Source: Polyangiaceae bacterium (GTDB lineage: Bacteria > Myxococcota_A > Polyangia > Polyangiales > Polyangiaceae). From it: 64,000 bases of DNA. The stretch is taken from positions 62,001 to 126,000 of the forward strand of contig JADLFU010000011.1 of NCBI GenBank assembly GCA_020849655.1. Direction: 5' to 3'. Made by a program: the position numbers and the translations under genes. A model generated the notes under the pieces. The model had not been told where the DNA came from. It saw only the letters and a list, made by a program, of their open reading frames with translations, and ran no database searches. Of this stretch, positions 1 to 64,000 are shown piece by piece; the stretch's first letter is position 1, and each line of letters starts with the position of its first letter.

Positions 1-149
1 ACGAAGCTCTCGCCGATGTGGTGACGGGGGTAGGCCTCCTGTTCACACACCACGACGCTCGCGCCGGGCGAGTACTTCTTCACCAGCGACGTCACCGACG
101 AGCCGGCGGGGCCGCCACCAATCACGAGGACATCGGGATCATGGTTCAT
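1..149 (-). CDS. FAD-dependent halogenase-like flavoprotein, N-terminus only
   Basis: Only the first ~49 codons are present; the gene runs off the left edge. The start ATG is at 149-147. The visible protein has an N-terminal Rossmann dinucleotide motif ([12 protein letters not shown]) for the FAD ADP moiety, then an acidic residue ending the second strand and [16 protein letters not shown] is the typical N-terminal signature of flavin-dependent halogenases and geranylgeranyl-reductase-like monooxygenases. The halogenase active-site WxWxIP motif lies outside the window, so halogenation itself is not shown. The start overlaps the stop of the upstream FAD oxidase by 11 bases, so the two are probably translationally coupled and may act on the same metabolite. 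Confidence 0.7.
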
Positions 150-1482
150 GTGTTGGTTCCTTGGTTGTGGCCGAGGGGCTCGCGAACAGCCCGACGCCCG
201 GGTTCATCCGCCCGTCCGGGTCGAGCACGCGCGCGACCGCTCGGAGCGTCGAGAGCGTGGCCGGGTCTGCTCGACTCGCCAGCTCGTCGCGCCACGTGAG
301 CCCGGGACGATAGGGCACGGCGTCCAGGGCGGCGAGGGTGGGCACCTCGGCCTCGAGGACGCTCCGCGCCCGCTCCCGCGCGGCGTCGGACTCGGAGACG
401 CAGTGGACCCCGAGGTTCACTCCGTCCGGGCCGAAGTAGCAGGCGACGCGGCGGTGGACGGCCTCGACCCGGAGCGCGCGCGCCCACGCGTACGCGGCGC
501 CGACGCGACCATAGGGCACCACCGCGTCGAGGCCGAAGAATGGCGGGACCTCTCCGCCCCTCCAGGTGTGCCCGGCGGGACCCGGCCACTTGGCGTCGTA
601 CCCAGGGGAGACTCCCCGCCGGAAGTCGTCGCCGAACACTGTGATCTCGGGGCGCGCCCACCCAGGGAGCGTGGCGCAGACGCGCTCCACGCGCGCGCCG
701 AGCTCGGCCTCGTCGACGGGGCTCGAGAGGTGCACCGACAGCGCGCCGTGCCCCGTCCATACCCAGCGGAGCGTGTCGACGACCCCGCGGCGACGCCACG
801 TGTTCGCGAGGGCGACGACCTCGTCGATCGCGTCGTCGTCCGTGAGGCACTCGATGCGCGCCTCGAACAGCGCGGGCAGGAGCGCGACGTCGACCTCCGT
901 CACCACGCCGAGCGCGCCCTCCGCGCCGAAGAAGACGCTGCGGAGATCCGGGAGCCCTCGCGCGACCGCGCCCGGTCGCCCGCCGCGCAGCCGGGACGCT
1001 CCGACTTGCAGCGTCCGGCCGTCGGCCAGCATCACCTCGAAGCCCACGATCTGATCGAGAAAATCGCGGTTCATCATTCCAATCCCCGCCGTCACGCCGT
1101 TCGCGATGGCGGAGCCCAGGAGGGTGTCTCCGTAGCCGTCCGGGTGCATCGTGAGATGGCTGCCGTGGGCGCGGAGCGCGGCGTCGAGCGCGCGGAGCGT
1201 GATCCCGCTCTCGACCGTCGCGACGCCGGCGGACGCGTCGACCACGAGCACCCGATCGTACGCGGACAGATCGGCCACGATCGCGCCCTCGAGCGACAGG
1301 TTGTGCCAGTACGTCGCGCGCTCGCCCATCGCCGCGAACGGGCGGTCGTCGCGCGCGGCTTCCCCGAGCGCTGCCCGCAGATCCTCCTTGTCGCGAATCA
1401 GGCGGATCGCGGCCGGCGTGCCGAGCCGATGCCCGGCGATGTCGTGGAGCGCGGACGGCGGCGCGGGTGCAGGGAGGGCCAT
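139..1482 (-). CDS. FAD-linked oxidase (FAD_binding_4 / PCMH fold)
   Basis: A 447-residue flavoprotein. Residues ~30-200 form a PCMH-type FAD domain: a loop with GERATYWH, strand [10 protein letters not shown], the 'TMHPDG...GSAIANG' segment and the closing [14 protein letters not shown], as in D-lactate dehydrogenase, DHCR24 and alditol oxidase relatives. The C-terminus has [10 protein letters not shown], the usual end of the FAD-linked oxidase cap domain. No signal peptide is seen, so it is probably cytosolic. The ATG at 1482 is chosen because MALPAPAPP is the last good start before the conserved region. Substrate is unknown. The 11-base overlap with the downstream halogenase-like gene suggests a two-enzyme flavin-dependent step. 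Confidence 0.8.
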
Positions 1483-1608
1483 GTCCGGCGAGCGGGCCTT
1501 GTAGCATCGGCCACGCGCAGCGTCGCTGACGGCGCGCACGCCCCCGCTGCCGACCGGCGCGCGCGTTCGCGGGTTGCCCCGCGCGTCGCGCCGCGCTCCG
1601 ATGGGCGC

Positions 1609-2553
1609 ATGAACTCGAACTTCTTCCGGTCCACCGCTGCATCGTCCACGCTCATCGCGCTCCTCCTCGTCGCCTGCGGCGGGGACGACGCGTCGCCGAC
1701 GTCGTCGACGGCCGCTACCTCGGGCGCGGGCGGCGCGAGCGCGGGCACGGGCGGATCGAAGGGCGGCGCCGCGGGAGCGACGGCGGGCACGGGCGGCGCG
1801 AGCGCGGGAGCCGGCGGCGCGAGCGCGGGAGCCGGTGGCACGGGCGCGGGAGCCGGCGGCGCGAGCGCAGGCGCCGGGGGTGCCAGCGCAGGCACGGGCG
1901 GCACGACCGCAGGCGCGGGCGGCACGAGCGCGGGTGCGGGCGGCACGAGCGCGGGCGCAGGCGGCGCGAGCGCAGGGACGGGCGGCGCGAGCGCCGGCGC
2001 GGGAGGGTCGAGCGGAGGCGCGGCCGGCTCGGGCGGCGCGGCGTGTCCTGCCGTGCCGCCGAACACCGGCGATCCCTGCGCGCCGGAGGGCGCCACGTGC
2101 AAGTTCGAGATGTGTTGCAGCCCCGTCGCCACCTGCCAGGGCGGCATCTGGAAGGTCGTCGTCCCCCCTTGCATGAAGCCCCTGTGTCCCCCCGCCGCGC
2201 CCGTCGACGGGGAGCCCTGTGATCCTTGCGGGGTCGAGCCCACGTGCGCGTACGATACGTGCGGGCCTGCGGGGGGCTCGCGCGTGTCGGCGACGTGCGA
2301 CGTCGATCACTGGCGGGTGCTCACGTCCCACTGCGACGGGACGTTCGACTGCGGCGGCCAGACCTGCCAGGCCGACGAGGTGTGCGTGAAGACGGCGGCG
2401 GGCGCGGGCGTCTCCAGCGGTTGCCAGAAGAACCCCTGCGGGAGCGATCCGCTCTCGTGCGCCTGCGCGGCCACGGTCTGCGGCGGCCCTCCGTTCCAGT
2501 GTCAGGGCGCGAGCGGGCGCGAGGTGTCGTGCGCGTGCCCCATCTGCCCGTGA
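1609..2553 (+). CDS. Lipoprotein with long Gly/Ala/Ser repeat and Cys-rich C-terminus
   Basis: A 314-residue exported lipoprotein. The N-terminus has a hydrophobic segment ending in the lipobox LLLVACGG. Residues ~33-145 are almost wholly Gly, Ala, Ser and Thr, built from GGASAGAG-type units and probably acting as a flexible surface linker. The C-terminal ~165 residues hold about twenty cysteines, implying a disulfide-stabilised extracellular domain. The ATG at 1609 begins the signal peptide. It is transcribed away from the flavoenzyme pair, from a 126 bp divergent spacer. No family with a known function was recognised. Confidence 0.75.
   Translation: MNSNFFRSTAASSTLIALLLVACGGDDASPTSSTAATSGAGGASAGTGGSKGGAAGATAGTGGASAGAGGASAGAGGTGAGAGGASAGAGGASAGTGGTTAGAGGTSAGAGGTSAGAGGASAGTGGASAGAGGSSGGAAGSGGAACPAVPPNTGDPCAPEGATCKFEMCCSPVATCQGGIWKVVVPPCMKPLCPPAAPVDGEPCDPCGVEPTCAYDTCGPAGGSRVSATCDVDHWRVLTSHCDGTFDCGGQTCQADEVCVKTAAGAGVSSGCQKNPCGSDPLSCACAATVCGGPPFQCQGASGREVSCACPICP
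1720..2040 (+). repeat. In-frame coding repeat (GGC GCG AGC GCG GGx units)
   Basis: Degenerate 15-bp units encoding Gly-Gly-Ala-Ser-Ala-Gly-Ala follow one another through the linker of the lipoprotein. There are no unique spacers and the reading frame is kept throughout, so this is a protein-coding low-complexity tract and not a CRISPR array. Confidence 0.8.
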
Positions 2554-2604
2554 CACGCCGGGCGCTGGCCGTCGCGGCGGCGCTGAACTAGCCATCGCGC
2601 CGAC

Positions 2605-3744
2605 TTGCCTCCGGGACCTACCGCGCCGTTCTTCGATCTGTCGGCGCAGCACGCGGCCCTGCGCGACGAGCTGCTGGCGGCGCTCGCGCGGGTGGTCGAC
2701 TCGTCGCGGTTCATCCTCGGCGAGGAGGTGGAGGCGCTCGAGCGCGAGGTCGCGCAGGTGGTGGGGGTCGAGCACGCGATCGGCGTCTCCTCGGGCACCG
2801 ACGCCTTGCTCGCCTCGCTGATGGCGCTCGGGACAGGTCCCGGCGACGAGGTCGTCACGACGCCGCTCTCGTTCGTCGCGACCGCGTCGGTGATCGCGAG
2901 GCTCGGCGCGCGCCCGGTGTTCGCCGACGTCGAGCGCGGCTCGCTCTGCCTCGATCCCGCGCGCGCCGCGGAGGTCGTGCGAGGAGCGACGCGCGCCATC
3001 CTCCCAGTCCACCTCTTCGGCCGGTGCGTGGACGTGACCGCGTACGCCGCCCTCGGCGTGCCCGTGGTCGAGGACGCCGCACAGGCGCTCGGCGCGTCGC
3101 TCGAGGGCGTCTCCGCGGGGGCGAGGGGCGCGCTCGGGTGCTTCAGCTTCTTCCCCACGAAGAACGTCGGCGCGCTCGGCGACGCGGGGATGGTCGTCAC
3201 CGCCGACGCGAGGCTCGCGCGCATCACGCGTGAGCTGCGGTCGCAGGGCCAGCGAGCGCGGCACCACGCCGCGGTGATCGGCGGGAATTTCCGGCTCGAC
3301 GCGCTGCAGGCCGCCGCCCTCCGCGTGAAGCTGCCGCACCTCGGCGCGTGGACGGAGGCGCGCCGTCGCAACGCGCGCGCGTACCGGGCGCTGCTCGAGC
3401 AGGCGGGCGTCGCGACCTCGCTCGAGGATGCGTCGCGAGGGCACGGCGTCGCGCTGCCGGACGAGGGTCCGGGCGTGCACGCGTTCCACCAGCTGGTCGT
3501 GCGCGTGGCCCGCCGAGACGAGCTGCAGCGCGCGCTCTCGGCCGCCGGCGTCGCGACGGAGGTGTACTACCCGCGCCCGCTGCACCTCCACGACGCGTTC
3601 GCGTCGCTCGGGCACCGCGAGGGGGATTTTCCCGAGGCGGAGGCGGCGTGCCGCGAGGGGCTGGCGCTTCCGATCTTCCCGGAGCTTCCCCTCGCCGCGA
3701 TCGCCGCGACGTGCCGCGCGATCGCGGCGTTCTTCGGGCGATAG
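2605..3744 (+). CDS. DegT/DnrJ/EryC1/StrS-family PLP aminotransferase
   Basis: A 379-residue fold-type I PLP enzyme of the family that aminates keto-sugars for surface polysaccharides or antibiotics. Family marks are FFDLSAQHAALRDEL at the N-terminus, the GVSSGTDAL PLP-phosphate loop, PVVEDAAQALGA with the PLP-ring aspartate, and FFPTKNVGALGDAGM with the Schiff-base lysine. The C-terminus ends with the usual YYPRPLHLHDAF segment. The start is TTG at 2605; no better start precedes the conserved DLS segment. Nearby genes do not name the sugar, so the substrate is unknown. Confidence 0.88.
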   Translation: MPPGPTAPFFDLSAQHAALRDELLAALARVVDSSRFILGEEVEALEREVAQVVGVEHAIGVSSGTDALLASLMALGTGPGDEVVTTPLSFVATASVIARLGARPVFADVERGSLCLDPARAAEVVRGATRAILPVHLFGRCVDVTAYAALGVPVVEDAAQALGASLEGVSAGARGALGCFSFFPTKNVGALGDAGMVVTADARLARITRELRSQGQRARHHAAVIGGNFRLDALQAAALRVKLPHLGAWTEARRRNARAYRALLEQAGVATSLEDASRGHGVALPDEGPGVHAFHQLVVRVARRDELQRALSAAGVATEVYYPRPLHLHDAFASLGHREGDFPEAEAACREGLALPIFPELPLAAIAATCRAIAAFFGR

Positions 3745-3754
3745 CGGCGGGGCG

Positions 3755-4900
3755 TCAGGCGTCGCCCGCGAGCTCCGCCCGGTCGCCGAGGGCGTCCCGG
3801 AGCGCGCGCAGCCGCGCCTCGTCGCCCCGGCGTCGCAGCTCGTCGACCAGAAACGCGAGGGAGTCGCGCGGCGCCGAGCCCGCGTGGCGCCCCGCGAGCT
3901 CGAGCGCGTCGTCGAGGCGATCGACCGCGACGAGCCCGTGCAGCAGCGCGCCGAGCGCCGGTCCGTCCGGCGCCGCGTCGGCCCGGTCGCGGAGCAGCGC
4001 GAACGCCTCCTCGCGTCGACCGACCACGTCGAGCGCCTGCGCGCGCGCGATGTCGTCCTCCATGGTCGGGGCTTCCATCGTCGAGAGCACCGTCAGCGCG
4101 CGCCCGCCGTCGTCGCGGCGGAGGTTGATCTCCACGAGGACGCGCCGAGCCCTGTCGCGCACCTCGGGGGACGGCGCGAGCGGCAGCGACGTCAGCGCGC
4201 GCAGCTCCGCCTCGTCGTCCGCGCCGCGCGCTGCGAGCTCCTCCGCCGCCTCCACGCCGCGCAGGGCGATGGCCTCCGCCGCGCGCGCGCGCGCCTGCAG
4301 CTCGGGGTACGAGATCACCGCCTGGACGCTGCGCAGGCACATCACCGCGAACAGGATCCCCGCGAACAGCACGCCGAACCGGAGCATCAGCGCGGCGAGG
4401 CCGCCCGCGACGAGCGCAGACACGATGAAGGTCGCGCGCTCGCGCTTCGGGCCGAGCAGGTCGCGCATCACCTGGCCGCCGTCGAGCGGCCACACGGGCA
4501 CGAGGTTCAGCAGGCCCCAGCCGAAGGTGGTGACGAACACCTGCTGGAAGACGGCCAGCGCGACGCCCGTCGGCCGGACGGAGGCGTAGACGCCGAGCGC
4601 CACCGCGCCGAGCGCGAAGCTCGCGAGCGGCCCCGCCGCCGCCATGAACATGTGCCGAAACCGCGGCAGCGGCGGCGACGTGGTCTGTCCTCCGAACGCG
4701 ATGAGCTCGATCGCCGGCGCCACGCCGAACGCTCGCGCCGCGAGGGCGTGCCCGAGCTCGTGCGCCATCACCGCGACGAACACGACGGCGACCCAGGAGC
4801 CGAGCAACGTGGGCGTCCGGTAGCCGAGGCCGAGCAACAGCGCGGTCGCCCAGAACATCATGCGCACCTGCACCGGGATGCCGAAGAGCCGGAAGCTCAC
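3755..4900 (-). CDS. M50 site-2-protease-like membrane metalloprotease with C-terminal helical repeats
   Basis: A 381-residue membrane protein. The zinc site is HELGHA (~residue 47) with the distal aspartate in NLVPVWPLDGG (~133), which together define the site-2 protease family that cleaves substrates within the membrane. About four to six hydrophobic segments surround these motifs. The last ~180 residues are soluble and alanine/arginine-rich, resembling TPR-like helical pairs and probably interacting with partners. The GTG at 4900 is preferred because AGGAGAGG sits just upstream (4905-4912) and the longer frame adds a non-conserved tail. Family members often activate membrane-bound transcription factors, but no substrate is evident here. 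Confidence 0.87.
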   Translation of the reverse strand: MSFRLFGIPVQVRMMFWATALLLGLGYRTPTLLGSWVAVVFVAVMAHELGHALAARAFGVAPAIELIAFGGQTTSPPLPRFRHMFMAAAGPLASFALGAVALGVYASVRPTGVALAVFQQVFVTTFGWGLLNLVPVWPLDGGQVMRDLLGPKRERATFIVSALVAGGLAALMLRFGVLFAGILFAVMCLRSVQAVISYPELQARARAAEAIALRGVEAAEELAARGADDEAELRALTSLPLAPSPEVRDRARRVLVEINLRRDDGGRALTVLSTMEAPTMEDDIARAQALDVVGRREEAFALLRDRADAAPDGPALGALLHGLVAVDRLDDALELAGRHAGSAPRDSLAFLVDELRRRGDEARLRALRDALGDRAELAGDA

Positions 4901-5022
4901 GGCGCCTCTCCTAGCACCAACCAGGCGGTCGGGGCACGCCTGGGGCGCTCGGCCGACGAGGGCGAGGGAGGCCACGCCACCCGGCGACGCGCGCCGGCGC
5001 GGTGCTATGAGCGGCGCGCTCG

Positions 5023-6939
5023 ATGATCTCGGTCTCTGCGCTCGGCAAGTCGTTCGGCGGACGGACGCTGTTCGAGCGGGTCTCGCTGCAGCTCGGCCCC
5101 GGCGCGCGCTACGGCCTCGTGGGCGCCAACGGCTCGGGGAAATCCACGTTTCTCCGCGTCATCGCGGGTGATGAGCCCGCGACGGACGGCGTCGTGTCCA
5201 TCCCCGCGCGCGTGCGGCTCGGCGTCCTGCGGCAGGATCAGTTCGCGATCGACGCGGAGCCCATCCTCGACGCGGCGATGCGCGGCGACGCAGACGTGTA
5301 CGCGGCGCTCCGCGAGCGGGACGAGCTCCTCGACCGAGGAGGCGACGCGGGCCGGCTCGCCGAGGTGGAGCACCTGATCGCGACGACGGACGGCGCGACG
5401 CTCGCCGCGCGCGCGGGCGCGGTGCTCACGGGGCTCGGCGTCGCCGAGGGGTCGCACCACCAGCCGCTCTCGACGCTCTCCGGCGGGTTTCGCCTGCGAG
5501 TGCTGCTCGCGCAGGTGCTGCTGTCGCGACCGGACGCGCTGCTCCTCGACGAGCCGACCAACCACCTCGACATCCTCTCGATACGGTGGCTCGAGCGCTT
5601 CCTCGTCGGGTTTCCGGGCGCGGCGCTCGTGATCTCGCACGATCAGCGGTTCCTCGAGGCGGTCGCGACGCACGTGCTCGACGTCGACTACGGCACCATC
5701 ACCTCGTACCCGGGCCCGTTCTCCGCCTTCGTCGCGGACAAGGCCGCGAGGCGGGCGCAGAAGGAGCAAGAGGTCGCGCGCGCCGAGCGAGAGATCGCGC
5801 ACAAGCGCGCGTTCGTGGAGCGGTTCGGCGCGAAGGCGACGAAGGCGAAGCAGGCCCAGAGCAGGCTGAAGCAGATCGAGCGGATCGAGGTCGAGGAGCT
5901 CGCGGCGAGCTCCCGCCGCGCGCCGTCGTTCCGGTTCGAGCCCCGCCGCCCGAGCGGCAAGGACGTGCTCGGCGTCCTCGGCGTGTCGCGCGCGTACGGC
6001 GACAAGCGCGTGCTCTCGGGCTGCTCGCTCCGCGTCGCGCGCGGCGAGAAGGTCGCCGTCATCGGCGCGAACGGCCTCGGCAAGTCGACCCTGCTGAAGA
6101 TCGTCGCCGGCAAGCTCGCGGCCGACGAGGGCGCGGTCGAGCTCGGCCACGAGGTCAGCCTCGGGTACTTCGCGCAGGACCACCGGGAGCTGCTCGATCC
6201 GACCTCGACGCCCCTCGCGCACGTGTGGGCCGCGTGCCCGACGGCGCCGCTCCCGTGGGTGCGCGGTCAGCTCGGGCGCCTCTTGTTCTCGAGCGACCGC
6301 GTGGACGCGCTCATCTCGACGCTGTCGGGCGGTGAGGCCGCGCGGCTCGTGTTCTGCCGGCTCGCTGTCGAGCGCCCGAACCTGCTCGTCCTCGACGAGC
6401 CGACGAACCACCTCGATCTCGAGGCGATCGACGCGCTGCAGGACGCCCTCCGAGCGTACGAGGGGACCGTTGTGTTCGTGTCCCACGATCGACACTTCGT
6501 CTCGCGCCTCGCGACGCGGGTGATCGAGGTGACGCCCGCCGGGTTGACCGATTTCCCGGGGACGTACGACGAGTACCTCGGCCGCGAGGGAGACGACCAC
6601 CTCGACGTCGACGCCGTCTCGCTGCGCGCGCACGCCGAGCGCTCCCCGCGCGCGCACAAGGCCGGGACGAGCGCGGACTGGGAGGCCGACAAGCGCCGCC
6701 GCAACCGCCGCGCGAAGCTCCCGTCGCTCTCGGCCGCGGCGCAGGCGCGCGTCGATGAGGCCGAGGCGCGACGCCGGGAGATCGCGGCGGGCTACGAGCA
6801 GCCGGGCTTCTTCGACGCCGCGACCGACGCGGAGCTCCGGAGGCTCGCCGACGAGGACGCGGCGCTCGCCCGCGAGATCGACTTCGCGCTCGACGAGTGG
6901 GAGTCGCTCGAGCGGGAGCTCGCAGAGGAGACCTCGTGA
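5023..6939 (+). CDS. ABC-F family ATPase (tandem ABC domains)
   Basis: A 638-residue protein with two ABC ATPase domains and no membrane segment, typical of ABC-F ribosome-associated factors (EttA/Uup/YheS type). Domain 1 has Walker A GANGSGKST, signature TLSGGF and Walker B LLLDEPTNHLD. Domain 2 has GANGLGKST, TLSGGEAARL and LVLDEPTNHLD. An arginine/lysine-rich linker of ~80 residues lies between them, where the P-site-tRNA interaction motif sits, and a charged helical tail follows domain 2. It heads a four-gene run in which each gene overlaps the next by four bases. Whether it is a translation factor or an antibiotic-protection protein cannot be told from sequence. Confidence 0.9.
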   Translation: MISVSALGKSFGGRTLFERVSLQLGPGARYGLVGANGSGKSTFLRVIAGDEPATDGVVSIPARVRLGVLRQDQFAIDAEPILDAAMRGDADVYAALRERDELLDRGGDAGRLAEVEHLIATTDGATLAARAGAVLTGLGVAEGSHHQPLSTLSGGFRLRVLLAQVLLSRPDALLLDEPTNHLDILSIRWLERFLVGFPGAALVISHDQRFLEAVATHVLDVDYGTITSYPGPFSAFVADKAARRAQKEQEVARAEREIAHKRAFVERFGAKATKAKQAQSRLKQIERIEVEELAASSRRAPSFRFEPRRPSGKDVLGVLGVSRAYGDKRVLSGCSLRVARGEKVAVIGANGLGKSTLLKIVAGKLAADEGAVELGHEVSLGYFAQDHRELLDPTSTPLAHVWAACPTAPLPWVRGQLGRLLFSSDRVDALISTLSGGEAARLVFCRLAVERPNLLVLDEPTNHLDLEAIDALQDALRAYEGTVVFVSHDRHFVSRLATRVIEVTPAGLTDFPGTYDEYLGREGDDHLDVDAVSLRAHAERSPRAHKAGTSADWEADKRRRNRRAKLPSLSAAAQARVDEAEARRREIAAGYEQPGFFDAATDAELRRLADEDAALAREIDFALDEWESLERELAEETS

Positions 6940-7715
6940 GCGCAGCCGCGCCGCGCGCGCCCGCGCGCCGAGCCTCGGGCGGCGACGTCGCCCGCGCGAT
7001 CGCGCTCCTCTTCGCCCTCCTGGCGACGCTGGGGCTGGCGGGGTGCAAGCGCGTGCGCGGCGCGCTCGGATCGAAGCCCGCCGAGGTCGCGCGCGGGGTC
7101 GTCGTCTCGCTCGAGGTGCCGGGCGACGTCCCGGTCGCGTTCGTCCGCGCGACCTCGGCGTCGAAGCGGGTGATCGTGTACCTCCCGCCGAGGTGCGTCG
7201 ACGCCGGAGAGTCGTTCCGCGAGTGGGCCGTCGTGGCGTCGCGCGACGCCTCCGCCCTCGGCCTCACAGGCGACACGCCGTGCCCGGCGTCGCCCCACCA
7301 GCAGCTCACGACGGACATCACGAAGCTCTCATCGCGCGTCGACGCGGCGCTGAGCGCGGCTGCCGCGGTGTCGCAGATCGACCGCGCGTCGATCGTGCTC
7401 GCCGGGTACTCGCAGGGCGCCGCGCGCGCAGAGGATCTCGTGCAGCACGATCCGGCGCGCTTCCCTCGCGCGCTCCTCATCGGCGCGCCCGAGGCCCCGC
7501 AGGTGAGCCACCTCGGCCGCGCGCGCGCCGTGGCGACCGCCGCCGGCGAGCGCGACCGCCGCGATCTGATGCTCACGGGCACCCAGGCGCTCGGGCGCGC
7601 GGGCGTGCCGTCGAGGTTCTTCTTGCTCCCCGGCGCCGCGCACGGTGAGTTCGGACCCGAGGGCGGCGACGTGATGCTCGAGGCGATCGCGTGGCTCTTC
7701 GAGGCGGCGCCGTGA
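6936..7715 (+). CDS. Alpha/beta-hydrolase-like lipoprotein
   Basis: A 259-residue protein starting at GTG 6936, inside the stop of the ABC-F gene (GTGA overlap). A hydrophobic stretch ends in the lipobox LGLAGCKR, predicting a lipid-anchored envelope protein. GYSQGA (~residue 160) is a serine nucleophile elbow, and GAAHGEFG near the C-terminus supplies the likely catalytic histidine, so an esterase or peptidase-like alpha/beta hydrolase is probable. Substrate is unknown. Its place between the ABC-F gene and a two-component system suggests co-expression with them. Confidence 0.75.
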   Translation: MSAAAPRAPARRASGGDVARAIALLFALLATLGLAGCKRVRGALGSKPAEVARGVVVSLEVPGDVPVAFVRATSASKRVIVYLPPRCVDAGESFREWAVVASRDASALGLTGDTPCPASPHQQLTTDITKLSSRVDAALSAAAAVSQIDRASIVLAGYSQGAARAEDLVQHDPARFPRALLIGAPEAPQVSHLGRARAVATAAGERDRRDLMLTGTQALGRAGVPSRFFLLPGAAHGEFGPEGGDVMLEAIAWLFEAAP

Positions 7716-8398
7716 CGCGCGTGCTCGTGATCGAGGACGAGCCCGACCTCGCGGAGGTGCTCCTGTACAACCTGGTGGCGGCAGGCTTCGAGGCCGAGGT
7801 GGCGGCGCGCGGAGCGGACGGCCTCGTGGCCGCCCGGCGCGCGCGCCCGGACGTCGTGCTCCTCGATCTCATGTTGCCCGATCTGGCCGGCACCGAGGTC
7901 TGCCGCGCGCTCAAGGCCGACCCCGTCACGCGCGACGTCCCGGTGATCATGCTCACGGCGCGCGGCGAGGAGATCGATCGCGTCGTGGGCTTCGAGCTCG
8001 GGGCGGACGACTACGTGGTGAAGCCTTTCAGCGTGCGCGAGCTGCTCCTGCGCGTCCGCGCCGTCGATCGCCGCGCGAGGGCGCCGCGCGAGGAGGCCAC
8101 CGTGTCGGTGTTCGGCGCGCTCCGCGTCGACCGGGCCGCGCACCGGGCCTGGGTCGACGAACAGGAGATCGAGCTGACGGCGCTCGAGTTCAAGCTGCTG
8201 ACCTTGCTGATGGATCGCCGAGGGCGGGTGCAGACGCGCGCGCGCCTGCGCGACGCCGTGTGGGGGATCACCTCGGACGGGACGACGCCCGGCGTCGACA
8301 CGCGGGTCAAGCGCCTCCGCGAGAAGCTCGGCCGCGCGGGTGACTATGTCGAGACGGTCCGCGGCGTCGGGTATCGCTTCGCCGAGACGCCCGGATGA
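7712..8398 (+). CDS. OmpR/PhoB-type response regulator
   Basis: A 228-residue regulator. The receiver domain (1-120) shows the acidic pocket EDEP, phospho-acceptor aspartate in VLLDLMLP, the conserved Thr in MLTARG and Lys in VVKPFS. The winged-helix domain (~130-225) has LTALEFKLL and the DNA-recognition region VDTRVKRLREKLG, ending in VRGVGYRF, as in PhoB and OmpR. GTG 7712 overlaps the previous stop; the next gene, its likely partner kinase, overlaps by ATGA. The best-known relatives regulate phosphate starvation, but without a pst or phoU neighbour that assignment is unproven. Confidence 0.92.
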   Translation: MTRVLVIEDEPDLAEVLLYNLVAAGFEAEVAARGADGLVAARRARPDVVLLDLMLPDLAGTEVCRALKADPVTRDVPVIMLTARGEEIDRVVGFELGADDYVVKPFSVRELLLRVRAVDRRARAPREEATVSVFGALRVDRAAHRAWVDEQEIELTALEFKLLTLLMDRRGRVQTRARLRDAVWGITSDGTTPGVDTRVKRLREKLGRAGDYVETVRGVGYRFAETPG

Positions 8399-10203
8399 GC
8401 TCGCGCGGGCGACGGCTCGGCATCCGAGGCAAGCTGTTCCTGCTCTCGCTGGCGCTGATCCTCGTCTGCGTCGGCGTGCTGGATCTGTACCTCTCCAGCA
8501 GGCTCTCGGCGTCGATCACCGCGCGGACCAGGGACGAGCTCGGCGTCCGGCTCGCGCTCGTCGCGCGCGCGGCGGCGAGCCTCGACGCGCCGGTCGACGG
8601 GCTGGTGGCGTTCGACAGGCGGGCCGACGAGCTCGGCCGGCGCGCCCGGGCGCGCGTCACGATCATCACCGACGAGGGCAGGGTGATCGGCGACTCCGAG
8701 ATCGAGCTCGCTGCCTTGCCGCAGGTCGACAACCACCGCGAGCGCGCGGAGGTGAGGCGGGCAGGAGGCGCCGCGCTCGGGGAGGACGTGCGCGTCTCTC
8801 CGACGACCGGAAGGCGGACGATGTACGCGGCGACGGGCGTCACGGGCGCGCGCGGAGACCGGCTGATCGCGAGGGTCGGGCTCCCGCTCGACGAGGTCGA
8901 CCGCGCGATCGGCGACGCGAGGCGCACCCTGCTCGCCGGCGCGCTCCTCGCGGCGCTGGTCGCGATCGCGCTCTCGAGCGTGGCGGCCGAGCTCGCGTCG
9001 TCGCCCGCGCGCCGGATGATCGAGGCTGCGACGCGGATGGCGCGCGGGGAGCTCACGGTCCGCGCGGCGCGCGCCGGCGGGGACGACGAGCTCGCCGATC
9101 TCGGCGCGGCGCTGGAGCTCCTGGCGTCGAGCCTCGCGGCCTCCATGGAGGAGCTCCGTCGCGAGCACGCGCTCGTGCAGAGCATCGTCGAGGGGCTGCG
9201 AGAGGGGGTGCTCCTGCTCGACGAGGGGGGCCAGGTGATCCTCGCGAACGCGTCGCTGCGCGACCTCCTCGGGCTGCCACGCGCGGGTGAGCCGCAGGCG
9301 CTCACTCTGGCGCTCGGCTCGAGCGAGCTCGCGGGCGCGCTCGAGGCCGCGCGCGGTGGACGAGTGGAGCGCGAGCTCGCCCTCGGCGCCGTCGCGCGGC
9401 GCGTGCTCCTGCGCGCCGGGCCGCACCCCCCGACGGGCGGCGTGCTCGCGGTGGTGGTGGACGTCACCGAGGTGCGCCGGCTGGAGGTGGTGCGCCGGGA
9501 ATTCGTGGCGAACGCGTCGCACGAGCTGCGCACCCCGGTCGCGTCGATCCTCTCGGCGGCCGAGACCCTGCGCGACGCAGCCGCCCGCGATCCCGACGCC
9601 GCGCCGCGGTTCGCGGCGCTCATCGAGCGCAACGCCCTGCGCCTCACGCGCCTCGTCGACGATCTGCTGGAGCTATCCCGCCTGGAGTCGCGAGAGCTCG
9701 CGCTCGCCCCGTCGATGGGAGACGTCGGCGCCGCGGCGACGAGCGTCGTCGCGAGGCTCCGTGAGCGCGCGGACGCGCGCGGCGTCTCGCTCACGGTCGC
9801 GGGTGACGCGCGCGCGCGGTTCGACGCGCGCGCCCTCGACGTCGTGCTCTCGAACCTGCTCGACAACGCGCTCAAGTACAGCCCCGAGGGCGCGCGTGTC
9901 ACCGTGAGGATCACGCGCGACGGCGACGTCTGCCGCGTCGCGGTCGAGGACACCGGGCCTGGCGTCGAGGCGCGCCACCTGCCGAGGCTGTTCGAGCGCT
10001 TCTACCGCGCGGATCCCGGCGGCGTGGCCGGCTCGGGGCTCGGCCTCTCGATCGTGAAGCACCTCGCCGAGGCGATGGATGGCCGCGTCTCCGCAGAGAG
10101 CGAGCCCGGCCGGGGCGCGACCTTCACGATCGAGCTCCCCTCGGCCGAGCGTCAGTCGCAGTCGAGCGTGGGGGGCCCGCCGGGCGGCAGCGGGAAGATC
10201 TGA
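8395..10203 (+). CDS. PhoR-type sensor histidine kinase (two TM, HAMP, PAS, HisKA, HATPase)
   Basis: A 602-residue membrane kinase. One TM segment near residues 14-34, a periplasmic loop of ~145 residues, a second TM near 180-205, a HAMP-like linker and a PAS domain (~255-350) precede the catalytic core. The phospho-acceptor is in NASHELRTP (~residue 375). The ATPase domain has N box NLLDNALKYSPEG, G1 VEDTGPGVE and G2 GSGLGLSIV. It overlaps the regulator gene by ATGA, so the pair is a cognate two-component system. The last ~17 codons lie antisense to the convergent copper-monooxygenase pseudogene (52-base overlap). Confidence 0.92.
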   Translation: MSSRGRRLGIRGKLFLLSLALILVCVGVLDLYLSSRLSASITARTRDELGVRLALVARAAASLDAPVDGLVAFDRRADELGRRARARVTIITDEGRVIGDSEIELAALPQVDNHRERAEVRRAGGAALGEDVRVSPTTGRRTMYAATGVTGARGDRLIARVGLPLDEVDRAIGDARRTLLAGALLAALVAIALSSVAAELASSPARRMIEAATRMARGELTVRAARAGGDDELADLGAALELLASSLAASMEELRREHALVQSIVEGLREGVLLLDEGGQVILANASLRDLLGLPRAGEPQALTLALGSSELAGALEAARGGRVERELALGAVARRVLLRAGPHPPTGGVLAVVVDVTEVRRLEVVRREFVANASHELRTPVASILSAAETLRDAAARDPDAAPRFAALIERNALRLTRLVDDLLELSRLESRELALAPSMGDVGAAATSVVARLRERADARGVSLTVAGDARARFDARALDVVLSNLLDNALKYSPEGARVTVRITRDGDVCRVAVEDTGPGVEARHLPRLFERFYRADPGGVAGSGLGLSIVKHLAEAMDGRVSAESEPGRGATFTIELPSAERQSQSSVGGPPGGSGKI

Positions 10204-11084
10204 AGGTTGGCGATGCACATCTCGTTCGTCGCGGCCGACTCGCCGAACGTGAGCGGCACCGACTCGTCGTTCTGGAAGGTGCACGAGAACTCGATCGGAT
10301 CGCCCTTCTTGAACGTGAGCGGCGGAGAGAACAGCGTGGGCGGGGGATCGGTCCACGAGGTCGTCTCGTGCAGCTTCGTCCCCGCGATCGACGACGTGAA
10401 GGCGACGCCGTGCCGGTGCATGTGGCTCGAGGCGTAGAGGACGGACGCGTCGAGCGGCATCTTGCACGTTCGCGTGACGGTCTGCTTCGTGTTCGGCGGC
10501 ACCGAGAAGTCGGGCTGCACCATGAACAGCACGCCCGCGCGCGCGGCGGCCGCTTGCCTGGCGAGGTGCATCCGCACGCGCACGACCGCCTGGATCGGCG
10601 CGGTCGACGTGTTGAGCTAGTGAGATTGCACGCGGAAGCCGTCGGCGTGGTCGACGCGCGCGGCGACCCCCTCCGGGTAGGTGACGCCGTCGCTGGGGAG
10701 CTGCGTGCTGTACGGGGTCGCGTGGAACTCGAGCCCCGAGCAGGGGGTGCCTGGACCGTCGACCGCGCCCGCTCGGTAGAAGAACAGCATGTGGTGGGAG
10801 CCGGGGGTCATCTCGGACTCCCACCGCTCGACGTCGACGTCGCCGTCGAACGGGTTGGCGAAGTTCTGGCAGCGGTAGACCTCCTCGCCGGGCTCGACAG
10901 TGAACGGGTCCATCGTCACGGTGACGACGTCGCCGACGCGCGTGACGCCGCCCGTCACCGGCGCTCCCGCCGAGCCCGCCGAGCCCGCCGAGCCAGCGCC
11001 GGTGGGAGCCGGCGCGGAGGCGGGGTCGCTCGACGAGGAGCACGCCAGGAGCAGGGAGGAGATCAGCCACAGGCGCCAGCGCAT
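10152..11084 (-). pseudogene. Copper type II monooxygenase-like (DBH/PHM-fold) lipoprotein interrupted by an in-frame TAG
   Basis: Two frames in the same phase make one ~310-residue lipoprotein. The ATG at 11084 gives MRWRLWLISSLLLACSS with a lipobox, then a Gly/Ala/Ser linker. The first half carries the copper-site segment PGSHHMLFFY; the second carries ASSHMHRHG and a late GESAATNEMC that could give the methionine ligand. The frame is split only by TAG at 10619-10617, where the text reads VQSH-stop-LNTSTAP. Related proteins usually have a tyrosine in SHYLN, so one base change (TAC or TAT to TAG) explains it. Everything else looks intact and keeps the local codon bias. It may be a recent nonsense mutation, a base error or a readthrough site. 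Confidence 0.75.
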
Positions 11085-11104
11085 CGCCGGCAGGCTACGA
11101 CGCC

Positions 11105-12319
11105 TCACAGGAGACACCAGCCCTGTCCTCGGTACGTGGGCCACTCGTCGACCACCACGTCGCCCCGCGCGACCGCGTAGCGCTCGAACCGCTCGGCGAG
11201 CTCACCCGCCTTCGCGTGGCGAAAGAACACGGGATCCCCTGGCGCGAGCGCCCGCGCCGCGTCCCCTGCGACCGGGGTCTGCACCTCGCCCGCGCCCTCC
11301 ATCGGGAGCAGGCGGAGCCCCCGGGGCGCCCACGGCAGCGGCAGGCGGTCCGGCCCCGCCGCGCCGGACGCGACGTAGCCGCCGCCCGCGCACGTCACGA
11401 CCCCTGGGCGCGGCGCGCGCGCGACGGCGAGCGCGAAGAACAGCGCGGGCTCGAACGAGATGTTGGAAAAGTGGTCGAACAGGTGCGAGTCGACGAACCC
11501 GGAGCCCGCGGTCACCTCGGTCAGCGAGGGATCGTCGCACGAGCTGTCGAGGCTGCCGGAGCCGCCGCCGTTGAAGAGCCGCCACGCGAGGCCGCGCGCG
11601 CGGGCGCGCTCGACGATCTCGGCGCGGAGCCGGCGCACGAAGGGGCGACTGATCGCGCGGATCGCGCGCTTCGGGAGGTTCAGCGCGGGGGCGAACGGGC
11701 TCGCGTCCCCGAGGCCCGCGATCTGCGCCTCGTACCCCATGAACCCGTCGAGCGAGAGGCCCGGGGCGTCGGCCACGCGCGCGGCGAGCGCGACCGCCTG
11801 CGCCGCGTCGCGGACGGGCGACCGCTCGACGCCGAGGTGCACGCGGCCGGCGGCGGCGCGGTAGCTCATGTCGACGTCGACGACGGCGTGGAGCGTGACG
11901 CCGCGGCCTCGCGCGGCGGCCGAGAGCGCCTGCACGTGCCGCGGATCGTCGACCACGATGGCCGCGGTGGCGCCTCGCTCGGCGAGGTCGGCGAGCGCCG
12001 CGAGGTCGGCCGGCACGACCGAGGGGTACGCGACGAGCAGATCGTCGAACCCCTCGCCGTGCAGCGAGAGCGCCTCCCTCGCGGTGAACGCCAGCAGCCC
12101 GCGGCACACGTCGGGCGCCGTCGCCAAGAGGTGCCGCGCGAGCCCGACGACGCGCAGCGACTTCGTCGCGATCCGGAGCGTCTTGTTCGCTCGTCGCGCG
12201 CGGGCGGCGATCGCGCGCGCGTTGCGATCGACGGCGTCGAGATCGAGCAGCGCGAGGGGCAGGGGGCGGTCGCCCGCGAGGCGCCGCAGCCGGGAGAGCA
12301 CGTCGTCCACGCGCCGCAT
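11105..12319 (-). CDS. Fold-type III PLP enzyme (amino-acid racemase / D-threonine aldolase-like)
   Basis: A 404-residue cytosolic enzyme. The N-terminal barrel begins with LALLDLDAVDRNARAIA and has TLRIATKSLR, whose lysine is the expected PLP Schiff base, as in the alanine racemase / D-threonine aldolase / D-serine dehydratase-like superfamily. Middle-barrel features include DVDMSYRA and LFNGGGSGS, the latter a phosphate-binding glycine loop. The C-terminal ~130 residues form the second, beta-rich domain. The ATG at 12319 is just upstream of the first barrel strand. It sits 20 bases upstream of the copper-monooxygenase pseudogene on the same strand. The exact amino-acid substrate is not visible. 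Confidence 0.78.
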   Translation of the reverse strand: MRRVDDVLSRLRRLAGDRPLPLALLDLDAVDRNARAIAARARRANKTLRIATKSLRVVGLARHLLATAPDVCRGLLAFTAREALSLHGEGFDDLLVAYPSVVPADLAALADLAERGATAAIVVDDPRHVQALSAAARGRGVTLHAVVDVDMSYRAAAGRVHLGVERSPVRDAAQAVALAARVADAPGLSLDGFMGYEAQIAGLGDASPFAPALNLPKRAIRAISRPFVRRLRAEIVERARARGLAWRLFNGGGSGSLDSSCDDPSLTEVTAGSGFVDSHLFDHFSNISFEPALFFALAVARAPRPGVVTCAGGGYVASGAAGPDRLPLPWAPRGLRLLPMEGAGEVQTPVAGDAARALAPGDPVFFRHAKAGELAERFERYAVARGDVVVDEWPTYRGQGWCLL

Positions 12320-12392
12320 CGGACGGCCTCCCCGCGCCCGACACAACGGCGAACTTGGCGCCCGGGGCGCGGGCGGGCACGATCACGTCGCC

Positions 12393-13292
12393 GTGACCAC
12401 GCTGCGAGAGGACGTCGACCGGTTCATCGAGGCGCTCGCCCACGAGCGGCGCGCGTCGAGCCACACCGTCGCGGCCTACCGGCGGGATCTGCGCGAGCTG
12501 ACGGGCCTGGCGGACGAACGCCTGGGGGAGGGCGCGCGGGCAGGCGACGTCGACGTGGTCCTGCTGCGCGCGCACCTCGGCAGGCTCGCGCGGCGGGTGC
12601 AGCCCGTGACCCTCGCGCGCAAGCTCGCGGCGATCCGCACATTCTTCAAGTTCCTCCGACGCCGCGGAGAGCTGCGCGAGAGCCCCGCCGAGCACCTCGA
12701 GACGCCGAGGGTGCGGCGCGGGCTGCCGACGTTCGTGTCCGTCGATCAGGCCGCGCAGATCGTGGAGTCGCCTGGAGACGACGCGGCGGGCGCGCGCGAC
12801 CGGGCGATCCTCGAGCTCCTGTACGGCGGCGGGCTGCGGGTCTCCGAGGTGGCGGGCCTGCGCGCGGGTGACGTCGCGCTCGAGCGCGGGGAGGCGCGCG
12901 TCCGGGGCAAGGGCGACAAGGAGCGCGTCGTGCCGATCGGCCCGCCCGCCGTCGCGGCGGTGCGCGCGTGGCTCCTGCGGCGCGACGAGCTCGCGCGCGG
13001 CGACGGGGCGCTCTTCGTCGGCGCGCGCGGTCGAGCGATCGGCGTCCGCGCGATCCAGCGGATGGTCAAGCGCCAGGGCGCGGCGGGCGCGGGGCGCGGG
13101 GACCTCTTCCCGCACGCGCTGCGCCACTCGTGCGCGACGCACCTGCTCGAGGGCGGCGCCGATCTCCGCAGCATCCAGGAGATCCTGGGGCACGCGAGCC
13201 TGTCGACGACGCAGCGCTACACGCACGTCACGATGGACGCGATCCTGTCGACCTACGAGCGCGCGCACCCGCTCGCGAAGACGTCGGCGTAG
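12393..13292 (+). CDS. xerC: Tyrosine recombinase, XerC/XerD type
   Basis: A 299-residue recombinase, the usual Xer length. The N-terminal SAM-like domain (FIEALAHERRASSHTVAAYR) precedes the catalytic domain, which has all expected residues: Arg in GGLRVSEV, Lys in GKGDKERVV, the HALRHS box, the later LGHASLSTTQ histidine and nucleophile Tyr in RYTHV. Xer proteins resolve chromosome dimers at dif; XerC and XerD cannot be told apart here. GTG at 12393 is chosen because TTLREDVDRF is a normal Xer N-terminus. No flanking att-like repeats or integron cassettes are visible, so it is probably the housekeeping enzyme. Confidence 0.9.
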   Translation: MTTLREDVDRFIEALAHERRASSHTVAAYRRDLRELTGLADERLGEGARAGDVDVVLLRAHLGRLARRVQPVTLARKLAAIRTFFKFLRRRGELRESPAEHLETPRVRRGLPTFVSVDQAAQIVESPGDDAAGARDRAILELLYGGGLRVSEVAGLRAGDVALERGEARVRGKGDKERVVPIGPPAVAAVRAWLLRRDELARGDGALFVGARGRAIGVRAIQRMVKRQGAAGAGRGDLFPHALRHSCATHLLEGGADLRSIQEILGHASLSTTQRYTHVTMDAILSTYERAHPLAKTSA

Positions 13293-13346
13293 GCCCGCAC
13301 GAAAGTTGCCCGCCGCGCGGCCGCGTTGCTACGCGCGCGTGCCCGC

Positions 13347-15539
13347 ATGCGCTCCCTCCTCTCACGCGCCGCGCTCTCGCTGCTCGGCGGCACGCTCGGC
13401 GGGGTGGCCGCCGCGGCGCTCGACGCGCGGTGGGCGGTGGAGGGCGCGAGCTCGAAGCTCTCGACGTGGGACGTCTTCGTCCCCGCCCTCGCGCTCGACG
13501 CGCCGGTCGCGCTCGTGGTCTCGGCGGCGTGCGCGCTCGCGTGGATCCTCGTCTCGCCTCGGCAGACGCCCACCCTCGGCGGCGCGCTCGGGCGCCTTCG
13601 CGACGACGCGTCTCGCGAGCTGTCGGCGACGGTGGCGCTCGGCGCGCTCGCGGTGCCGGCGTTCGTCGTGCTCACCGCGCACGCGGCGAGGGGTGCGCTC
13701 GCGGGAGAGGGCGGAGCGAAGGCGATCGGGGCAGAGCTCGCCGCGACGGCCGTGCTCTTCGCCGGGACGCTCGTGGCCGCGACGGTCGCGCTCGCCCGCC
13801 CGCTCGCGCGCAGGCTCACCCGCGTCGACGCCCGCGTCGCTCCCGCGCTCGGCGTGGCCCTCGCCGTCGCGATCTTCGCGCTGGGGATCACGCGCGGGAC
13901 GCCGGGCGGCGACGGCGGCGCCCTCGGCGTGCTCGGCGTGCTGAAGCGTCAGGAGCTCGATCTGCGCGCCCCGGGGCTGCTGCTGCTCCTCGGGGCCGCG
14001 GCGTCGATCGGTCCGTCGCTCCGCGCGCCCGCGGCGCTCGCGGCGGCGCTCTCGCTGGCCCCGCTCGCGCTCTTGTGGCCGACGGCGCGCTCGCTCGACG
14101 GCGCGCCCGCGATCACGGCCGCGGTGGAGCGCGGCGCGCCCCTCGCGCGGACGTCGCTGCGCGTCGCGCGTCGCCTGACCGATCGCGATCGAGACGGGTT
14201 CTCTCGCACCTTCGGCGGGGGAGATTGCGATGACCGCGACGCGCGGGTGTATCCCACGGCGATCGACGAGCCCGAGAACGGCGTCGACGAGGACTGCTCC
14301 GGCGCCGACGCGCGACGACCCGCCACCGACGCGCCCCCTCCGACGCCGCCCGCGCCGGCGGCGAGGGTGTCGGCCGAGCTCAACGTGCTGCTCGTGACCG
14401 TCGACACGCTGCGCGCCGACCTCGGCTACGCGGGGAACCCACGCCCGCTGTCACCGAACCTCGACAAGCTCGCCGCGGGCTCGACGGTGTTCGAGCGGGC
14501 CGTCAGCCTCGCGTCGTACACGGGCAAGAGCGTGGGGCCGATGCTGATCGGAAAATACCCGTCGGAGACGCACCGGGGCTGGTCACACTTCAACGCCTTC
14601 CCGAAGGACGACCGCATGGTGCAGGAGCGCCTGCAGGCCGCGTCCGTGAGGACGCTGAGCGTGCAGGCGCACTGGTACTTCGACAAGTGCTGCGGCCTCG
14701 CGCGGGGGTTCGACGTCGTCGACTCGAGCGCCGCGCCCGGGATGGGCGCGCAGCAGGACAACGACACCACGACGACCGGCGACAAGCTCACCGACGCCGC
14801 CATCAAGCGCCTCTCCGATCCCGCGATCACCGGCGGGCGCTTCTTCGCCTGGGTGCACTACCTCGATCCGCACGCCGACTACCTGCGCCACGACGGCGTG
14901 CCCGACTTCGGCCGCGACATGCGCGCGCAGTACGATCACGAGGTCGCCTTCACCGACCGCGAGGTGGGCAGGCTCCTCGACTTCGTCGCGGCCCAGCCGT
15001 GGGGCGCGCGGACCGCCGTCATCCTCACGAGCGATCACGGCGAGGCCTTCGGCGAGCACAAGCTCATCCGCCACGGGATCGAGGTCTGGGAGGAGCTGGT
15101 GCGCGTGCCGCTCATCGTGCGCGTGCCGGGCGCCGCGCCCCGTCGGGTCGCCGTCCGCCGCGGCGCGATCGATCTCGTCCCCACCATCCTCGACCTCCTC
15201 CAGGTGCGCCCGGCGTACGACGGCGGTCCGAGCGACTTCGTGAGCGGCGTCTCCCTGCTGCCGGACGTCCTCGGGGGCGCGGCGCCCGTGGCGCGCGACG
15301 TGCTGGTGGACATGCCCGCCGGCCCGAACAACGACGAGAAGCGCGCCTTCTACCGCGGCGAGAAGAAGCTCTACATCTCGTCGGGCGTCGCCTACTCGCT
15401 CTACGATCTCGCGAAGGATCCCGGTGAGCGCGAGGATCTCGCGAGCACCGACAAGGCCACCTTCGCGGAGCTGCGCGCCGCCTACGAGGAGATGAAAGCG
15501 CGCCTTCGCGAGGTGCGCGTCAAGCCCGTCCCGCGGTGA
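13347..15539 (+). CDS. Membrane-anchored sulfatase / alkaline-phosphatase-superfamily hydrolase with a MopE-type metal-binding loop
   Basis: A 730-residue protein in three parts. Residues ~1-265 hold about six hydrophobic segments. Residues ~277-325 carry DRDRDGF followed by GGGDCDDRD and NGVDEDCSG, the Asp- and Cys-rich calcium-binding motif of MopE and thrombospondin-like proteins. The C-terminal ~380 residues are a sulfatase-type catalytic domain: LNVLLVTVDTLRADLG with a first metal Asp, LASYTGKSVGP in place of the CxPxR box, then ILTSDHGEAFGEH with the second metal site. Without the Cys or Ser of CxPxR the nucleophile is probably the Thr, pointing to a phosphoesterase or transferase more than a true sulfatase. 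ATG 13347 begins the first hydrophobic region. Confidence 0.82.
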   Translation: MRSLLSRAALSLLGGTLGGVAAAALDARWAVEGASSKLSTWDVFVPALALDAPVALVVSAACALAWILVSPRQTPTLGGALGRLRDDASRELSATVALGALAVPAFVVLTAHAARGALAGEGGAKAIGAELAATAVLFAGTLVAATVALARPLARRLTRVDARVAPALGVALAVAIFALGITRGTPGGDGGALGVLGVLKRQELDLRAPGLLLLLGAAASIGPSLRAPAALAAALSLAPLALLWPTARSLDGAPAITAAVERGAPLARTSLRVARRLTDRDRDGFSRTFGGGDCDDRDARVYPTAIDEPENGVDEDCSGADARRPATDAPPPTPPAPAARVSAELNVLLVTVDTLRADLGYAGNPRPLSPNLDKLAAGSTVFERAVSLASYTGKSVGPMLIGKYPSETHRGWSHFNAFPKDDRMVQERLQAASVRTLSVQAHWYFDKCCGLARGFDVVDSSAAPGMGAQQDNDTTTTGDKLTDAAIKRLSDPAITGGRFFAWVHYLDPHADYLRHDGVPDFGRDMRAQYDHEVAFTDREVGRLLDFVAAQPWGARTAVILTSDHGEAFGEHKLIRHGIEVWEELVRVPLIVRVPGAAPRRVAVRRGAIDLVPTILDLLQVRPAYDGGPSDFVSGVSLLPDVLGGAAPVARDVLVDMPAGPNNDEKRAFYRGEKKLYISSGVAYSLYDLAKDPGEREDLASTDKATFAELRAAYEEMKARLREVRVKPVPR

Positions 15540-15540
15540 G

Positions 15541-16785
15541 TCACCCCGGCGCCTGGGCGCCGCGCCCGAGCGTTGCCCGGTACCCGAACAGCACGAGCGC
15601 GCACCCGACGCCGATGACCGCGTACGTGCCCCAGATGGAGAGCGCGTCGATCGCGCCGCCCTTCGGCATGAACCGCTCGATGAGCGCGCCCGACAGCTTG
15701 CCGCCGACGAACCCGCCGAGGCCCGCCGGCGCGAGCGCGAGCCCCATGTACAGGCCCTCCTTGCCCTTCGGCGCGAAGGCCCCGACGAAGTCGTAGAACC
15801 GCGGCGAGAAGATCATCTCGGCCACGCCGAACAGGAAGAACGAGGCCACCGCGCCGCCGAGGCCCGGCGCGACGCCCATCGCGAGCATGCTCACCGAGCC
15901 GACGAGCACGCCGAGGGTCATCGCGAGCAACGGATCGAGCCGCTTCGACGCCCGCGCGACGCCGACCTGCAGGAGCGCGATCGTGAGCGGGTTCACCAGG
16001 CTCACGAGCTCGCGAGGGAGCGTGGGCGCCAGCCGCGCGAAGTACAGCGGGAACGTCTGATAGAATTGTTCGATGAGCAGGTAGTACCCGCTGACGGCCA
16101 CGAGGAAGGCCGTCAGCTTCACGTTCCGCAGCGCGACCGCGTAGCCGGTGACGACCGCGAACAGGGGCTCCCTGGGGCGCGCGTCGCGCGCGTCGTCGTC
16201 CGCGGGCTCGAAGAACAGGAGCGCCGCAGTCACGAGCGCGAGCACGCTGCCGACGACGCCGACGAGCAGGCTCGTGCGCAGCGACAGCAGGCGCCGGAGC
16301 ACGTACACGGTGCTCTTGCCGATGACGCTCCCCGCGTTCACCGACGCGTAGAAGATCGCGAAGCCTTGCGTCTGTCGGCCCTCGGGCGAGTAGCGCCGGA
16401 CGGCGCCGGTGATGACGGGCTTCATGAACGCGCCCCCGATCCCCATCCCGAGGATGGCCACGTACGCGAGCCCGAGCGTGGGGCCGGCGAACAAGAGGCC
16501 GTACGCGAGCGTGTAGCAGGAGAACGCGATCAGCAGGCTCGCGCGGAACCCCAGGCGGTCGGCGAACCCTCCCACCACCACCGGCAGCCACGACCGGAAG
16601 ATGGCGAACACCGCGAGCATCGAGCCGACCGACGCGACCGTCAGGCCCACCGTCTCGACGAGGTACACCTGCAGGTTGATGTACACGCCGTAGAACGCGA
16701 GCCGCTCGAGCACCTCGATCGCGATCGCGACCTTGAACACGCGGGGGAACGGCGCGGGCTGGGGCGGCGTCGGCGCCTGGGTCAT
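15541..16785 (-). CDS. MFS transporter, POT/PTR2 peptide-transporter-like
   Basis: A 414-residue inner-membrane carrier with about twelve hydrophobic helices. The N-terminal ERLAFYGVYINLQVYL segment matches the ExxERFxYYG helix of proton-coupled oligopeptide transporters. The A-motif-like GGFADRLGFR lies between helices 2 and 3, and GGAFMKPVITGAV follows. A second-half motif FSPRFYDFVGAFAPKGKEGLYMG resembles the PTR2 region near helix 10. The ATG at 16785 gives a short Pro-rich cytosolic N-terminus. It ends two bases from the sulfatase stop (convergent). Peptide uptake is likely for the family but is not certain. Confidence 0.85.
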   Translation of the reverse strand: MTQAPTPPQPAPFPRVFKVAIAIEVLERLAFYGVYINLQVYLVETVGLTVASVGSMLAVFAIFRSWLPVVVGGFADRLGFRASLLIAFSCYTLAYGLLFAGPTLGLAYVAILGMGIGGAFMKPVITGAVRRYSPEGRQTQGFAIFYASVNAGSVIGKSTVYVLRRLLSLRTSLLVGVVGSVLALVTAALLFFEPADDDARDARPREPLFAVVTGYAVALRNVKLTAFLVAVSGYYLLIEQFYQTFPLYFARLAPTLPRELVSLVNPLTIALLQVGVARASKRLDPLLAMTLGVLVGSVSMLAMGVAPGLGGAVASFFLFGVAEMIFSPRFYDFVGAFAPKGKEGLYMGLALAPAGLGGFVGGKLSGALIERFMPKGGAIDALSIWGTYAVIGVGCALVLFGYRATLGRGAQAPG

Positions 16786-16842
16786 CGGCCGCGCAGCCCA
16801 CCAGCCTCGGGCGTGGAGTTCAAGTGCTACGGTCGCCCGCAT

Positions 16843-17028
16843 GTTGAGCACGGGTTTCGGGATCCCTTCGTCGCGAGCACCGGATTCCTCGCGTCCTTCG
16901 GCCGCCTTGGGTGAACTCGTGCTCGACGTGGCGCGGCCACGCCTGCGCGCGGTTTCAGCCCAATTCGGCTCGAATTCCGCATCGGACTCCGGCGCTCGCT
17001 CCTTGGGCTCCCGAAATCCATGCTGAGC
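16843..17028 (+). repeat. Dispersed ~186-bp repeat, copy 1 (terminal inverted repeats, MITE-like)
   Basis: A second copy lies inverted at 19852-20032; by eye about nine bases in ten match, including an exact 32-base core. The two ends are imperfect inverted repeats of ~24 bases: left end TGAGCACGGGTTTCGGG, reverse-complemented right end TGCTCAGCATGGATTTCGGG. No transposase is encoded. A 61-codon open frame (ATG 16841 to TGA 17024) crosses it, but copy 2 breaks the equivalent frame, so it is probably non-coding. Its right end supplies the start codon of the following HD-domain gene. Confidence 0.8.
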
Positions 17029-17577
17029 CCGTCGTTCGACCGCGCCGCGCAGTTCGCCGTCGACAAGCACCGCGCGCAGCTCCGCAAGGGGAGCGGCGCG
17101 CCGTACGTCACCCACCTCTTCTCCGTCTGCGCGCTCATCGGGGAGCGCGGCGGCGACGAGGAGCAGATGATCGCGGGCCTCCTGCACGACTCGATCGAGG
17201 ATCAGGGCGTCACCCGGGCAGAGCTCGAGGCGCTCTTCGGACCCCGCGTCGCGCGCATCGTCGAGGCGTGCACCGACGCGCACGAGGTCCCGAAGCCGCC
17301 GTGGAAGCCGCGCAAGGTCGCCCACCTGGCGGCGCTCCGCCGTGAGCCGGCCGACGTGAAGCTCGTCTCCGCGTGCGACAAGCTCCACAACGCGCGCAGC
17401 ATCGCGCGCGACCTCGCCGATCCGGCCGTGGGCGCCGCGATCTGGGGGCGCTTCTCGGCGCCGCGCGAGGAGACGCTCTGGTACTACCGCGCGCTCGTCG
17501 ACGCGCTCGGCGACGGGTTCTCGCACCCGGTCATCTCCGAGCTCGACGGCGTCGTCGTGGCGCTCGAGCGCGCGTGA
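17020..17577 (+). CDS. HD-domain protein, small alarmone hydrolase (MESH1/SpoT-HD)-like
   Basis: A 185-residue single-domain protein close to MESH1 in length. It carries the metal-site pattern of (p)ppGpp hydrolases: AVDKHRAQLRKG, PYVTHLF, GLLHDSIED (HDxxED) and a late VSACDKLHNAR that matches the KLADKLHNAR helix with one change. Function by family: removal of the 3'-pyrophosphate of (p)ppGpp, or of NADPH phosphate. There is no synthetase, TGS or ACT domain. The ATG at 17020 lies inside the terminal repeat of the upstream mobile-type element, so the first three or four codons come from the repeat. Confidence 0.82.
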   Translation: MLSPSFDRAAQFAVDKHRAQLRKGSGAPYVTHLFSVCALIGERGGDEEQMIAGLLHDSIEDQGVTRAELEALFGPRVARIVEACTDAHEVPKPPWKPRKVAHLAALRREPADVKLVSACDKLHNARSIARDLADPAVGAAIWGRFSAPREETLWYYRALVDALGDGFSHPVISELDGVVVALERA

Positions 17578-17605
17578 CGCGCGCGACCCGTGCTACCGGT
17601 AGGCC

Positions 17606-18340
17606 GTGCGAGAGCTCCAGCGTTGGGTCGAGCGACCGAGAGCTTGCAGCTACCTGCCCGAGCGGTCGGCGCAGCTCGAGAACCGGGTGCTCCTCGACGT
17701 GACGCCGGCCGAGCTGGACGAGCTGCTCGCGCGCGGGGTGCGGCGGTTCGGGCCGATGTACTTCCGCCCAGCCTGCGCGGGGTGCAGCGCGTGCGTCTCC
17801 TTGCGCCTGCGCGCGGACGACTTCGAGCTGCGTCGTCGCCACCGCCGGGTGCTCGCGCGCAACCACGACCTGCGCGTCTCCGTGCGCAGCCCGAAGGTGG
17901 ACCAGGCCCGGCTCGACCTCTACGAGCGGTGGCACGTCTCGCGGCAGGACGCGCGCGGCTGGGAGCCGTCGCCGCTCGACGGCTCGAGCTACGCGCAGGT
18001 GTTCGCGTTCCCCCACGAGAGCGCGATCGAGCTCTCGTACTGGCTGGGGGATCGGCTCGTCGGCGTCGCGCTCTCCGATGCCACGCCCTCCGCGCTCTCG
18101 GCGGTCTATTTCTACTACGATCCGCAGCTCACGGACCGCTCGCTCGGCACGCTCAACGTGCTCGTGCACCTGCTCCGCGCGAAGCAGCCGGGGCGCACGT
18201 GGGTCTACCTCGGCTACTGGGTCGAGGCGTGCGCTTCCCTGCGCTACAAGGCGACGTTCGGGCCGCACGAGGCGCTCGACGGCGAGCCGAGCTTCGATGA
18301 CGACGGCGAGTGGCGCCCGCGCCCCGGCCAGGCGCTCTGA
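17606..18340 (+). CDS. bpt: Aspartate/glutamate leucyltransferase (Bpt), N-degron pathway
   Basis: A 244-residue enzyme of normal length for bacterial Bpt. The N-terminal ATE_N domain has CSYLPERSAQLENRV and the Cys-rich segment FRPACAGCSACVSLR; the C-terminal ATE_C domain has AIELSYWLGDRLVGVAL, SAVYFYYDPQ, SLGTLNVL and YLGYWVEAC, a GNAT-like fold. By family it moves leucine from Leu-tRNA onto proteins with N-terminal Asp or Glu, marking them for ClpS/ClpAP. The GTG at 17606 gives the usual short N-terminus. Its TGA stop opens a 13-base string identical to the terminal repeat at 16845. Confidence 0.92.
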   Translation: MRELQRWVERPRACSYLPERSAQLENRVLLDVTPAELDELLARGVRRFGPMYFRPACAGCSACVSLRLRADDFELRRRHRRVLARNHDLRVSVRSPKVDQARLDLYERWHVSRQDARGWEPSPLDGSSYAQVFAFPHESAIELSYWLGDRLVGVALSDATPSALSAVYFYYDPQLTDRSLGTLNVLVHLLRAKQPGRTWVYLGYWVEACASLRYKATFGPHEALDGEPSFDDDGEWRPRPGQAL

Positions 18341-18373
18341 GCACGGGTTTGCCGAGCCGAGCCGAGCCGTCTC
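18338..18373 (+). repeat. Solo repeat end plus short GCCGA tandem
   Basis: TGAGCACGGGTTT at 18338-18350 is identical to 13 bases of the left end of the dispersed repeat at 16845. It is followed directly by about four GCCGA/GAGCC units. This looks like a remnant or target of the same repeat family in the short gap between two convergent genes. In such GC-rich DNA chance is possible. Confidence 0.4.
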
Positions 18374-18379
18374 GCCGCG

Positions 18380-19234
18380 TCACCCCTTCGCGGAGAGCCG
18401 CGCCTCGAGCTCGGCGATCCGCTCGTCGCGCGCCGAGAGCTCCCTTCGGAGCTCGTCGAGGGCGCTCGCTTCGGGCACCTGCCCGCGCACGTGCAGCGGT
18501 CGCACGCTCGCCGAGCGCCGCCGCAGCCACATGTTGAGCAGCTCCATCACGGTCGCGAACGCCATGGACACGTAGACGTACGCCTTCGGGACGTGCGTCC
18601 CCGTGCCCTCGGCGACCAGCATCGTCCCGATGAGGATGAGGAATGACAGCGCCAGGATCTTCATGCTCGGGTGGCGCTCGACGAAGTCGCCGATCCACCC
18701 CGCGAAGATGAGCATCACGAGCATCGCGCACACCATCGACGCGACCATCACCGGCACCTTGCTCGTCAGGCCGACCGCGGTGATCACCGAGTCGAGCGAG
18801 AAGACGACGTCCATCACCGCGATCTGCACGAGGATGAACGCGAAGGCCGCGCCCGCGCCGGGGCGCGACATCTTCTCCTCGTCGCTCGCGCCGTCGTGCT
18901 GGCCCTCGAGGCCGCTGAAGATCTCCCACGTGCTCTTCGCCACGAGGAACCCCCCGCCGACGATCAGCACGAGATCGCGCGCGCTGACGCCGTGGCCGAG
19001 CACCTCGAACAGCGGCCTCGTCATCCCGGTGAGCCAGCTCAGCATGAGCAGCAGGACGACGCGCGTGCCGAGCGCGAGCACGAGCCCGAGGCGCCGCGCG
19101 ATCGCCTGGCGGGGTCTCGGCACCCGCGCGACCAGGATCGAGAGGAAGATGATGTTGTCGATGCCGAGGACGATCTCGAGCGCCGTGAGGCTCACGAGCG
19201 TGCCGAGCGACGAGAGGCTGAGCAGATCGGTCAT
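18380..19234 (-). CDS. TerC-family integral membrane protein with C-terminal coiled coil
   Basis: A 284-residue protein with about seven hydrophobic helices. The family marks are LEIVLGIDNIIFLSIL and VMDVVFSLDSVITAVGL, whose aspartates in GIDN and SLDS are conserved and thought to be metal-related. TerC relatives are linked to tellurite resistance, manganese export and metalation of exported enzymes. The final ~40 residues (LDELRRELSARDERIAELEARL) form a short coiled coil not needed in the family core, perhaps an oligomerisation tail. Start ATG at 19234. It is divergent from YaeQ. Confidence 0.9.
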   Translation of the reverse strand: MTDLLSLSSLGTLVSLTALEIVLGIDNIIFLSILVARVPRPRQAIARRLGLVLALGTRVVLLLMLSWLTGMTRPLFEVLGHGVSARDLVLIVGGGFLVAKSTWEIFSGLEGQHDGASDEEKMSRPGAGAAFAFILVQIAVMDVVFSLDSVITAVGLTSKVPVMVASMVCAMLVMLIFAGWIGDFVERHPSMKILALSFLILIGTMLVAEGTGTHVPKAYVYVSMAFATVMELLNMWLRRRSASVRPLHVRGQVPEASALDELRRELSARDERIAELEARLSAKG

Positions 19235-19312
19235 GCGAGAGCTGCCCGGCGTACCACGGCGCCCCGGCCGGAACGACCGCGCGGCGCGCCCCGGATGCGG
19301 TACGCTCCCGGC

Positions 19313-19882
19313 GTGGGCGCGGCAGCGATCGTTCGACGCTTCGACGTGCAGCTCGCGGACAGCGATCGGGGCGTCTACGAGGCGCTCGAGCTGCGGACGG
19401 CGCAGCACCCGTCCGAGTCGCCGCGCTACCTCGTCGCGCGGGTGCTCGCGCGCGCGCTCGAGCACGACGACGGCGTCGAGTTCTCTCGCGGGCTCGCCGA
19501 GGCCGAGGATCCTGCGCTGTGGCAGCGCGATCTCAGCGGCTCCCTCCGCGCGTGGATCGAGGTGGGCGCGCCCTCGCCGGCGCGGCTGCACCGCGCGCAG
19601 AAGGCCTGCCCGCGCGTCGTCGTGTACGGCTGGAAGGCCGTCCCGCGCCTCGCCGAGGACGTCGTCACCGAGCGCGTGCACCGCGCCTCCGAGCTCACCC
19701 TGTACGCGCTCGACCCCGCGCTGCTCGACGCGCTCGCGTCAGGGCTCGATCGCCAGCAGCGCTGGGACGTCTCGGTCGCGGGCGGCGTGCTCTACGTGGG
19801 CGTCGGCGGGCAGACGCACGAGGGCGCCGTGACGCGGGTGCCCGTCGCCGCTCAGCATGGGGTTCGGGAGCCCAAGGAGTGA
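19313..19882 (+). CDS. yaeQ: YaeQ-family protein
   Basis: A 189-residue protein matching the YaeQ family over its full length: FDVQLADSDRGVYEALELRTAQHPSE (split here as FDVQLADSDR and QHPSES), VEFSRGLAEAEDPALW, IEVGAPSPARLHRAQKAC and VVVYGWK. YaeQ has a PD-(D/E)XK-like nuclease fold but no firm function; it was first found as a suppressor of RfaH-related haemolysin defects. GTG 19313 is chosen from the family N-terminus; an in-frame ATG at 19295 is the alternative. The last ten codons and stop lie inside the inverted repeat copy, so the native C-terminus may have been replaced. Confidence 0.85.
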   Translation: MGAAAIVRRFDVQLADSDRGVYEALELRTAQHPSESPRYLVARVLARALEHDDGVEFSRGLAEAEDPALWQRDLSGSLRAWIEVGAPSPARLHRAQKACPRVVVYGWKAVPRLAEDVVTERVHRASELTLYALDPALLDALASGLDRQQRWDVSVAGGVLYVGVGGQTHEGAVTRVPVAAQHGVREPKE

Positions 19883-20032
19883 GGGTCGGAGTTCGACGCG
19901 GAATTCGAGCCTAATTGGGCTGAAACCGCGCGCAGGCGTGGCCGTGCCACGTCGAGCACGGGTTCACCAAGGCGGCCGAAGGACGCGAGCCATCCGGCGC
20001 CCGCGACGAAGGGCCCCCGAACTCCATGCTCA
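19852..20032 (-). repeat. Dispersed ~180-bp repeat, copy 2 (inverted relative to copy 1)
   Basis: Reads on the minus strand as copy 1 does on the plus strand. The ends again form terminal inverted repeats (TCAGCATGGGGTTCGGGAGC at the left; minus-strand TGAGCATGGAGTTCGGGGGC at the right). It holds the stop codon of yaeQ at one end and the stop codon of the lectin lipoprotein at the other, so it provides the 3' ends of two genes. Confidence 0.8.
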
Positions 20033-21202
20033 GTAGCCCGGCGGATCCCACTCGCAGATGTAGTCGTACTCGAGATCGCAGCGGCGATCGTCCCACTTGC
20101 CGCTCTTCGTCTCGACGAGGCAGTGCTCGTAACACTTGTCGAACCAGCACGTGCTCTCGTTCGCGTTCGGCTCGCCTGGGTTCCAGTTCGAGTACGAGAG
20201 CGCGCTGCCGTCGACCCAGGTGTACGTGCCCGCGCCAGACGCCTTGAGATCACGGCCGTCCGTCGCGCCGAGCCAGTGCTCGCCGTCGTGCACGACGCTG
20301 AGGAACCCGTTCTCGGCTGCGGAGCCGACGATCGCGAGGTGCCCGCCTTCGTCCTTGCACCTCTTCACGGCCTCCGACCACGGCGCGTCGCCGAACGTGC
20401 CCTCGTGCACCCAGTAGCAGTGGAACGTCGAGGGATCCTTCTTGCCGTTGCCGAAGCGGCCGCAGTCGACCGTGCAGTCGTTGCGGCAGCCGTCCTTGTC
20501 GTCCTGGTCGCCGTCGTCGCACTCCTCGCCCGGCTCGGCGACGCCGTTGCCACACACAGGGGAGGGCGCGCCGCCCGCGCCCGCCTGGCCTCCGCCGGCT
20601 TGTCCCCCGCCTGCCTGCCCCGCGCCGCCCGCGCCTGCCTGCCCCGCGCCGCCCGCGCCTGCTTGTCCCGCGCCGCCCGCGCCTGCCTGCCCCGCGCCGC
20701 CCGCGCCCGCTTGCCCGGAGCCGCCCGCGCCCGCTTGCCCCGCGCCGCCCGCGCCCGCTTGCCCGGAGCCGCCCGCGCCCGCTTGCCCCGCGCCGCTCGC
20801 GCCTGCTTGAGCCGAACCTGCCTGTCCCGATCCTCCGGCCTGTCCCGCGGCGCCGCCGCCTTGCCCCGCCGCGCCCGCGGTCGCCTTGCCGCTCGCGCCC
20901 GCCTGCCCAGCCCCGCTCGCGCCGGCCTTGCCGCCCGCCCCCGCTTGACCCGCCGCGCTCGCGCCGGCCTTGCCGCCCGCGCCTGCCTGGCCCGCGGCGC
21001 TCGACCCGCCGACCGACTTGCCCGCGCTGCCCGCGCTCGCCTTCGCGCCGGACCCCGCGTGACCCGCGGCGCTGGTGCCCGCCGCGCCGGCCGTGGCGCC
21101 GCCCGTCGCACCTCCCGCCCCCTGGCCGAGCCCGAGGTCTTCGGAAGAAGCGCCCCCACAAGCAAGAAGCAGCACACAGAGTGCCGGACAAGCGCGACGC
21201 AT
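20030..21202 (-). CDS. Lipoprotein with Gly/Ala repeat, Cys-rich myxo repeat and C-type lectin domain
   Basis: A 390-residue secreted lipoprotein. MRRACPALCVLLLACGG gives a signal peptide and lipobox. Residues ~20-215 are a Gly/Ala/Gln/Ser linker, the middle being repeated GQAGAGGAG units. A single Cys-rich element follows (VCGNGVAEPGEECDDGD then DGCRNDC), the DUF4215 / myxococcal disulfide repeat. The C-terminal ~125 residues are a C-type lectin fold: EAVKRCKDEGGHLAIV, HWLGATDG, SALSYSNWNPGEPN (with the EPN sugar/calcium motif) and DYICEW. The protein probably binds carbohydrate at the cell surface. ATG 21202 is chosen over 21220. The stop lies within the repeat element. Confidence 0.85.
   Translation of the reverse strand: MRRACPALCVLLLACGGASSEDLGLGQGAGGATGGATAGAAGTSAAGHAGSGAKASAGSAGKSVGGSSAAGQAGAGGKAGASAAGQAGAGGKAGASGAGQAGASGKATAGAAGQGGGAAGQAGGSGQAGSAQAGASGAGQAGAGGSGQAGAGGAGQAGAGGSGQAGAGGAGQAGAGGAGQAGAGGAGQAGAGGAGQAGGGQAGGGQAGAGGAPSPVCGNGVAEPGEECDDGDQDDKDGCRNDCTVDCGRFGNGKKDPSTFHCYWVHEGTFGDAPWSEAVKRCKDEGGHLAIVGSAAENGFLSVVHDGEHWLGATDGRDLKASGAGTYTWVDGSALSYSNWNPGEPNANESTCWFDKCYEHCLVETKSGKWDDRRCDLEYDYICEWDPPGY
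20568..20815 (-). repeat. Coding tandem repeat, 21-bp-type GQAGAGG units
   Basis: About a dozen near-identical units in which GCGCCCGCCTGCCCCGCGCC alternates with small variants run through the lectin lipoprotein linker. The frame is kept and there are no spacers, so this is a low-complexity coding tract. Its length could vary between strains by slippage. Confidence 0.8.
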
Positions 21203-21290
21203 CGCGTGAATATACGCCATCCGGCGCGCTCCGTCGATCTGCCCGGGCGCGCTCGGGGTAGGCTCGCCGCCCGATGCGGAGCTCGCCTCG

Positions 21291-22316
21291 ATGAAGGTGG
21301 TGTCGGCGCGGATCCTCGGGCTCGGGCCCTTCGACGATCTGACGATCTCGTTCGCTGACGACGCGGGCAGACCGAAGGATTTGCTCGTCGTGCAGGGGGG
21401 AGGCGGCGTCGGCAAGACCACGCTGCTCGCCGCGATCGCCTCGACGCGCCCCGGCGCCGCCGTCGCGCTGCCGCGTCAGCGAGGGCGCGACGAGAGGGCC
21501 ACGGTGGTCGTCGACTACGCGCTCGGCGACGACGATCCCGCGCGTCCCCACCCGCTGCGCGTCTGCTCGCCGATGGCGTCGCTGGGCGAGCCGGAGGCAG
21601 AGGCGCTCCTGCGGAGACGGGAGCAGGCGCAGTTCGATCGGGCGGCGGAGTCGGGCGGCTTCGCGCTGGTCGGGTTCTCGTCGGCGCGCTGGTTCTCGCG
21701 CGCGTCGACGGTCCTCACGTCGCCGGAGCGCACGGTGCTCCGCCACGATCCGCGCGCGACGCACGCCTTCGACGACGGGATGCGCGGCGATCTCGCGCGG
21801 GACACGAAGCAGGTGCTCGCGTACGCGAGCGTGGCGGCCGCGCTGGCCCCGAGCGAGCCCGTGCACGTCGCGCGCGCGGAGGGACTCCGCCACGCCGTCG
21901 ACACGCTGCTCGCGCCCGTCGAGCTGGCCTACGCCGGCGTCGATCCCGGATCGCTCGAGCCGACCTTCCGCGCCGGGTCCCAGGTCTGGTCGTTCGACGA
22001 GCTCCCCACGTACGTCCGTCACCTGGTCGCTCTCGGCGCGCTCTCGGCGCGGGCGCTCTCGGCGGCCTATCCCGACGAAGACCCGCGGCGCGCGGAGGGG
22101 GTGGTGCTCGTCGACGACGCGGCCGCGCACCTGCCGCCTCACGTCGAGGTCGCCCTCCCCGAGCTGCTGCGCGCGGCGCTGCCGCGGGTGCAGTGGGTGC
22201 TCACCACGTCGTCGCCGCTCGTCGCGGCCCGGGTCGACCGGGGCGACGTCGTCGCGCTGCGGCGGATCGGTGACGGCGTCGTCGCGTTCGACGGCGCGGA
22301 CGCGTGCCTCCATTGA
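21291..22316 (+). CDS. AAA/ABC-type ATPase, small RecF/AAA_15-like
   Basis: A 341-residue soluble ATPase. It opens with MKVVSARILGLGPFDDLTISF, the usual first strand of RecF/AAA_15 proteins, then Walker A GGGGVGKTT. A C-terminal VVLVDDAAAHLPPHV resembles Walker B plus the D-loop histidine, but the catalytic glutamate after the aspartate is replaced by Asp, so hydrolysis may be slow. WVLTTSSPLVAARV matches the H-loop region of the family with Ser in place of His. Its stop overlaps the start of the PPIase-like gene, linking it to the HupE/DUF3604 group. Role unknown. Confidence 0.7.
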   Translation: MKVVSARILGLGPFDDLTISFADDAGRPKDLLVVQGGGGVGKTTLLAAIASTRPGAAVALPRQRGRDERATVVVDYALGDDDPARPHPLRVCSPMASLGEPEAEALLRRREQAQFDRAAESGGFALVGFSSARWFSRASTVLTSPERTVLRHDPRATHAFDDGMRGDLARDTKQVLAYASVAAALAPSEPVHVARAEGLRHAVDTLLAPVELAYAGVDPGSLEPTFRAGSQVWSFDELPTYVRHLVALGALSARALSAAYPDEDPRRAEGVVLVDDAAAHLPPHVEVALPELLRAALPRVQWVLTTSSPLVAARVDRGDVVALRRIGDGVVAFDGADACLH

Positions 22317-23083
22317 CAGAGACACGCGCGCGTCTCCGCGTCGTTCTCCAGGCCGCGCTCCGGGAGCCGGTGACCTGGATGTTGCTGCTCGGCGCGCTGC
22401 TCTTCGCCGTGGACCGCGCGCGCCGCGCCCCGGACGCGCGCCGGGTGATCGTCGACGCCGGCGTGCTCCGCGCGATCGATCTCGATCACCGCCGCCGGCT
22501 GGGGCGCGCGCCGACGGCGCAGGAGCGGGCCGTGCTGGTCGAGCGCTGGATCGACGAGGAGGTGCGGGTGCGCGAGGCGGAGCGGCTCGGGCTCGCGCAG
22601 GGGGACGTGATCGTCCGTCGGCGCCTCTTGCAGAAGATGGACCAGATCCTCGACCAGACGGCGCGGCTCGATCCCCACGCGCCGCCGCGCGTCGTCCGCG
22701 TCGAGCGGCTGAGCGTCGAGCACGTGTTCTTCTCGCGGGGGCGCGGCGACGCCGAGCGAGACGCGCGCGACGCGGCGGCGGCGCTCACCGCGGGGACGGA
22801 TCCAGCGACGCTGGGCGATCCGTTCCCGCTCGGCGCGACGCTGCGGGCGCGCACGCGCGCACAGCTCACCTCCGCGCTCGGCGACGCGGCCGCCGCCTCG
22901 CTCTGGTCGTCCCCCGACGACGGCTGGCGCGCCGTGGAGGGGGCCGCTGGGTGGCACGCCGCGCGCGTGGTCGGCCGCACCGCCGACGAGGAGCGAGAGG
23001 CCGGCGCCGCCGACGTCGAGGCGGCCCGCCGCGACGCCCAGGCGAAGCTCCGCGCGCGCTACGTCGTCGAGGTGCGGAGGTGA
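22304..23083 (+). CDS. Membrane-anchored peptidyl-prolyl-isomerase-like protein (SurA N-terminal type)
   Basis: A 259-residue protein with one TM segment near the N-terminus (VTWMLLLGALLFAV) and an outward-facing remainder. The segment RAPTAQERAVLVERWIDEEVRVREAERLGL and the LQKMDQILDQ helix resemble the SurA/PpiC chaperone arm. The parvulin domain itself looks short or degenerate (LSVEHVFFSRGRG, then DPFPLGATLRART), so chaperone activity is more likely than isomerase activity. Start is GTG 22304; TTG 22313, which would give a TTGA overlap, is equally possible. It is directly followed by a HupE-like gene and DUF3604, a gene order I recognise from other bacteria. Confidence 0.68.
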   Translation: MPPLTETRARLRVVLQAALREPVTWMLLLGALLFAVDRARRAPDARRVIVDAGVLRAIDLDHRRRLGRAPTAQERAVLVERWIDEEVRVREAERLGLAQGDVIVRRRLLQKMDQILDQTARLDPHAPPRVVRVERLSVEHVFFSRGRGDAERDARDAAAALTAGTDPATLGDPFPLGATLRARTRAQLTSALGDAAAASLWSSPDDGWRAVEGAAGWHAARVVGRTADEEREAGAADVEAARRDAQAKLRARYVVEVRR

Positions 23084-23985
23084 TCCGCGTGGTCGCGCTC
23101 CTCCTGGCGCTCGGGCTCGCGCTGCACACCTCCCAGGCGTCGGCGCACGGGCTCTCGACGGCGGTGGTCAGGCTCGACGAGCACGCGGAGGGGGCGTTCA
23201 CGATCGGAGAGAGCGAGCCCTCCGCGGTCACGCTGCACGCGCCCTCGTGCGTGCGGCTCGGCGCGCTCCTGCGCTGCGGCTCGCGCGGCCTCGCGGGCGC
23301 GACGATCACCGCGCACGCCGAGGGGGATGTGTTCGTGCGCGTGAGCTACCGCGACGGCGAGGTCGCGTTCCGCGCGCTGCCCGCGGGGGAGGCGTTCGTC
23401 GTGCCGGCGCGCGAGCGTGACGACGGCGGAGGCGCGCCGTGGGGGTTCGTGCGCCGCGGCGTCGAGCACCTCGCGCTCGGCTACGACCACCTGCTGGTCC
23501 TCGCTGCGCTCGTGGCGACCGCGCGCGGCGCGCGGCGGCTCGCGCTCTCGGTGACCGCGTTCTCGCTCGCGCACATGACCTCGCTCGCGCTCCTGACGTC
23601 CGGGCTCGTCCGCCTGCCGCAGGCGCCCGTCGAGGCCTGCATCGCGCTCAGCGTCGTCGTGATGGCGCGCGCCGCCGTGGGGCCCGCGCGCTCGTGGCTC
23701 GCGCGTCGACCCGAGCTCGCCGTCGCGCCGCTCGGCCTGCTGCACGGCCTCGGGTTCGGCGCGGCCCTGCTCGACGCGGGGCTGCCCCGCGAGCGACTGG
23801 CGGCGTCGATCCTGGCGTTCCACGTGGGCATCGAGGCCGGACAGCTCGCGCTCGCGCTCGCGCTCTTCTCGGCCCTCCGCGCGCTCGGCGACCGCCGGGA
23901 TCGCTGGGTCTCGTGGGGTTCTGTCTTGGTCGGCGCGGTCGGGTGTGCGATCACGATCGAGCGAGCCCTCGCGCTCGGGACGTGA
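23080..23985 (+). CDS. HupE/UreJ-family membrane protein
   Basis: A 301-residue protein. An N-terminal signal peptide (ALGLALHTSQASAHG) leads a ~110-residue extracytoplasmic domain, then six hydrophobic helices. The membrane part holds GVEHLALGYDHLLVL, SLAHMTSLALL and GLLHGLGFGAALL, the His-rich helices of HupE/UreJ proteins thought to carry nickel or cobalt. No hydrogenase or urease genes are near, so this is the HupE-like subtype found with PPIase and DUF3604 genes, whose function is unknown. GTG 23080 overlaps the previous stop. Confidence 0.85.
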   Translation: MIRVVALLLALGLALHTSQASAHGLSTAVVRLDEHAEGAFTIGESEPSAVTLHAPSCVRLGALLRCGSRGLAGATITAHAEGDVFVRVSYRDGEVAFRALPAGEAFVVPARERDDGGGAPWGFVRRGVEHLALGYDHLLVLAALVATARGARRLALSVTAFSLAHMTSLALLTSGLVRLPQAPVEACIALSVVVMARAAVGPARSWLARRPELAVAPLGLLHGLGFGAALLDAGLPRERLAASILAFHVGIEAGQLALALALFSALRALGDRRDRWVSWGSVLVGAVGCAITIERALALGT

Positions 23986-23990
23986 TCACG

Positions 23991-25916
23991 ATGAAGGCCC
24001 GCCCGCTGCTCCTCTCGCTCCTCGTCGCCGTCGGGTGCGGCGGGGGGGACGACGTCGCGCCTCGTCCGCCCCCGCGCGTGCTCACCGACGCCGAGCGCCC
24101 GCCGTGCGCGCAGTTCAATCCGCAGAGGAACCTCTACTTCGGCGATCTGCACGTCCACACGGCCCAGTCGTTCGACGTCAACGCGTTCGGCGTGCGCGTG
24201 ACCCCGCGGCAGGCGTACGCGTTCGCGCGCGGCGCCGAGGTGGAGCTGCCGGCGGGCGGCGCCACCCGCCGTGCGCGGCTCGCGCGGCCGCTCGACTTCG
24301 TCGCGGTGACCGATCACTCGGAATTCCTCGCCGAGGTCGAGGGCTGCACGACGCCGGGATCGTCCACGTACGACGCGCCCACCTGCCAGAAGTTCCGCGG
24401 CGATCCGTACGACGCCGTCAGCGCGTTCGGCCTGAAGCTCGCCATCGGCAACCGCCAGCGGTTCGACGATCTCTGCGGCGACACCGGGCAGGCGTGCGTC
24501 GACGGCGCCGCGCCCGTGTGGGCCTCGATCAAGGCGGCCGCCGAGGAGGCCTACGACCGCAGCGAGAGCTGCGCGTTCACGAGCTTCATCGCGTACGAGT
24601 ACACCGGCGTCCGCGGCGGCAGCACGATGCACCGCAACGTCATCTTCCGCACGAGCGAGGTGCCGCAGCCGATCACGTTCTTCGAGCGCCCCGATCCGTG
24701 GGATCTCTGGAGCGAGCTGCGCTCCGCGTGCCTCGATCGCACGCCCGGCTGCGACGTCCTCGCGATCCCGCATAATCCTAACGAGAGCAACGGCAAGATG
24801 TTCGCGGTCGAGTACCCCGCCGGCGGCGACGAGCGGGCGCAGGCGGCGCTGCGGGGCGCGATGGAGCCGCTGATGGAGGTGTTCCAGCACAAGGGCGACT
24901 CCGAGTGTCGCGACGGGCTCGCGGGGCTGCTCGGCGCGCCCGACGAGCAGTGCGGCTTCGAGAAGCACGATCGCGACGGGCCACAGGACTGCTCGATGAC
25001 GACGACCCACGTCGGCGGCGTCGCCAACACCGGCTGCTACTCGGTGCGCGATTTTCTGCGCGGCGCGCTCGCGGAGGGCCTGAAGGAGCACGCGCGCCTC
25101 GGGGTCAACCCGCTGCCCCTCGGCGTCATCGCGGGCACCGACACGCACAACGGCACGCCCGGCGCGGTCGACGAGGACACGTTCCAGGGGCACCGCGGCA
25201 CCGACGACGACACCCCCGAGAAGCTGCTCGGCAGCGGCGTCTTGACCTCGGGCGGCATCGCGTACGATCCGGGCGGCATCGCCGCGGTGTGGGCCGAGCA
25301 GAACACTCGCGCGAGCCTGTTCGACGCGCTCCGTCGCCGCGAGACGTACGGCACGAGCGGCCCGCGTATCGCAGTCAGGTTCTTCGGCGGCTGGGGCTAC
25401 CCGGCGTCGCTCGCGGACGATCCGGCGCTCGTCGAGAAGGCGTACGCCGGCGGCGTGCCGATGGGCGGGACGCTCCCCGCGGAGGGCGCGGTGGCGAGCG
25501 GCCCCGTGTTCGTCGTCTCGGCGATGCGGGATCCCGGCCCGAAGGACAAGCCCGGCGCGAGGCTCCAGCGCGTGCAGATCGTCAAGGTCTGGGTGAAGGA
25601 CGGCGTCGCCGAGCAGCGCGTGTTCGACGTCGCCGGCAGCGCGACCGCCGGGCTGGGGCTCGATCTGTCGACGTGCGCGCCGGGCGACGGCGGAAGCGAC
25701 GCGCTGACGGCGACGTTCACCGATCCCGACTTCGACCCGGCCGCGTACGCCTCCTACTACGCGCGCGTGCTCGAGGTGCCGACGTGCCGGTGGAGCACGT
25801 GGCTCTGCAACCGCCTGCCCGCGGAGGGCCGCCCGCCTGCGTGCAGCGATCCGAGCGTGAAGCGCGCGCAGCAGGAGCGCGCGTGGACCTCCCCCATCTG
25901 GTACACGCCGCCCTGA
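23991..25916 (+). CDS. DUF3604 lipoprotein (PHP-like metal-dependent hydrolase)
   Basis: A 641-residue lipoprotein: LLLSLLVAVGCGGG gives the signal and lipobox. NLYFGDLHVHTAQSFD and DFVAVTDHSEFL are the HxH and DH metal motifs of PHP-type hydrolases as conserved in DUF3604; later LAIPHNPNESNG and AGTDTHNG add the remaining metal ligands. It is the longest gene of the ATPase / PPIase-like / HupE-like set and is likely exported to the periplasm or outer surface. ATG 23991 is preferred over GTG 23982, which would overlap the HupE-like stop. Substrate unknown. Confidence 0.85.
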   Translation: MKARPLLLSLLVAVGCGGGDDVAPRPPPRVLTDAERPPCAQFNPQRNLYFGDLHVHTAQSFDVNAFGVRVTPRQAYAFARGAEVELPAGGATRRARLARPLDFVAVTDHSEFLAEVEGCTTPGSSTYDAPTCQKFRGDPYDAVSAFGLKLAIGNRQRFDDLCGDTGQACVDGAAPVWASIKAAAEEAYDRSESCAFTSFIAYEYTGVRGGSTMHRNVIFRTSEVPQPITFFERPDPWDLWSELRSACLDRTPGCDVLAIPHNPNESNGKMFAVEYPAGGDERAQAALRGAMEPLMEVFQHKGDSECRDGLAGLLGAPDEQCGFEKHDRDGPQDCSMTTTHVGGVANTGCYSVRDFLRGALAEGLKEHARLGVNPLPLGVIAGTDTHNGTPGAVDEDTFQGHRGTDDDTPEKLLGSGVLTSGGIAYDPGGIAAVWAEQNTRASLFDALRRRETYGTSGPRIAVRFFGGWGYPASLADDPALVEKAYAGGVPMGGTLPAEGAVASGPVFVVSAMRDPGPKDKPGARLQRVQIVKVWVKDGVAEQRVFDVAGSATAGLGLDLSTCAPGDGGSDALTATFTDPDFDPAAYASYYARVLEVPTCRWSTWLCNRLPAEGRPPACSDPSVKRAQQERAWTSPIWYTPP

Positions 25917-25923
25917 CGCACAC

Positions 25924-25953
25924 TTGCGCGCAGGCGCATGCTGATCGTATGTT
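25924..25953 (+). promoter_or_regulatory. Candidate sigma-70-type promoter giving a near-leaderless transcript
   Basis: TTGCGC (25924-25929), an 18-base spacer and TATGTT (25948-25953) fit a -35/-10 pair. The expected transcription start, about seven bases downstream, falls at the ATG of the AT-hook gene at 25960. No Shine-Dalgarno sequence fits between. This is inference from motif spacing only. Confidence 0.4.
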
Positions 25954-25959
25954 CAGTGA

Positions 25960-26328
25960 ATGACTGACATCGACGTGGCGGGCCTGCTCCAGCTGTTCGA
26001 CGCGGAGCTGGCCGAGGTGAAGTTCCCCGAGGTCGACCGCGAGGTGCTCGCGCGCGCGACCTCGTCGCTCGCCGCGGCGGAGGCGGCGGTGGCGGAGGCC
26101 GACGCGCGCGCCGCGGCGAGCCGCGCCGAGGCGCTCGCGCGGCGCGAGGAGCTGGGGCGTGTCGCGGCTCGCGCGGTCGCGTACGCGCGCGTGTACGCGG
26201 AGGGATCGCCCGCTGTCGCCGCGAAGCTCGACGCCCTCGTGTCGCCGCCGCGCGCCCTCGCGCCGAAGCGCCGCGGTCGCCCGCGCAAGGTGCCGGTCGA
26301 GCAGGTCGCGATCGACGCCGCGGAGTGA
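25960..26328 (+). CDS. Small Ala/Glu-rich helical protein with a C-terminal AT-hook
   Basis: A 122-residue protein. The N-terminal ~80 residues are Ala-, Glu- and Arg-rich and predicted to be a long helix or coiled coil (SSLAAAEAAVAEADARAAAS). Near the C-terminus KRRGRPRKVP is a clear AT-hook, a minor-groove DNA-binding motif common in myxobacterial regulators such as CarD and in histone-like proteins. It is therefore probably a small nucleoid or regulatory protein. No enzyme motif is present. The ATG at 25960 sits directly at the predicted transcription start. Confidence 0.7.
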   Translation: MTDIDVAGLLQLFDAELAEVKFPEVDREVLARATSSLAAAEAAVAEADARAAASRAEALARREELGRVAARAVAYARVYAEGSPAVAAKLDALVSPPRALAPKRRGRPRKVPVEQVAIDAAE

Positions 26329-26367
26329 CGTCGCGCCGCCCCGTGCGCCGTGGCATACGTCGCCGCG

Positions 26368-27734
<1,367 letters not shown>

Positions 27735-27741
<7 letters not shown>

Positions 27742-28229
27742 CCGACGAGCTCGTCATCCGTCCGGCCGAGGCGACCGACGGCCCGGCGCTCGGGCGGCTG
27801 GGCGGCGCGCTGCTGCGGCAGCACCACGCCTGGGACGAGCTTCGGTTCCTCTCGGTGGCCGATCCGGAGGAGGGCTACGCGCGGTTCCTCGTCGCGGAGC
27901 TCGCGTCGCCGACGAGCGTCGTGCTGGTCGCCGATCGCGCGGGCGCCGCCGTCGGCTACGCGTACGGGAGCCTCGAGCCGATGAGCTGGAAGGAGCTGCG
28001 TGGGCCGTGCGGCTTCCTCCATGACGTGCTGGTCGACGACGGCGAGCGGGGGCGCGGGGTGGGGGAGCGGCTCGTGACGGAGGTCGTCACGCGGCTCGAG
28101 GAGCGCGGCGCGCCGCGGGTCGTGCTCTGGTCCGCCGCGAAGAACCCGCGCGCGCAGGCGCTGTTCGCGCGGCTCGGGTTTCGCATGACGATGTGCGAGA
28201 TGACCCGCGAGCGCGGCGGTCAGCGGTAG
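27735..28229 (+). CDS. GNAT-family N-acetyltransferase
   Basis: A 164-residue GNAT protein of normal single-domain size. [14 protein letters not shown] begins the fold, [21 protein letters not shown] contains strand beta-4 and the acetyl-CoA pyrophosphate loop (R-G-x-G-x-G), and [13 protein letters not shown] is the late Tyr/Phe helix region. The start GTG at 27735 overlaps the sdaA stop, so the two are translated together; acetylation of an amino acid or small amine is plausible but not shown. Its last 10 bases overlap the convergent beta-propeller gene. Confidence 0.88.
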
Positions 28230-29359
28230 CCGACGAGCTCGCCGTCGGCGCATGTGACGAAGACGCCGGCCGACGACGCGGACAGGCCGATCGGCGCCCG
28301 GCACGACGGCTTGTCGGCCAGCGTGACCGCGCCGCCCTCGACGACGCCGAGCTCTCCGGAGCCTCGCACGAACACGACGCGTCCGGAGGCGTCGAGCACC
28401 GGGCCGGGGCCGACGCCGCCGATCGACTCCGGGTGCGCGGCGCGCGGCGACGGCAGATCGACGCGACGGGTCGGCGCGCCGTCGAGCTTCGCGCCCAGCA
28501 GCGTCCCCGTCGTCGTCTCGACGACGCACTCGTCGTCGGACGCCGCGATGGGACCCTCCAGCAGGCCGGCGTCGGTGCGCAGCAGCGTCGTCCAGGTGGG
28601 CGCGTGCGCGCCGAGCCGCACCAGCCGCGCGCCGTCGACGACGAGCGCAGGGCCGGCGGAGGTCAGCGTGATCGCGGAGGTGGGCAGCCCGCCCAGGCGC
28701 GGCAGCTCGACCGGCGCGCGGCCGATGTCCCACGAGAACACGCGCCCGAGATCCGTCGCTGCGAACACGCGCGCGCCGTCGGATGAGAGCGCGATCGACG
28801 GCGCGTCGGGGAGCGTCGCCTGGGCGCGCGTGTGTCCCTGCTCGTCGATCACCAGCAGCTCCTGTCCGGCGGCGACGACCAGCGCGCCGCCGAGCAGCGT
28901 CGGGGCCGCGCGGAGCTTCGGGGCGTGCGTCGGCAGCGCGCGCCGCGTGACGATCGCGCCGTCTGCGTCGACGATCACGAGCACGCCCCTCGTCGTCAAC
29001 GTCCACGCGCGGCCGCGCGCGTCGAGCACGGGCGCGTGCGCCGCTTGCTCGCCGAGATCGACGCGTCGCACCTCGGCGCTGCGCGGATCGATGGAGCAGA
29101 GCTCGCGCCCCGCCGCGACGACGACGCGCTCCTTCGTGACGACGGCGCCGTCCGCCGGGCGCGCGCCCAGCGACACCCGCAGCGCCTCCCTGGGCGCCGA
29201 GGGGAGCTCGCGCGTCAGCGCCGTACGCGACGTCGCCCCGCGCGCCGTCGTGGGCGCGGCGTCGCCGAGGAAGGCCGCGCGGCGGGCAGAGGTTCGCTCG
29301 GCCGACGCGACGGAGCACACCGTGACCAGCCCGGCGAGGAGCCCGCGCCAACGCGTCAT
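28220..29359 (-). CDS. Secreted PQQ/WD-like beta-propeller protein
   Basis: A 379-residue protein with an N-terminal signal peptide (WRGLLAGLVTVCSVASA). The rest is a series of ~40-residue blades with strand pairs such as LCSIDPRSAEVRRVDLG, VLVIVDADGAIVTRRA and LLVIDEQGHTRAQATL, as in PQQ-dehydrogenase-like propellers, but without enzyme cofactor residues. It is likely a periplasmic or cell-surface scaffold or sensor. ATG 29359 overlaps the stop of the upstream Ser/Thr kinase (ATGA), so it is the third gene of the kinase operon. Confidence 0.75.
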   Translation of the reverse strand: MTRWRGLLAGLVTVCSVASAERTSARRAAFLGDAAPTTARGATSRTALTRELPSAPREALRVSLGARPADGAVVTKERVVVAAGRELCSIDPRSAEVRRVDLGEQAAHAPVLDARGRAWTLTTRGVLVIVDADGAIVTRRALPTHAPKLRAAPTLLGGALVVAAGQELLVIDEQGHTRAQATLPDAPSIALSSDGARVFAATDLGRVFSWDIGRAPVELPRLGGLPTSAITLTSAGPALVVDGARLVRLGAHAPTWTTLLRTDAGLLEGPIAASDDECVVETTTGTLLGAKLDGAPTRRVDLPSPRAAHPESIGGVGPGPVLDASGRVVFVRGSGELGVVEGGAVTLADKPSCRAPIGLSASSAGVFVTCADGELVGYR

Positions 29360-31386
29360 GGCGCGAGCTCGAGCGTCACCGAGTACTGGGCCACGCCCGC
29401 GGGAGGGTGCCTCGGCGCCGCGGCGGACCACGGATCGAGCGCGAGGCGCAGGCGGATGCACCCGGTCTGCGCGCCAGCGCTCGGGGTGAACGAGGCGGTC
29501 GTGAGCGCGCCCACCACGTGCCCCTCGGTGTCCTTGCTCGGCACCTGGACGCCCGCGCGGTGGACCAGCGTACGAGCGGGCTCGCGCATCCCGCCGCGCT
29601 CGAGGGTGATCTCCAGCACGACGCCCGCGTCGCGCGCGCGGTCGATCGCGTCCCGCACCACCCAGCGCGCCGCCTTGCCCGTCGCGCGCTCGTCGGGGCA
29701 GAACACGTCGACGTCGCGGACGAACGCGAGCTCGCCCCGCACCTCGGACGACGGGGCCACGCGCCCGGCGGTCGCGGGCTGATCGTTGGGCTCGAGCTCG
29801 TGCCCGCGCGCGCGCTCGACCGGCGCGAACGAGAGCTCGTAGGTGTCCGACACGTTCTCGAGCACCGGAGGCGGCGCGTCGTCCGCGTACGCGTCCGCGT
29901 CCTGGAGGACCGCGACCAGGTAGCGACCCGGCTCGAGCTTCAGCTGGGGCACCTCGAGGTCGCGGCCCTGGGCGCCGGAGCAGAACCGCGCGATCGAGTC
30001 GACCATCCCCGCGCGATAGAGCAGCGTGCACGTCGGACAATTGGGCAGCGCGGTGGTCTTCAGCGCGACCTGCTGCGAGGTCGCGGGCACGTCGAACGCG
30101 AAGAAGTCCCGGTCGCTCGCGGACGGGCTGATTCGCTTGCCGATCGTGCCCTTCACCGAGCTCCCCGGCGGGATGGGCTGCGCCGTCGCGGCGTCGTCGT
30201 TCGGCTCGTGCTCGTTGCCGTCGAACGGCGCGGGCGCGGAGTACGCCGTCCACGCCCGCGCGCCGCCGGCAGCCGCGCCGACGACCGCGAGCGCGATCGC
30301 CACCTGCGCGACCACCCGCTGGCGGCGCAGGCCGCGCTCGAACGCCTCGACCTCGTCGCGCGTCGCGGCGCGGTGGGCGACCTGGGTGCGCGCGAGGCCG
30401 CCGCCCTCGTCGCTCGCCATCCGGCGCACCTCGCCGGAGTCGACGAGGATCTCCGAGCTCGACACGTTGCCGTCGCGGAGGACGCGGACCAGCTCGTCGC
30501 GCATCGACTCGACGTCGGGGAACCTGTCCTCTCTGCGCTTCGCGAGCGCCCGCAGCACGATCTCGTCGACCGACGGAGGCACGCCCGCCACGCGCCTGCT
30601 CGGCGGCGTCGGCTGCTCGGTCAGGTGCTTCGCGAACACCGCCATCGGGCTCGGCGCGTGGAACGGCGGGTGCCCGGTGACGAGCTTGTAGATGACGCCG
30701 CCGAGCGCGTAGACGTCCGTGCGCAGATCGACGTCCTCGCCCCGGATCTGCTCGGGAGACATGTAGTACGGCGTGCCGACGACCGCGCCGTGCCCGGTGA
30801 CGTCGCTCTGCTGCTCGGGGCCCTGGCGGAGCTTCGCGAGGCCGAAGTCGCACACCTTCGCGACCTCGTGGCGCCCGTCCGGCGATCGCACGAGCATCAC
30901 GTTCTCGGGCTTCAGATCGCGGTGCACGATCCCCATCCCGTGGGCCTCCGCGAGCGAGCTGCACACCTGCGCGACGATCCGCGCCATCCTGAGCGGGGAC
31001 ATCGGCCCCTCGTGCCGCACGACGCGGCCGAGATCCTCGCCGGCCACGAGCTCCATCACGAGGTAGGTGAGGCCGTTGTCGGTGTGGCCGAAGTCGAAGA
31101 CCTGCACGGTGTTCGGGTGCGAGAGGCGCGACGCGAGCTCGGCCTCTCGCTTGAACCTCCTGACGACCGACTCGTCGCGAGAGAGCTCGCCCGACAGCAG
31201 CTTCATCGCCATCAGCTTGCCGATGCGCGTGTGCTCGACCTTGTAGACGATGCCCATCCCGCCCGCGCCGAGCTGCGCGACGATGCGGTAGCGGTCGGCG
31301 AGGGTCATCCCCACCAGCGGATCGGGCCCGGCCGGTCGCGGATCGTCGTCGTCGTCGTGCCGCGGCGTCGACGCGGCCGCGCTCAT
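29356..31386 (-). CDS. Transmembrane Ser/Thr protein kinase with extracytoplasmic PPC-like repeats
   Basis: A 676-residue receptor kinase. The kinase domain (~30-295) has the P-loop LGAGGMGIVYKVE, catalytic lysine in LMAMKLL, HRDLKPENVML, DFGLAKL and the SPEQIRGE activation-segment end, so it is expected to be active. A TM segment lies near residues 372-390. The outer part holds two segments starting EHEPNDDAATAQPI and ELEPNDQPATAGRV, like bacterial pre-peptidase C-terminal (PPC) domains, plus a CPTC motif. ATG 31386 is used; GTG 31392 would overlap the previous stop. It forms an operon with the zinc-ribbon protein upstream and the propeller downstream. Confidence 0.9.
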   Translation of the reverse strand: MSAAASTPRHDDDDDPRPAGPDPLVGMTLADRYRIVAQLGAGGMGIVYKVEHTRIGKLMAMKLLSGELSRDESVVRRFKREAELASRLSHPNTVQVFDFGHTDNGLTYLVMELVAGEDLGRVVRHEGPMSPLRMARIVAQVCSSLAEAHGMGIVHRDLKPENVMLVRSPDGRHEVAKVCDFGLAKLRQGPEQQSDVTGHGAVVGTPYYMSPEQIRGEDVDLRTDVYALGGVIYKLVTGHPPFHAPSPMAVFAKHLTEQPTPPSRRVAGVPPSVDEIVLRALAKRREDRFPDVESMRDELVRVLRDGNVSSSEILVDSGEVRRMASDEGGGLARTQVAHRAATRDEVEAFERGLRRQRVVAQVAIALAVVGAAAGGARAWTAYSAPAPFDGNEHEPNDDAATAQPIPPGSSVKGTIGKRISPSASDRDFFAFDVPATSQQVALKTTALPNCPTCTLLYRAGMVDSIARFCSGAQGRDLEVPQLKLEPGRYLVAVLQDADAYADDAPPPVLENVSDTYELSFAPVERARGHELEPNDQPATAGRVAPSSEVRGELAFVRDVDVFCPDERATGKAARWVVRDAIDRARDAGVVLEITLERGGMREPARTLVHRAGVQVPSKDTEGHVVGALTTASFTPSAGAQTGCIRLRLALDPWSAAAPRHPPAGVAQYSVTLELAP

Positions 31387-31388
31387 CG

Positions 31389-33197
31389 TCACGGCGCGCC
31401 CTTCGAGACGAAGTCGGCCTCGACGTCGGGCACCCGCGGATCGGCGCCCGCCATGCCGACGACGCGGCCGAAGACCCCGAGCGAGTCGCCCGTGGCGAGG
31501 GGGCTGCCTCCGGGCACGGTCACGCGCGCGCGGCAGGGCTTCTTCGCGCAGCCCGTGGAGACGCCGATGACGGCCAGCACCTGGTGGCCCTGCGCCGTCG
31601 CGGACAGCACGTCCCCGCGCCAGGCGATCTGCGTGTCGACGGCGGCGTCGCCCTTCTGCATGACCTCGTCGTACCCGGTCTTCGCCTTGGCCTCGCGATC
31701 GCGCGCCTCGGCCGCCAGGCTCGCGACCCGCTGCACCGTGATGCTGGCGATCCTCGGCGCGAGGTTCGCGACGGAGGCTCTCACCTTCACGTCCGTTGCG
31801 CCGATGGCGGAGATGTTCATCAGCTGCGCGAACTGCCCCTCGGGGCTCACGGAGATCGCGCGGCCGGACACCGTCACGCCGCCGCCCTTCGCGGTGCGCC
31901 CCGCGAGCATGAACGTCGCGCCGTCCGTGACCATGCGCGCGCCGGGCGACTCGAGCCACAGCGGGCTGATGCCCACCTTCACGGCGAGCTTGCCCTGCGC
32001 CGGCTCGCGGCCGGGCGACGCGATCGTGTAGGCGATCTCGCGCGCGAGGGGCTTCGTGTCGTGCGACGCGCCGCTGATGAGCTCGGTCACGTCGACCTTC
32101 GCCACGCCGCGGCCGTCCGCGCCCACGGTGACGGGCTTGCCGTCCACCGTCGCCGACGAGCCCGGCGCAGTCTCCAGCATCACGCGCACCGAGGGGATCG
32201 GATCCTGGAGCGCCGCCAGCTCGGGCCAGATGCGGAACGCGACCTTGACCTTGACCTTGACCGTCTCGTCGCGGCCCGTGCCCGGGCGATCGATCGCCAG
32301 GTCGAGCTCGGTGTCGCCCACCGCGAGCGGCGCCGCGAGCGGCACGTCCGCCGCGTGCGCTCGCACGCCGCCCTTCGCGCCCGCGAGCGTGATCGTGGTG
32401 TCGTCGGGGCAGCTCTCGCACGTGACGTGGAGGACGTCCTTGCCGTCCGCGTCCAGCCGCGGCTCGGCGACCAGCGGCGGCGGCGCCCGCACCACGAGGA
32501 CGGCCACGAGGCCGACCGCGCCGAGCACCGCGGCCCCTACGATCGCGAGGAACGCAGGGCGCCGGTAGATCGGCGGCAGCGGACGCTCGACGAGCCGCAC
32601 GCGCCGCTCGACCTGCCCCGTCTCGGCGACGATCTCCTCGTATTCCTCCTCGACGTACTCCGGCTCGCGCGGGCGGCCGCGCGGGAGGATGCCGCCGATC
32701 AAGGTCTTGCTCGGCGCCTTGCCCGGAGCCGCCATCAGCATCGTCTGGTTCGCCTTGCGCTTCGCAGGCGCGGGCGGCGCGACGGCTGGCATGCCCATGA
32801 TCATCGTGCCCTTCAGCCCCTGGCGTGGCGGCGCGGGCGCGGCGGGAGCGGGCGGGCCCGCGGCCGCAGCCGGTGTGCCGACAGGCGCGGCAGGCGGGGC
32901 GACGGGCGCCGAGAACGACAGCTGCGTCGGCGCGGCGCCAGCGGGTGGCTGCGGGTCGGCCGACGACATCGGGGGCATCCCGAGCATCGTCCGCGCGCCG
33001 CCGCCGCTCGCCGCCTGGGGGGCCGGGGGCGCGGTCGGGGCGGGCGCGAGCGGCGCCATCCCGAGCATCGTGTGCTTCCCGAGGCCCGAGGCTGGTCTCG
33101 CGGGGGAGGGCGCCGCCGGCGGGAACGCCACGCCGCACGTGCCGCAGAAGCTGGCCGCGTCCGGGTTGCCGCCGCCGCACTGCGGGCAATAGCGCAT
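31389..33197 (-). CDS. Zinc-ribbon membrane protein with repeated T-M-L-G motifs, kinase-operon partner
   Basis: A 602-residue protein. The N-terminus is a zinc ribbon (YCPQCGGGNPDAASFCGTCG). Residues ~30-180 are Pro/Ala-rich and disordered, with regularly spaced short motifs: HTMLGM, RTMLGM, GTMIMGM, QTMLMA and KTLIGG. A TM segment (~212-236) is followed by ~360 extracytoplasmic residues of beta-rich, Ig-like character. The threonines in these motifs sit on the cytoplasmic side, next to a Ser/Thr kinase gene that overlaps its stop, so they are attractive phosphorylation sites (inference). Start ATG 33197. No described family covers the whole chain. Confidence 0.7.
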   Translation of the reverse strand: MRYCPQCGGGNPDAASFCGTCGVAFPPAAPSPARPASGLGKHTMLGMAPLAPAPTAPPAPQAASGGGARTMLGMPPMSSADPQPPAGAAPTQLSFSAPVAPPAAPVGTPAAAAGPPAPAAPAPPRQGLKGTMIMGMPAVAPPAPAKRKANQTMLMAAPGKAPSKTLIGGILPRGRPREPEYVEEEYEEIVAETGQVERRVRLVERPLPPIYRRPAFLAIVGAAVLGAVGLVAVLVVRAPPPLVAEPRLDADGKDVLHVTCESCPDDTTITLAGAKGGVRAHAADVPLAAPLAVGDTELDLAIDRPGTGRDETVKVKVKVAFRIWPELAALQDPIPSVRVMLETAPGSSATVDGKPVTVGADGRGVAKVDVTELISGASHDTKPLAREIAYTIASPGREPAQGKLAVKVGISPLWLESPGARMVTDGATFMLAGRTAKGGGVTVSGRAISVSPEGQFAQLMNISAIGATDVKVRASVANLAPRIASITVQRVASLAAEARDREAKAKTGYDEVMQKGDAAVDTQIAWRGDVLSATAQGHQVLAVIGVSTGCAKKPCRARVTVPGGSPLATGDSLGVFGRVVGMAGADPRVPDVEADFVSKGAP

Positions 33198-33311
33198 GGG
33201 GGCGCGATGCTAGTACAGCCGGCGTCGCGGGGGCCAGCTTCCGGGGGCGCTCTCGGGCGCCCGACCGCTGCTGGGCGGGCAGGCTCCCGTCAGCGCGGAA
33301 CGCCGCGCGGC

Positions 33312-35183
33312 TCAGAAGCGCAGCACCGCCTCCAGCTTCGCTCCCTCGTACGCGGGGAAGATCCTGCACACGCCGCTGACGCAGCGCAGGCCCTGCCTGG
33401 ACTGGCCGACGTACAATCTAACAATCTTGTCTGTCGAGAGCCGCACCTGGAACAGCGCGTTGTAGAAGTCCTCGCGCCGGCCCTTCACTGTCGTCGCCTC
33501 GTAGCCGAAGGCGAGCGTGTAGCGCGGCGAGTACAGGATCGACACGTAGTTCTCCACCTCGCGCCAGGGCTGCGGCGTCTGCAGCGGCCGGTGCCGCCGG
33601 CGGTAGACGCCCGACGCCGCCACGCTCCAGGGCCCGACCACCTTCTTCACGAAGTTCCAGCGCGCCCAGTGCTCGCGGTAGTACACCGTGCTCGGCAGCG
33701 TGCCGTCGTGCTGCTCGGCCTCGGCGGCGTCGTCCATCCGCAGCCCCGACTGCACGTACGCGTGCGTGCGGTTCTCCTCGAGCGACACCTCGACGCCGAC
33801 GTACGAGTCCCACACGTCGTTGCGGGTGCTGCTGCCCTTGCCCACCCGGCGTCCGGTGTTGCCGTCGATGTCCTCTCCGCAGCGCGACGATCGCTCGCCG
33901 TACGTCACGTACCTGCCCACCGATCCGTAGACGAGCGCGTGCTCGCTGCCGCGAAGGTCGAGCCGGGCGCGGCCACCGGTGACGCAGGTGTTGAAGGCGT
34001 CGTACTGGGTGTCGTTCGTGATGAGCTCGGTCGTCGGCGGCGCGTTGTACTGGAGCTGCGCGAACGCCGGATCGGTGGCGTTGGCCATCAGCGGGAAGAA
34101 GCGGTCGTAGCGCTTGCCCTCGAGCGTCAGCGTCACCGGCCCGCTGTACGCGTTCGCTTGCACGTAGACGCCCGTGCCGCCCGACGCGCGCGAGAGCTGG
34201 CGATCGCCGCCGTCGATCGGTGAGCGGAGCGACTGCGTGGCGACCTCGACGTACGCGCTCCCGTGATCGGCGAGGTTCGGCAGGGAGAGCGACGCGCCGA
34301 CGACGGACAGATCGCCCGCGTTGGACGCGGGGTTCGTCGAGGCGCCGCGGTTGCTCTCGAGCCTCGCGCGGTGCACGCCCGCGCCCATCAGCCCGACGAG
34401 CACGCGCGACGTGCCGCCCTCGACGCGGCCGCCGTAGATCGTGTCGGGCGCGAACGTCGGCAGCGGCGCCGGATCGTAGAACGTGCCGTTCGGCGCGGGC
34501 GCCGCGACGAACGCGAGGCTGCCCGCCTGCGTCAACCGCCGGCCCGTCACCTCGTCGACGCGGATCGGGTTCGACTGCCCCGCGAGCAGGAGCACCGACA
34601 GCTTGCGACCCGCGCCGACGTCGGGTCGAAGCTCTGCCTTCGCGCCGCGGACGGTGGTGTCGGTGCCGAGCTCGTCCACCTTGCGCATCGACAGCACGAG
34701 GCCCTTGCCCAGCTGCGCGTAGAAATCGCCGACCGTGAGCTCCGCCGGCCCCTCGCGGTGCGAGAGGAACGCCTTCGACGGGTACAAGGTGTTCACGTAC
34801 CGCGACGAGAGCTGCCGCCCGTACGTGATGGTGCGGCGCCGCGCGAACTCCGACTCCGTCTCGCCGAGCAGCTCGCCGCTCGCCGCCGCCGCGCGCGCGT
34901 CGTCGCGGCCGAGCACGTTGGGATCGGGGCGCCGCGCGTACGCCGCCGAGTCGACGCGCACCGCCGCCGTCGTCCGGCCGCTCGCCGCCTGGACGTTCAG
35001 GCGGTTCAGCCACTCGAAATAGTGATCGTTGAGCTTGTCGCCGTCGCGGTTGTCGAACCTGAGGTTCAACACCGACGTCTCGGTGATCGTGAAGGTCGGG
35101 AAATCTGCGCGCGCGGCGCCCGACAGCGCGAGGACCGAGGCGGCGAGCCCGGTGGCCCGCCGACGTACCGTCGCCCGGCGCAC
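33312..35183 (-). CDS. Outer-membrane beta-barrel protein
   Basis: A 623-residue protein with a signal peptide ending SGAARADF. The chain consists of many short amphipathic strands with alternating aromatic and polar residues (VLNLRFDNRDGDKLNDHYF, TYGRQLSSRY, NYVSILYSPRYTLAFGYE) and ends in a phenylalanine (LEAVLRF), the usual signal for BamA-dependent insertion. It resembles DUF6029-type barrel proteins, but function is unknown. It lies six bases downstream of the TlpA-like lipoprotein, so the two are probably co-transcribed. Confidence 0.75.
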   Translation of the reverse strand: MRRATVRRRATGLAASVLALSGAARADFPTFTITETSVLNLRFDNRDGDKLNDHYFEWLNRLNVQAASGRTTAAVRVDSAAYARRPDPNVLGRDDARAAAASGELLGETESEFARRRTITYGRQLSSRYVNTLYPSKAFLSHREGPAELTVGDFYAQLGKGLVLSMRKVDELGTDTTVRGAKAELRPDVGAGRKLSVLLLAGQSNPIRVDEVTGRRLTQAGSLAFVAAPAPNGTFYDPAPLPTFAPDTIYGGRVEGGTSRVLVGLMGAGVHRARLESNRGASTNPASNAGDLSVVGASLSLPNLADHGSAYVEVATQSLRSPIDGGDRQLSRASGGTGVYVQANAYSGPVTLTLEGKRYDRFFPLMANATDPAFAQLQYNAPPTTELITNDTQYDAFNTCVTGGRARLDLRGSEHALVYGSVGRYVTYGERSSRCGEDIDGNTGRRVGKGSSTRNDVWDSYVGVEVSLEENRTHAYVQSGLRMDDAAEAEQHDGTLPSTVYYREHWARWNFVKKVVGPWSVAASGVYRRRHRPLQTPQPWREVENYVSILYSPRYTLAFGYEATTVKGRREDFYNALFQVRLSTDKIVRLYVGQSRQGLRCVSGVCRIFPAYEGAKLEAVLRF

Positions 35184-35189
35184 GCGGGA

Positions 35190-35891
35190 TCAGTTGCCGA
35201 GGACGGCTTGGATCTTGTCGCCGCCCGACGTGCCGGGCGCGAGCTCGATGCCGCCGGTGCCGGCGTACACGATCGTCATCGTCTTCGTGTCGACGATCAT
35301 GTTGAAGGGGATCGCGCTCTTGTCGAAGAAGTCGCCGAGCTTCAGCGAGGGATCGATCCCGACCGGGTACACGAGCCCGTACGCCTTCGCCCAGAGCGAC
35401 GCGTCCTCGATCACGGCCGGCTCGTAGTTCGTGTTCTCGATGACGAGCGAGATGAACTGGACGACGGGCTTCGAGTGGTCGGGGTTCCACGCGTTGTAGG
35501 CGCCCATGCTGGCCTTCGCCTCGTCCTTGCACGGCGCGCACCAGCGGCCGGCCTCGGTGATGACGAGCACGCGGGGCTTCGTGTCGACCGAGGTCGGGTT
35601 GTAGTAGTCGCTGAACGACAGCTTCTTCGCCTTGCCCATGTCGAAGTTGTCGGCGACGGGCGAGACGAGCGCGTTGAAGTCGGCGTCGCGCAGGACGCCG
35701 CCCACGACCGCCGCGAACGGGCCCTTCGGGTAGTCGACCGTCGTGCCGGTGGTCGACCCCGTGGTGCCGCCGGTGCCGTTGCCGGTCTTCTGCTGCTGCG
35801 CCTCCTCCGTCGGAGGGGGCGGATCGGACGAGCCGCACGCGACGGTGAGCAGGGAGGTGAGGGCGAGACCGGGGAAGACGAGGCGGCGCAT
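35190..35891 (-). CDS. Thioredoxin-fold (TlpA/AhpC-like) lipoprotein
   Basis: A 233-residue lipoprotein. TSLLTVACGS forms the lipobox, followed by a Gly/Thr-rich linker (TGNGTGGTTGSTTG). The thioredoxin fold carries ITEAGRWCAPCKDEA, the CxxC redox motif with the preceding Trp, and a cis-Pro region IPFNMIVD. It could reduce or oxidise disulfides in envelope proteins, perhaps its neighbours, since both the divergent Cys-rich lipoprotein and the downstream barrel (a GLRCVSGVCR loop) have cysteines. A good AGGAG (plus-strand 35898-35902) lies six bases before ATG 35891. Confidence 0.83.
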   Translation of the reverse strand: MRRLVFPGLALTSLLTVACGSSDPPPPTEEAQQQKTGNGTGGTTGSTTGTTVDYPKGPFAAVVGGVLRDADFNALVSPVADNFDMGKAKKLSFSDYYNPTSVDTKPRVLVITEAGRWCAPCKDEAKASMGAYNAWNPDHSKPVVQFISLVIENTNYEPAVIEDASLWAKAYGLVYPVGIDPSLKLGDFFDKSAIPFNMIVDTKTMTIVYAGTGGIELAPGTSGGDKIQAVLGN

Positions 35892-35912
35892 GCTGGGCTC
35901 CTGTGGGCGCGG

Positions 35913-35935
35913 ACGCAACCGTGTCGGGGTTGCGT
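35913..35935. promoter_or_regulatory. Perfect 8-bp inverted repeat in the divergent spacer
   Basis: ACGCAACC (35913-35920) and GGTTGCGT (35928-35935) are exact inverted repeats separated by seven bases, between the TlpA-like gene and the Cys-rich lipoprotein gene. A TATACA at 35951-35956 could be the -10 of the rightward gene with TTGCGT of the repeat as its -35, although the 15-base spacing is short. The repeat could be an operator or an RNA hairpin. Confidence 0.45.
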
Positions 35936-36017
35936 GGACGCGGCTCACCTTATACAAGGCCGCCGCCGGGTCAAGGCGCGCGTCGCGCGGAGCCACGGCC
36001 CCGAGAGGTCTCTCATC

Positions 36018-38024
36018 ATGCGCTTTCGTCTCGCGTCTCTGCTCGCCGTCCCCTCCCTGTTCGCCGCGATCGCCGTGGGCCTGCCCGCGTGCGGCGGCTC
36101 CGACGACGAGGCGCCCGCGTCCGTGTGCCATGGTGTCAAGCGCGCGGACGGCAAGTGCTACGCGAAGTGTGATCCCACCTCGTGCGCGGACGGCGCCGAG
36201 TGCGTGACCACCGACATCGCGCGAGAGGGCGAGTGCATGACGACCTGCACGAAGTCGTCCGAGTGCCTCGTCGGCGCCGAGTGCTCCCTGCAGACGAGGC
36301 AGGACTCGGGCGAGACCGGCATGTTCTGCACGCCGCGCGTCTACGTGAGCGACGACGCGGGCCAGCCCAAGCCCGCGGGCGCGCCCGGAGACGCCTGCGC
36401 CAAGGGCGCGGATTGTGACGACGGTCACGGCATCCGCTGCGTGGACGGCGCGTGCGCCGCCGTCGCGCCCTGCGGCGGCCTGAAGGACTGCGCGGCGGGC
36501 GCGGGCACCGCGTGCGTCAACCGCGACGGGTTCACCGGGTGCTTCCCCGCGAAGGAGCACGGCAAGGGTCAGTACGGCAGCGTCTGCCCGAACGGCGCGG
36601 CCGAGTGCGACGCGGGCGCGGGCTTCGTGTGCGTCGGCGCGGCGGGCGACATCGACGCGTACTGCGCCAAGGCCGGCAAGGACGTGTGCAAGACCGACGC
36701 GGACTGCTCGCCCGGGTTCTGGTGCGGCGAGACGACGCCCGTCGACGACAAGAACAACAAGCTGTGGGACCAGACGGTCGCGATCTGCCTGCGCCGGAGC
36801 TTCTGCGCGCCGTGCGCGACCGATCTCGACTGCAGCCAGCAGACGGGCGCGGTCTGCGTGCCGGACGCGGGGGGCGAGAAGTTCTGCTCGCTGCCGTGCG
36901 ACCCCACGAAGCCCTCGTGCCGCCGCGGCGCCGAGTGCGTGGACACCGGCGGAGGGGCGTTCGCGTGCCGTCCGTTCGCGGGCTCGTGCCACCCGAAGGC
37001 CGCGGCGACGGGCTGCGACGCGTGCCGCATCGACAAGGACTGCGGCCCCGGCGCGGTGTGCCGAGGCTCGAAGGAGGGGTTCCAGCCCACCGTCACGACC
37101 TGCGCCGTCCCGTGCGGGCCGAAGGACGCGAACGGCAAGGCGTCGTGCCCCGCCGCGCCGAACGGCTTCGAGATGGTGTGCCTCGACGAGAACACGTACG
37201 ACTCGGGGTTCTTCTCCGGCCCGTACTCGGCGGCGGACGGCAACGCGCTCCACGGGCTCTGCTACCCGCCGTTCACCGTGAAGAACACCGCAGAGTTCCC
37301 CGACAAGGTGCCGCCGCGCGACGTGTGCGGCAACGCCATCCGGGAGGGCAAGGAGGAGTGCGACGACTCGAACGGCTCGCTCGGTGACGGCTGCGACACC
37401 GAGTGTCGGGTCATCGACGAGTGCAGGTTCCGGGTCGAGGAGCCGAACGGCGACGACGCCCGCAAGATCGTGGGCTCGAACGGCCCGATCGACCACGTCC
37501 CGCCGGAGTGCGACACGTTCCTCCTCGAGGGCGCGATCGACGCGCCGGGCGACCTCGACGCCGTGGACTTCGACATCGACGGCGGGCAGTACGACGTGGT
37601 CACGGTGTTCACCGACGCCGTCGGCTCGTGCACGGCGGATCTCGTCGCCGAGGTGCGCACCGGCACCATCGACATGGCGAGGACCTGCAAGGATCTGCAC
37701 GGCCCGATGGAGTGCAGCCCGACGACCTCCGCGTGCGGCAGCTGCTCGAACGACGGCCAGTGCGGCGCGTGCGACGACGACGGCGGGCTCGGCCTCTGCC
37801 CGCGGTTCATGGTGACGCACTCGGCCGGACCCGCGCAGAAGGGCAACAAGATCGTGCTGCAGACGACGAAGTACTCCGGCCCCGAGCAGCGCCTGCGCGT
37901 GTACGCGAAGAGCCCGAGCGCGACCGTGTCGAAGTACGTCGTCGTCGTCGAGCGCCTGCAGTCCCAGTCCGCGTACGGCCTCAAGTTCGGCACGAAGAAC
38001 GAGCTCACGCTGAGCTGTTTTTGA
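36018..38024 (+). CDS. Large Cys-rich lipoprotein (myxococcal disulfide-repeat type)
   Basis: A 668-residue lipoprotein with lipobox VGLPACGG. It has more than fifty cysteines in EGF-like or dickkopf-like modules (CDPTSCADGAEC, CTKSSECLVGAEC, CKTDADCSPGFWC, CRIDKDCGPGAVC), then a CGNAIREGKEECDDSN...GDGCDTEC element of the DUF4215 type. The last ~200 residues are a beta-rich domain (AVDFDIDGGQYDVVTVFTD). It is likely a cell-surface adhesion or structural protein that depends on disulfide formation; the divergent TlpA-like lipoprotein may serve it. Start ATG 36018. The methylase downstream starts inside its stop codon. Confidence 0.8.
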   Translation: MRFRLASLLAVPSLFAAIAVGLPACGGSDDEAPASVCHGVKRADGKCYAKCDPTSCADGAECVTTDIAREGECMTTCTKSSECLVGAECSLQTRQDSGETGMFCTPRVYVSDDAGQPKPAGAPGDACAKGADCDDGHGIRCVDGACAAVAPCGGLKDCAAGAGTACVNRDGFTGCFPAKEHGKGQYGSVCPNGAAECDAGAGFVCVGAAGDIDAYCAKAGKDVCKTDADCSPGFWCGETTPVDDKNNKLWDQTVAICLRRSFCAPCATDLDCSQQTGAVCVPDAGGEKFCSLPCDPTKPSCRRGAECVDTGGGAFACRPFAGSCHPKAAATGCDACRIDKDCGPGAVCRGSKEGFQPTVTTCAVPCGPKDANGKASCPAAPNGFEMVCLDENTYDSGFFSGPYSAADGNALHGLCYPPFTVKNTAEFPDKVPPRDVCGNAIREGKEECDDSNGSLGDGCDTECRVIDECRFRVEEPNGDDARKIVGSNGPIDHVPPECDTFLLEGAIDAPGDLDAVDFDIDGGQYDVVTVFTDAVGSCTADLVAEVRTGTIDMARTCKDLHGPMECSPTTSACGSCSNDGQCGACDDDGGLGLCPRFMVTHSAGPAQKGNKIVLQTTKYSGPEQRLRVYAKSPSATVSKYVVVVERLQSQSAYGLKFGTKNELTLSCF

Positions 38025-39196
38025 GCCACGATCCCGCGCCCGGAGTCACGTTCTTCGCGACGGCCGCGAAGGGCACGGAGGGCGCGCTCCGCGACGAGCT
38101 GCGCGAGCTCGGCCTGCGCGGCGTCAAGGCCGACCGGGGCGGCGTCGCGTTCACAGGCGGCTGGCGCGACGGGTGGCGGGCGTGCCTCGGCTCGCGGGTC
38201 GCGATGCGCGTGCTCGCCGAGGTCGGGAGCTACCCCGCGACGGACGCGGCGTCGCTGTACGAGGGCGCGCGCGGCGTCGAGTGGGAGCGCCACGTCTCGT
38301 CGAGGACCACGATCGCCGTCTCGGTGGTCGGCACGACGCCCGCGCTCGTGCACACGGGGTTCAGCGCGCAGCGCGTGAAGGACGCCATCGTCGACCGCGT
38401 GCGTGACCGCGAGGGCGCGAGGCCGAGCGTGGACGGCGACGATCCCGACGTCCGGGTCTTCGCGCGGCTGAAGGGCGGCGGGGCCACCGTGTACCTGGAT
38501 CTCGCCGGCGCGCCGCTGTTCCAGCGAGGCTGGCGCGCGGCGAGCGCCGAGGCGCCGCTGAAGGAGACCCTCGCCGCCGCCGTGCTGCGCCTCTCGGGCT
38601 GGACGATCGACCAGCCGCTCTTCGATCCGATGTGCGGGTCCGGCACGATCTTGATCGAGGCCGCGCTCGCGTCGCGGCGGATCGCGCCGGGGCTCTTCCG
38701 CGCGAGGTTCGGGTTCGAGCGCTGGGCGAGCCACGGCCCGGAGGACGCGCGCGAGGTGGCGGCGCTCCGCGCGGCGCTCGACGCCGAGATCACGGCCGAC
38801 GCGCCGCCCATCGCGGGGTGTGACGCGGACGCGTCCGCGGTCGCCGCGGCCGAGGAGAACGCCCGCCGAGCCCGCGTGAAGGTGGCGCTCTCGGCGCGCC
38901 CGCTCTCCCTGGCCCGCGCGCCGACGACGCAGGGGCACGTCGTGACGAACCCGCCCTACGGAAAGCGCCTCTCGCGAGGCGCGGGCCTCGGCGACGACCT
39001 CGGCGACGCGATGCGCAGGCACGGCGGCCACGCGTTCGGCGTGCTCACCGCCGACGACGCGACGCTGCAGGGCACCGGGCGCGCGTGGGATCGCGCGTTC
39101 GAATTGTTCAACGGAGATCTGCGCTGCCGCCTCGCGCTGTTCGGGCCCGTCGGAGGCCCGGGGGGCGGGCCTCGGCCGCGCCGCATCGTGCGCTGA
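38021..39196 (+). CDS. THUMP-domain class I RNA methyltransferase (RlmL N-terminal half type)
   Basis: A 391-residue enzyme. The N-terminal ~165 residues are ferredoxin-like plus THUMP (FFATAAKGTEGALRDELRELG, AQRVKDAIVDRVR). The methylase domain has SAM motif I in FDPMCGSGTILIEAA and motif IV NPPYGKRL, as in RlmL (23S rRNA G2445 N2-methyltransferase) and related m2G enzymes. It lacks the second RlmK-like domain of E. coli RlmL. The start is TTG 38021, forming a TTGA overlap with the Cys-rich lipoprotein; no closer start precedes the conserved segment. Confidence 0.88.
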   Translation: MSHDPAPGVTFFATAAKGTEGALRDELRELGLRGVKADRGGVAFTGGWRDGWRACLGSRVAMRVLAEVGSYPATDAASLYEGARGVEWERHVSSRTTIAVSVVGTTPALVHTGFSAQRVKDAIVDRVRDREGARPSVDGDDPDVRVFARLKGGGATVYLDLAGAPLFQRGWRAASAEAPLKETLAAAVLRLSGWTIDQPLFDPMCGSGTILIEAALASRRIAPGLFRARFGFERWASHGPEDAREVAALRAALDAEITADAPPIAGCDADASAVAAAEENARRARVKVALSARPLSLARAPTTQGHVVTNPPYGKRLSRGAGLGDDLGDAMRRHGGHAFGVLTADDATLQGTGRAWDRAFELFNGDLRCRLALFGPVGGPGGGPRPRRIVR

Positions 39197-39224
39197 CCCG
39201 CCCGCTCGCGGCGACGGCGACGCC

Positions 39225-40379
39225 ATGGTACCGGGCCGCGCCTTGTCGCTCGAGCCCCTCCTCGCGTCCCGTCGGGTCATCCTGTGCGTCGGCTCGGGCG
39301 GCGTCGGCAAGACCACGACGGCGGCCGCGCTCGGGCTCGCCGCGGCGGCGCGGGGCAAGCGCGTGCTCTGCCTCACGATCGATCCCGCGAAGCGCCTCGC
39401 GAACAGCCTCGGCCTGGCGGCGATGACGAGCGAGGCGCAGGTGGTCGACAACGCGCGCTTCACCGAGGCGGGCCTCACGGTCGAGGGATCGCTCACGGTG
39501 ATGATGCTCGACACGAAGCGCACCTTCGACGAGCTCGTCCACCGCTACGCGTCGACGCCCGCGGCGCGCGACCGCATCCTCGGCAACAAGCTCTACCAGT
39601 ACGTCTCGACGTCGCTCGCGGGCACCCACGAGTACATGGCGATGGAGAAGCTCCACGCGGTGAAGCTCGAGGGCCGGTACGATCTCATCCTCCTCGACAC
39701 GCCGCCGACGGCGAACGCGCTCGATTTTCTCGACGCGCCCGAGCGGCTCGTCTCCGCGCTCGACAGCGCCGCGATGCGCTGGTTCATCGAGGTGTTCCAG
39801 GAGTCGGGCAGCGTCTCCTTCAACCTCCTCGCGAAGACGGCGGCCGTCGTGCTGAAGGGCATCGGCAAGCTGACGGGCGGCGGGTTCCTCCAGCAGGTCG
39901 CGGAGTTCGTCACGCAGCTGAACGATCTGTTCGGCGGGTTCAAGGAGCGCGCGGCCGAGGTCGCCCGGTCGCTCCGCGCGCCGGACGTCGCGTTCGTGCT
40001 CGTGACGAGCCCGTCGCCGATGGCCATCCAGGAGGTGCTCTTCTTCGCCGAGCGCCTGCGCGAGCAGGGGATGCCCCAGGACGCCGTCGTCGTGAACCGC
40101 GTGAACCAGCCCCCGCCGTGCGAGCCGGACGAGGCCGCGGCGCGCGAGGAGCTCACGCGGCTCGGGCTCGCGCTCGACGACGACGCGCCCGAGCGCCTCG
40201 TGCGCGCCGCGGGCGACGAGGGCCGCCTGGCGAGCCTCGATCGCCGCAACCTCGGCGCGCTCGCGACCGGGCTCGGCGCGCTCCCCGCGCGGCCGCTCCG
40301 CGTCGACGTGCCTGCGCTGCCCTACGACGTGCACGACGTCCGCTCGCTCGCCGAGGTCGCGCGCTACCTCGCGCCCTGA
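39225..40379 (+). CDS. ArsA/Get3-like ATPase
   Basis: A 384-residue ATPase. VILCVGSGGVGKTTTAAALG is the deviant Walker A of the ArsA/MinD group (second lysine position differs), TIDPAKRLANSLG is the Switch I-like ArsA motif and DLILLDTPPTANALDFLDAPERL is Walker B plus Switch II. The C-terminal part has DVAFVLVTSPSPMAIQEVLFF and VVNRV as in ArsA. Only one ATPase copy is present, and the metal-binding cysteines of arsenite pumps are not evident, so a Get3-like or myxobacterial membrane-protein role is more likely than arsenic export. No arsB is near. Confidence 0.85.
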   Translation: MVPGRALSLEPLLASRRVILCVGSGGVGKTTTAAALGLAAAARGKRVLCLTIDPAKRLANSLGLAAMTSEAQVVDNARFTEAGLTVEGSLTVMMLDTKRTFDELVHRYASTPAARDRILGNKLYQYVSTSLAGTHEYMAMEKLHAVKLEGRYDLILLDTPPTANALDFLDAPERLVSALDSAAMRWFIEVFQESGSVSFNLLAKTAAVVLKGIGKLTGGGFLQQVAEFVTQLNDLFGGFKERAAEVARSLRAPDVAFVLVTSPSPMAIQEVLFFAERLREQGMPQDAVVVNRVNQPPPCEPDEAAAREELTRLGLALDDDAPERLVRAAGDEGRLASLDRRNLGALATGLGALPARPLRVDVPALPYDVHDVRSLAEVARYLAP

Positions 40380-40380
40380 A

Positions 40381-41247
40381 TCACGGCTCGGCGCCGTGGA
40401 CGCGGAGCTCCCCCGTCCGGCGGGTCGAGTAGCCGAGGCCATCGCCGAGCGCGCGCCTCAACGCCCCGCGCTGGGCCGCCTCCGCGAGCGCGATGAACGC
40501 GGCGGACGACACGTCGACGGCGCGCGCGACGAGGCCGTACGACTCGGCCGCGAGCGGCAAGAACCCGAGGCCCGCGCGCGAGCCCCACGCCCGCGTCGCG
40601 AGCCCCACCTCCGCCTCCCCCCGGCAGACCGCGAGCGCGACGTCGCGGTGCGAGGCGAACACGCGGGCCCTGGCGAGCGCGCGCTCCGGCTCGATGCCCG
40701 CGCGCGCGAGCGCGGCGTCGAGGTGCGCGCGCACCCCCGCCGTCCTCGGCCTCACGGCCAGCCTGCGCCCCGCGACGGCGCTCACCGTTCGTACCCGCGC
40801 GCCCCGCGGGAACACCAGCCCCACCTCTCGCTCCACGAGGTGCAGCCGCGCGACCGCCACGCCGGCGAGCTCGGCCGGTCTGCCGTCGCCGTGGCACCCC
40901 GCGACGAGCACCGCGCGCTGCCCGAGCAGCGCCGTCGCGCCCGCGTGGTCGGTGGGAACGAGCCCGAGCCGCGCGTCCGCGCGAGACGCCACCTCCGAGA
41001 GCAGCAGCTCGAGGCCGAGATCGCCGTTGGCGGCCACGAGCGGCGGCGCGTCGTCCACGGGGCGCGCGGCTCCCGCCACGTCGGCGCGCTCGGCCGCACC
41101 GCCGCGCACGTAGGCGCGGATCTCCGCGTCGTCGAACCTCCACTCGTCGCCGACGCGGTGCGCGGGCAGGCCGCGCTTCATCAGGCGGTAGACGTGCTTC
41201 GGGTGGACCTTCAGCAGGGCCGCGACCTCTCTCGTCGTCAACAGCAT
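40381..41247 (-). CDS. Helix-turn-helix regulator with substrate-binding (PBP-like) sensor domain
   Basis: A 288-residue regulator. Residues ~1-45 are an excisionase/MerR-like HTH: LLTTREVAALLKVHPKHVYRLMK then GLPAHRVGDEWRFDDAEIRAY. Residues ~70-288 resemble the PBP-like domain (PF12727 type) of molybdate/tungstate-type regulators, with a type-II binding-protein pattern ARLHLVEREVGLVFP, GRRLAVRPRTAGVRAHLD, EAEVGLATRAWG and LGFLPLAAESYGLV. Its ligand may be an oxyanion or a small metabolite (inference). It is divergent from an operon whose first product is itself a PBP-like secreted protein, so it probably senses the same ligand. ATG 41247 is used; ATG 41259 is possible. Confidence 0.78.
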   Translation of the reverse strand: MLLTTREVAALLKVHPKHVYRLMKRGLPAHRVGDEWRFDDAEIRAYVRGGAAERADVAGAARPVDDAPPLVAANGDLGLELLLSEVASRADARLGLVPTDHAGATALLGQRAVLVAGCHGDGRPAELAGVAVARLHLVEREVGLVFPRGARVRTVSAVAGRRLAVRPRTAGVRAHLDAALARAGIEPERALARARVFASHRDVALAVCRGEAEVGLATRAWGSRAGLGFLPLAAESYGLVARAVDVSSAAFIALAEAAQRGALRRALGDGLGYSTRRTGELRVHGAEP

Positions 41248-41283
41248 GGGCGCCCGCATCGTGCACGAGGTCTCGCCTGATTT

Positions 41284-41336
41284 GTGTCATCGGCGCGTCA
41301 CCATGGGTCATATGCACCTTGATGTTCCCTAATGTT
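41284..41336. promoter_or_regulatory. Candidate operator: helically phased GTCA repeats and paired ATGTT
   Basis: GTCA begins at 41286, 41297 and 41307, spacing 11 and 10 bases, so three half-sites would lie on one face of the helix. ATGTT at 41322 and 41332 is again spaced 10. The region is the most AT-rich in the area and lies between the HTH/PBP regulator and its divergent operon. TTGATG (41319-41324) might be a -35 box, but no strong -10 is seen. Confidence 0.45.
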
Positions 41337-41384
41337 ACTTGTACACGCGTCACATCGGCGTGAGTCGCGCCGAGGTCCCACATC

Positions 41385-41390
41385 AGGAGG
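41385..41390 (+). promoter_or_regulatory. Strong Shine-Dalgarno site AGGAGG
   Basis: AGGAGG lies six bases before ATG 41397. It fixes the start of the PBP-like gene and is the best ribosome-binding site in this part of the window. Confidence 0.75.
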
Positions 41391-41396
41391 AGACTC

Positions 41397-42605
41397 ATGA
41401 TCCCTGTTCGTCCCCGTATCGGCGCCTGGCTCGGGGCGCTCTCTTGGCTCTCTGCGGCCACCGCGGCCGAGGCGGCGCCGCCCTGCAGCTCGCTGCCGAA
41501 CCCCGTTTACCTGCAGGTGGGCGACACCCAGGAGCCCCTGATGAAGGCGCTCGGTCAGAAGCTCCGCGCGTCCGCGGTCCAGCCCATCACGCTCATCTAC
41601 AAGACGAGCGGCTCGTGCACGAACATCGAGGCGATGTACTCGGGCGTGAAGCTCACGACGAACCCGAGCTACGTGCCCTCCGCCGCCGAGGATCCCGCGT
41701 GGGATCCCTCGAAGCCGGCGCCGCAGTGCGAGATCGATCCGGGCGGCGTGACGCTCGACGTGACGAACTCGAACGTCTTCGTGAGCGCCTGCACCGAGGT
41801 CGCGCCCCCCGCGGGCGTGGCGGAGTTCATCGGGCCGGTGCAGCCGTACGTGTTCATCGTCCCGAAGGGCAGCTCGCAGCAGGCCATCACGGCCGAGCAG
41901 GGCTACTTCGTGTTCGGGTTCGGGCAGGCGGGCGGGGCCGAGCCCTGGACGGACGAGGCGTTCGTGTTCTCACGCACGACGACGAAGAGCACGCTCCTCG
42001 CGATCGCCGCGGCGATCCGGGTGCCGCCGTCGAAGTGCAAGGGCAAGCCGTTCGACAAGTCGTCCGAGGTGATGAGCGCGGTCGCCACCTCGACCAGCCC
42101 CGAGAAGACCATCGGCCTGATGGGGGCGGAGATCTACGACGCGAACCGCGACAAGGTCTCGTCGCTCGCGTACCAAGCGTACCAGCAGACGCGCGCCTAC
42201 TTCGCCGACTCGACCTCGTCGTCGCGCGACAAGCGCAACGTGCGCGACGGGCACTACACGATCTGGTCGCCCACGGTGTACCTCGCGCGGGTCGACGCCG
42301 CGGGGCAGGTCACGAACCCGCGGGCCGCGTATGTGCTGAAGCTCATCCTCTCCGAGGCGGCGACGCCGGCGCCCGACTTCGACCCGCTCGCGGTCGTGGT
42401 GGGGCGCGGCCTCGTCCCGGAGTGCGCGATGAAGGTGCAGCGCGCCGAGGAGGGCGGAGACCTCTCTCCCTACGCGCCCGCGGCGCCCTGCGGGTGCGCG
42501 TTCGAGGCGCACGTCGGCAGCCCGTCCGCGGCCTGCGTTGCGTGCGTTGACGACGCGGCGTGCGGCGCCGGCAAGTGCCGCTTCGGCTTCTGCGAGGAGA
42601 GGTGA
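41397..42605 (+). CDS. Secreted solute-binding-like (PstS-fold) protein, first gene of the envelope operon
   Basis: A 402-residue protein with a Sec signal peptide (LSWLSAATAAEAAP). VYLQVGDTQEPLMKALGQKL and TLIYKTSGSCTNIEAM look like the first strand and the TSGS ligand loop of a phosphate/molybdate-type binding protein; VQPYVFIVPKGSS and TIGLMGAEIYD match later hinge regions. The C-terminal ~40 residues add a small Cys-rich tail (CVACVDDAACGAGKCRFGFC). No ABC permease or ATPase gene is nearby, so it is not an ordinary uptake protein. The strong RBS and signal fix the start. Confidence 0.72.
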   Translation: MIPVRPRIGAWLGALSWLSAATAAEAAPPCSSLPNPVYLQVGDTQEPLMKALGQKLRASAVQPITLIYKTSGSCTNIEAMYSGVKLTTNPSYVPSAAEDPAWDPSKPAPQCEIDPGGVTLDVTNSNVFVSACTEVAPPAGVAEFIGPVQPYVFIVPKGSSQQAITAEQGYFVFGFGQAGGAEPWTDEAFVFSRTTTKSTLLAIAAAIRVPPSKCKGKPFDKSSEVMSAVATSTSPEKTIGLMGAEIYDANRDKVSSLAYQAYQQTRAYFADSTSSSRDKRNVRDGHYTIWSPTVYLARVDAAGQVTNPRAAYVLKLILSEAATPAPDFDPLAVVVGRGLVPECAMKVQRAEEGGDLSPYAPAAPCGCAFEAHVGSPSAACVACVDDAACGAGKCRFGFCEER

Positions 42606-42610
42606 TCCAC

Positions 42611-42874
42611 ATGAACATCCTCAAGGTCTGGGCTGCTTCTTCGCTGCTCCTCGCGCTCGGCGCGTGCGGGGGGGACGACGCCCCGAGCGACGCGACGGGC
42701 GCGGCGGGCGCAGGCAACGGCGCGGGCGGCGCGGGCGGGCAGGCCGCGCCGTGCTCCACGGCGCCGAAGACCCACGTCGAGCTGATCAACGCGTGCACCG
42801 ACGCGCAGGCGATCGAGGTGCACCCGGTGCTGCCGTTGCTGCAGCCCGACGGCTCGCTGCCGCCGCTCCCCTGA
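42611..42874 (+). CDS. Small lipoprotein with Gly/Ala linker
   Basis: An 87-residue product. MNILKVWAASSLLLALGACGG gives the signal and lipobox; a short Gly/Ala/Asn linker leads to ~50 residues (TAPKTHVELINACTDAQAI) without a recognised fold and with two cysteines. ATG 42611 is used; a GTG at 42602 would overlap the PBP-like stop. It is the second gene in the divergent operon and is probably an accessory or tether in the outer membrane. Confidence 0.65.
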   Translation: MNILKVWAASSLLLALGACGGDDAPSDATGAAGAGNGAGGAGGQAAPCSTAPKTHVELINACTDAQAIEVHPVLPLLQPDGSLPPLP

Positions 42875-42875
42875 C

Positions 42876-44117
42876 GTGGCGCCGCGCCTCCTCCCGCGGG
42901 CGGTCGCGGTCGGCGCGCTCCTCGCGTGCGGCGTGGCGCGCGCGGACGTGGCGCCGGCCGACGTCACGCTGTCCGGGTACGTGCAGGCCGACTGTGTCGT
43001 CCACCGGCAGTCGTCGGTCGATGAGATCGCGCCCGGCGGCGAGCCGCTGAACCACGACACGTTCTCCATCCCACGCTCGCGGCTCCGCGCGGCCTCGGGG
43101 CGCGGCTGGCTCCGCGGCGCGCTCGAGCTCGACGCGGCGACCGGCCGCGCCTCGACCGTGCGCGTGGCGGAGGCGAGCGTGTCGGCGCGGTGGACGCCGC
43201 CCGGGACGGAGGGCGTCGCGCTCGTCACGGCGTCGATGGGCCTCATCCGCATCCCCTTCGGGTTCGAGCTCGCCGAGCGCTCGACGAAGCGGCTGTTCCT
43301 CGAGCGGAGCCACGCGTCGCGGGCGCTCTTCCCGGGCGTCTACGATCTCGGCGCCTCGGTGTCGGGTGGGCACGCGTTCCTCCGGTACGCGGTCGCGGTG
43401 ATGAACGGCGAGCCCGCCTCGCGGAGCGGCGAGATCCCGGAGGATCCGAGCGCCGCGAAGGACGTGCTCGCGCGCGTCGGCGTCGACACCGAGGCTGGTC
43501 GCCGCGTGCGCGTGCGCGCGGGCGTGTCCGCTGTGATCGGGGCAGGGCTGCACAGAGGGACGCCCGCCTCGAAGGACGTGCTCGTGTGGCGCGACGGGAA
43601 CGAGGACGGCCTCGTGCAGCTCACCGAGATCCAGGCCGTCCCGGGCGCGCCGGCGACGCCGTCCCAGGCGTTCGAGAGGTTCGGGGTGGGGGCCGATCTG
43701 GGCGTGATCGCGCGGCTCCCCGTCGTCGGCGAGCTGTCGCTCTTCGGCGAGATCGTCCGCGCCGCCAACCTCGATCGCGGCGGCACCCCGGCCGATCCGG
43801 TGGCGAGCGGTCGGCTGCTGCGCGAGCGCGGCTACGCGGTGGGCCTCACGCAGGAGCTCACGCGCCACGCGATGATCGGGGTCCGCTACGATCGCTACGA
43901 TCCTGACGCGGACGCGGACGAGCAGCGTGGGCTCCGACGCGTCCCCCGCTCGCGCGCGCGCTCCACCCTCGCGTTCGCCGCGGCGCTGCGCCGGCCGCCG
44001 GGCAGGCTCGTGCTCGAGTACGACCGCAACCAGAACGCCCTCGGTCGTGAGGCGTCGGGCGCGCCCACGTCGATGGCGGACGACGCGCTCACGCTGCGCG
44101 CGGAGATCGTCTTCTGA
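42876..44117 (+). CDS. Porin-like outer-membrane beta-barrel
   Basis: A 413-residue protein. A signal peptide (GALLACGVARADVAP) is followed by strands with alternating patterns: VTLSGYVQADCVVHRQ, FSIPRSRLRAASGRGWLRG, ASMGLIRIPFGFELAERS (the IPFG loop seen in phosphate-selective porins O/P) and a C-terminal LTLRAEIVF ending in Phe. It should form a channel for small solutes. GTG 42876 is only two bases after the previous stop. Co-operonic with a PBP-like protein and a TonB receptor, it could let the shared ligand through the outer membrane. Confidence 0.75.
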   Translation: MAPRLLPRAVAVGALLACGVARADVAPADVTLSGYVQADCVVHRQSSVDEIAPGGEPLNHDTFSIPRSRLRAASGRGWLRGALELDAATGRASTVRVAEASVSARWTPPGTEGVALVTASMGLIRIPFGFELAERSTKRLFLERSHASRALFPGVYDLGASVSGGHAFLRYAVAVMNGEPASRSGEIPEDPSAAKDVLARVGVDTEAGRRVRVRAGVSAVIGAGLHRGTPASKDVLVWRDGNEDGLVQLTEIQAVPGAPATPSQAFERFGVGADLGVIARLPVVGELSLFGEIVRAANLDRGGTPADPVASGRLLRERGYAVGLTQELTRHAMIGVRYDRYDPDADADEQRGLRRVPRSRARSTLAFAAALRRPPGRLVLEYDRNQNALGREASGAPTSMADDALTLRAEIVF

Positions 44118-44965
44118 TGCGCGCCTGGTGTGCCTGGGCGCTCCTCGCGGCCTCGAGCGCGTGCGGCGGCGTCCCGCCCGACCGCGGGCTGGACGCGAGG
44201 CTGGGGGTCGCCGACGCCGCCTACGTCGAGGGCGCCATGCCGGAGTCGGCGGGCGGGCCCGCGGTCGAGTCGATCGATCTGCCGAAGAGCGACGTGTCGG
44301 CCGGCGACGCGGGGATCGTGCTCCGCGCCGCGCTGGGCTCCCGGGCGACCGCCGCGCTGGTCGGCCTCGAGGGGGACCTCGGGTACTGGATCGTCCCCGC
44401 GGGCCTCGCCGACGTCTCGGCGCCCACCTTCCCGACGATCGACGTGCGTCTCTCGCTCGCCTCGTCGATCCCGCCGGGGGCCGCGTCCCTCGTCCTCCGC
44501 GCGGTGGACGCGGAGGGGCGGCCAGGGCCGAGCACGAGCCGTGCCCTCCGCGTCTCTGCGCCCGCGGTCCCCTCTGGCGCGCTCGTCGTCTCGCTCCGGT
44601 GGGACTCGGACGCGGACCTCGATCTCCACGTGGTCGACGCGCTCGGCCGCGAGATCTGGAAGGGCGACATCGAGACGCCCGCGCCCGACGCGGCCTCGCT
44701 CGATCTCGACTCGAACGCCGGGTGCGTGGGCGACGGACGGAGGCGGGAGAGCGTCACGTGGGCCGCGCGGCCTCGCGCGGGGCGCTACGTCGTCAAGGTC
44801 GACACGTTCTCGCTGTGCGCCGCCGGCGCCGCGAGCTGGCGCGTCGAGGCGTGGCTGGACGGCGCGGTGGTAGCGCGCGCGACCGGCGTGAGCGGGCTCG
44901 TCGACACCACGTTCGTCCACGGGCGCGGCGCGGGCGTGCTCGCGCTCGAGATCGATGTCCCCTAG
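44117..44965 (+). CDS. Lipoprotein with a YfaP/DUF2135-type beta domain
   Basis: A 282-residue lipoprotein (LLAASSACGG lipobox). The C-terminal ~140 residues have VVSLRWDSDADLDLHVVDALGREIWKG, the DLDLHVVD pattern of YfaP/DUF2135 domains, also present in the VIT protein at 56340 of this window. The N-terminal ~120 residues are beta-rich without assignment. ATG 44117 overlaps the porin stop (TGATG), and the TonB receptor gene begins inside its own end, so it is tightly built into the operon. Confidence 0.72.
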   Translation: MRAWCAWALLAASSACGGVPPDRGLDARLGVADAAYVEGAMPESAGGPAVESIDLPKSDVSAGDAGIVLRAALGSRATAALVGLEGDLGYWIVPAGLADVSAPTFPTIDVRLSLASSIPPGAASLVLRAVDAEGRPGPSTSRALRVSAPAVPSGALVVSLRWDSDADLDLHVVDALGREIWKGDIETPAPDAASLDLDSNAGCVGDGRRRESVTWAARPRAGRYVVKVDTFSLCAAGAASWRVEAWLDGAVVARATGVSGLVDTTFVHGRGAGVLALEIDVP

Positions 44966-46997
44966 CGCGCTCGCTCGCGCGGGGGTCGCGCTCGCTCTCT
45001 CCGCCGCCCGCGCCTGGGCCGACGACGTCACCGTGACCGCGAGCGCGCCCGACCGCGCGCCAGGCAGCGTGGCGGTGACGGCCAGCGAGGGGCGCCGGGT
45101 GGCGGGGGCGGGCCGTGATCCGCTGCGCGCGGTCGAGAGCCTTCCAGGCGTCGGGCGCGCGTCGTTCGACGGAGGAAGGATCGTCCTCTGGGGCGCCGCG
45201 GCGTCCGACTCGCGCGTGCTCGTCGACGGCGTCGAGATCCCACGGCTCTACCACCTCGGCGGGTTCCGCACGGTGATCGGGGGCGACCTCGTCGGCGGTC
45301 TGACGCTGACGCCGGGCGGGCAGGGGGCGGCCTACGGGCGCGGCACGGGCGGGGTGCTCGTCGTGCGCACGGCGCCGCTCCCGCGTGACGGCTGGCACGG
45401 CAGCGCGCAGCTGGACCTGCTCGACACCTCGGTCGCCGCGAGCGCGACGCTCTTCGGTCGCAGGCTCTCGGTCCACGCGGCCGCGCGCGAGGGGCACCTC
45501 GACCGCGTGGCGGGCGCGGTGGCGCCTGACGAGGTCGCCGACGCCGTGCCCTTCCCGCGGTACAGCGATCGTCAGGCGAAGCTCTCCCTCTCTCTCGGCG
45601 AGGAGGAGACGCTCGATCTCGTGTGGCTGCAGGCGCGCGACGCCTTGGCGCGCGCCGTCGACGCCGCGAGCGCCACGACCGCGCGGCGCGAGCGGCGCGA
45701 GGACGGCTTCGATCGCGTCTGGCTGCGCTACTCGCGCGCGTACGACGACGGCGGCGCGGTCGAGCTCACGCCCTTCGTCGGGTGGGACACGCGCCTCGGC
45801 AGCTCGACCCGCGGGCTCGCGGGCGCCGGGCAGCAGGAACGATCATTCCGCTACGGCCTGCGCGCGTCGTCCTCGCTGCGCGTGTCGTCCAGCGTCGAGG
45901 CGCGCGTCGGCCTCGACGCGCAGGGCACCGCGTCGCGGCTCTCACGGTACGGCTCGCCGACGCTCCCGCCGAGAGAGGGCGACGTCGCCGTCTTCGGGCA
46001 GGCGCCGGGCGCCGACTTCGCGGTCGACGACTGGACCACCACGATCGTGGACGTCGCGCCGTACGTCGAGGTCGAGGCGCGCGTCGGTCAGCTCACGGTC
46101 ACACCGGGGATCAGGATCGACGGCTACCTCGTCGAGGGGAGCCGCGCCCTGCCGCGCGCGGGAGACGCGCCGGTCGCGGGGCTGTCCGAGTTCACGCCGG
46201 TCGTCGCGCCCCGGCTCGCCGCGTCGTGGACCGCTGGTCCGCGCGTCTCGTTCGGGGTCGCCGCGGGCCTGTACCACCAGCCGCCCGACCCGCTCGATCT
46301 CAGCCCCGTCTTCGGCGCGCCTGCGCTCGGCGTGTCCCGCGCGCGTCACCTCGCGCTAAGCTCGGTTGCGCAGCTCACGCCGCTCGTGTCGCTGGACGTC
46401 ACGGTGTTTCATGAGTCACAGGACCGCCTGGCGGTCCGCTCGCGGCGGGCCTCTCCGCTCGTCGGGCAGGCGCTCACCCAGGAGGGAGAGGGGCGCGCGT
46501 ACGGCGTCCAGACGCTCCTGCGTCGCGCGCGGCGTCGCGGCGTCTTCGGGTGGCTCGCGCACACGGCGACCCGGAGCGAGCGGAGGCGCGTCGGCGACGC
46601 TCGCTACCGCCTGTTCGACGAGGATCGCGCGCACGTGCTCGCCGCGGTCGCGGGCGTCGAGCGCGGCCGGTGGAGCGTCGGCGTGAGGTTTCGCTACACG
46701 ACCGGCGCGCCGCGGACGCCGGTCGTCGGATCGTTCTACGAGACCACGACCGGCCAGCACCAGCCGGTGTTCGGTCAGCTGAACAGCGCTCGCCTCCCGG
46801 ATTTTCAGCAGCTGGATCTCCGGGTCGAGCGCGCGATCATCGACGGCCAGCTGAGGGCGTACGTCTACGCCGACGTGCTGAACGTGACCTTTCGCCAGAA
46901 CGTCGAGGAGTGGGTGTACAGCGCCGACTACCGCCGCCGCGGCGAGCTGCACGGGATGCCGCTGCTCGCGGTGGTGGGCGCGAGGATCGAGCGATGA
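44955..46997 (+). CDS. TonB-dependent outer-membrane receptor
   Basis: A 680-residue receptor. A signal peptide (ALALSAARAWADD) precedes the plug domain: DPLRAVESLPGVGRASFDGG, ILWG-type region and VLVDGVEIPRLYHLGGFR, TPGGQGAAYGRGTGGVLVV. The barrel extends from ~residue 140 to the end and has the late LRAYVYADVLNVTF and final arginine. A TonB box is not obvious; DDVTVTASAP near the N-terminus resembles the usual 'VTVTA' start of such receptors. The gene overlaps the previous by 11 bases. Its substrate is presumably the ligand sensed by the divergent HTH/PBP regulator. Confidence 0.85.
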   Translation: MSPSALARAGVALALSAARAWADDVTVTASAPDRAPGSVAVTASEGRRVAGAGRDPLRAVESLPGVGRASFDGGRIVLWGAAASDSRVLVDGVEIPRLYHLGGFRTVIGGDLVGGLTLTPGGQGAAYGRGTGGVLVVRTAPLPRDGWHGSAQLDLLDTSVAASATLFGRRLSVHAAAREGHLDRVAGAVAPDEVADAVPFPRYSDRQAKLSLSLGEEETLDLVWLQARDALARAVDAASATTARRERREDGFDRVWLRYSRAYDDGGAVELTPFVGWDTRLGSSTRGLAGAGQQERSFRYGLRASSSLRVSSSVEARVGLDAQGTASRLSRYGSPTLPPREGDVAVFGQAPGADFAVDDWTTTIVDVAPYVEVEARVGQLTVTPGIRIDGYLVEGSRALPRAGDAPVAGLSEFTPVVAPRLAASWTAGPRVSFGVAAGLYHQPPDPLDLSPVFGAPALGVSRARHLALSSVAQLTPLVSLDVTVFHESQDRLAVRSRRASPLVGQALTQEGEGRAYGVQTLLRRARRRGVFGWLAHTATRSERRRVGDARYRLFDEDRAHVLAAVAGVERGRWSVGVRFRYTTGAPRTPVVGSFYETTTGQHQPVFGQLNSARLPDFQQLDLRVERAIIDGQLRAYVYADVLNVTFRQNVEEWVYSADYRRRGELHGMPLLAVVGARIER

Positions 46998-47863
46998 GGC
47001 GCGGCGTGGCGTGCGTCGTCCTGTTGGCCGCGTGCCGTCCGGAGCTCGGGCCCCCCGACTCGCTGGTCACGCGTGAGCGCGTCATCGCCGTCATCGCAGA
47101 GCCGCCGGAGTCGGGGCCGGGCGAGGCGGTCGCGTACCGTGCGGTCGTCGCGAGCCCCTCCGGGCCCGTCGACGGCGCCGCGGCGACCTGGGGGTTCTGC
47201 GCGACGCCGAAGCCGCTGACCGACAACAACCTCGTGGCCTCGGCGTGCCTCGTCGACGCGAGGCCGATCGCGGATCCGGCGCGGGCGGAGACGCCGCGCG
47301 ACGCGTGCAGATCGTTCGGCCCGGATCCACCCCCCGGGGGGCTGCGCCCGCGCGATCCGGACGTGACGGGAGGCTTCTATCAGCCCGTCCGCGTGGCGCT
47401 GGGAGCGGAACGAGCGTTCCGCCTGCAGCGGGTGTCGTGCTCGCTGCCGAGCGCGCCGCTCGACGTCGCGGTGGCGTTCGCGGCGGCGTACCGCCCGAAC
47501 GAGCGCCCCGTGGTGCGCGAGCTGTCGCTCACCGCCGAGGGCGCGCCGATCGCGCCTGGAGACCGCGTCCCCGGCGGCGCCACGATCGGGCTCCGCGTGA
47601 GCTGGGACGCGTCCGCCGAGGAGCCGTACGTCGTCTACGATCCTGTCGCGCGCGCCCTCTCCGGGCGCACGGAGGCGCTCGCGGTGACCTGGTTCGTCTC
47701 CGGCGGAGAGGTCGCGGACGAGGTGACCGGCGGCGCTGCGGCTCACTCGAGCGAGACGTCGTGGCGCGCGCCCGCCGCGGGGCGCGCCTGGGTGTGGGCC
47801 GTCCTGCGCGACGAGCGAGGAGGCGTCGACGCCGCCGTGGCGGAGGTCGACGTCGCGCGCTGA
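46994..47863 (+). CDS. Lipoprotein, last gene of the TonB/porin operon
   Basis: A 289-residue lipoprotein (VACVVLLAACRPE lipobox). It is beta-rich with the Ig-like pattern PGGATIGLRVSWDASAEEPYVVYDP and a Cys-containing middle (WGFCATPKPL, ACLVDARPI, RDACRSFG). No family was recognised. ATG 46994 overlaps the TonB receptor stop by four bases, so it belongs to that operon and is probably a surface partner of the receptor. Confidence 0.68.
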   Translation: MRRGVACVVLLAACRPELGPPDSLVTRERVIAVIAEPPESGPGEAVAYRAVVASPSGPVDGAAATWGFCATPKPLTDNNLVASACLVDARPIADPARAETPRDACRSFGPDPPPGGLRPRDPDVTGGFYQPVRVALGAERAFRLQRVSCSLPSAPLDVAVAFAAAYRPNERPVVRELSLTAEGAPIAPGDRVPGGATIGLRVSWDASAEEPYVVYDPVARALSGRTEALAVTWFVSGGEVADEVTGGAAAHSSETSWRAPAAGRAWVWAVLRDERGGVDAAVAEVDVAR

Positions 47864-47902
47864 CGGCACAGCGCCCCTGCGGCCCGTGGTAGGAGGGCCG
47901 CG

Positions 47903-49651
47903 ATGTCGATCGATCCTCGCGCGACCTTCGCTTTCCAGGGGGGCGTCGGCTCCTACACCGAGATCGCCGTCCGCGGCCTCGTCGCGGACGGCGGCGCCAC
48001 GACGGGCCACGCGACGTACGACGACGTCGTCGCCGCGGTCGTCGCCGGGCGCGCGCGCTACGGCGTGCTGCCCGTCGAGTACACCGTCGTCGGGACGCTG
48101 GAGGACGCCTACGATCTGCTGGCGTCCGGCGAGATCGTCCCCGTGGCCGAGCTCATCGGGAAGGTCGAGCACTGCCTCGTCGCGCCTCCGGGTGCGACGA
48201 CGGCGACGCTGCGGGAGGTGCTCTCGCACCCGGTCGCGCTCGCGCAGTGCGAGGGCCTCTTCGCGCGGCTCCCTGCGGCGCGCGCCATCGCGTTCAGCGA
48301 TCCCGCGCTCGCGGCGCGCGAGGTGGCGGAGCGGGCGGACGCGTCCCGCGGCGCGATCGCGAGCGCCGCCGCCGCCGAGGCGTTCGGCCTCGTCGTGCTC
48401 GAGCGGGACGTCGCGGACGAGCGCGCGTCGTACACGCGGTACCTCGTCGTCGAGCGCGCGCCGCGGCCGGGCACGCCGCCCTCCCCGCGCGCCGACGCTC
48501 CGCAGAAGACGCTCCTGTCGCTGTCGCCCGACGCGAGGAGCGGCGGGATCGCGGCGGTGCTCGGGGAGCTCTCCCACGCCGGCGTGCGCGTCGAGAAGCT
48601 CGTCTCGCGCCCCCGGCCCGGCGTCTCGTGGGAGGACGTGCTCTACGTCGAGCTCGACGGCGCCGCGGAGGACGCGGTCGTCGCCGACGCGCTCTCGCGC
48701 GTGCGAGGCAAGTGCAGCTGGTTCCGCGTCCTCGGGAGCTTCCTCCGTGCGGCGCGCCCCACGCCGCCGCCGTCCGCGCCGCCGCCGCCGCCGGCTCGTG
48801 AAGTGCGTGAGGTTCCACCGTTGCCTCCCGCCGCGCGCAACTACCCGCGCGCGGCGCGCCAGGCGCGGTCGGAGCCGACGATCGTGCGGGTCGGCGACGT
48901 CGAGCTGGGCGGTGACACGTTCGTGGTCGCCGCGGGCCCGTGCTCCGTCGAGACGGTGGAGCAGATCGAGGGCGTCGCCGAGCACGTCCGTCGCGCGGGC
49001 GCGCGGCTGCTCCGCGGCGGCGTGTTCAAGCCGCGCACCAACCCCTACAGCTTCCAGGGGCTGGGCTACGAGGGGCTGCGCATCATGAAGGCGGCGGGCG
49101 AGCGCGCGGGCCTGCCGATCGTCACCGAGGTGATGGCGCCGTCGCAGGTCGATCCGGTCGCGGCCGTCGCGGACATGCTGCAGATCGGCGCGCGCAACAT
49201 GCAGAACTTCGATCTCTTGCGGGCGGTCGGGCGCACGCACCGCCCCGTGCTGCTGAAGCGCGGGCTCGCTGGCACGATCGACGAGCTGCTCGCAGCCGCC
49301 GAGTACATCCTGTCCGAGGGCAACCAGGCGGTGGTCCTGTGCGAGCGCGGCATCCGCACGTTCGAGACGGCGACGCGCAACACGCTCGATCTGTCGGCGG
49401 TGCCCGTGCTCCGCGAGCGGACGCACCTGCCCGTCGTCGTCGATCCGTCGCACGGCGTAGGCGTCCGGCGCTGGATCCGCCCGCTCTGCCGCGCCGCCAA
49501 GGTCGTCGGCGCGCACGGCATCCTCATCGAGGTGCACCCCGATCCGCCTCGGAGCGTGAGCGACGCCGAGCAGGCGCTCTCGTACGATGATTTCTCGCGG
49601 ATCATGGGCGATCTGCGCGAGCTCGGCGGCGACGCCGTGTACCCGGCGTGA
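47903..49651 (+). CDS. Prephenate dehydratase-ACT-DAHP synthase fusion
   Basis: A 582-residue aromatic-pathway fusion. Residues ~1-190 are prephenate dehydratase: FQGGVGSYTEIAV and SYTRYLVV (the catalytic Thr of the TRF/Y motif), but the substrate loop reads PVEYTVVGT, with Tyr for the usual Asn. Residues ~200-285 are an ACT-like domain whose phenylalanine motif ESRP is VSRP. A Pro-rich linker (~285-315) leads to a type I-beta DAHP synthase: AAGPCSVET, GGVFKPRTNPYSFQG, IGARNMQNF, LLKRGLAGT, CERGIRTFE and DPSHGVG, all intact. There is no chorismate mutase domain. The first pathway step and a phenylalanine-branch step are thus in one chain. Start ATG 47903. Confidence 0.88.
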   Translation: MSIDPRATFAFQGGVGSYTEIAVRGLVADGGATTGHATYDDVVAAVVAGRARYGVLPVEYTVVGTLEDAYDLLASGEIVPVAELIGKVEHCLVAPPGATTATLREVLSHPVALAQCEGLFARLPAARAIAFSDPALAAREVAERADASRGAIASAAAAEAFGLVVLERDVADERASYTRYLVVERAPRPGTPPSPRADAPQKTLLSLSPDARSGGIAAVLGELSHAGVRVEKLVSRPRPGVSWEDVLYVELDGAAEDAVVADALSRVRGKCSWFRVLGSFLRAARPTPPPSAPPPPPAREVREVPPLPPAARNYPRAARQARSEPTIVRVGDVELGGDTFVVAAGPCSVETVEQIEGVAEHVRRAGARLLRGGVFKPRTNPYSFQGLGYEGLRIMKAAGERAGLPIVTEVMAPSQVDPVAAVADMLQIGARNMQNFDLLRAVGRTHRPVLLKRGLAGTIDELLAAAEYILSEGNQAVVLCERGIRTFETATRNTLDLSAVPVLRERTHLPVVVDPSHGVGVRRWIRPLCRAAKVVGAHGILIEVHPDPPRSVSDAEQALSYDDFSRIMGDLRELGGDAVYPA

Positions 49652-50619
49652 GCCTTCGCGCCCTCGCCGCCGCCGCGCTCGCGCTCTCGATGAGCGGCTG
49701 CTGCTGCGGGCGCCCGTCGACGCGCCTCTCGCCGTGCCGGACGCGCTCGACGTCGACGACGACCTACGACGCCGCCGCGACCGCGGCGTGCCGCGGATCG
49801 TCCACCGCCACGTGTCGATCCTGCTGCCTCGCGCGGGGCGCGAACGTCGCCGTCCCGTCGCGATCGAGCTGCAGCTGCCTCCGCAGGACGCCGTAAGCCG
49901 ACGCGCGCGAGCGGGAACACCTCGACGTCGACGCCGGGGCTGGTGAGGGCGCTCACGGGCGGCGCGTCGACCGGCACGCCCGCGGCGTCGAGCAGCGACT
50001 GCTCGAGCGAGACGACGCGCGCCTCGTGCAGCGGATACGGCGTGTGGTGCACGCGCCCGGAGAGCAGCGCGCCCCGGCGCTCGGCGTACAGGAGGTACCG
50101 CTCGGCGAAGAAGTGCGTCAGCGTGCCCGGCGTCGCGTGGCCGATCGACGGGCCGATCTCCCACTCGACGGCGAGATCGGCGGGGCGGCGCCCGGGCGGC
50201 AGGCGCCGCGAGCGGTAGCGCACCGCCTGCTGGTCGCGCGCGAGCGACATCTCCGCGCGGAAGTACGGCAACGACCACCCGACGCGCGCGCCGACGACCG
50301 CCGCCGTGCTCGCGGCGTCGAGGCTGAGGAAGTACACGCCGGGATCGCGCCCGCGGCGGTGCACGTAGGTCCGCACGTTCGTCTCGTGAAACGCGAACGA
50401 CAGCGCCTCCGGCAGCCACGCCGGCCGCACGCCCTCCATCGTGAACGGGACCAGCCCGACGTACGCGCGGCCCTCGAACGTGTCGACCTCCAGCCCGCGC
50501 GGCACGAGCGCGCGCAGCCGCGCGACGTCGACCTCCCAGTGGAGGAAGAGCAGCGTCCGCCAGCGATGAAACCCCTGCGGCGGCCCCTCCGGGCGGCGCG
50601 CGGACGCGAGGCGATCCAC
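49066..50619 (-). CDS. DUF2071 (YqjF-like) protein with unresolved 3' end
   Basis: The conserved DUF2071 part covers ~242 codons from GTG 50619 to about 49893: TLLFLHWEVDVARLRALVP, FEGRAYVGLVPFTMEGVR, FHETNVRTYVH, YFLSLDAAS and a final VDVEVFPLARV, where relatives normally stop. Here the frame stays open for another ~275 codons of Arg/Ala-rich text with poor third-position GC, antisense to the DAHP synthase gene, to a stop at 49066. The real C-terminus is therefore probably near 49890, or the gene is frameshifted in the CG run at 49897-49914. DUF2071 function is unknown. It starts one base after the stop of the HtrA-like gene. Confidence 0.62.
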   Translation of the reverse strand: MDRLASARRPEGPPQGFHRWRTLLFLHWEVDVARLRALVPRGLEVDTFEGRAYVGLVPFTMEGVRPAWLPEALSFAFHETNVRTYVHRRGRDPGVYFLSLDAASTAAVVGARVGWSLPYFRAEMSLARDQQAVRYRSRRLPPGRRPADLAVEWEIGPSIGHATPGTLTHFFAERYLLYAERRGALLSGRVHHTPYPLHEARVVSLEQSLLDAAGVPVDAPPVSALTSPGVDVEVFPLARVGLRRPAEAAAARSRRDGDVRAPREAAGSTRGGGRSAARRGRGGVVGRRRRRARPARREARRRAPAAAAAHRERERGGGEGAKAHAGYTASPPSSRRSPMIREKSSYESACSASLTLRGGSGCTSMRMPCAPTTLAARQSGRIQRRTPTPCDGSTTTGRCVRSRSTGTADRSSVLRVAVSNVRMPRSHRTTAWLPSDRMYSAAASSSSIVPASPRFSSTGRCVRPTARKRSKFCMLRAPICSMSATAATGSTCDGAITSVTIGRPARSPAAFMMRSPS

Positions 50620-50620
50620 G

Positions 50621-51730
50621 TCAGCGACCGGGCGCGGGGCGCAGGATCGCCGTCACCTCGCGGAACTTCCCGTTGAACACGAGCAGGCGCACGCGATCCC
50701 CGACGCCCTTCGCGGCGACGGCGCGGGACAGGGCCTCGGGCGACGCGACCGGCGCGTCGTCGACGGCGACCACGACGTCGCTCTTCGCGCGATCGGGCCC
50801 GCCCTTCAGCCCGGCCTCGTCCGCGGGGCCCTCCGACGAGACGCTGACGACGCGCACGCCCGGGATGCCCCCCGCGCGATCGGCCGCACCCTGGATGCCG
50901 AGCCACGGCGCGGGCTGCACCGCCGACTCGGGGACCGTCCGCAGAAACGACCTCAGCGCGTCGGTCGGGACGCCGATCGGCGCCGGCGCGCACGGGCCCT
51001 TCTCCACCGGCGCGCACGCGCGCGCGAGCACGCCGAGCACCTCGCCGTCGTCGTCGACGATCGGGCTCCCGAGCTCCTTCGGCGAGAGGCGCGTGCCGAC
51101 GTCGAACACGTCCCGGAGCACGTGATCGTCGCCCCCGAGGAAGCTCTTGCGCCCGCGCAGGACCAGCGACGCCGGCTGCGCCTTGCCCTTGCCGGGCGTG
51201 AAGGAGCGCAGGTGGACGCCCTGCTTCAGCGCGTCCTCGCTCGACGCCGAGAGCCCCTCGGGCCACTTGCCGAGCTGCGGGACGAGCAGCGCGAGATCCC
51301 ACACGCGGTCGGTGTGGCCCACCTTCGCCTGCGACACGCTGCCGTCGGCGTAGCGGACGTCGAGGCCGTTGCCGTCGCCGAGCGAGGAGAGCGCGGCGAC
51401 GACGCGGCCGTCGTCCTTCAGCGCCGTGCCGAGGCCGAGCACCTCGCCGCCGCGCTCGATCGTGACGACGCCCCGCCGCGCGCGCTCGACCGGAGACTCC
51501 TTGGATTTGTCGGATTTCGCAGCCTTGTCGGGCTTGTCAGCTTTGTCCGGGGCGACGTCGACGGAGAGCTTGCCCCCCGAGAGCGCGATCGTGGCCTTCT
51601 GCTTGTCGAGCGGGGGGAGCTTCGGCGCGGCGAGCGCCGGGCCCGCGCAGGCGACGAGCGTGGCGAGCGCGAGCACGGAGGAGCGGAGCGTCGTCGGCAC
51701 GGACGCAGGATAGCGCGCGTCGGGCGTCAT
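50621..51730 (-). CDS. Degenerate HtrA/trypsin-like protein with PDZ domain
   Basis: A 369-residue secreted protein: signal peptide (ALATLVACAGPALAAP), a Lys/Asp-rich linker (KADKPDKAAKSDKS), a trypsin-like fold (~80-250) and a PDZ domain (~265-365; WLGIQGAADRAGGIPGVRVVSVSSEGP, kept short here). The catalytic Asp region is present (WDLALLV), but the His site reads VVAALSSLGDG in place of the usual VTNxHV and the Ser site reads KELGSPIV in place of GNSGGPLV, so both His and Ser appear lost. It is probably a binding or chaperone-like pseudoprotease. ATG 51730 is favoured by GAGGG upstream; GTG 51700 is an alternative. Confidence 0.75.
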   Translation of the reverse strand: MTPDARYPASVPTTLRSSVLALATLVACAGPALAAPKLPPLDKQKATIALSGGKLSVDVAPDKADKPDKAAKSDKSKESPVERARRGVVTIERGGEVLGLGTALKDDGRVVAALSSLGDGNGLDVRYADGSVSQAKVGHTDRVWDLALLVPQLGKWPEGLSASSEDALKQGVHLRSFTPGKGKAQPASLVLRGRKSFLGGDDHVLRDVFDVGTRLSPKELGSPIVDDDGEVLGVLARACAPVEKGPCAPAPIGVPTDALRSFLRTVPESAVQPAPWLGIQGAADRAGGIPGVRVVSVSSEGPADEAGLKGGPDRAKSDVVVAVDDAPVASPEALSRAVAAKGVGDRVRLLVFNGKFREVTAILRPAPGR

Positions 51731-51882
51731 GCCCGTCCCTCGTTAGCAAGCGGCCGGCCGCGGCGGGCCGGGGTGCAAGGTGGCCGGGGGGGCGCGCGTT
51801 GTGTCCCCGCGCGCCGTGGAGAATCTCGGTCACAAAGGCCCGGGACCCGGCCACGGGGCAGACAGAGGCGAGAAGCTCGGCG

Positions 51883-52482
51883 ATGCTGGCGATAGGGACG
51901 ACGGCCTTGAAGGTCACAGACGAACTCGGACCGGGCGTTCACGGTGGCGATGCCGCCGCGAGCATCGAGCGGGCCATCACGCGGGGCGAGCATCGAGACG
52001 CCCTCGCGCGAGCGGCGCGCGCCTACGGTCCCTCGCTGGGGCGCCTGTGCATGGCCTACATGGGCTCACAGGCCGAGGCGGAGGAGCTGGTGCAGGAGAC
52101 GCTGATCTCCGCCTACGACGCCTTTCCACAGTACCGGGGAGAGGGATCGGTCAAGGCGTTCCTGTACGGGATCGCGCGGCGCACCTGCGCGAGGGCGCTC
52201 GAGAAGCGCGCCCGCCGAGACGCTCGCCTGCGGCTCGTCGGCGACGACGGCGCGGGGGAGGACGCGTCGGTCGACGCCATCGCGCGGCAGGACGCGCGAC
52301 GGGCCCGCGCCGCGCTCGCCGAGCTCCGGCCGACGGAGCGCGAGGCGATCTTGCTGAGGTTCGAGGGAGAGCTGTCGTTCCGCGAGGTCGCCGAGGCGTG
52401 CGGCTGCGACGAGCCCGCGGCGCGCAAGCGGGTCTCCCGGGCGATCACCAGGCTGCGTGAGCTGATGGGCGAGGAGTCGTGA
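51883..52482 (+). CDS. ECF-type RNA polymerase sigma factor
   Basis: A 199-residue sigma factor. Region 2 shows EAEELVQETLISAYDAFPQYRG and KAFLYGIARRTCARALEK; region 4 shows LRPTEREAILLRFEGELSFREVAEACG and AARKRVSRAITRLRE, the HTH that binds -35. There is an unusual ~45-residue N-terminal extension before region 2. ATG 51883 is the first reasonable start in a 152 bp upstream gap. Its stop overlaps the GTG of the next gene, which begins with a zinc-finger anti-sigma domain, so the two are a sigma/anti-sigma pair. Confidence 0.88.
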   Translation: MLAIGTTALKVTDELGPGVHGGDAAASIERAITRGEHRDALARAARAYGPSLGRLCMAYMGSQAEAEELVQETLISAYDAFPQYRGEGSVKAFLYGIARRTCARALEKRARRDARLRLVGDDGAGEDASVDAIARQDARRARAALAELRPTEREAILLRFEGELSFREVAEACGCDEPAARKRVSRAITRLRELMGEES

Positions 52483-55400
52483 CGATGGCCACCGAGAAGA
52501 ACCCGCTGTGTGAAGAGGTGAAGGACGAGCTCGCGCGCGTGCTGGACGGCACGGCCGCGTCGGAGCTGTACGATCACATCGCCGAGTGCGACGCGTGCCG
52601 TGATCTTCGGCACGACGCGGCCCGGGCGCCCGAGTGGGTGCGCCGCGCTGGCGCCGATTTCGTGGCGAGCGCGGGGCTCGACGACAGGGTGCTCGCCGCG
52701 CTCGACGCGCGGGGCTCCACCACGCCGAGCGGGGCGGCGCCGCCTCGAGCCCCGGCGCAGGAAGTCGTGACCGACGCCGGGACGTCCACACCCGAGGAGC
52801 GAGGCCCTGCCGACGACAGCGCCGCGTCGCCGCCCGCGCAGGCGAAGGAAGTTGCCGCGCCCGCGCCCGCGCCGCCGAAGGCTCCGGCCAGCGACGTCGG
52901 CGGGCCGAGCCTGCGCCGCGGTGGGTTCGTGGTGCTGGCGCTCGTCGCGGCGGCGGCCGCGGCGGTCGTGGTCGGCAAGCGCGGCGTGAAGGAGCCGGGC
53001 GCCGCGAAGGCGAGCGCGGCGCCGTGGGCCGGCTCGCTCGCGTCGGTCGCGCGCGCCGCGGGGGGCGGGGGTGACGGCGTCGTCCGGTGCGACGAGGCGG
53101 GCAAGACGTGCGCGCCCCTCGGGCCGAGCGCGGCCATCCCGCGCGGATCGCTCGTCCGCACCGACGATCGCACGCGGGCGGAGCTGAAGCTCGACGACGG
53201 GACGACGCTCGTGCTCGACCGATCGAGCGAGCTCGTGCTGCACGCCGCGGCGGATCGGTCGGCGACGCTGTCGCGCGGCGCGGTCGTGGCCGATGTCTCG
53301 CACGTCTCGGGCGACGCGAAGGCGGAGCTGCGCGTGCCGACGGGGCGCGTCGAGGTGCTGGGCACGAAGCTCTCGCTCTTCGCGGCGCCGGATCGCGCGC
53401 GGGTCGACGTCGCGCGCGGCGTCGTGCGCATCTTCGACGCCTCCAGCAAGTCGGAGCTCGTGTACGCCGGCGAGGAGGGCCGCCTCGAGAAGGGCAAGGC
53501 GCCGGTGGTGTCGCCGTCGTCGACGGTCGCCGAGTCGTTCGCGTGGTCGGAGCGCGGACTGAAGAAGACGAAGCTCGCGGCGGACGCCGATGAGCCGCTG
53601 CGCGGGCTCGGCGAGCTGCGCGCGAAGAAGCCGGGCACGAAGGAGGAGCGCGACGCCGCGGTGAGGCTCGTCCGGCACGACGTGAAGGTGCGCATCTCCG
53701 ACAGCGTCGCGCGCACCGAGATCGACGAGACCTTCGAGAACTCCACCGGCGAGGAGCTGGAGGGCATCTTCCGGTTCCCGCTGCCGCCGGACGCGCAGAT
53801 CGAGCGGCTCGCGCTCGAGGTGAACGGCAAGCTCGAGGAGGGCGCGTTCGTCGAGAAGGAGAAGGCCGCGGCGATCTGGCGCGGCGTCATCCAGAACGCC
53901 GCCCCGAAGGCGCCGAAGCCCGTCGAGGAGATCATCTGGGTGCCGGGGCCGTGGCGCGACCCGGCGCTGCTCGAGTGGAAGCGCGGCGGCAGGTTCGAGC
54001 TGCGCATCTTCCCGATCCCCGCGCGCGGCGCGCGCAGGGTCGTGCTCGCGTACACCCAGGCCGTGCCGCAGGTCGGCGGGCTGCGGCGGTACACGTACCC
54101 GCTGCCGTACGACGCGAAGGGCTCGACCACGGTCGACTCGTTCCGCCTCGACGCGCAGATCGTGGGCAACGACAAGGGCGCCGGCGTGCGCACGAGGGGC
54201 TACGAGGCCGCGAAGGTCGAGGGCGACCGCGTCGAGCTCTCCGGGTCCAAGTTCACCCCGTCGGGTGATCTCGTGCTCGAGTACGCGCTGCCGAGCGCGT
54301 CGAGCGAGGTGAGCGCGTACGCCTACCAGCCCGCGGTCGACGACGGCGGCGGCGCGTTCGCGATGATCCAGCTGCGGCCGAAGCTGCCGCGCGCGCGCAA
54401 CGACGCGCCGCACGATCACGTGATCGTGGTCGACACGAGCCGCTCGATGGTCGGCGAGCGCCTCGCGCGGGCGAAGGCGGTCGCGACCGAGATGGTGCGC
54501 GAGCTCGACGGGCGTGATCGCGTCTCGGTGATGGCGTGCGACACGACGTGCCGGGCCTGGTCGCTCGGGATGGCAGATCCGGGCGCGCGCGCGGCCGACG
54601 CGGCCGACGCGTTCTTCGCGGGCGTCGTCGCCGACGGCTCGACGGATCTGCTCGCCTCGGCGAAGGCCGCGCGGGCGGCGCTCGGCGAGCGCGCGGGCGC
54701 TCGGCGCGGCAGCGTCGTGTACGTCGGCGACGGCGGCGCGAGCGCGGGGCCGACGAAGCCCGATCACCTCACCGCGGAGATCACGCGGGCGCTCGGGGGC
54801 GACGCCAAGCTGACGGCGATCGCGGTGGGCGCCGACGCCGACGCGACCCTGCTCGCGGCGATGGCGCGCGGGGGAGGGGGCACGCTCGTCCCGTTCGTGC
54901 CGGGTCAGCGGGCATCCGGCGTCGCGCTCTCCGCGCTGTCGGCGGCGTACGGGGTCGCGCTCGAGCAGCCGGAGCTCGTGCTGCCCGCGGGGTTCGTGGC
55001 CGTCGCACCCGCGCGCCTCGACTCGATCCGCGCGGGCGCCGAGGCGACCATCGTCGCGCGCATGACGTCGCGCGAGATCGAGGGCGAGGCCGTCTTGCGC
55101 GGCAAGGTCGGCGGCCAGACGTTCGAGCAGAAGTACCCGCTGAAGGTCGTCGCGTCGTCGGACGCGGGCAACGCGTTCGTCCCGCGCCAGTACGCCGCGC
55201 TCCGCATCGCGGATCTCGAGCGCGAGAGCGGCAGCGAAGTGAAGGCGCAGATGGTCGAGCTGTCGAAGCGCTACGCGGTCGCGAGCCGACACACGTCGCT
55301 GCTGGTGCTCGAGAGCGAGGCGATGATGACGGCCTTCGGGCTGCAGAGGAGCGTCGGCGTGCCCCGGTGGACGGGGGAGCAGGCGGCGACCGCGACGCAG

Positions 55401-57044
55401 GCCGAGGGGCAGACGGCGGTCGAGAGCGGCGCCGATGAGGAGAAGAAGGAAGACAGCGATGGCAAGGCGAAGGACTCGCTCGGGATGGGCTCGCTCGGGT
55501 TGACGGGGGCGGGGGAGGCCGCGGGAGGCGCGCGCCGGGCCGAGGCCGAGGCTCCCGCGCAGGCGGCGCCCGCGGGGCGAGCGGCGGGGCCGCGCGGGAT
55601 GGACGACGGGTTCGCGCAGGCTCCCCCGGCCAAGGCGGCCGCCGCGCCGCCCCCCGTGATGGCCGACAAGCCGATGCCGACGGTCGCCGCGCCGTTCGAG
55701 CCGCGGGACGATCCGCGCAGCAGGCGCATGCCCCCGGGGATGCCTCCGCGGCGGCTGGTGCCGATGAAGAAGGTCTGGGATCGCAAGGGCAGCGTGTCGC
55801 TCGATCCGAGCGCCGCGCGCGCCCGCGAGGCGTCGAAGCTCGTCGCGGCCGAGAGCGCGCTGTCGGCGCGGCCCGACAGCAAGACCGCGACGCGCGACCT
55901 CTTCGGCCTGTACGCGCAGCATGGGCAGCTCGATCGCGCGTCGGAGGTGGCGGAGCGGTGGGCGTCGCGCGACGCGCTCGATCCCGAGGCGCTCGTGGCG
56001 CGCGCCGATCTCGCGGCGCGCCGCGGAGATCGCGAGCTCGCGCTGCGCATCCTCGGCGGCGTGGTCGACGTCCGGCCCGATGACGCCGCGGCGCAGGGGC
56101 GCATCGCTCACCTGTACGAGCTCGCGGGCCAGCGGGCGAAGGGGTGCGCGCACCGCGTGGCGCTCGCCGAGCAGCTGGCGGGCGATCTGCCGGCGCAGGC
56201 GGCGGCGCTGCGGTGTGCTCGCGCCGAGGGGATGAGCGAGCTGGGCGCGCGGCTGCTCGCGGACGTCGCCGCCGACAAGCGCGCGGGCGTCGAGGCGGCC
56301 GCCGCGAAGGAGCCGCCCGCGGTCGACGCGCTGCTCGGGGACGTGCGCCTCGAGGCCACGTGGGACTCCGACGTCGACCTCGATCTCGGCCTCGTCGACA
56401 AGCTCGGCCAGCGCCTCTCATGGCTCGGCGGCGGCAAGGCCCGGACGACCGCGCGCGGCGTGACGCAGGGGAGGAGCGAGTCGCTCGCGATCTCGAACCT
56501 CGGCTCGGGCGGCTATGTGATCGAGGTGGTGCGCGCGACGCCCGGCGCGGAGCCGGTGCGCGGCCAGCTGACCGTGCGCGCGGTGGGCGAGACCCGCGTC
56601 ATTCCGTTCACCCTGACGGAGGGTCGCCTCGAGCTCGGCCGGATCGAGGTGTTCTACACGTCGAGGCTCGTGCCGGTGGGGGGCTTACCGAGGCGACCGG
56701 GCGTCGAGCGGGAACAGCAGCGTGAACGTCGTGAACGTCGCCCCATCGCTCTCGACGCTCACGCTGCCGCCGTGGCCCTCCACGATCTCGCGCACGATCG
56801 GCAGCCCGAGGCCCGAGCCCTCGCCCTCGGGCTTCGTCGTGAAGAACGGCTCGAACACGCGGGGCAGATCGAGCGCCGAGATGCCGTGTCCGTTGTCCGA
56901 GACGGTGAGCGCGAGGTCGGCGTCGCGCGGCTCCACCGACAGCGAGAGCTTGCCGCCGACCTTCGGCAGGGCGTGCGCCGCGTTCGACAGGAGGTTCACG
57001 ATCGCCTGGGCGAGCTCGGAGGAGGTCGCGCGCAAGGTCGGTAG
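52479..57044 (+). CDS. Anti-sigma zinc finger / FecR / VIT / vWA / TPR / YfaP fusion protein
   Basis: Up to 1521 residues. Order: zf-HC2 anti-sigma motif HIAECDAC (~33-40); TM segment (~148-168, FVVLALVAAAAAAVVVG); FecR-like domain (~220-310); VIT domain (~390-520, with TEIDETFENSTGEELEGIF); vWA domain from ~646 with the MIDAS motif VVDTSRSM; Pro/Ala-rich spacer; TPR-like repeats (~1130-1250); and a YfaP-type domain (~1285-1395, TWDSDVDLDLGLVDKLG). It links membrane-side sensing to the adjoining ECF sigma factor. GTG 52479 forms a GTGA overlap with it. The conserved part ends near 56680 (VFYTSRLVPV); the frame stays open to 57044, antisense to the histidine kinase, so the true end is uncertain. 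Confidence 0.85.
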   Translation: MTMATEKNPLCEEVKDELARVLDGTAASELYDHIAECDACRDLRHDAARAPEWVRRAGADFVASAGLDDRVLAALDARGSTTPSGAAPPRAPAQEVVTDAGTSTPEERGPADDSAASPPAQAKEVAAPAPAPPKAPASDVGGPSLRRGGFVVLALVAAAAAAVVVGKRGVKEPGAAKASAAPWAGSLASVARAAGGGGDGVVRCDEAGKTCAPLGPSAAIPRGSLVRTDDRTRAELKLDDGTTLVLDRSSELVLHAAADRSATLSRGAVVADVSHVSGDAKAELRVPTGRVEVLGTKLSLFAAPDRARVDVARGVVRIFDASSKSELVYAGEEGRLEKGKAPVVSPSSTVAESFAWSERGLKKTKLAADADEPLRGLGELRAKKPGTKEERDAAVRLVRHDVKVRISDSVARTEIDETFENSTGEELEGIFRFPLPPDAQIERLALEVNGKLEEGAFVEKEKAAAIWRGVIQNAAPKAPKPVEEIIWVPGPWRDPALLEWKRGGRFELRIFPIPARGARRVVLAYTQAVPQVGGLRRYTYPLPYDAKGSTTVDSFRLDAQIVGNDKGAGVRTRGYEAAKVEGDRVELSGSKFTPSGDLVLEYALPSASSEVSAYAYQPAVDDGGGAFAMIQLRPKLPRARNDAPHDHVIVVDTSRSMVGERLARAKAVATEMVRELDGRDRVSVMACDTTCRAWSLGMADPGARAADAADAFFAGVVADGSTDLLASAKAARAALGERAGARRGSVVYVGDGGASAGPTKPDHLTAEITRALGGDAKLTAIAVGADADATLLAAMARGGGGTLVPFVPGQRASGVALSALSAAYGVALEQPELVLPAGFVAVAPARLDSIRAGAEATIVARMTSREIEGEAVLRGKVGGQTFEQKYPLKVVASSDAGNAFVPRQYAALRIADLERESGSEVKAQMVELSKRYAVASRHTSLLVLESEAMMTAFGLQRSVGVPRWTGEQAATATQAEGQTAVESGADEEKKEDSDGKAKDSLGMGSLGLTGAGEAAGGARRAEAEAPAQAAPAGRAAGPRGMDDGFAQAPPAKAAAAPPPVMADKPMPTVAAPFEPRDDPRSRRMPPGMPPRRLVPMKKVWDRKGSVSLDPSAARAREASKLVAAESALSARPDSKTATRDLFGLYAQHGQLDRASEVAERWASRDALDPEALVARADLAARRGDRELALRILGGVVDVRPDDAAAQGRIAHLYELAGQRAKGCAHRVALAEQLAGDLPAQAAALRCARAEGMSELGARLLADVAADKRAGVEAAAAKEPPAVDALLGDVRLEATWDSDVDLDLGLVDKLGQRLSWLGGGKARTTARGVTQGRSESLAISNLGSGGYVIEVVRATPGAEPVRGQLTVRAVGETRVIPFTLTEGRLELGRIEVFYTSRLVPVGGLPRRPGVEREQQRERRERRPIALDAHAAAVALHDLAHDRQPEARALALGLRREERLEHAGQIERRDAVSVVRDGEREVGVARLHRQRELAADLRQGVRRVRQEVHDRLGELGGGRAQGR

Positions 57045-57905
57045 ATCGGGCGGGAAATGGCGCTCGATCTCGACGCCGCCGAGCACGTGCGCGCTGAACG
57101 TGATCGCGCGCTCGACGACCGTGACGAGCGAGACGCCCTCCTCGCGTCCGCGCGAGGGCCTCGCGAACACGACGAGCTCGCGGGCGATGAGGAGCGAGCG
57201 CTCGGCGGCCTCGACGATCCGCCCGCCGAGCGCGGCCTCGCCGGCGTCTCCGCGCGCGGCGGCGCGTCGGCCGAGCTCGCCGCCGTAGGCCACGACGGCG
57301 GAGAGCGGGCTGTTGAGCTCGTGCGCCGCCTGCGCCGCGAGCCTCCCCACGGACGCGAGGCGCTCGGCGCGGCCCAGCTCCGCCCGGAGCGCGTGCAGGC
57401 GGGCGTCCAGCGAGGCCGCGCGCCTCGCCGTGTCGGCCGCGCGGAACAGCCCCCGCACCGCGTCGGCGATCCGCAGCGCGAACGCGAGCTCGACTTCGCC
57501 TATCACGTCGGCGGCGAGGTGGAGCGTGGCGCCCTGCGACGCCGGGAGGATCTGCTCGTCTGCGCGCCCGGGGAAGAGGCGCTCTGCGGACACGCTCGCC
57601 TGCACGGCGGACGGCGTGATCGTCACCCGCTCACCGTCGTGGAACGTCGCGACGCCCAGCTCGTGGCCCGGCAGCAGCGGCTCGACCGCCGCGAGCACGT
57701 GCTGGACGCAGGCGGGCAGGCCGTCGTGCGCCGGGGCGTCGACCAGCGCGGTGAGGAGCTCCTCCAGCCACGCGGCGGGCAAGGCGCGCCCCCCCGCGAG
57801 ATCGGTCACGCGCGACGTCTTCGGCGCGGTCGGCGTGGACAGCGGCGGCGACGTGAGCGGGCCCGACACGGGCTCGAGATCGAGGTCTTTGCGGGTCGTG
57901 CTCAC
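56685..57905 (-). CDS. Soluble sensor histidine kinase (GAF-like, HisKA, HATPase)
   Basis: A 406-residue kinase without TM segments. A ~120-residue N-terminal GAF-like part leads to HisKA with the phospho-acceptor in AAQAAHELNSPLSAV (~residue 195) and an ATPase domain with N box AIVNLLSNAAHAL, G1 VSDNGHGIS, F box FEPFFTT and G2 GSGLGLPIV. The N/HELNSP form of the H box matches the preceding gene (HELNQPL). GTG 57905 overlaps that gene's stop (GTGA). The TAA stop at 56685 lies where the convergent VIT protein would be expected to end. Confidence 0.9.
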   Translation of the reverse strand: MSTTRKDLDLEPVSGPLTSPPLSTPTAPKTSRVTDLAGGRALPAAWLEELLTALVDAPAHDGLPACVQHVLAAVEPLLPGHELGVATFHDGERVTITPSAVQASVSAERLFPGRADEQILPASQGATLHLAADVIGEVELAFALRIADAVRGLFRAADTARRAASLDARLHALRAELGRAERLASVGRLAAQAAHELNSPLSAVVAYGGELGRRAAARGDAGEAALGGRIVEAAERSLLIARELVVFARPSRGREEGVSLVTVVERAITFSAHVLGGVEIERHFPPDLPTLRATSSELAQAIVNLLSNAAHALPKVGGKLSLSVEPRDADLALTVSDNGHGISALDLPRVFEPFFTTKPEGEGSGLGLPIVREIVEGHGGSVSVESDGATFTTFTLLFPLDARSPR

Positions 57906-59923
57906 GGCTCGTGCTCCGGCACAGGGGTCCGCCGCGACGACGGGGAGGAGTCGACGCTCGCGCGGTCGAGGTCGAGGATCTTGGCCTCGCCGACGTACGC
58001 CTTCGTCTCGTAGCGGGTGAGCGTGCCGATCTTGCGGACGATCTGCGCCATGCGCTCGGCTTCGCGGTGGATCACGCCGGCGACGTCGTGCTCGGGCGAG
58101 CTCGCCGGGAGCTTGCGCCCGAGCAGCTCCGCGTACCCCATCACCACGGTCAGCGGCTGGTTCAGCTCGTGCGCGGCGGCGCCCGCGAGCTCCGCGACGA
58201 TGGCGACGCGCTCGCGCTGCTTCAGCTCCTCGCGCGCGGCCAGGAGGCGCGCCTCGATCGCGATCCGGTCGCGCAGATCGGTGAACACGCCCACCGTCCC
58301 CACGAGCTCGCCGTCGCCGCTGCGGATGATCGCGGCCGACAGCGCGACGGGCACGCGCTCGCCGTCGCGCGCGAAGATCTCGGCGCGGTAGCCGCGGATC
58401 TGGCCGCCCCCCTCGCGGAGGCGCTGCATGATGTCGCGAGCGATCCCGGGCGGGTACAGCCGCTCCACGTTCATCTTGCCGACGACGTCCTCTGCCTTGA
58501 AGCCGTAGCAGCGCTCCGCCGCGCCGTTGAACAGCAGCACCGTGCCGCGCAGATCGGCGCTGATGATGGCGTCGGCGGACGACTGGATCACGCTCTCCAG
58601 GAAGTTCTTCGTGTGCAGCAGCTCGGCGTCGAGCGCGCGCTCGCGCGTCACGTCGCGGAGCGTGAAGAGGAGCGCGTCGTCCTCGCGCAACAGCGCGCCG
58701 TTCGCGCTCACCACCGCGGGCGGGGCGCCCGGGCGCGCGACGTGGAGGTCTCGCGCCTCCGGGCGCTCACCGCGCCGCAGCGCCGACACGAGCGCCCGCG
58801 CGTCGGCCCTGTCGGCGGGCGCGAGGAGCGAGAGGAGATCGGGCTGCGCGCTCGCGTCGACGCTGTGTCCGGCGAGCTCCCGCGCGCGCGGGTTGGCGAA
58901 CAGGATCTTGCCGGTCTGATCGGTGACCAGGATGCCGTCGGCGGCCGACTCGAACACGTCGGCGAACCGCTCGACCTGCTCGAGGCGCCGCTCGGCCGCG
59001 CGCCGCGCGAACTCGCTCTGCTCCGTGCGGTCGCGCAGGCGCTGCATGATGCGCGCGTTGCGGAGCGCGATCGCGGTCGTGTTCGCGATGGTGCGGGCGA
59101 GCGCGATCATCCCGTCGTCGAGGCTCGCGCCCGAGCGCGACCGGAGGAACAGCACGCCGAGCGGGCGCAGCTCGAACACGATCGGCACGATCGCGAGCGA
59201 GGTGTACGCGTGACCCTTGGCCTTCAGCGCCTCGAGCAGCGGGTGGTCGTCCGCGTCGAGCCGCAGCGGCAGCCCGGTGCGGAGCGCCTCGCGGATCTCC
59301 GGGTAGTCGCCGAGGTCGAGGGGGAGATCTCGCACCTGGTCGTCGTCGTTCGACGCGACGACGAGCCCCCGCTCCGTGTCGTCGCCGACCAGCACGATGC
59401 TGCACCTGTCGACGCCCGTCGCCGTCGCGACCCGGAGCACGACCGCGCGGAGGATGTCGTCGAGCTCGTGGCTCGACGCGAGCGCCTGCGACAGCTCGAG
59501 GACGGTCTGGGCGTCGCGCTCGCGCTCCGCGAGCGTCTCGACGTACTGGCGCAGGCGGAGCTGCCCGCGGATGCGCGCCACCAGCTCGGCCGGGCGGAAC
59601 GGCTTGCGCAGGAAGTCGTCGGCGCCCGCCTCGAACGCGCGCGCGATCTCGCCGTCCGCGTCGAGCGCCGTGAGCACCACGACCGGGATCTCGTCGCCGC
59701 GTGGCAGCGCGCGGATGGCGCGGAGCACGTCGTAGCCGTCCGGGGGCGGCATCACGAGATCGAGCAGCACGAGCGACGGCGTCGTGTGACGGAGGAACTC
59801 GAGCGCCTCGTGGCCCGAGCCGACGAACGCGCTCTCGAGCGCTGCGGTGCGCAGCGCGGTGCCGAGGACGTGCCGGCTCACGGCGTCGTCGTCGACCACG
59901 AGCACGGGTCCAGCCGTCTGCAA
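57902..59923 (-). CDS. Hybrid sensor: REC-GAF-PAS-PAS-HisKA without an ATPase domain
   Basis: A 673-residue soluble protein. Receiver domain (1-120; VVDDDA, LLDLVMPPPDG with the acceptor Asp, LTALD, KPF), a GAF domain (~150-300; DRCSIVLVGDD, PLGVLFLRSR), two PAS domains (~325-440; 455-575) and a HisKA dimerisation helix (AGAAAHELNQPLTVVMGYAELL, ~600). After the second helix (IVRKIGTLTRYETKAY) only ~30 unstructured residues follow, so there is no ATP-binding catalytic domain. It would need another kinase to be phosphorylated, and the very next, overlapping gene encodes one. Start is TTG 59923. Confidence 0.88.
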   Translation of the reverse strand: MQTAGPVLVVDDDAVSRHVLGTALRTAALESAFVGSGHEALEFLRHTTPSLVLLDLVMPPPDGYDVLRAIRALPRGDEIPVVVLTALDADGEIARAFEAGADDFLRKPFRPAELVARIRGQLRLRQYVETLAERERDAQTVLELSQALASSHELDDILRAVVLRVATATGVDRCSIVLVGDDTERGLVVASNDDDQVRDLPLDLGDYPEIREALRTGLPLRLDADDHPLLEALKAKGHAYTSLAIVPIVFELRPLGVLFLRSRSGASLDDGMIALARTIANTTAIALRNARIMQRLRDRTEQSEFARRAAERRLEQVERFADVFESAADGILVTDQTGKILFANPRARELAGHSVDASAQPDLLSLLAPADRADARALVSALRRGERPEARDLHVARPGAPPAVVSANGALLREDDALLFTLRDVTRERALDAELLHTKNFLESVIQSSADAIISADLRGTVLLFNGAAERCYGFKAEDVVGKMNVERLYPPGIARDIMQRLREGGGQIRGYRAEIFARDGERVPVALSAAIIRSGDGELVGTVGVFTDLRDRIAIEARLLAAREELKQRERVAIVAELAGAAAHELNQPLTVVMGYAELLGRKLPASSPEHDVAGVIHREAERMAQIVRKIGTLTRYETKAYVGEAKILDLDRASVDSSPSSRRTPVPEHEP

Positions 59924-59952
59924 GACCCGCCGAGCCTAGCACGGGCGCGCGC

Positions 59953-60765
59953 TCACTCCCCGGTGAACCGAGCCGGACGTCGCTCCAGGAAGGCGCGCAT
60001 GGCCTCGGCGAGGTCGTCGCTCGCGAGCTGCGAGGAGTTCCACGCGGCGACGTACCGCAGCCCCGCCTCGGCGCCGTAGCGCGCGCTCACGTCGAGCACC
60101 TCCTTCGTGCCCATCACCGCGATCGGGCTGTTCGACGCGATCTCTCGCGCGAGCGCGAGCGCGGCGCCGTGGGCCTCCGGCTGGGACGGGTAGACGTCGT
60201 TCACGAGGCCGATGCGCGCCGCGCGCGCGGCGTCGATGTCCTTGCCCGTCAGCGCGAGCTCGCGCAGGTGCCCCTCGCCGACGACGCCGCGCAGCCGCTG
60301 GAGCGAGCCCATGTCGGCGACGATGGCGATCCTCGTCTCGCGCAGCGAGAACCGCGCGTCGGCCGCGCACACGCGCACGTCGCACGCCGCGATGAGATCG
60401 AGGCCCCCGCCGATGCACGCGCCGTGCACGGCGGCGACGAAGGGCTTGCGGGACGCGACGATTGCGTCGAAGCCGGCGCGCATCCGGTGGATCGTGTCGA
60501 AGAGGCGCCGGCGCTGCTTCGCGAGCCCGCCCGCGAGCAGCGGCCCGAGCTCCGCGCCCATCTCGACGAGGTCGAGGCCGACCGAGAAGTGCGCGCCGCG
60601 CGCGGCGACGACCACCGCGCGGACGTCGTCGTCGGCGTCGAGCGCGGCGACGACGCCCGGCAGCTCGTCCCAGAACGCCTTGCCCATGGCGTTGCGCCGG
60701 TCGGGGGAGGCGAGCCAGAGTGTGGCGACGTGATCTTGCTTCTCGGTCTCGAAGGGGGCGCTCAT
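59953..60765 (-). CDS. Crotonase-fold enoyl-CoA hydratase/isomerase, dienoyl-CoA isomerase-like
   Basis: A 270-residue crotonase. The oxyanion-hole segments are AARGAHFSVGLDL and AAVHGACIGGGLDLIAACD. RIAIVADMGSLQRL closely resembles the ADVGTLQRLP segment of delta(3,5)-delta(2,4)-dienoyl-CoA isomerase (ECH1), whose Asp is catalytic, and ETRIA offers the acidic partner. It is therefore more likely an isomerase in beta-oxidation of unsaturated fatty acids than a hydratase. ATG 60765. Its 5' end overlaps the divergent lipoprotein gene on the other strand. Confidence 0.88.
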   Translation of the reverse strand: MSAPFETEKQDHVATLWLASPDRRNAMGKAFWDELPGVVAALDADDDVRAVVVAARGAHFSVGLDLVEMGAELGPLLAGGLAKQRRRLFDTIHRMRAGFDAIVASRKPFVAAVHGACIGGGLDLIAACDVRVCAADARFSLRETRIAIVADMGSLQRLRGVVGEGHLRELALTGKDIDAARAARIGLVNDVYPSQPEAHGAALALAREIASNSPIAVMGTKEVLDVSARYGAEAGLRYVAAWNSSQLASDDLAEAMRAFLERRPARFTGE

Positions 60766-61674
60766 CGGCGCGCAAGGTGGCCGTTCGCGGCGCTCGTCGC
60801 AAGCGCGGTCGTCGGCGCGTGCGGCGTGGACGACGGCGGCGCGCTCCAGGTGGAGCCGTCGGCCCCTCCCGCCGCCTCGAGCGCGGAGCACGCTGGCGCG
60901 TCGGCCGCGGGTGGCGCGCCCTCGACAGCCGGCGCGACGAGCGGTGGCGCCGCGGGCGTCTCCGGCGCGACGGGCGGCGCGGGCGCGTCGGGCGCCGCGG
61001 GGGAGGGAGGCTCGTCGACAGGGGGCGCGTCGGGTGCGGCGGGGGAGGGAGGCTCGTCGACAGGGGGCGCGTCGGGCGCGAGCGGGGGCGCGGGCGTCGC
61101 GGGCGCGTGCCCGCCGGACATGGTGCGCGTGGCCGACGGATGTGTGGATCGTTATGAGGCGCCGAACGTACAAGGCGCGCTCCCGCTCGCGATGCAGACC
61201 GCGCCCGAGGGGGAGCAGTGGTGCGCCGCTCGAGGCAAGCGCCTCTGCACCGAGGACGAGTGGAACCGCGCGTGCGCCGGCGCCTCGAAGCTCCCGTACC
61301 CCTACGGCCCCATCTGGGAGGCGCACCGCTGCGACGACGACAAGACCTGGATCTCGCCCGACTGGGGCGCGCTCGCGACGTACCCGGCGGCGAGCGGCGT
61401 CGCCGAGGCCGCGCGGCTCTATCAAGCAGATCCGAGCGGCGCGCGCCCCGGCTGCGCGTCCGAGGACGGCGTGATGGACCTGACCGGCAACGTCGCCGAG
61501 TGGGTCGTGCGCACGCTGCCGAACGCCAACGACTACGAGCACGTGATGAAGGGCTGCTACTGGTCGAAGTGCTACGGAGGGTCGAACCCGAGCTGTGGGT
61601 TCGTGAACCCCGCGCACCCGGGGACGTTCCGCAGCTACGAGGCTGGGTTCCGCTGCTGCCTCGGGCCGCTGTAG
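60730..61674 (+). CDS. Lipoprotein with Gly/Ser/Ala linker and SUMF1-like (formylglycine-generating enzyme fold) domain
   Basis: About 314 residues. The hydrophobic segment WPFAALVASAVVGACG gives a lipobox, then ~95 residues of Gly/Ala/Ser linker, then a SUMF1/EgtB-like domain: PPDMVRVADGCVDRYEAP, CAARGKRLCTEDEWNRAC, GVMDLTGNVAEWV and AGFRCCLGPL. The domain matches surface SUMF1 proteins of myxobacteria and lacks clear evidence for the copper cysteines, so enzyme activity is uncertain. The start is not settled: GTG 60730 or TTG 60736 lie inside the crotonase 5' end, and no ATG precedes the signal. Confidence 0.78.
   Translation: MILLLGLEGGAHRRARWPFAALVASAVVGACGVDDGGALQVEPSAPPAASSAEHAGASAAGGAPSTAGATSGGAAGVSGATGGAGASGAAGEGGSSTGGASGAAGEGGSSTGGASGASGGAGVAGACPPDMVRVADGCVDRYEAPNVQGALPLAMQTAPEGEQWCAARGKRLCTEDEWNRACAGASKLPYPYGPIWEAHRCDDDKTWISPDWGALATYPAASGVAEAARLYQADPSGARPGCASEDGVMDLTGNVAEWVVRTLPNANDYEHVMKGCYWSKCYGGSNPSCGFVNPAHPGTFRSYEAGFRCCLGPL
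60981..61080 (+). repeat. 42-bp coding tandem repeat (two copies plus a partial third)
   Basis: The unit at 60981-61022 is repeated at 61023-61064 with two differences, and 61065 onward begins a third. It encodes GASGAAGEGGSSTG. The identity suggests a recent duplication in the lipoprotein linker. Confidence 0.75.
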
Positions 61675-61713
61675 CGCGGCGTCGCGGGGGCCTGGCAGAA
61701 TGCGCCCGTGCCC

Positions 61714-63402
61714 ATGGCCCCGCGCTTCCCCCTTGCACGATCGTCGATCGCGTCCATCTCGCTCGCGTCGCTGCTCGGCGCGTGGGCGTGCGGGAGCGCC
61801 GCCAGCAGCCGGCCGAGCGACGACAGCGCCGCGCAGGCCGGCGCCGGGGGCGGAGGATCCGGAGGCGGGGGCGGAGCGTTTCAGCCCGGAGGCGGCGCGG
61901 GCGGCGCGCCCACAGTCATCCCTGATCCCGAGACGTGCGAGCAGGCCGCGCTCGGGCACACGTACGTCGGGTGCGACTTCTGGCCGACCGTGCTCGACAA
62001 CATCGTGCGCCCCGACTTCGACTACGCGGTCGTCGCCGCCAACGCCGGCGCGCAGCCCGCCGACGTGACCGTCGAGCGCGCGGGCGCCAAGATCGGGACG
62101 GTCACCGTCGAGCCTGGCGGGCTCGTGAAGATGTTCCTGCCGTGGGTGCCCGAGCTGAAGTCGGTGACGTCGCCGCTGAAGGGCTGCCCGACGGACGTGA
62201 AGACCGCGACCGTGAACGCGAAGCAGGGCGCCTACCACGTGACGTCGACGCGCCCGATCGCGCTCTACCAGTTCAACGCGATCGAGTACCAGGGCAAGGG
62301 CGGGCCCGGCGGCAAGTCGTGGGCGAGCTGCCAGACCGACACCTGCGGCGGGCAGCTGAAGAACAAGTGCTTCTCGTACACGAACGACGCCTCGCTGCTG
62401 CTCCCGTCGACGGCGCTCACCGGCGCGTACCGGATCGCGGGCCCGACGGCGTGGCAGAGCGTGGACGACACCAGCCCGACGGGCGGCTTCATCTACCCTC
62501 CCTACGTCGCGGTCACCGCCACCGTCGACGGGACGCAGGTGCAGGTCAAGCTCTCGGCGACCGCCGCGATCGCGAAGGGCTCGGGGCTCCCCTCGATCGG
62601 GCCGGGTGGCACGGCGACCTTCACGCTCGGCCGCGGGGACGTCGCGCTGCTCGTCGGCGAGAGCGCCGTCGGCGTCGATCTCAGCGGCTCGCTCGTCACC
62701 GCCAGCGCGCCGGTGCAGGTGTTGAGCGGCATCGCGTGCGCGAACGTGCCAGCCGACCGCGTCGCGTGCGACCACCTCGAGGAGAGCGTGCCGCCCGCCG
62801 AGACGCTCGGCCGGCGCTACTTCGTCACGGCCCCGAGCGGCCCCGGCGGCGCCTCGATGGGCCACGTGGTGCGGCTCCACGGGAACGTCGACGGCACGAA
62901 GCTGACGTATCCAGGCTTCGACCCTGGCGGGCCCGCGACGATCGACGCGGGAGTGACCGTGGATCTCGGCGTCGTCCCGGCGGACTTCGAGATCGTCGGC
63001 GATCACGAGTTCCTGGTCGCCTCGTACCAGCTCGGCGCGGGGCCCACGACCGGCGATCAGCTCGGGGATCCGTCGCAGTCTCTCGCCGTCACCGTGGAGC
63101 AGTTCCGCACGCGCTACGTGTTCCTCGCGCCCGACGACTACGACGAGAGCTACGCCGACGTGGTGACGCCGATGACGGCGACGCTGACCCTCGACGGCGT
63201 CGCGATCACCCAGGCGCCGGTCGAGATCAGCTCCGGCTACGGCGCGCTCCGCGTGAAGCTCCCGCCCGGCAAGGCGGGCGCGCACGTGCTCACCTCGGAC
63301 GTCCCCGTCGGGCTGCAGGTGATCGGCTACGGCAAGTACACGAGCTACCAGTACCCCGGCGGCCTCAACCTCGGCGAGATCGCGCCGCCGCCGGTGAAGT
63401 AG
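61714..63402 (+). CDS. IgGFc-binding-like cell-surface lipoprotein
   Basis: A 562-residue lipoprotein (SISLASLLGAWACGS lipobox) with a Gly-rich linker. The large beta-rich remainder matches the IgGFc-binding N-terminal-like domain of many myxobacterial surface proteins: YVGCDFWPTVLDN, TSTRPIALYQFNAIEY, NDASLLLPSTALTG, VQVLSGIACANVP, HLEESVPPAETLGRRYFV and PVGLQVIGYGKYTSYQYPGG. In other bacteria such proteins are presumed adhesins; antibody binding is not implied. ATG 61714 is used; GTG 61708 is an alternative. Confidence 0.82.
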   Translation: MAPRFPLARSSIASISLASLLGAWACGSAASSRPSDDSAAQAGAGGGGSGGGGGAFQPGGGAGGAPTVIPDPETCEQAALGHTYVGCDFWPTVLDNIVRPDFDYAVVAANAGAQPADVTVERAGAKIGTVTVEPGGLVKMFLPWVPELKSVTSPLKGCPTDVKTATVNAKQGAYHVTSTRPIALYQFNAIEYQGKGGPGGKSWASCQTDTCGGQLKNKCFSYTNDASLLLPSTALTGAYRIAGPTAWQSVDDTSPTGGFIYPPYVAVTATVDGTQVQVKLSATAAIAKGSGLPSIGPGGTATFTLGRGDVALLVGESAVGVDLSGSLVTASAPVQVLSGIACANVPADRVACDHLEESVPPAETLGRRYFVTAPSGPGGASMGHVVRLHGNVDGTKLTYPGFDPGGPATIDAGVTVDLGVVPADFEIVGDHEFLVASYQLGAGPTTGDQLGDPSQSLAVTVEQFRTRYVFLAPDDYDESYADVVTPMTATLTLDGVAITQAPVEISSGYGALRVKLPPGKAGAHVLTSDVPVGLQVIGYGKYTSYQYPGGLNLGEIAPPPVK

Positions 63403-63411
63403 GCGCCAGCG

Positions 63412-64000
63412 TCAGAACCAGCACTCCCACGCGCCGCTCGCCACGCGCGCGAGGTGCGCCGTCGCCGAGACGCGCGGCCCGCCCGCGAACGCCTGGATCT
63501 GGTGCAGCCGGTACGCGTCGAGGAGCGCGGCGTCTCCCGCGCGGTACGTGATCATGCTCGATGGTGACCGGAGCTCCTCGCGCGTCGCGTGGTCGCGCCC
63601 GCGGTAGCCGACGCCCCAGACCCTCGTCCCGCCCCGCCGATCGGCGGGCTGCAGCATCAAGACGAGCGTCGCCGCCGGCGTCCGTGCGGCGAGCTGCGCC
63701 GGCGTCAGGCCCTCGGTGTCGAAGTGCACGACGCCCCCGCGGCGCGACACGGGATCGCCAGGCAAGAACACGTGCACGCCCGGTCCGCAGAAGCCTGGTC
63801 GGCGGTGCACGGGCGCGCCGAGCGCGCGCGCCGCGAGCGAGATCACCTCTTCTTGCAGGCCCGGCGCGCGGCGCTCCACCTCGGCGTCGGAGTCCGCTGC
63901 GAGGCGGAAGTAGTCGCCGTCGAGCCCCTCCTCGAGGTGCGTGTAGAACGCGCGCCCGAGCGACCACTGCTCGCCGTCGAACGCGGGCGTCCACGCGTCG
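63412..64000 (-). CDS. 2OG-Fe(II) oxygenase-like protein, N-terminus cut by the window edge
   Basis: At least 195 C-terminal residues; the open frame reaches the right edge (visible start of text DAWTPAFDGEQWSLGRAF). The jelly-roll signature is present: VVHFDTEG gives the HxD iron pair, and LHQIQAFAGGPRVSATAHL gives the distal His and the 2-oxoglutarate-binding Arg with R-x-S spacing. Many such enzymes hydroxylate small molecules or peptides. The stop lies nine bases from the IgGFc-like gene (convergent). An internal GTG at 63879 is not the true start. Confidence 0.6.
   Translation of the reverse strand, partial: DAWTPAFDGEQWSLGRAFYTHLEEGLDGDYFRLAADSDAEVERRAPGLQEEVISLAARALGAPVHRRPGFCGPGVHVFLPGDPVSRRGGVVHFDTEGLTPAQLAARTPAATLVLMLQPADRRGGTRVWGVGYRGRDHATREELRSPSSMITYRAGDAALLDAYRLHQIQAFAGGPRVSATAHLARVASGAWECWF

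Follow-up and report, generated by a model that had tools for sequence, protein, structure and literature searches.

A phylum-conserved operon of Myxococcota putatively acquiring oxyanions at the outer membrane, with a probable molybdate/tungstate branch

What might a run of six envelope genes take up when no ABC gene lies within it or adjoins it? The question is raised by a locus in a 64,000-nucleotide stretch of a Polyangiaceae genome (hereafter the window), in which an earlier note had read a divergent HTH/PBP-like regulator and six tightly packed genes as an undescribed envelope uptake/sensing system. All seven open reading frames are present (Table 1), with the six packed genes at 41397-47863. 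Five bases separate the SBP gene from the ATG of LP1 and one base separates LP1 from the GTG of the porin gene, after which the genes overlap by 1 base (porin/YfaP), 11 bases (YfaP/TBDR), and 4 bases (TBDR/LP2). The strong ribosome-binding site described for the control region is there as well, as an AGGAGG 5' of the SBP start. An unrelated prephenate dehydratase-DAHP synthase gene begins on the same strand 39 bases 3' of the operon; a terminator-like site was sought and none was found. The reported lack of an ABC permease holds locally but not genome-wide, ModABC being encoded elsewhere in the same genome (G000:C135).

Table 1. Coordinates of the regulator, its candidate site, and the six operon genes in the window.
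Feature	Position	Strand	Basis or remark
Regulator	40381..41259	-	HTH_17 (excisionase/BldC-like) DNA-binding domain + PBP_like (PF12727) sensor domain
Candidate regulator site, 10-bp direct repeat ATGTTCCCTAATGTTACT	41322..41339	+	consensus ATGTTACCTAATGTTACC
Strong ribosome-binding site of SBP	41384..41396	+	AGGAGG just 5' of ATG 41397
SBP, secreted, PstS fold, oxyanion-binding type, Cys-rich C-terminal tail	41397..42605	+	model + family profile
LP1, small lipoprotein, C-terminal LPLLxxDGxLPPLP	42611..42874	+	lipobox LGAC
Porin, OprP/OprO-like barrel	42876..44117	+	relatives' Porin_O_P matches + model
YfaP/DUF2135-like lipoprotein	44117..44965	+	family profile; lipobox SSAC
TonB-dependent receptor (TBDR)	44955..46997	+	Plug score, family profile, relatives
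LP2, final lipoprotein	46994..47863	+	lipobox LAAC; invariant columns in relatives

Among 73 SBP loci in Myxococcota, 49 have the porin and 39 the full set, and the order SBP-LP1-porin-YfaP-TBDR-LP2 is not rearranged in any of them. Because this order is kept across the phylum down to approximately 30% protein identity, chance grouping is excluded. That unrelated envelope genes simply lie together without a shared task, as might be suspected from the several window members that fall under Pfam cut-offs, is contradicted by the identical order in the 39 full loci and is extremely improbable. Conservation of gene order thus extends well beyond close relatives, on which the earlier note had staked its proposal. 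SBP homologs were not found on plasmids, and when the window protein was used for a single pattern scan against GTDB contigs, only Myxococcota came up. As in TonB systems with a dedicated ExbB-ExbD-TonB, 26 loci carry ExbB-ExbD inside the operon (Pfam-supported); in the literature searched, no such system was found whose receptor is accompanied by both an OprP-like porin and a PstS-fold protein, nor any description of a TonB/PstS/porin or TonB/molybdate system. The operon is therefore a phylum-conserved gene set without a description in that literature, in agreement with the proposal of an undescribed system.

The first protein, SBP, is identified solely via its family profile and a structural model, single-sequence searches of the PDB and Pfam having returned nothing useful. 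The AlphaFold model (pLDDT 92.3) superposes on PstS 4lat with Z 26.1 and rmsd 2.3 over 252 residues, the family profile matches PstS 1 (E 0.0019), and the ligand-loop regions of PstS are recognisable. The TSGS loop, noted earlier in the secreted PBP-like protein, is placed within this fold at residues 70-73. No match to the ModA family (TIGR01256) was found in NCBIfam, and we now read the SBP family as the oxyanion type (PstS/ModA/Sbp folds).

In PstS, an acidic residue (Asp56 of the Escherichia coli protein) accepts the proton of phosphate. At this column SBP has N126, as placed by sequence/profile alignment rather than by pocket superposition, and the aspartate is missing in 13 of the 15 members of the window's SBP clade; the two that retain it (L045 and L046) have ArsR-type regulators, which speaks against molybdate. 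SBP differs from PstS further in its Cys-rich tail and in being paired with a TonB receptor, without an adjoining PstCAB permease. Scavenging of phosphate (or arsenate) through PstS and an OprP-like porin would fit the top structural match of SBP, the resemblance of the porin to OprP/OprO, and the proximity of some aspartate-bearing relatives to ars or phosphonate genes (L127, L068). It is nevertheless very unlikely, given N126, a separate PstSCAB-PhoU-like cluster in the window's genome (L085, by reading), and the association of PBP_like regulators with modABC.

The window's porin, receptor, and lipoproteins score under Pfam cut-offs and are assigned from family profiles, relatives, and a model, which together bear out the claim that a TonB route and a porin route share one operon. 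The LP1 tail recurs at 23 of the 73 loci, each time between SBP and porin. Porin_O_P (PF07396) matches 9 of 28 porin family members (best E 2.4e-5); the window protein is under the threshold and, unlike the oxyanion-selective OprP/OprO, is coupled to a receptor operon. Its model (pLDDT 86.6) has OprP/OprO/DcaP among its best folds, other porins being similar too. One of 24 members of the YfaP-like family matches DUF2135 (E 0.0065), and neither this family profile nor that of the porin has a sequence match in the PDB. The receptor's Plug domain reaches 20.1 bits in the window (Pfam cut-off 23.9); relatives in L057, L065, and L043 exceed both plug and barrel cut-offs, and a TonB-box-like DDVTVTA stands at the predicted mature N-terminus. 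LP2 has 27 invariant columns in 21 relatives and is kept alongside the receptor in all complete loci.

Ligands of TonB receptors are usually large, and the TBDR profile matches YncD/PqqU (E 2e-7) and FepA, so that siderophore and PQQ receptors are among its matches. An organic ligand (metal-chelate or glycan) bound by the PBP-like protein could be imagined on these grounds. We consider it improbable, as SBP has a PstS/ModA/Sbp-type fold, the operon holds no biosynthesis, hydrolase, or SusD-type gene (no SusD match in Pfam or NCBIfam), and oxyanion and sulfur genes are the neighbours across clades. A metal-oxyanion chelate (molybdophore) would be compatible with a molybdate/tungstate explanation too.

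The regulator has the COG1910-type make-up, PF12727 (84.9 bits) plus a DNA-binding domain (HTH_17, 44 bits), both against a Pfam cut-off of 27. Its nearest PDB matches are BldC structures (6amk/6ama), and in NCBIfam it matches the C-terminal part of PRK14498; a ModE DNA-binding domain and Mop/TOBE domains were not found in Pfam or NCBIfam, which separates it from ModE. Sensor and secreted protein are of a common broad PBP type, as had been noted, and may have one ligand in common. In XRE-PBP_like regulators the same sensor domain stands at the head of modABC, both in the window's genome (G000) and in others (G178, G266). Unlike in those ModABC/COG1910 arrangements, SBP is unmatched by ModA models and outer-membrane genes replace the ABC genes. 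Divergence of the regulator from the operon is confined to the window, L034, and Minicystis; in Polyangium the regulator lies upstream and co-oriented, and other loci have XRE-PBP_like regulators or none with PBP_like.

The GTCA repeats previously proposed as the control element (four in 137 bp) are rejected as operator, since the array is not conserved: L034, a 95-97% identical relative, retains just two, and L035 and Polyangium lack it. The element that is conserved in the control region consists of two ATGTTACC-like direct repeats and spans 41322-41339. This 10-bp repeat precedes the regulator's operon in nine genomes, is exact in four Polyangium genomes, occurs 5' of regulator orthologs in G037 and G090, and is absent from the ModABC region of the window's genome, where the window copy is the sole site at ≤3 mismatches. 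Minicystis has a second such site before another envelope operon (lipoprotein+barrel), whose homologs lie next to an XRE-PBP_like gene in L089 and next to SBP itself in L043. The repeat is thus probably the regulator's site, judging from sequence. BldC, a MerR-like protein with a similar HTH, binds short tandem direct repeats head to tail (PMC5859096); its units are 9 bp versus 10 bp here, a point against the analogy, and it has no ligand-sensor domain.

Gene neighbourhoods divide the SBP family into clades. Clade A lies beside sulfate ABC transporters, TauD-like oxygenases, cysteine-synthesis genes (CysK/CysE), and a family 2A encapsulin (sulfur-starvation type) with its cysteine desulfurase; in 53 genomes, 6 of 29 sulfate-binding proteins are ≤20 kb from an SBP locus (approximately 0.2 expected). 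Additionally, sulfate and molybdate transporters are known to cross-react (PMC4774088). That the window operon imports sulfate or an organosulfur compound, as the operons of clade A, the other large clade, appear to do, is still unlikely: clade A accounts for all six of the sulfate-transporter neighbours and the window's clade for none, the window's genome has no TIGR00971 sulfate-binding protein, and the pocket motifs differ (GDTQ/TSGSC versus GGSA/PGAC in clade A).

In the window's clade, by contrast with clade A, the neighbours are molybdate-type (PBP_like/COG1910) regulators, a molybdoenzyme, ModABC, and molybdenum-storage protein, and the Mo-linked loci given here fall inside this one clade (100/99). 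In L042, a single MAG with a fused SBP open reading frame, SBP continues into molybdenum-storage protein (E 4.8e-18; next gene 1.7e-69), followed by ModA-ModB-ModC. SBP accompanies XRE-PBP_like regulators in L137, divergent from a MoCo enzyme, and in L047, and a PBP_like regulator in L121; of the 53 genomes, five encode MoSto, and four of these five have the window's SBP clade. Against a molybdate role, no Mo gene adjoins the operon in the window, Minicystis, or Polyangium, the link there being the PBP_like regulator alone.

We therefore favour, as reasonably probable, the reading in which these six genes form the molybdate/tungstate branch of a family of Myxococcota outer-membrane oxyanion-acquisition operons, controlled by a cytoplasmic oxyanion sensor. 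From neighbours and pocket residues we infer molybdate or tungstate as the ligand. The earlier interpretation thus stands as to envelope uptake/sensing, is dropped as to the GTCA element, and is narrowed to oxyanions. The porin would offer the anion a passive route across the outer membrane, and the receptor and lipoproteins would actively capture and import it, free or complexed. SBP, presumably partnering the receptor instead of an ABC permease, would hold the bound anion in the envelope so that the separate ModABC can carry it over the inner membrane. Plentiful anion, sensed by the PBP_like domain in the cytoplasm, would cause the regulator to multimerise head to tail on the direct repeats and switch the operon off. 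Molybdate is small enough for porins, which leaves the need for a TonB receptor unexplained, and ExbBD-TonB genes were not found near the window operon; both points count against molybdate. More tentatively, and possible rather than probable, a PstS-type protein may have been recruited from ABC transport to a TonB-dependent receptor, energising outer-membrane uptake of free tetrahedral oxyanions, the same operon being re-tuned (sulfate, phosphate/arsenate, molybdate) via pocket changes and regulator swaps.

The regulator, in which a ligand sensor is joined to a BldC-like domain, and its probable operator form a pair that is directly testable. Outer-membrane crossing of molybdate, sulfate, and phosphate is generally held to be passive; if the receptor is coupled to an oxyanion-type binding protein, an active route would exist besides it. 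Such a role would account for unannotated genes kept across a whole phylum.

The six-gene operon divergent from the regulator REG (coordinates are collected in the table below) is, on balance, probably the molybdate/tungstate branch of a Myxococcota family of oxyanion-acquisition operons; we regard it as likely that the role of the entire family is oxyanion or sulfur/phosphorus acquisition. The window's genome is a fragmented Myxococcota assembly (6.56 Mb in 307 contigs), and its closest relatives are Polyangiaceae. The earlier note described the regulator and the six genes accurately, apart from the control element. A fused prephenate dehydratase-DAHP synthase gene begins 39 bases past the operon, and the intervening stretch contains no terminator-like site.

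Features of the window and of related loci (L-numbers, neighbourhoods from other genomes)
Feature	Location	Strand	Details
Regulator REG	window 40381-41259	-	HTH_17 and PBP_like domains (Pfam)
Candidate operator	window 41322-41339		direct repeat
Six-gene set	window 41397-47863		divergent from REG; first two junctions spaced 5 and 1 bases, the next three overlapping by 1, 11 and 4
Prephenate dehydratase-DAHP synthase	window 47903-49651		fused gene
SBP-MoSto frame	L042:7022-8350
Receptors with TonB_C	L057:6556-9096; L065:13349-16024; L043:7368-9812
TauD/gamma-butyrobetaine-dioxygenase-like gene	L059:9218-10297; L110:8430-9464
Short layout	L038:9974-13955		Polyangium sp. y55x31
REG ortholog locus	L082:9874-13716
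Lipoprotein and barrel operon	L140:5879-8046		Minicystis rosea
Aspartate-type SBP operon	L127, around 2593-9000

A single-protein search detected relatives of the substrate-binding protein (SBP) in 31 of 284 Myxococcota genomes, and a family profile detected them in 53 of 379. When 73 SBP loci were scanned in six frames with profiles built in this analysis, a porin lay downstream of SBP in 49, and the full porin-YfaP-TBDR-LP2 set was present in 39, always in the same order; some incomplete loci are cut by contig ends, and in others SBP stands alone. In 26 loci, YfaP is separated from the TonB-dependent receptor (TBDR) by ExbB and ExbD, usually with a TonB-like gene next (Pfam, in examples); ExbB and ExbD are absent locally from the window, Minicystis, and Polyangium loci. 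At least 23 loci have a small lipoprotein with an LPLLxxDGxLPPLP tail after SBP. At L038, TBDR and LP2 come directly after SBP, without LP1, porin, or YfaP; this layout may be a natural minimal form or a product of faulty assembly. SBP paralogs that stand alone, with no operon around them (L114, L117-L119, L128, L129, L131, L133-L135) are often adjoined by kinases or TPR proteins.

As a lone query, the window's SBP retrieved nothing useful from Pfam or the PDB. With the family profile, a match to PstS 1 of Streptococcus pneumoniae emerged at E 0.0019. The AlphaFold model (pLDDT 92.3) has a predicted PstS fold, aligning to 4lat with Z 26.1 and an rmsd of 2.3 across 252 residues; the next-best folds are ModA (Z about 16.9) and sulfate-binding protein (Z about 15.5). 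Porin_O_P is matched by 9 of 28 porin relatives, and the modelled porin is a predicted barrel with OprP, OprO, and DcaP among its best folds. The receptor family profile matches YncD/PqqU and FepA; in three receptors the N-terminus itself bears a TonB_C domain, and two of these receptors share an operon with ExbB-ExbD. The YfaP-like family yielded one weak DUF2135 match among 24 members, and LP2 matched no known family.

Every sulfur-labelled locus falls in one 20-row clade of the SBP tree (100/100). Sulfate ABC genes lie beside L052 and L108, with a sulfate-binding protein near L048 and L123 too; TauD-like oxygenases lie beside L053, L059, L048, L110, and L111, and at L059 and L110 the operon itself includes a TauD/gamma-butyrobetaine-dioxygenase-like gene, placed after SBP/LP1 and ahead of the porin. 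CysK and CysE adjoin L055, and cystathionine gamma-synthase adjoins L056. L053 encodes a family 2A encapsulin shell with cysteine desulfurase cargo, the shell recurring at L059; sulfate starvation induces expression of such an encapsulin in Synechococcus (PMC8049743). The sulfur hypothesis was built on a first set of loci, and the second (L107-L139) contributed sulfur neighbours at L108, L110, L111, and L123, with L110 and L123 not independent, being from congeners of first-set genomes. Sulfate-binding-protein genes lie within 20 kb of an SBP locus in 6 of 29 cases against about 0.2 expected (53 genomes; a rough Poisson value of 9e-8, two of the six being congeners), TauD genes within 10 kb in 3 of about 30 (1e-4), and encapsulin genes nearby in 2 of 9 (5e-4), all three tests having been picked after some neighbours had been seen.

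All Mo-labelled loci likewise fall in one clade (100/99), that of the window, under a partly inferential label, given for a PBP_like regulator as well as for Mo genes. Only here do PBP_like regulators stand next to SBP: the window, L034, Minicystis (L035), and five Polyangium-group genomes have the HTH_17 type, L047 and L137 have the XRE type, and L121 has a PBP_like regulator as well. XRE-PBP_like regulators head modABC clusters in the window's own genome (G000:C135) and in two others (G178, G266), where ModA scores 130-143 bits (cut-off 62.5). At L042, the SBP (63% identical) is fused in frame to the C-terminal portion of a molybdenum-storage (MoSto) subunit; a complete MoSto-like subunit comes next, and then ModA-ModB-ModC. 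Either a deletion or faulty assembly may have produced the fusion, but the neighbourhood is a Mo one. At L137, a 2Fe-2S subunit and a MoCoBD_1/2 molybdoenzyme are divergent from the regulator-SBP operon. MoSto occurs in 5 of the 53 genomes, 4 of which carry the window's SBP clade. No Mo genes adjoin the operon in the window itself. These regulators, modABC, MoSto, and molybdoenzyme among the clade's neighbours point to molybdate, from which tungstate is indistinguishable as a ligand.

In PstS, the motif SDVF contains an aspartate (Asp56 in E. coli) that we take to accept the phosphate proton; in the profile alignment it corresponds to N126 of the window's SBP. Among 70 sequences in all, most rows outside both clades have D in this column; 18 of 20 rows in the sulfur clade have G, A, or Q (D in L067/L068), and 13 of 15 in the window's clade have N, A, or I (D in L045/L046). 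Such loss would be expected if the ligand were fully ionised sulfate or molybdate. The aspartate-type operon at L127 adjoins an arsenic-resistance-like cluster with arsenate-reductase-like genes.

As to regulation, the four GTCA motifs that the earlier note took to mark the control region are halved in number in the nearest relative, and the array is absent elsewhere. Only one control-region sequence was seen to be conserved among the window, L034, Minicystis, and four Polyangium genomes: ATGTTACCTAATGTTACC, a pair of 8-bp units spaced at 10 bp. It is exact upstream of the regulator in four Polyangium genomes and has a single site in the window's genome, allowing up to 3 mismatches. BldC structures are the best solved matches to REG, and because BldC binds head to tail on 9-bp direct repeats (PMC5859096), the layout of the putative operator fits a BldC-like domain. 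Three tandem units precede the REG orthologs of G037 and G090 (L082 and L083), which are divergent from a different, lipoprotein-TBDR-membrane protein operon. Minicystis rosea has one extra REG-type site, directly 5' of a lipoprotein and barrel operon; homologs of both genes lie next to an XRE-PBP_like regulator in L089 (44% and 42%), and a homolog of the lipoprotein adjoins SBP in L043 (37%). The second site and these homologs suggest that REG, the putative operator, and SBP belong to one regulon. That the regulator represses rather than activates is our guess.

No account of such a system turned up in the open-access literature searched (PMC). In the mechanism we propose, the PstS-fold SBP would operate together with the TonB receptor and the OprP-like porin, and would pass its ligand to an ABC importer encoded elsewhere.
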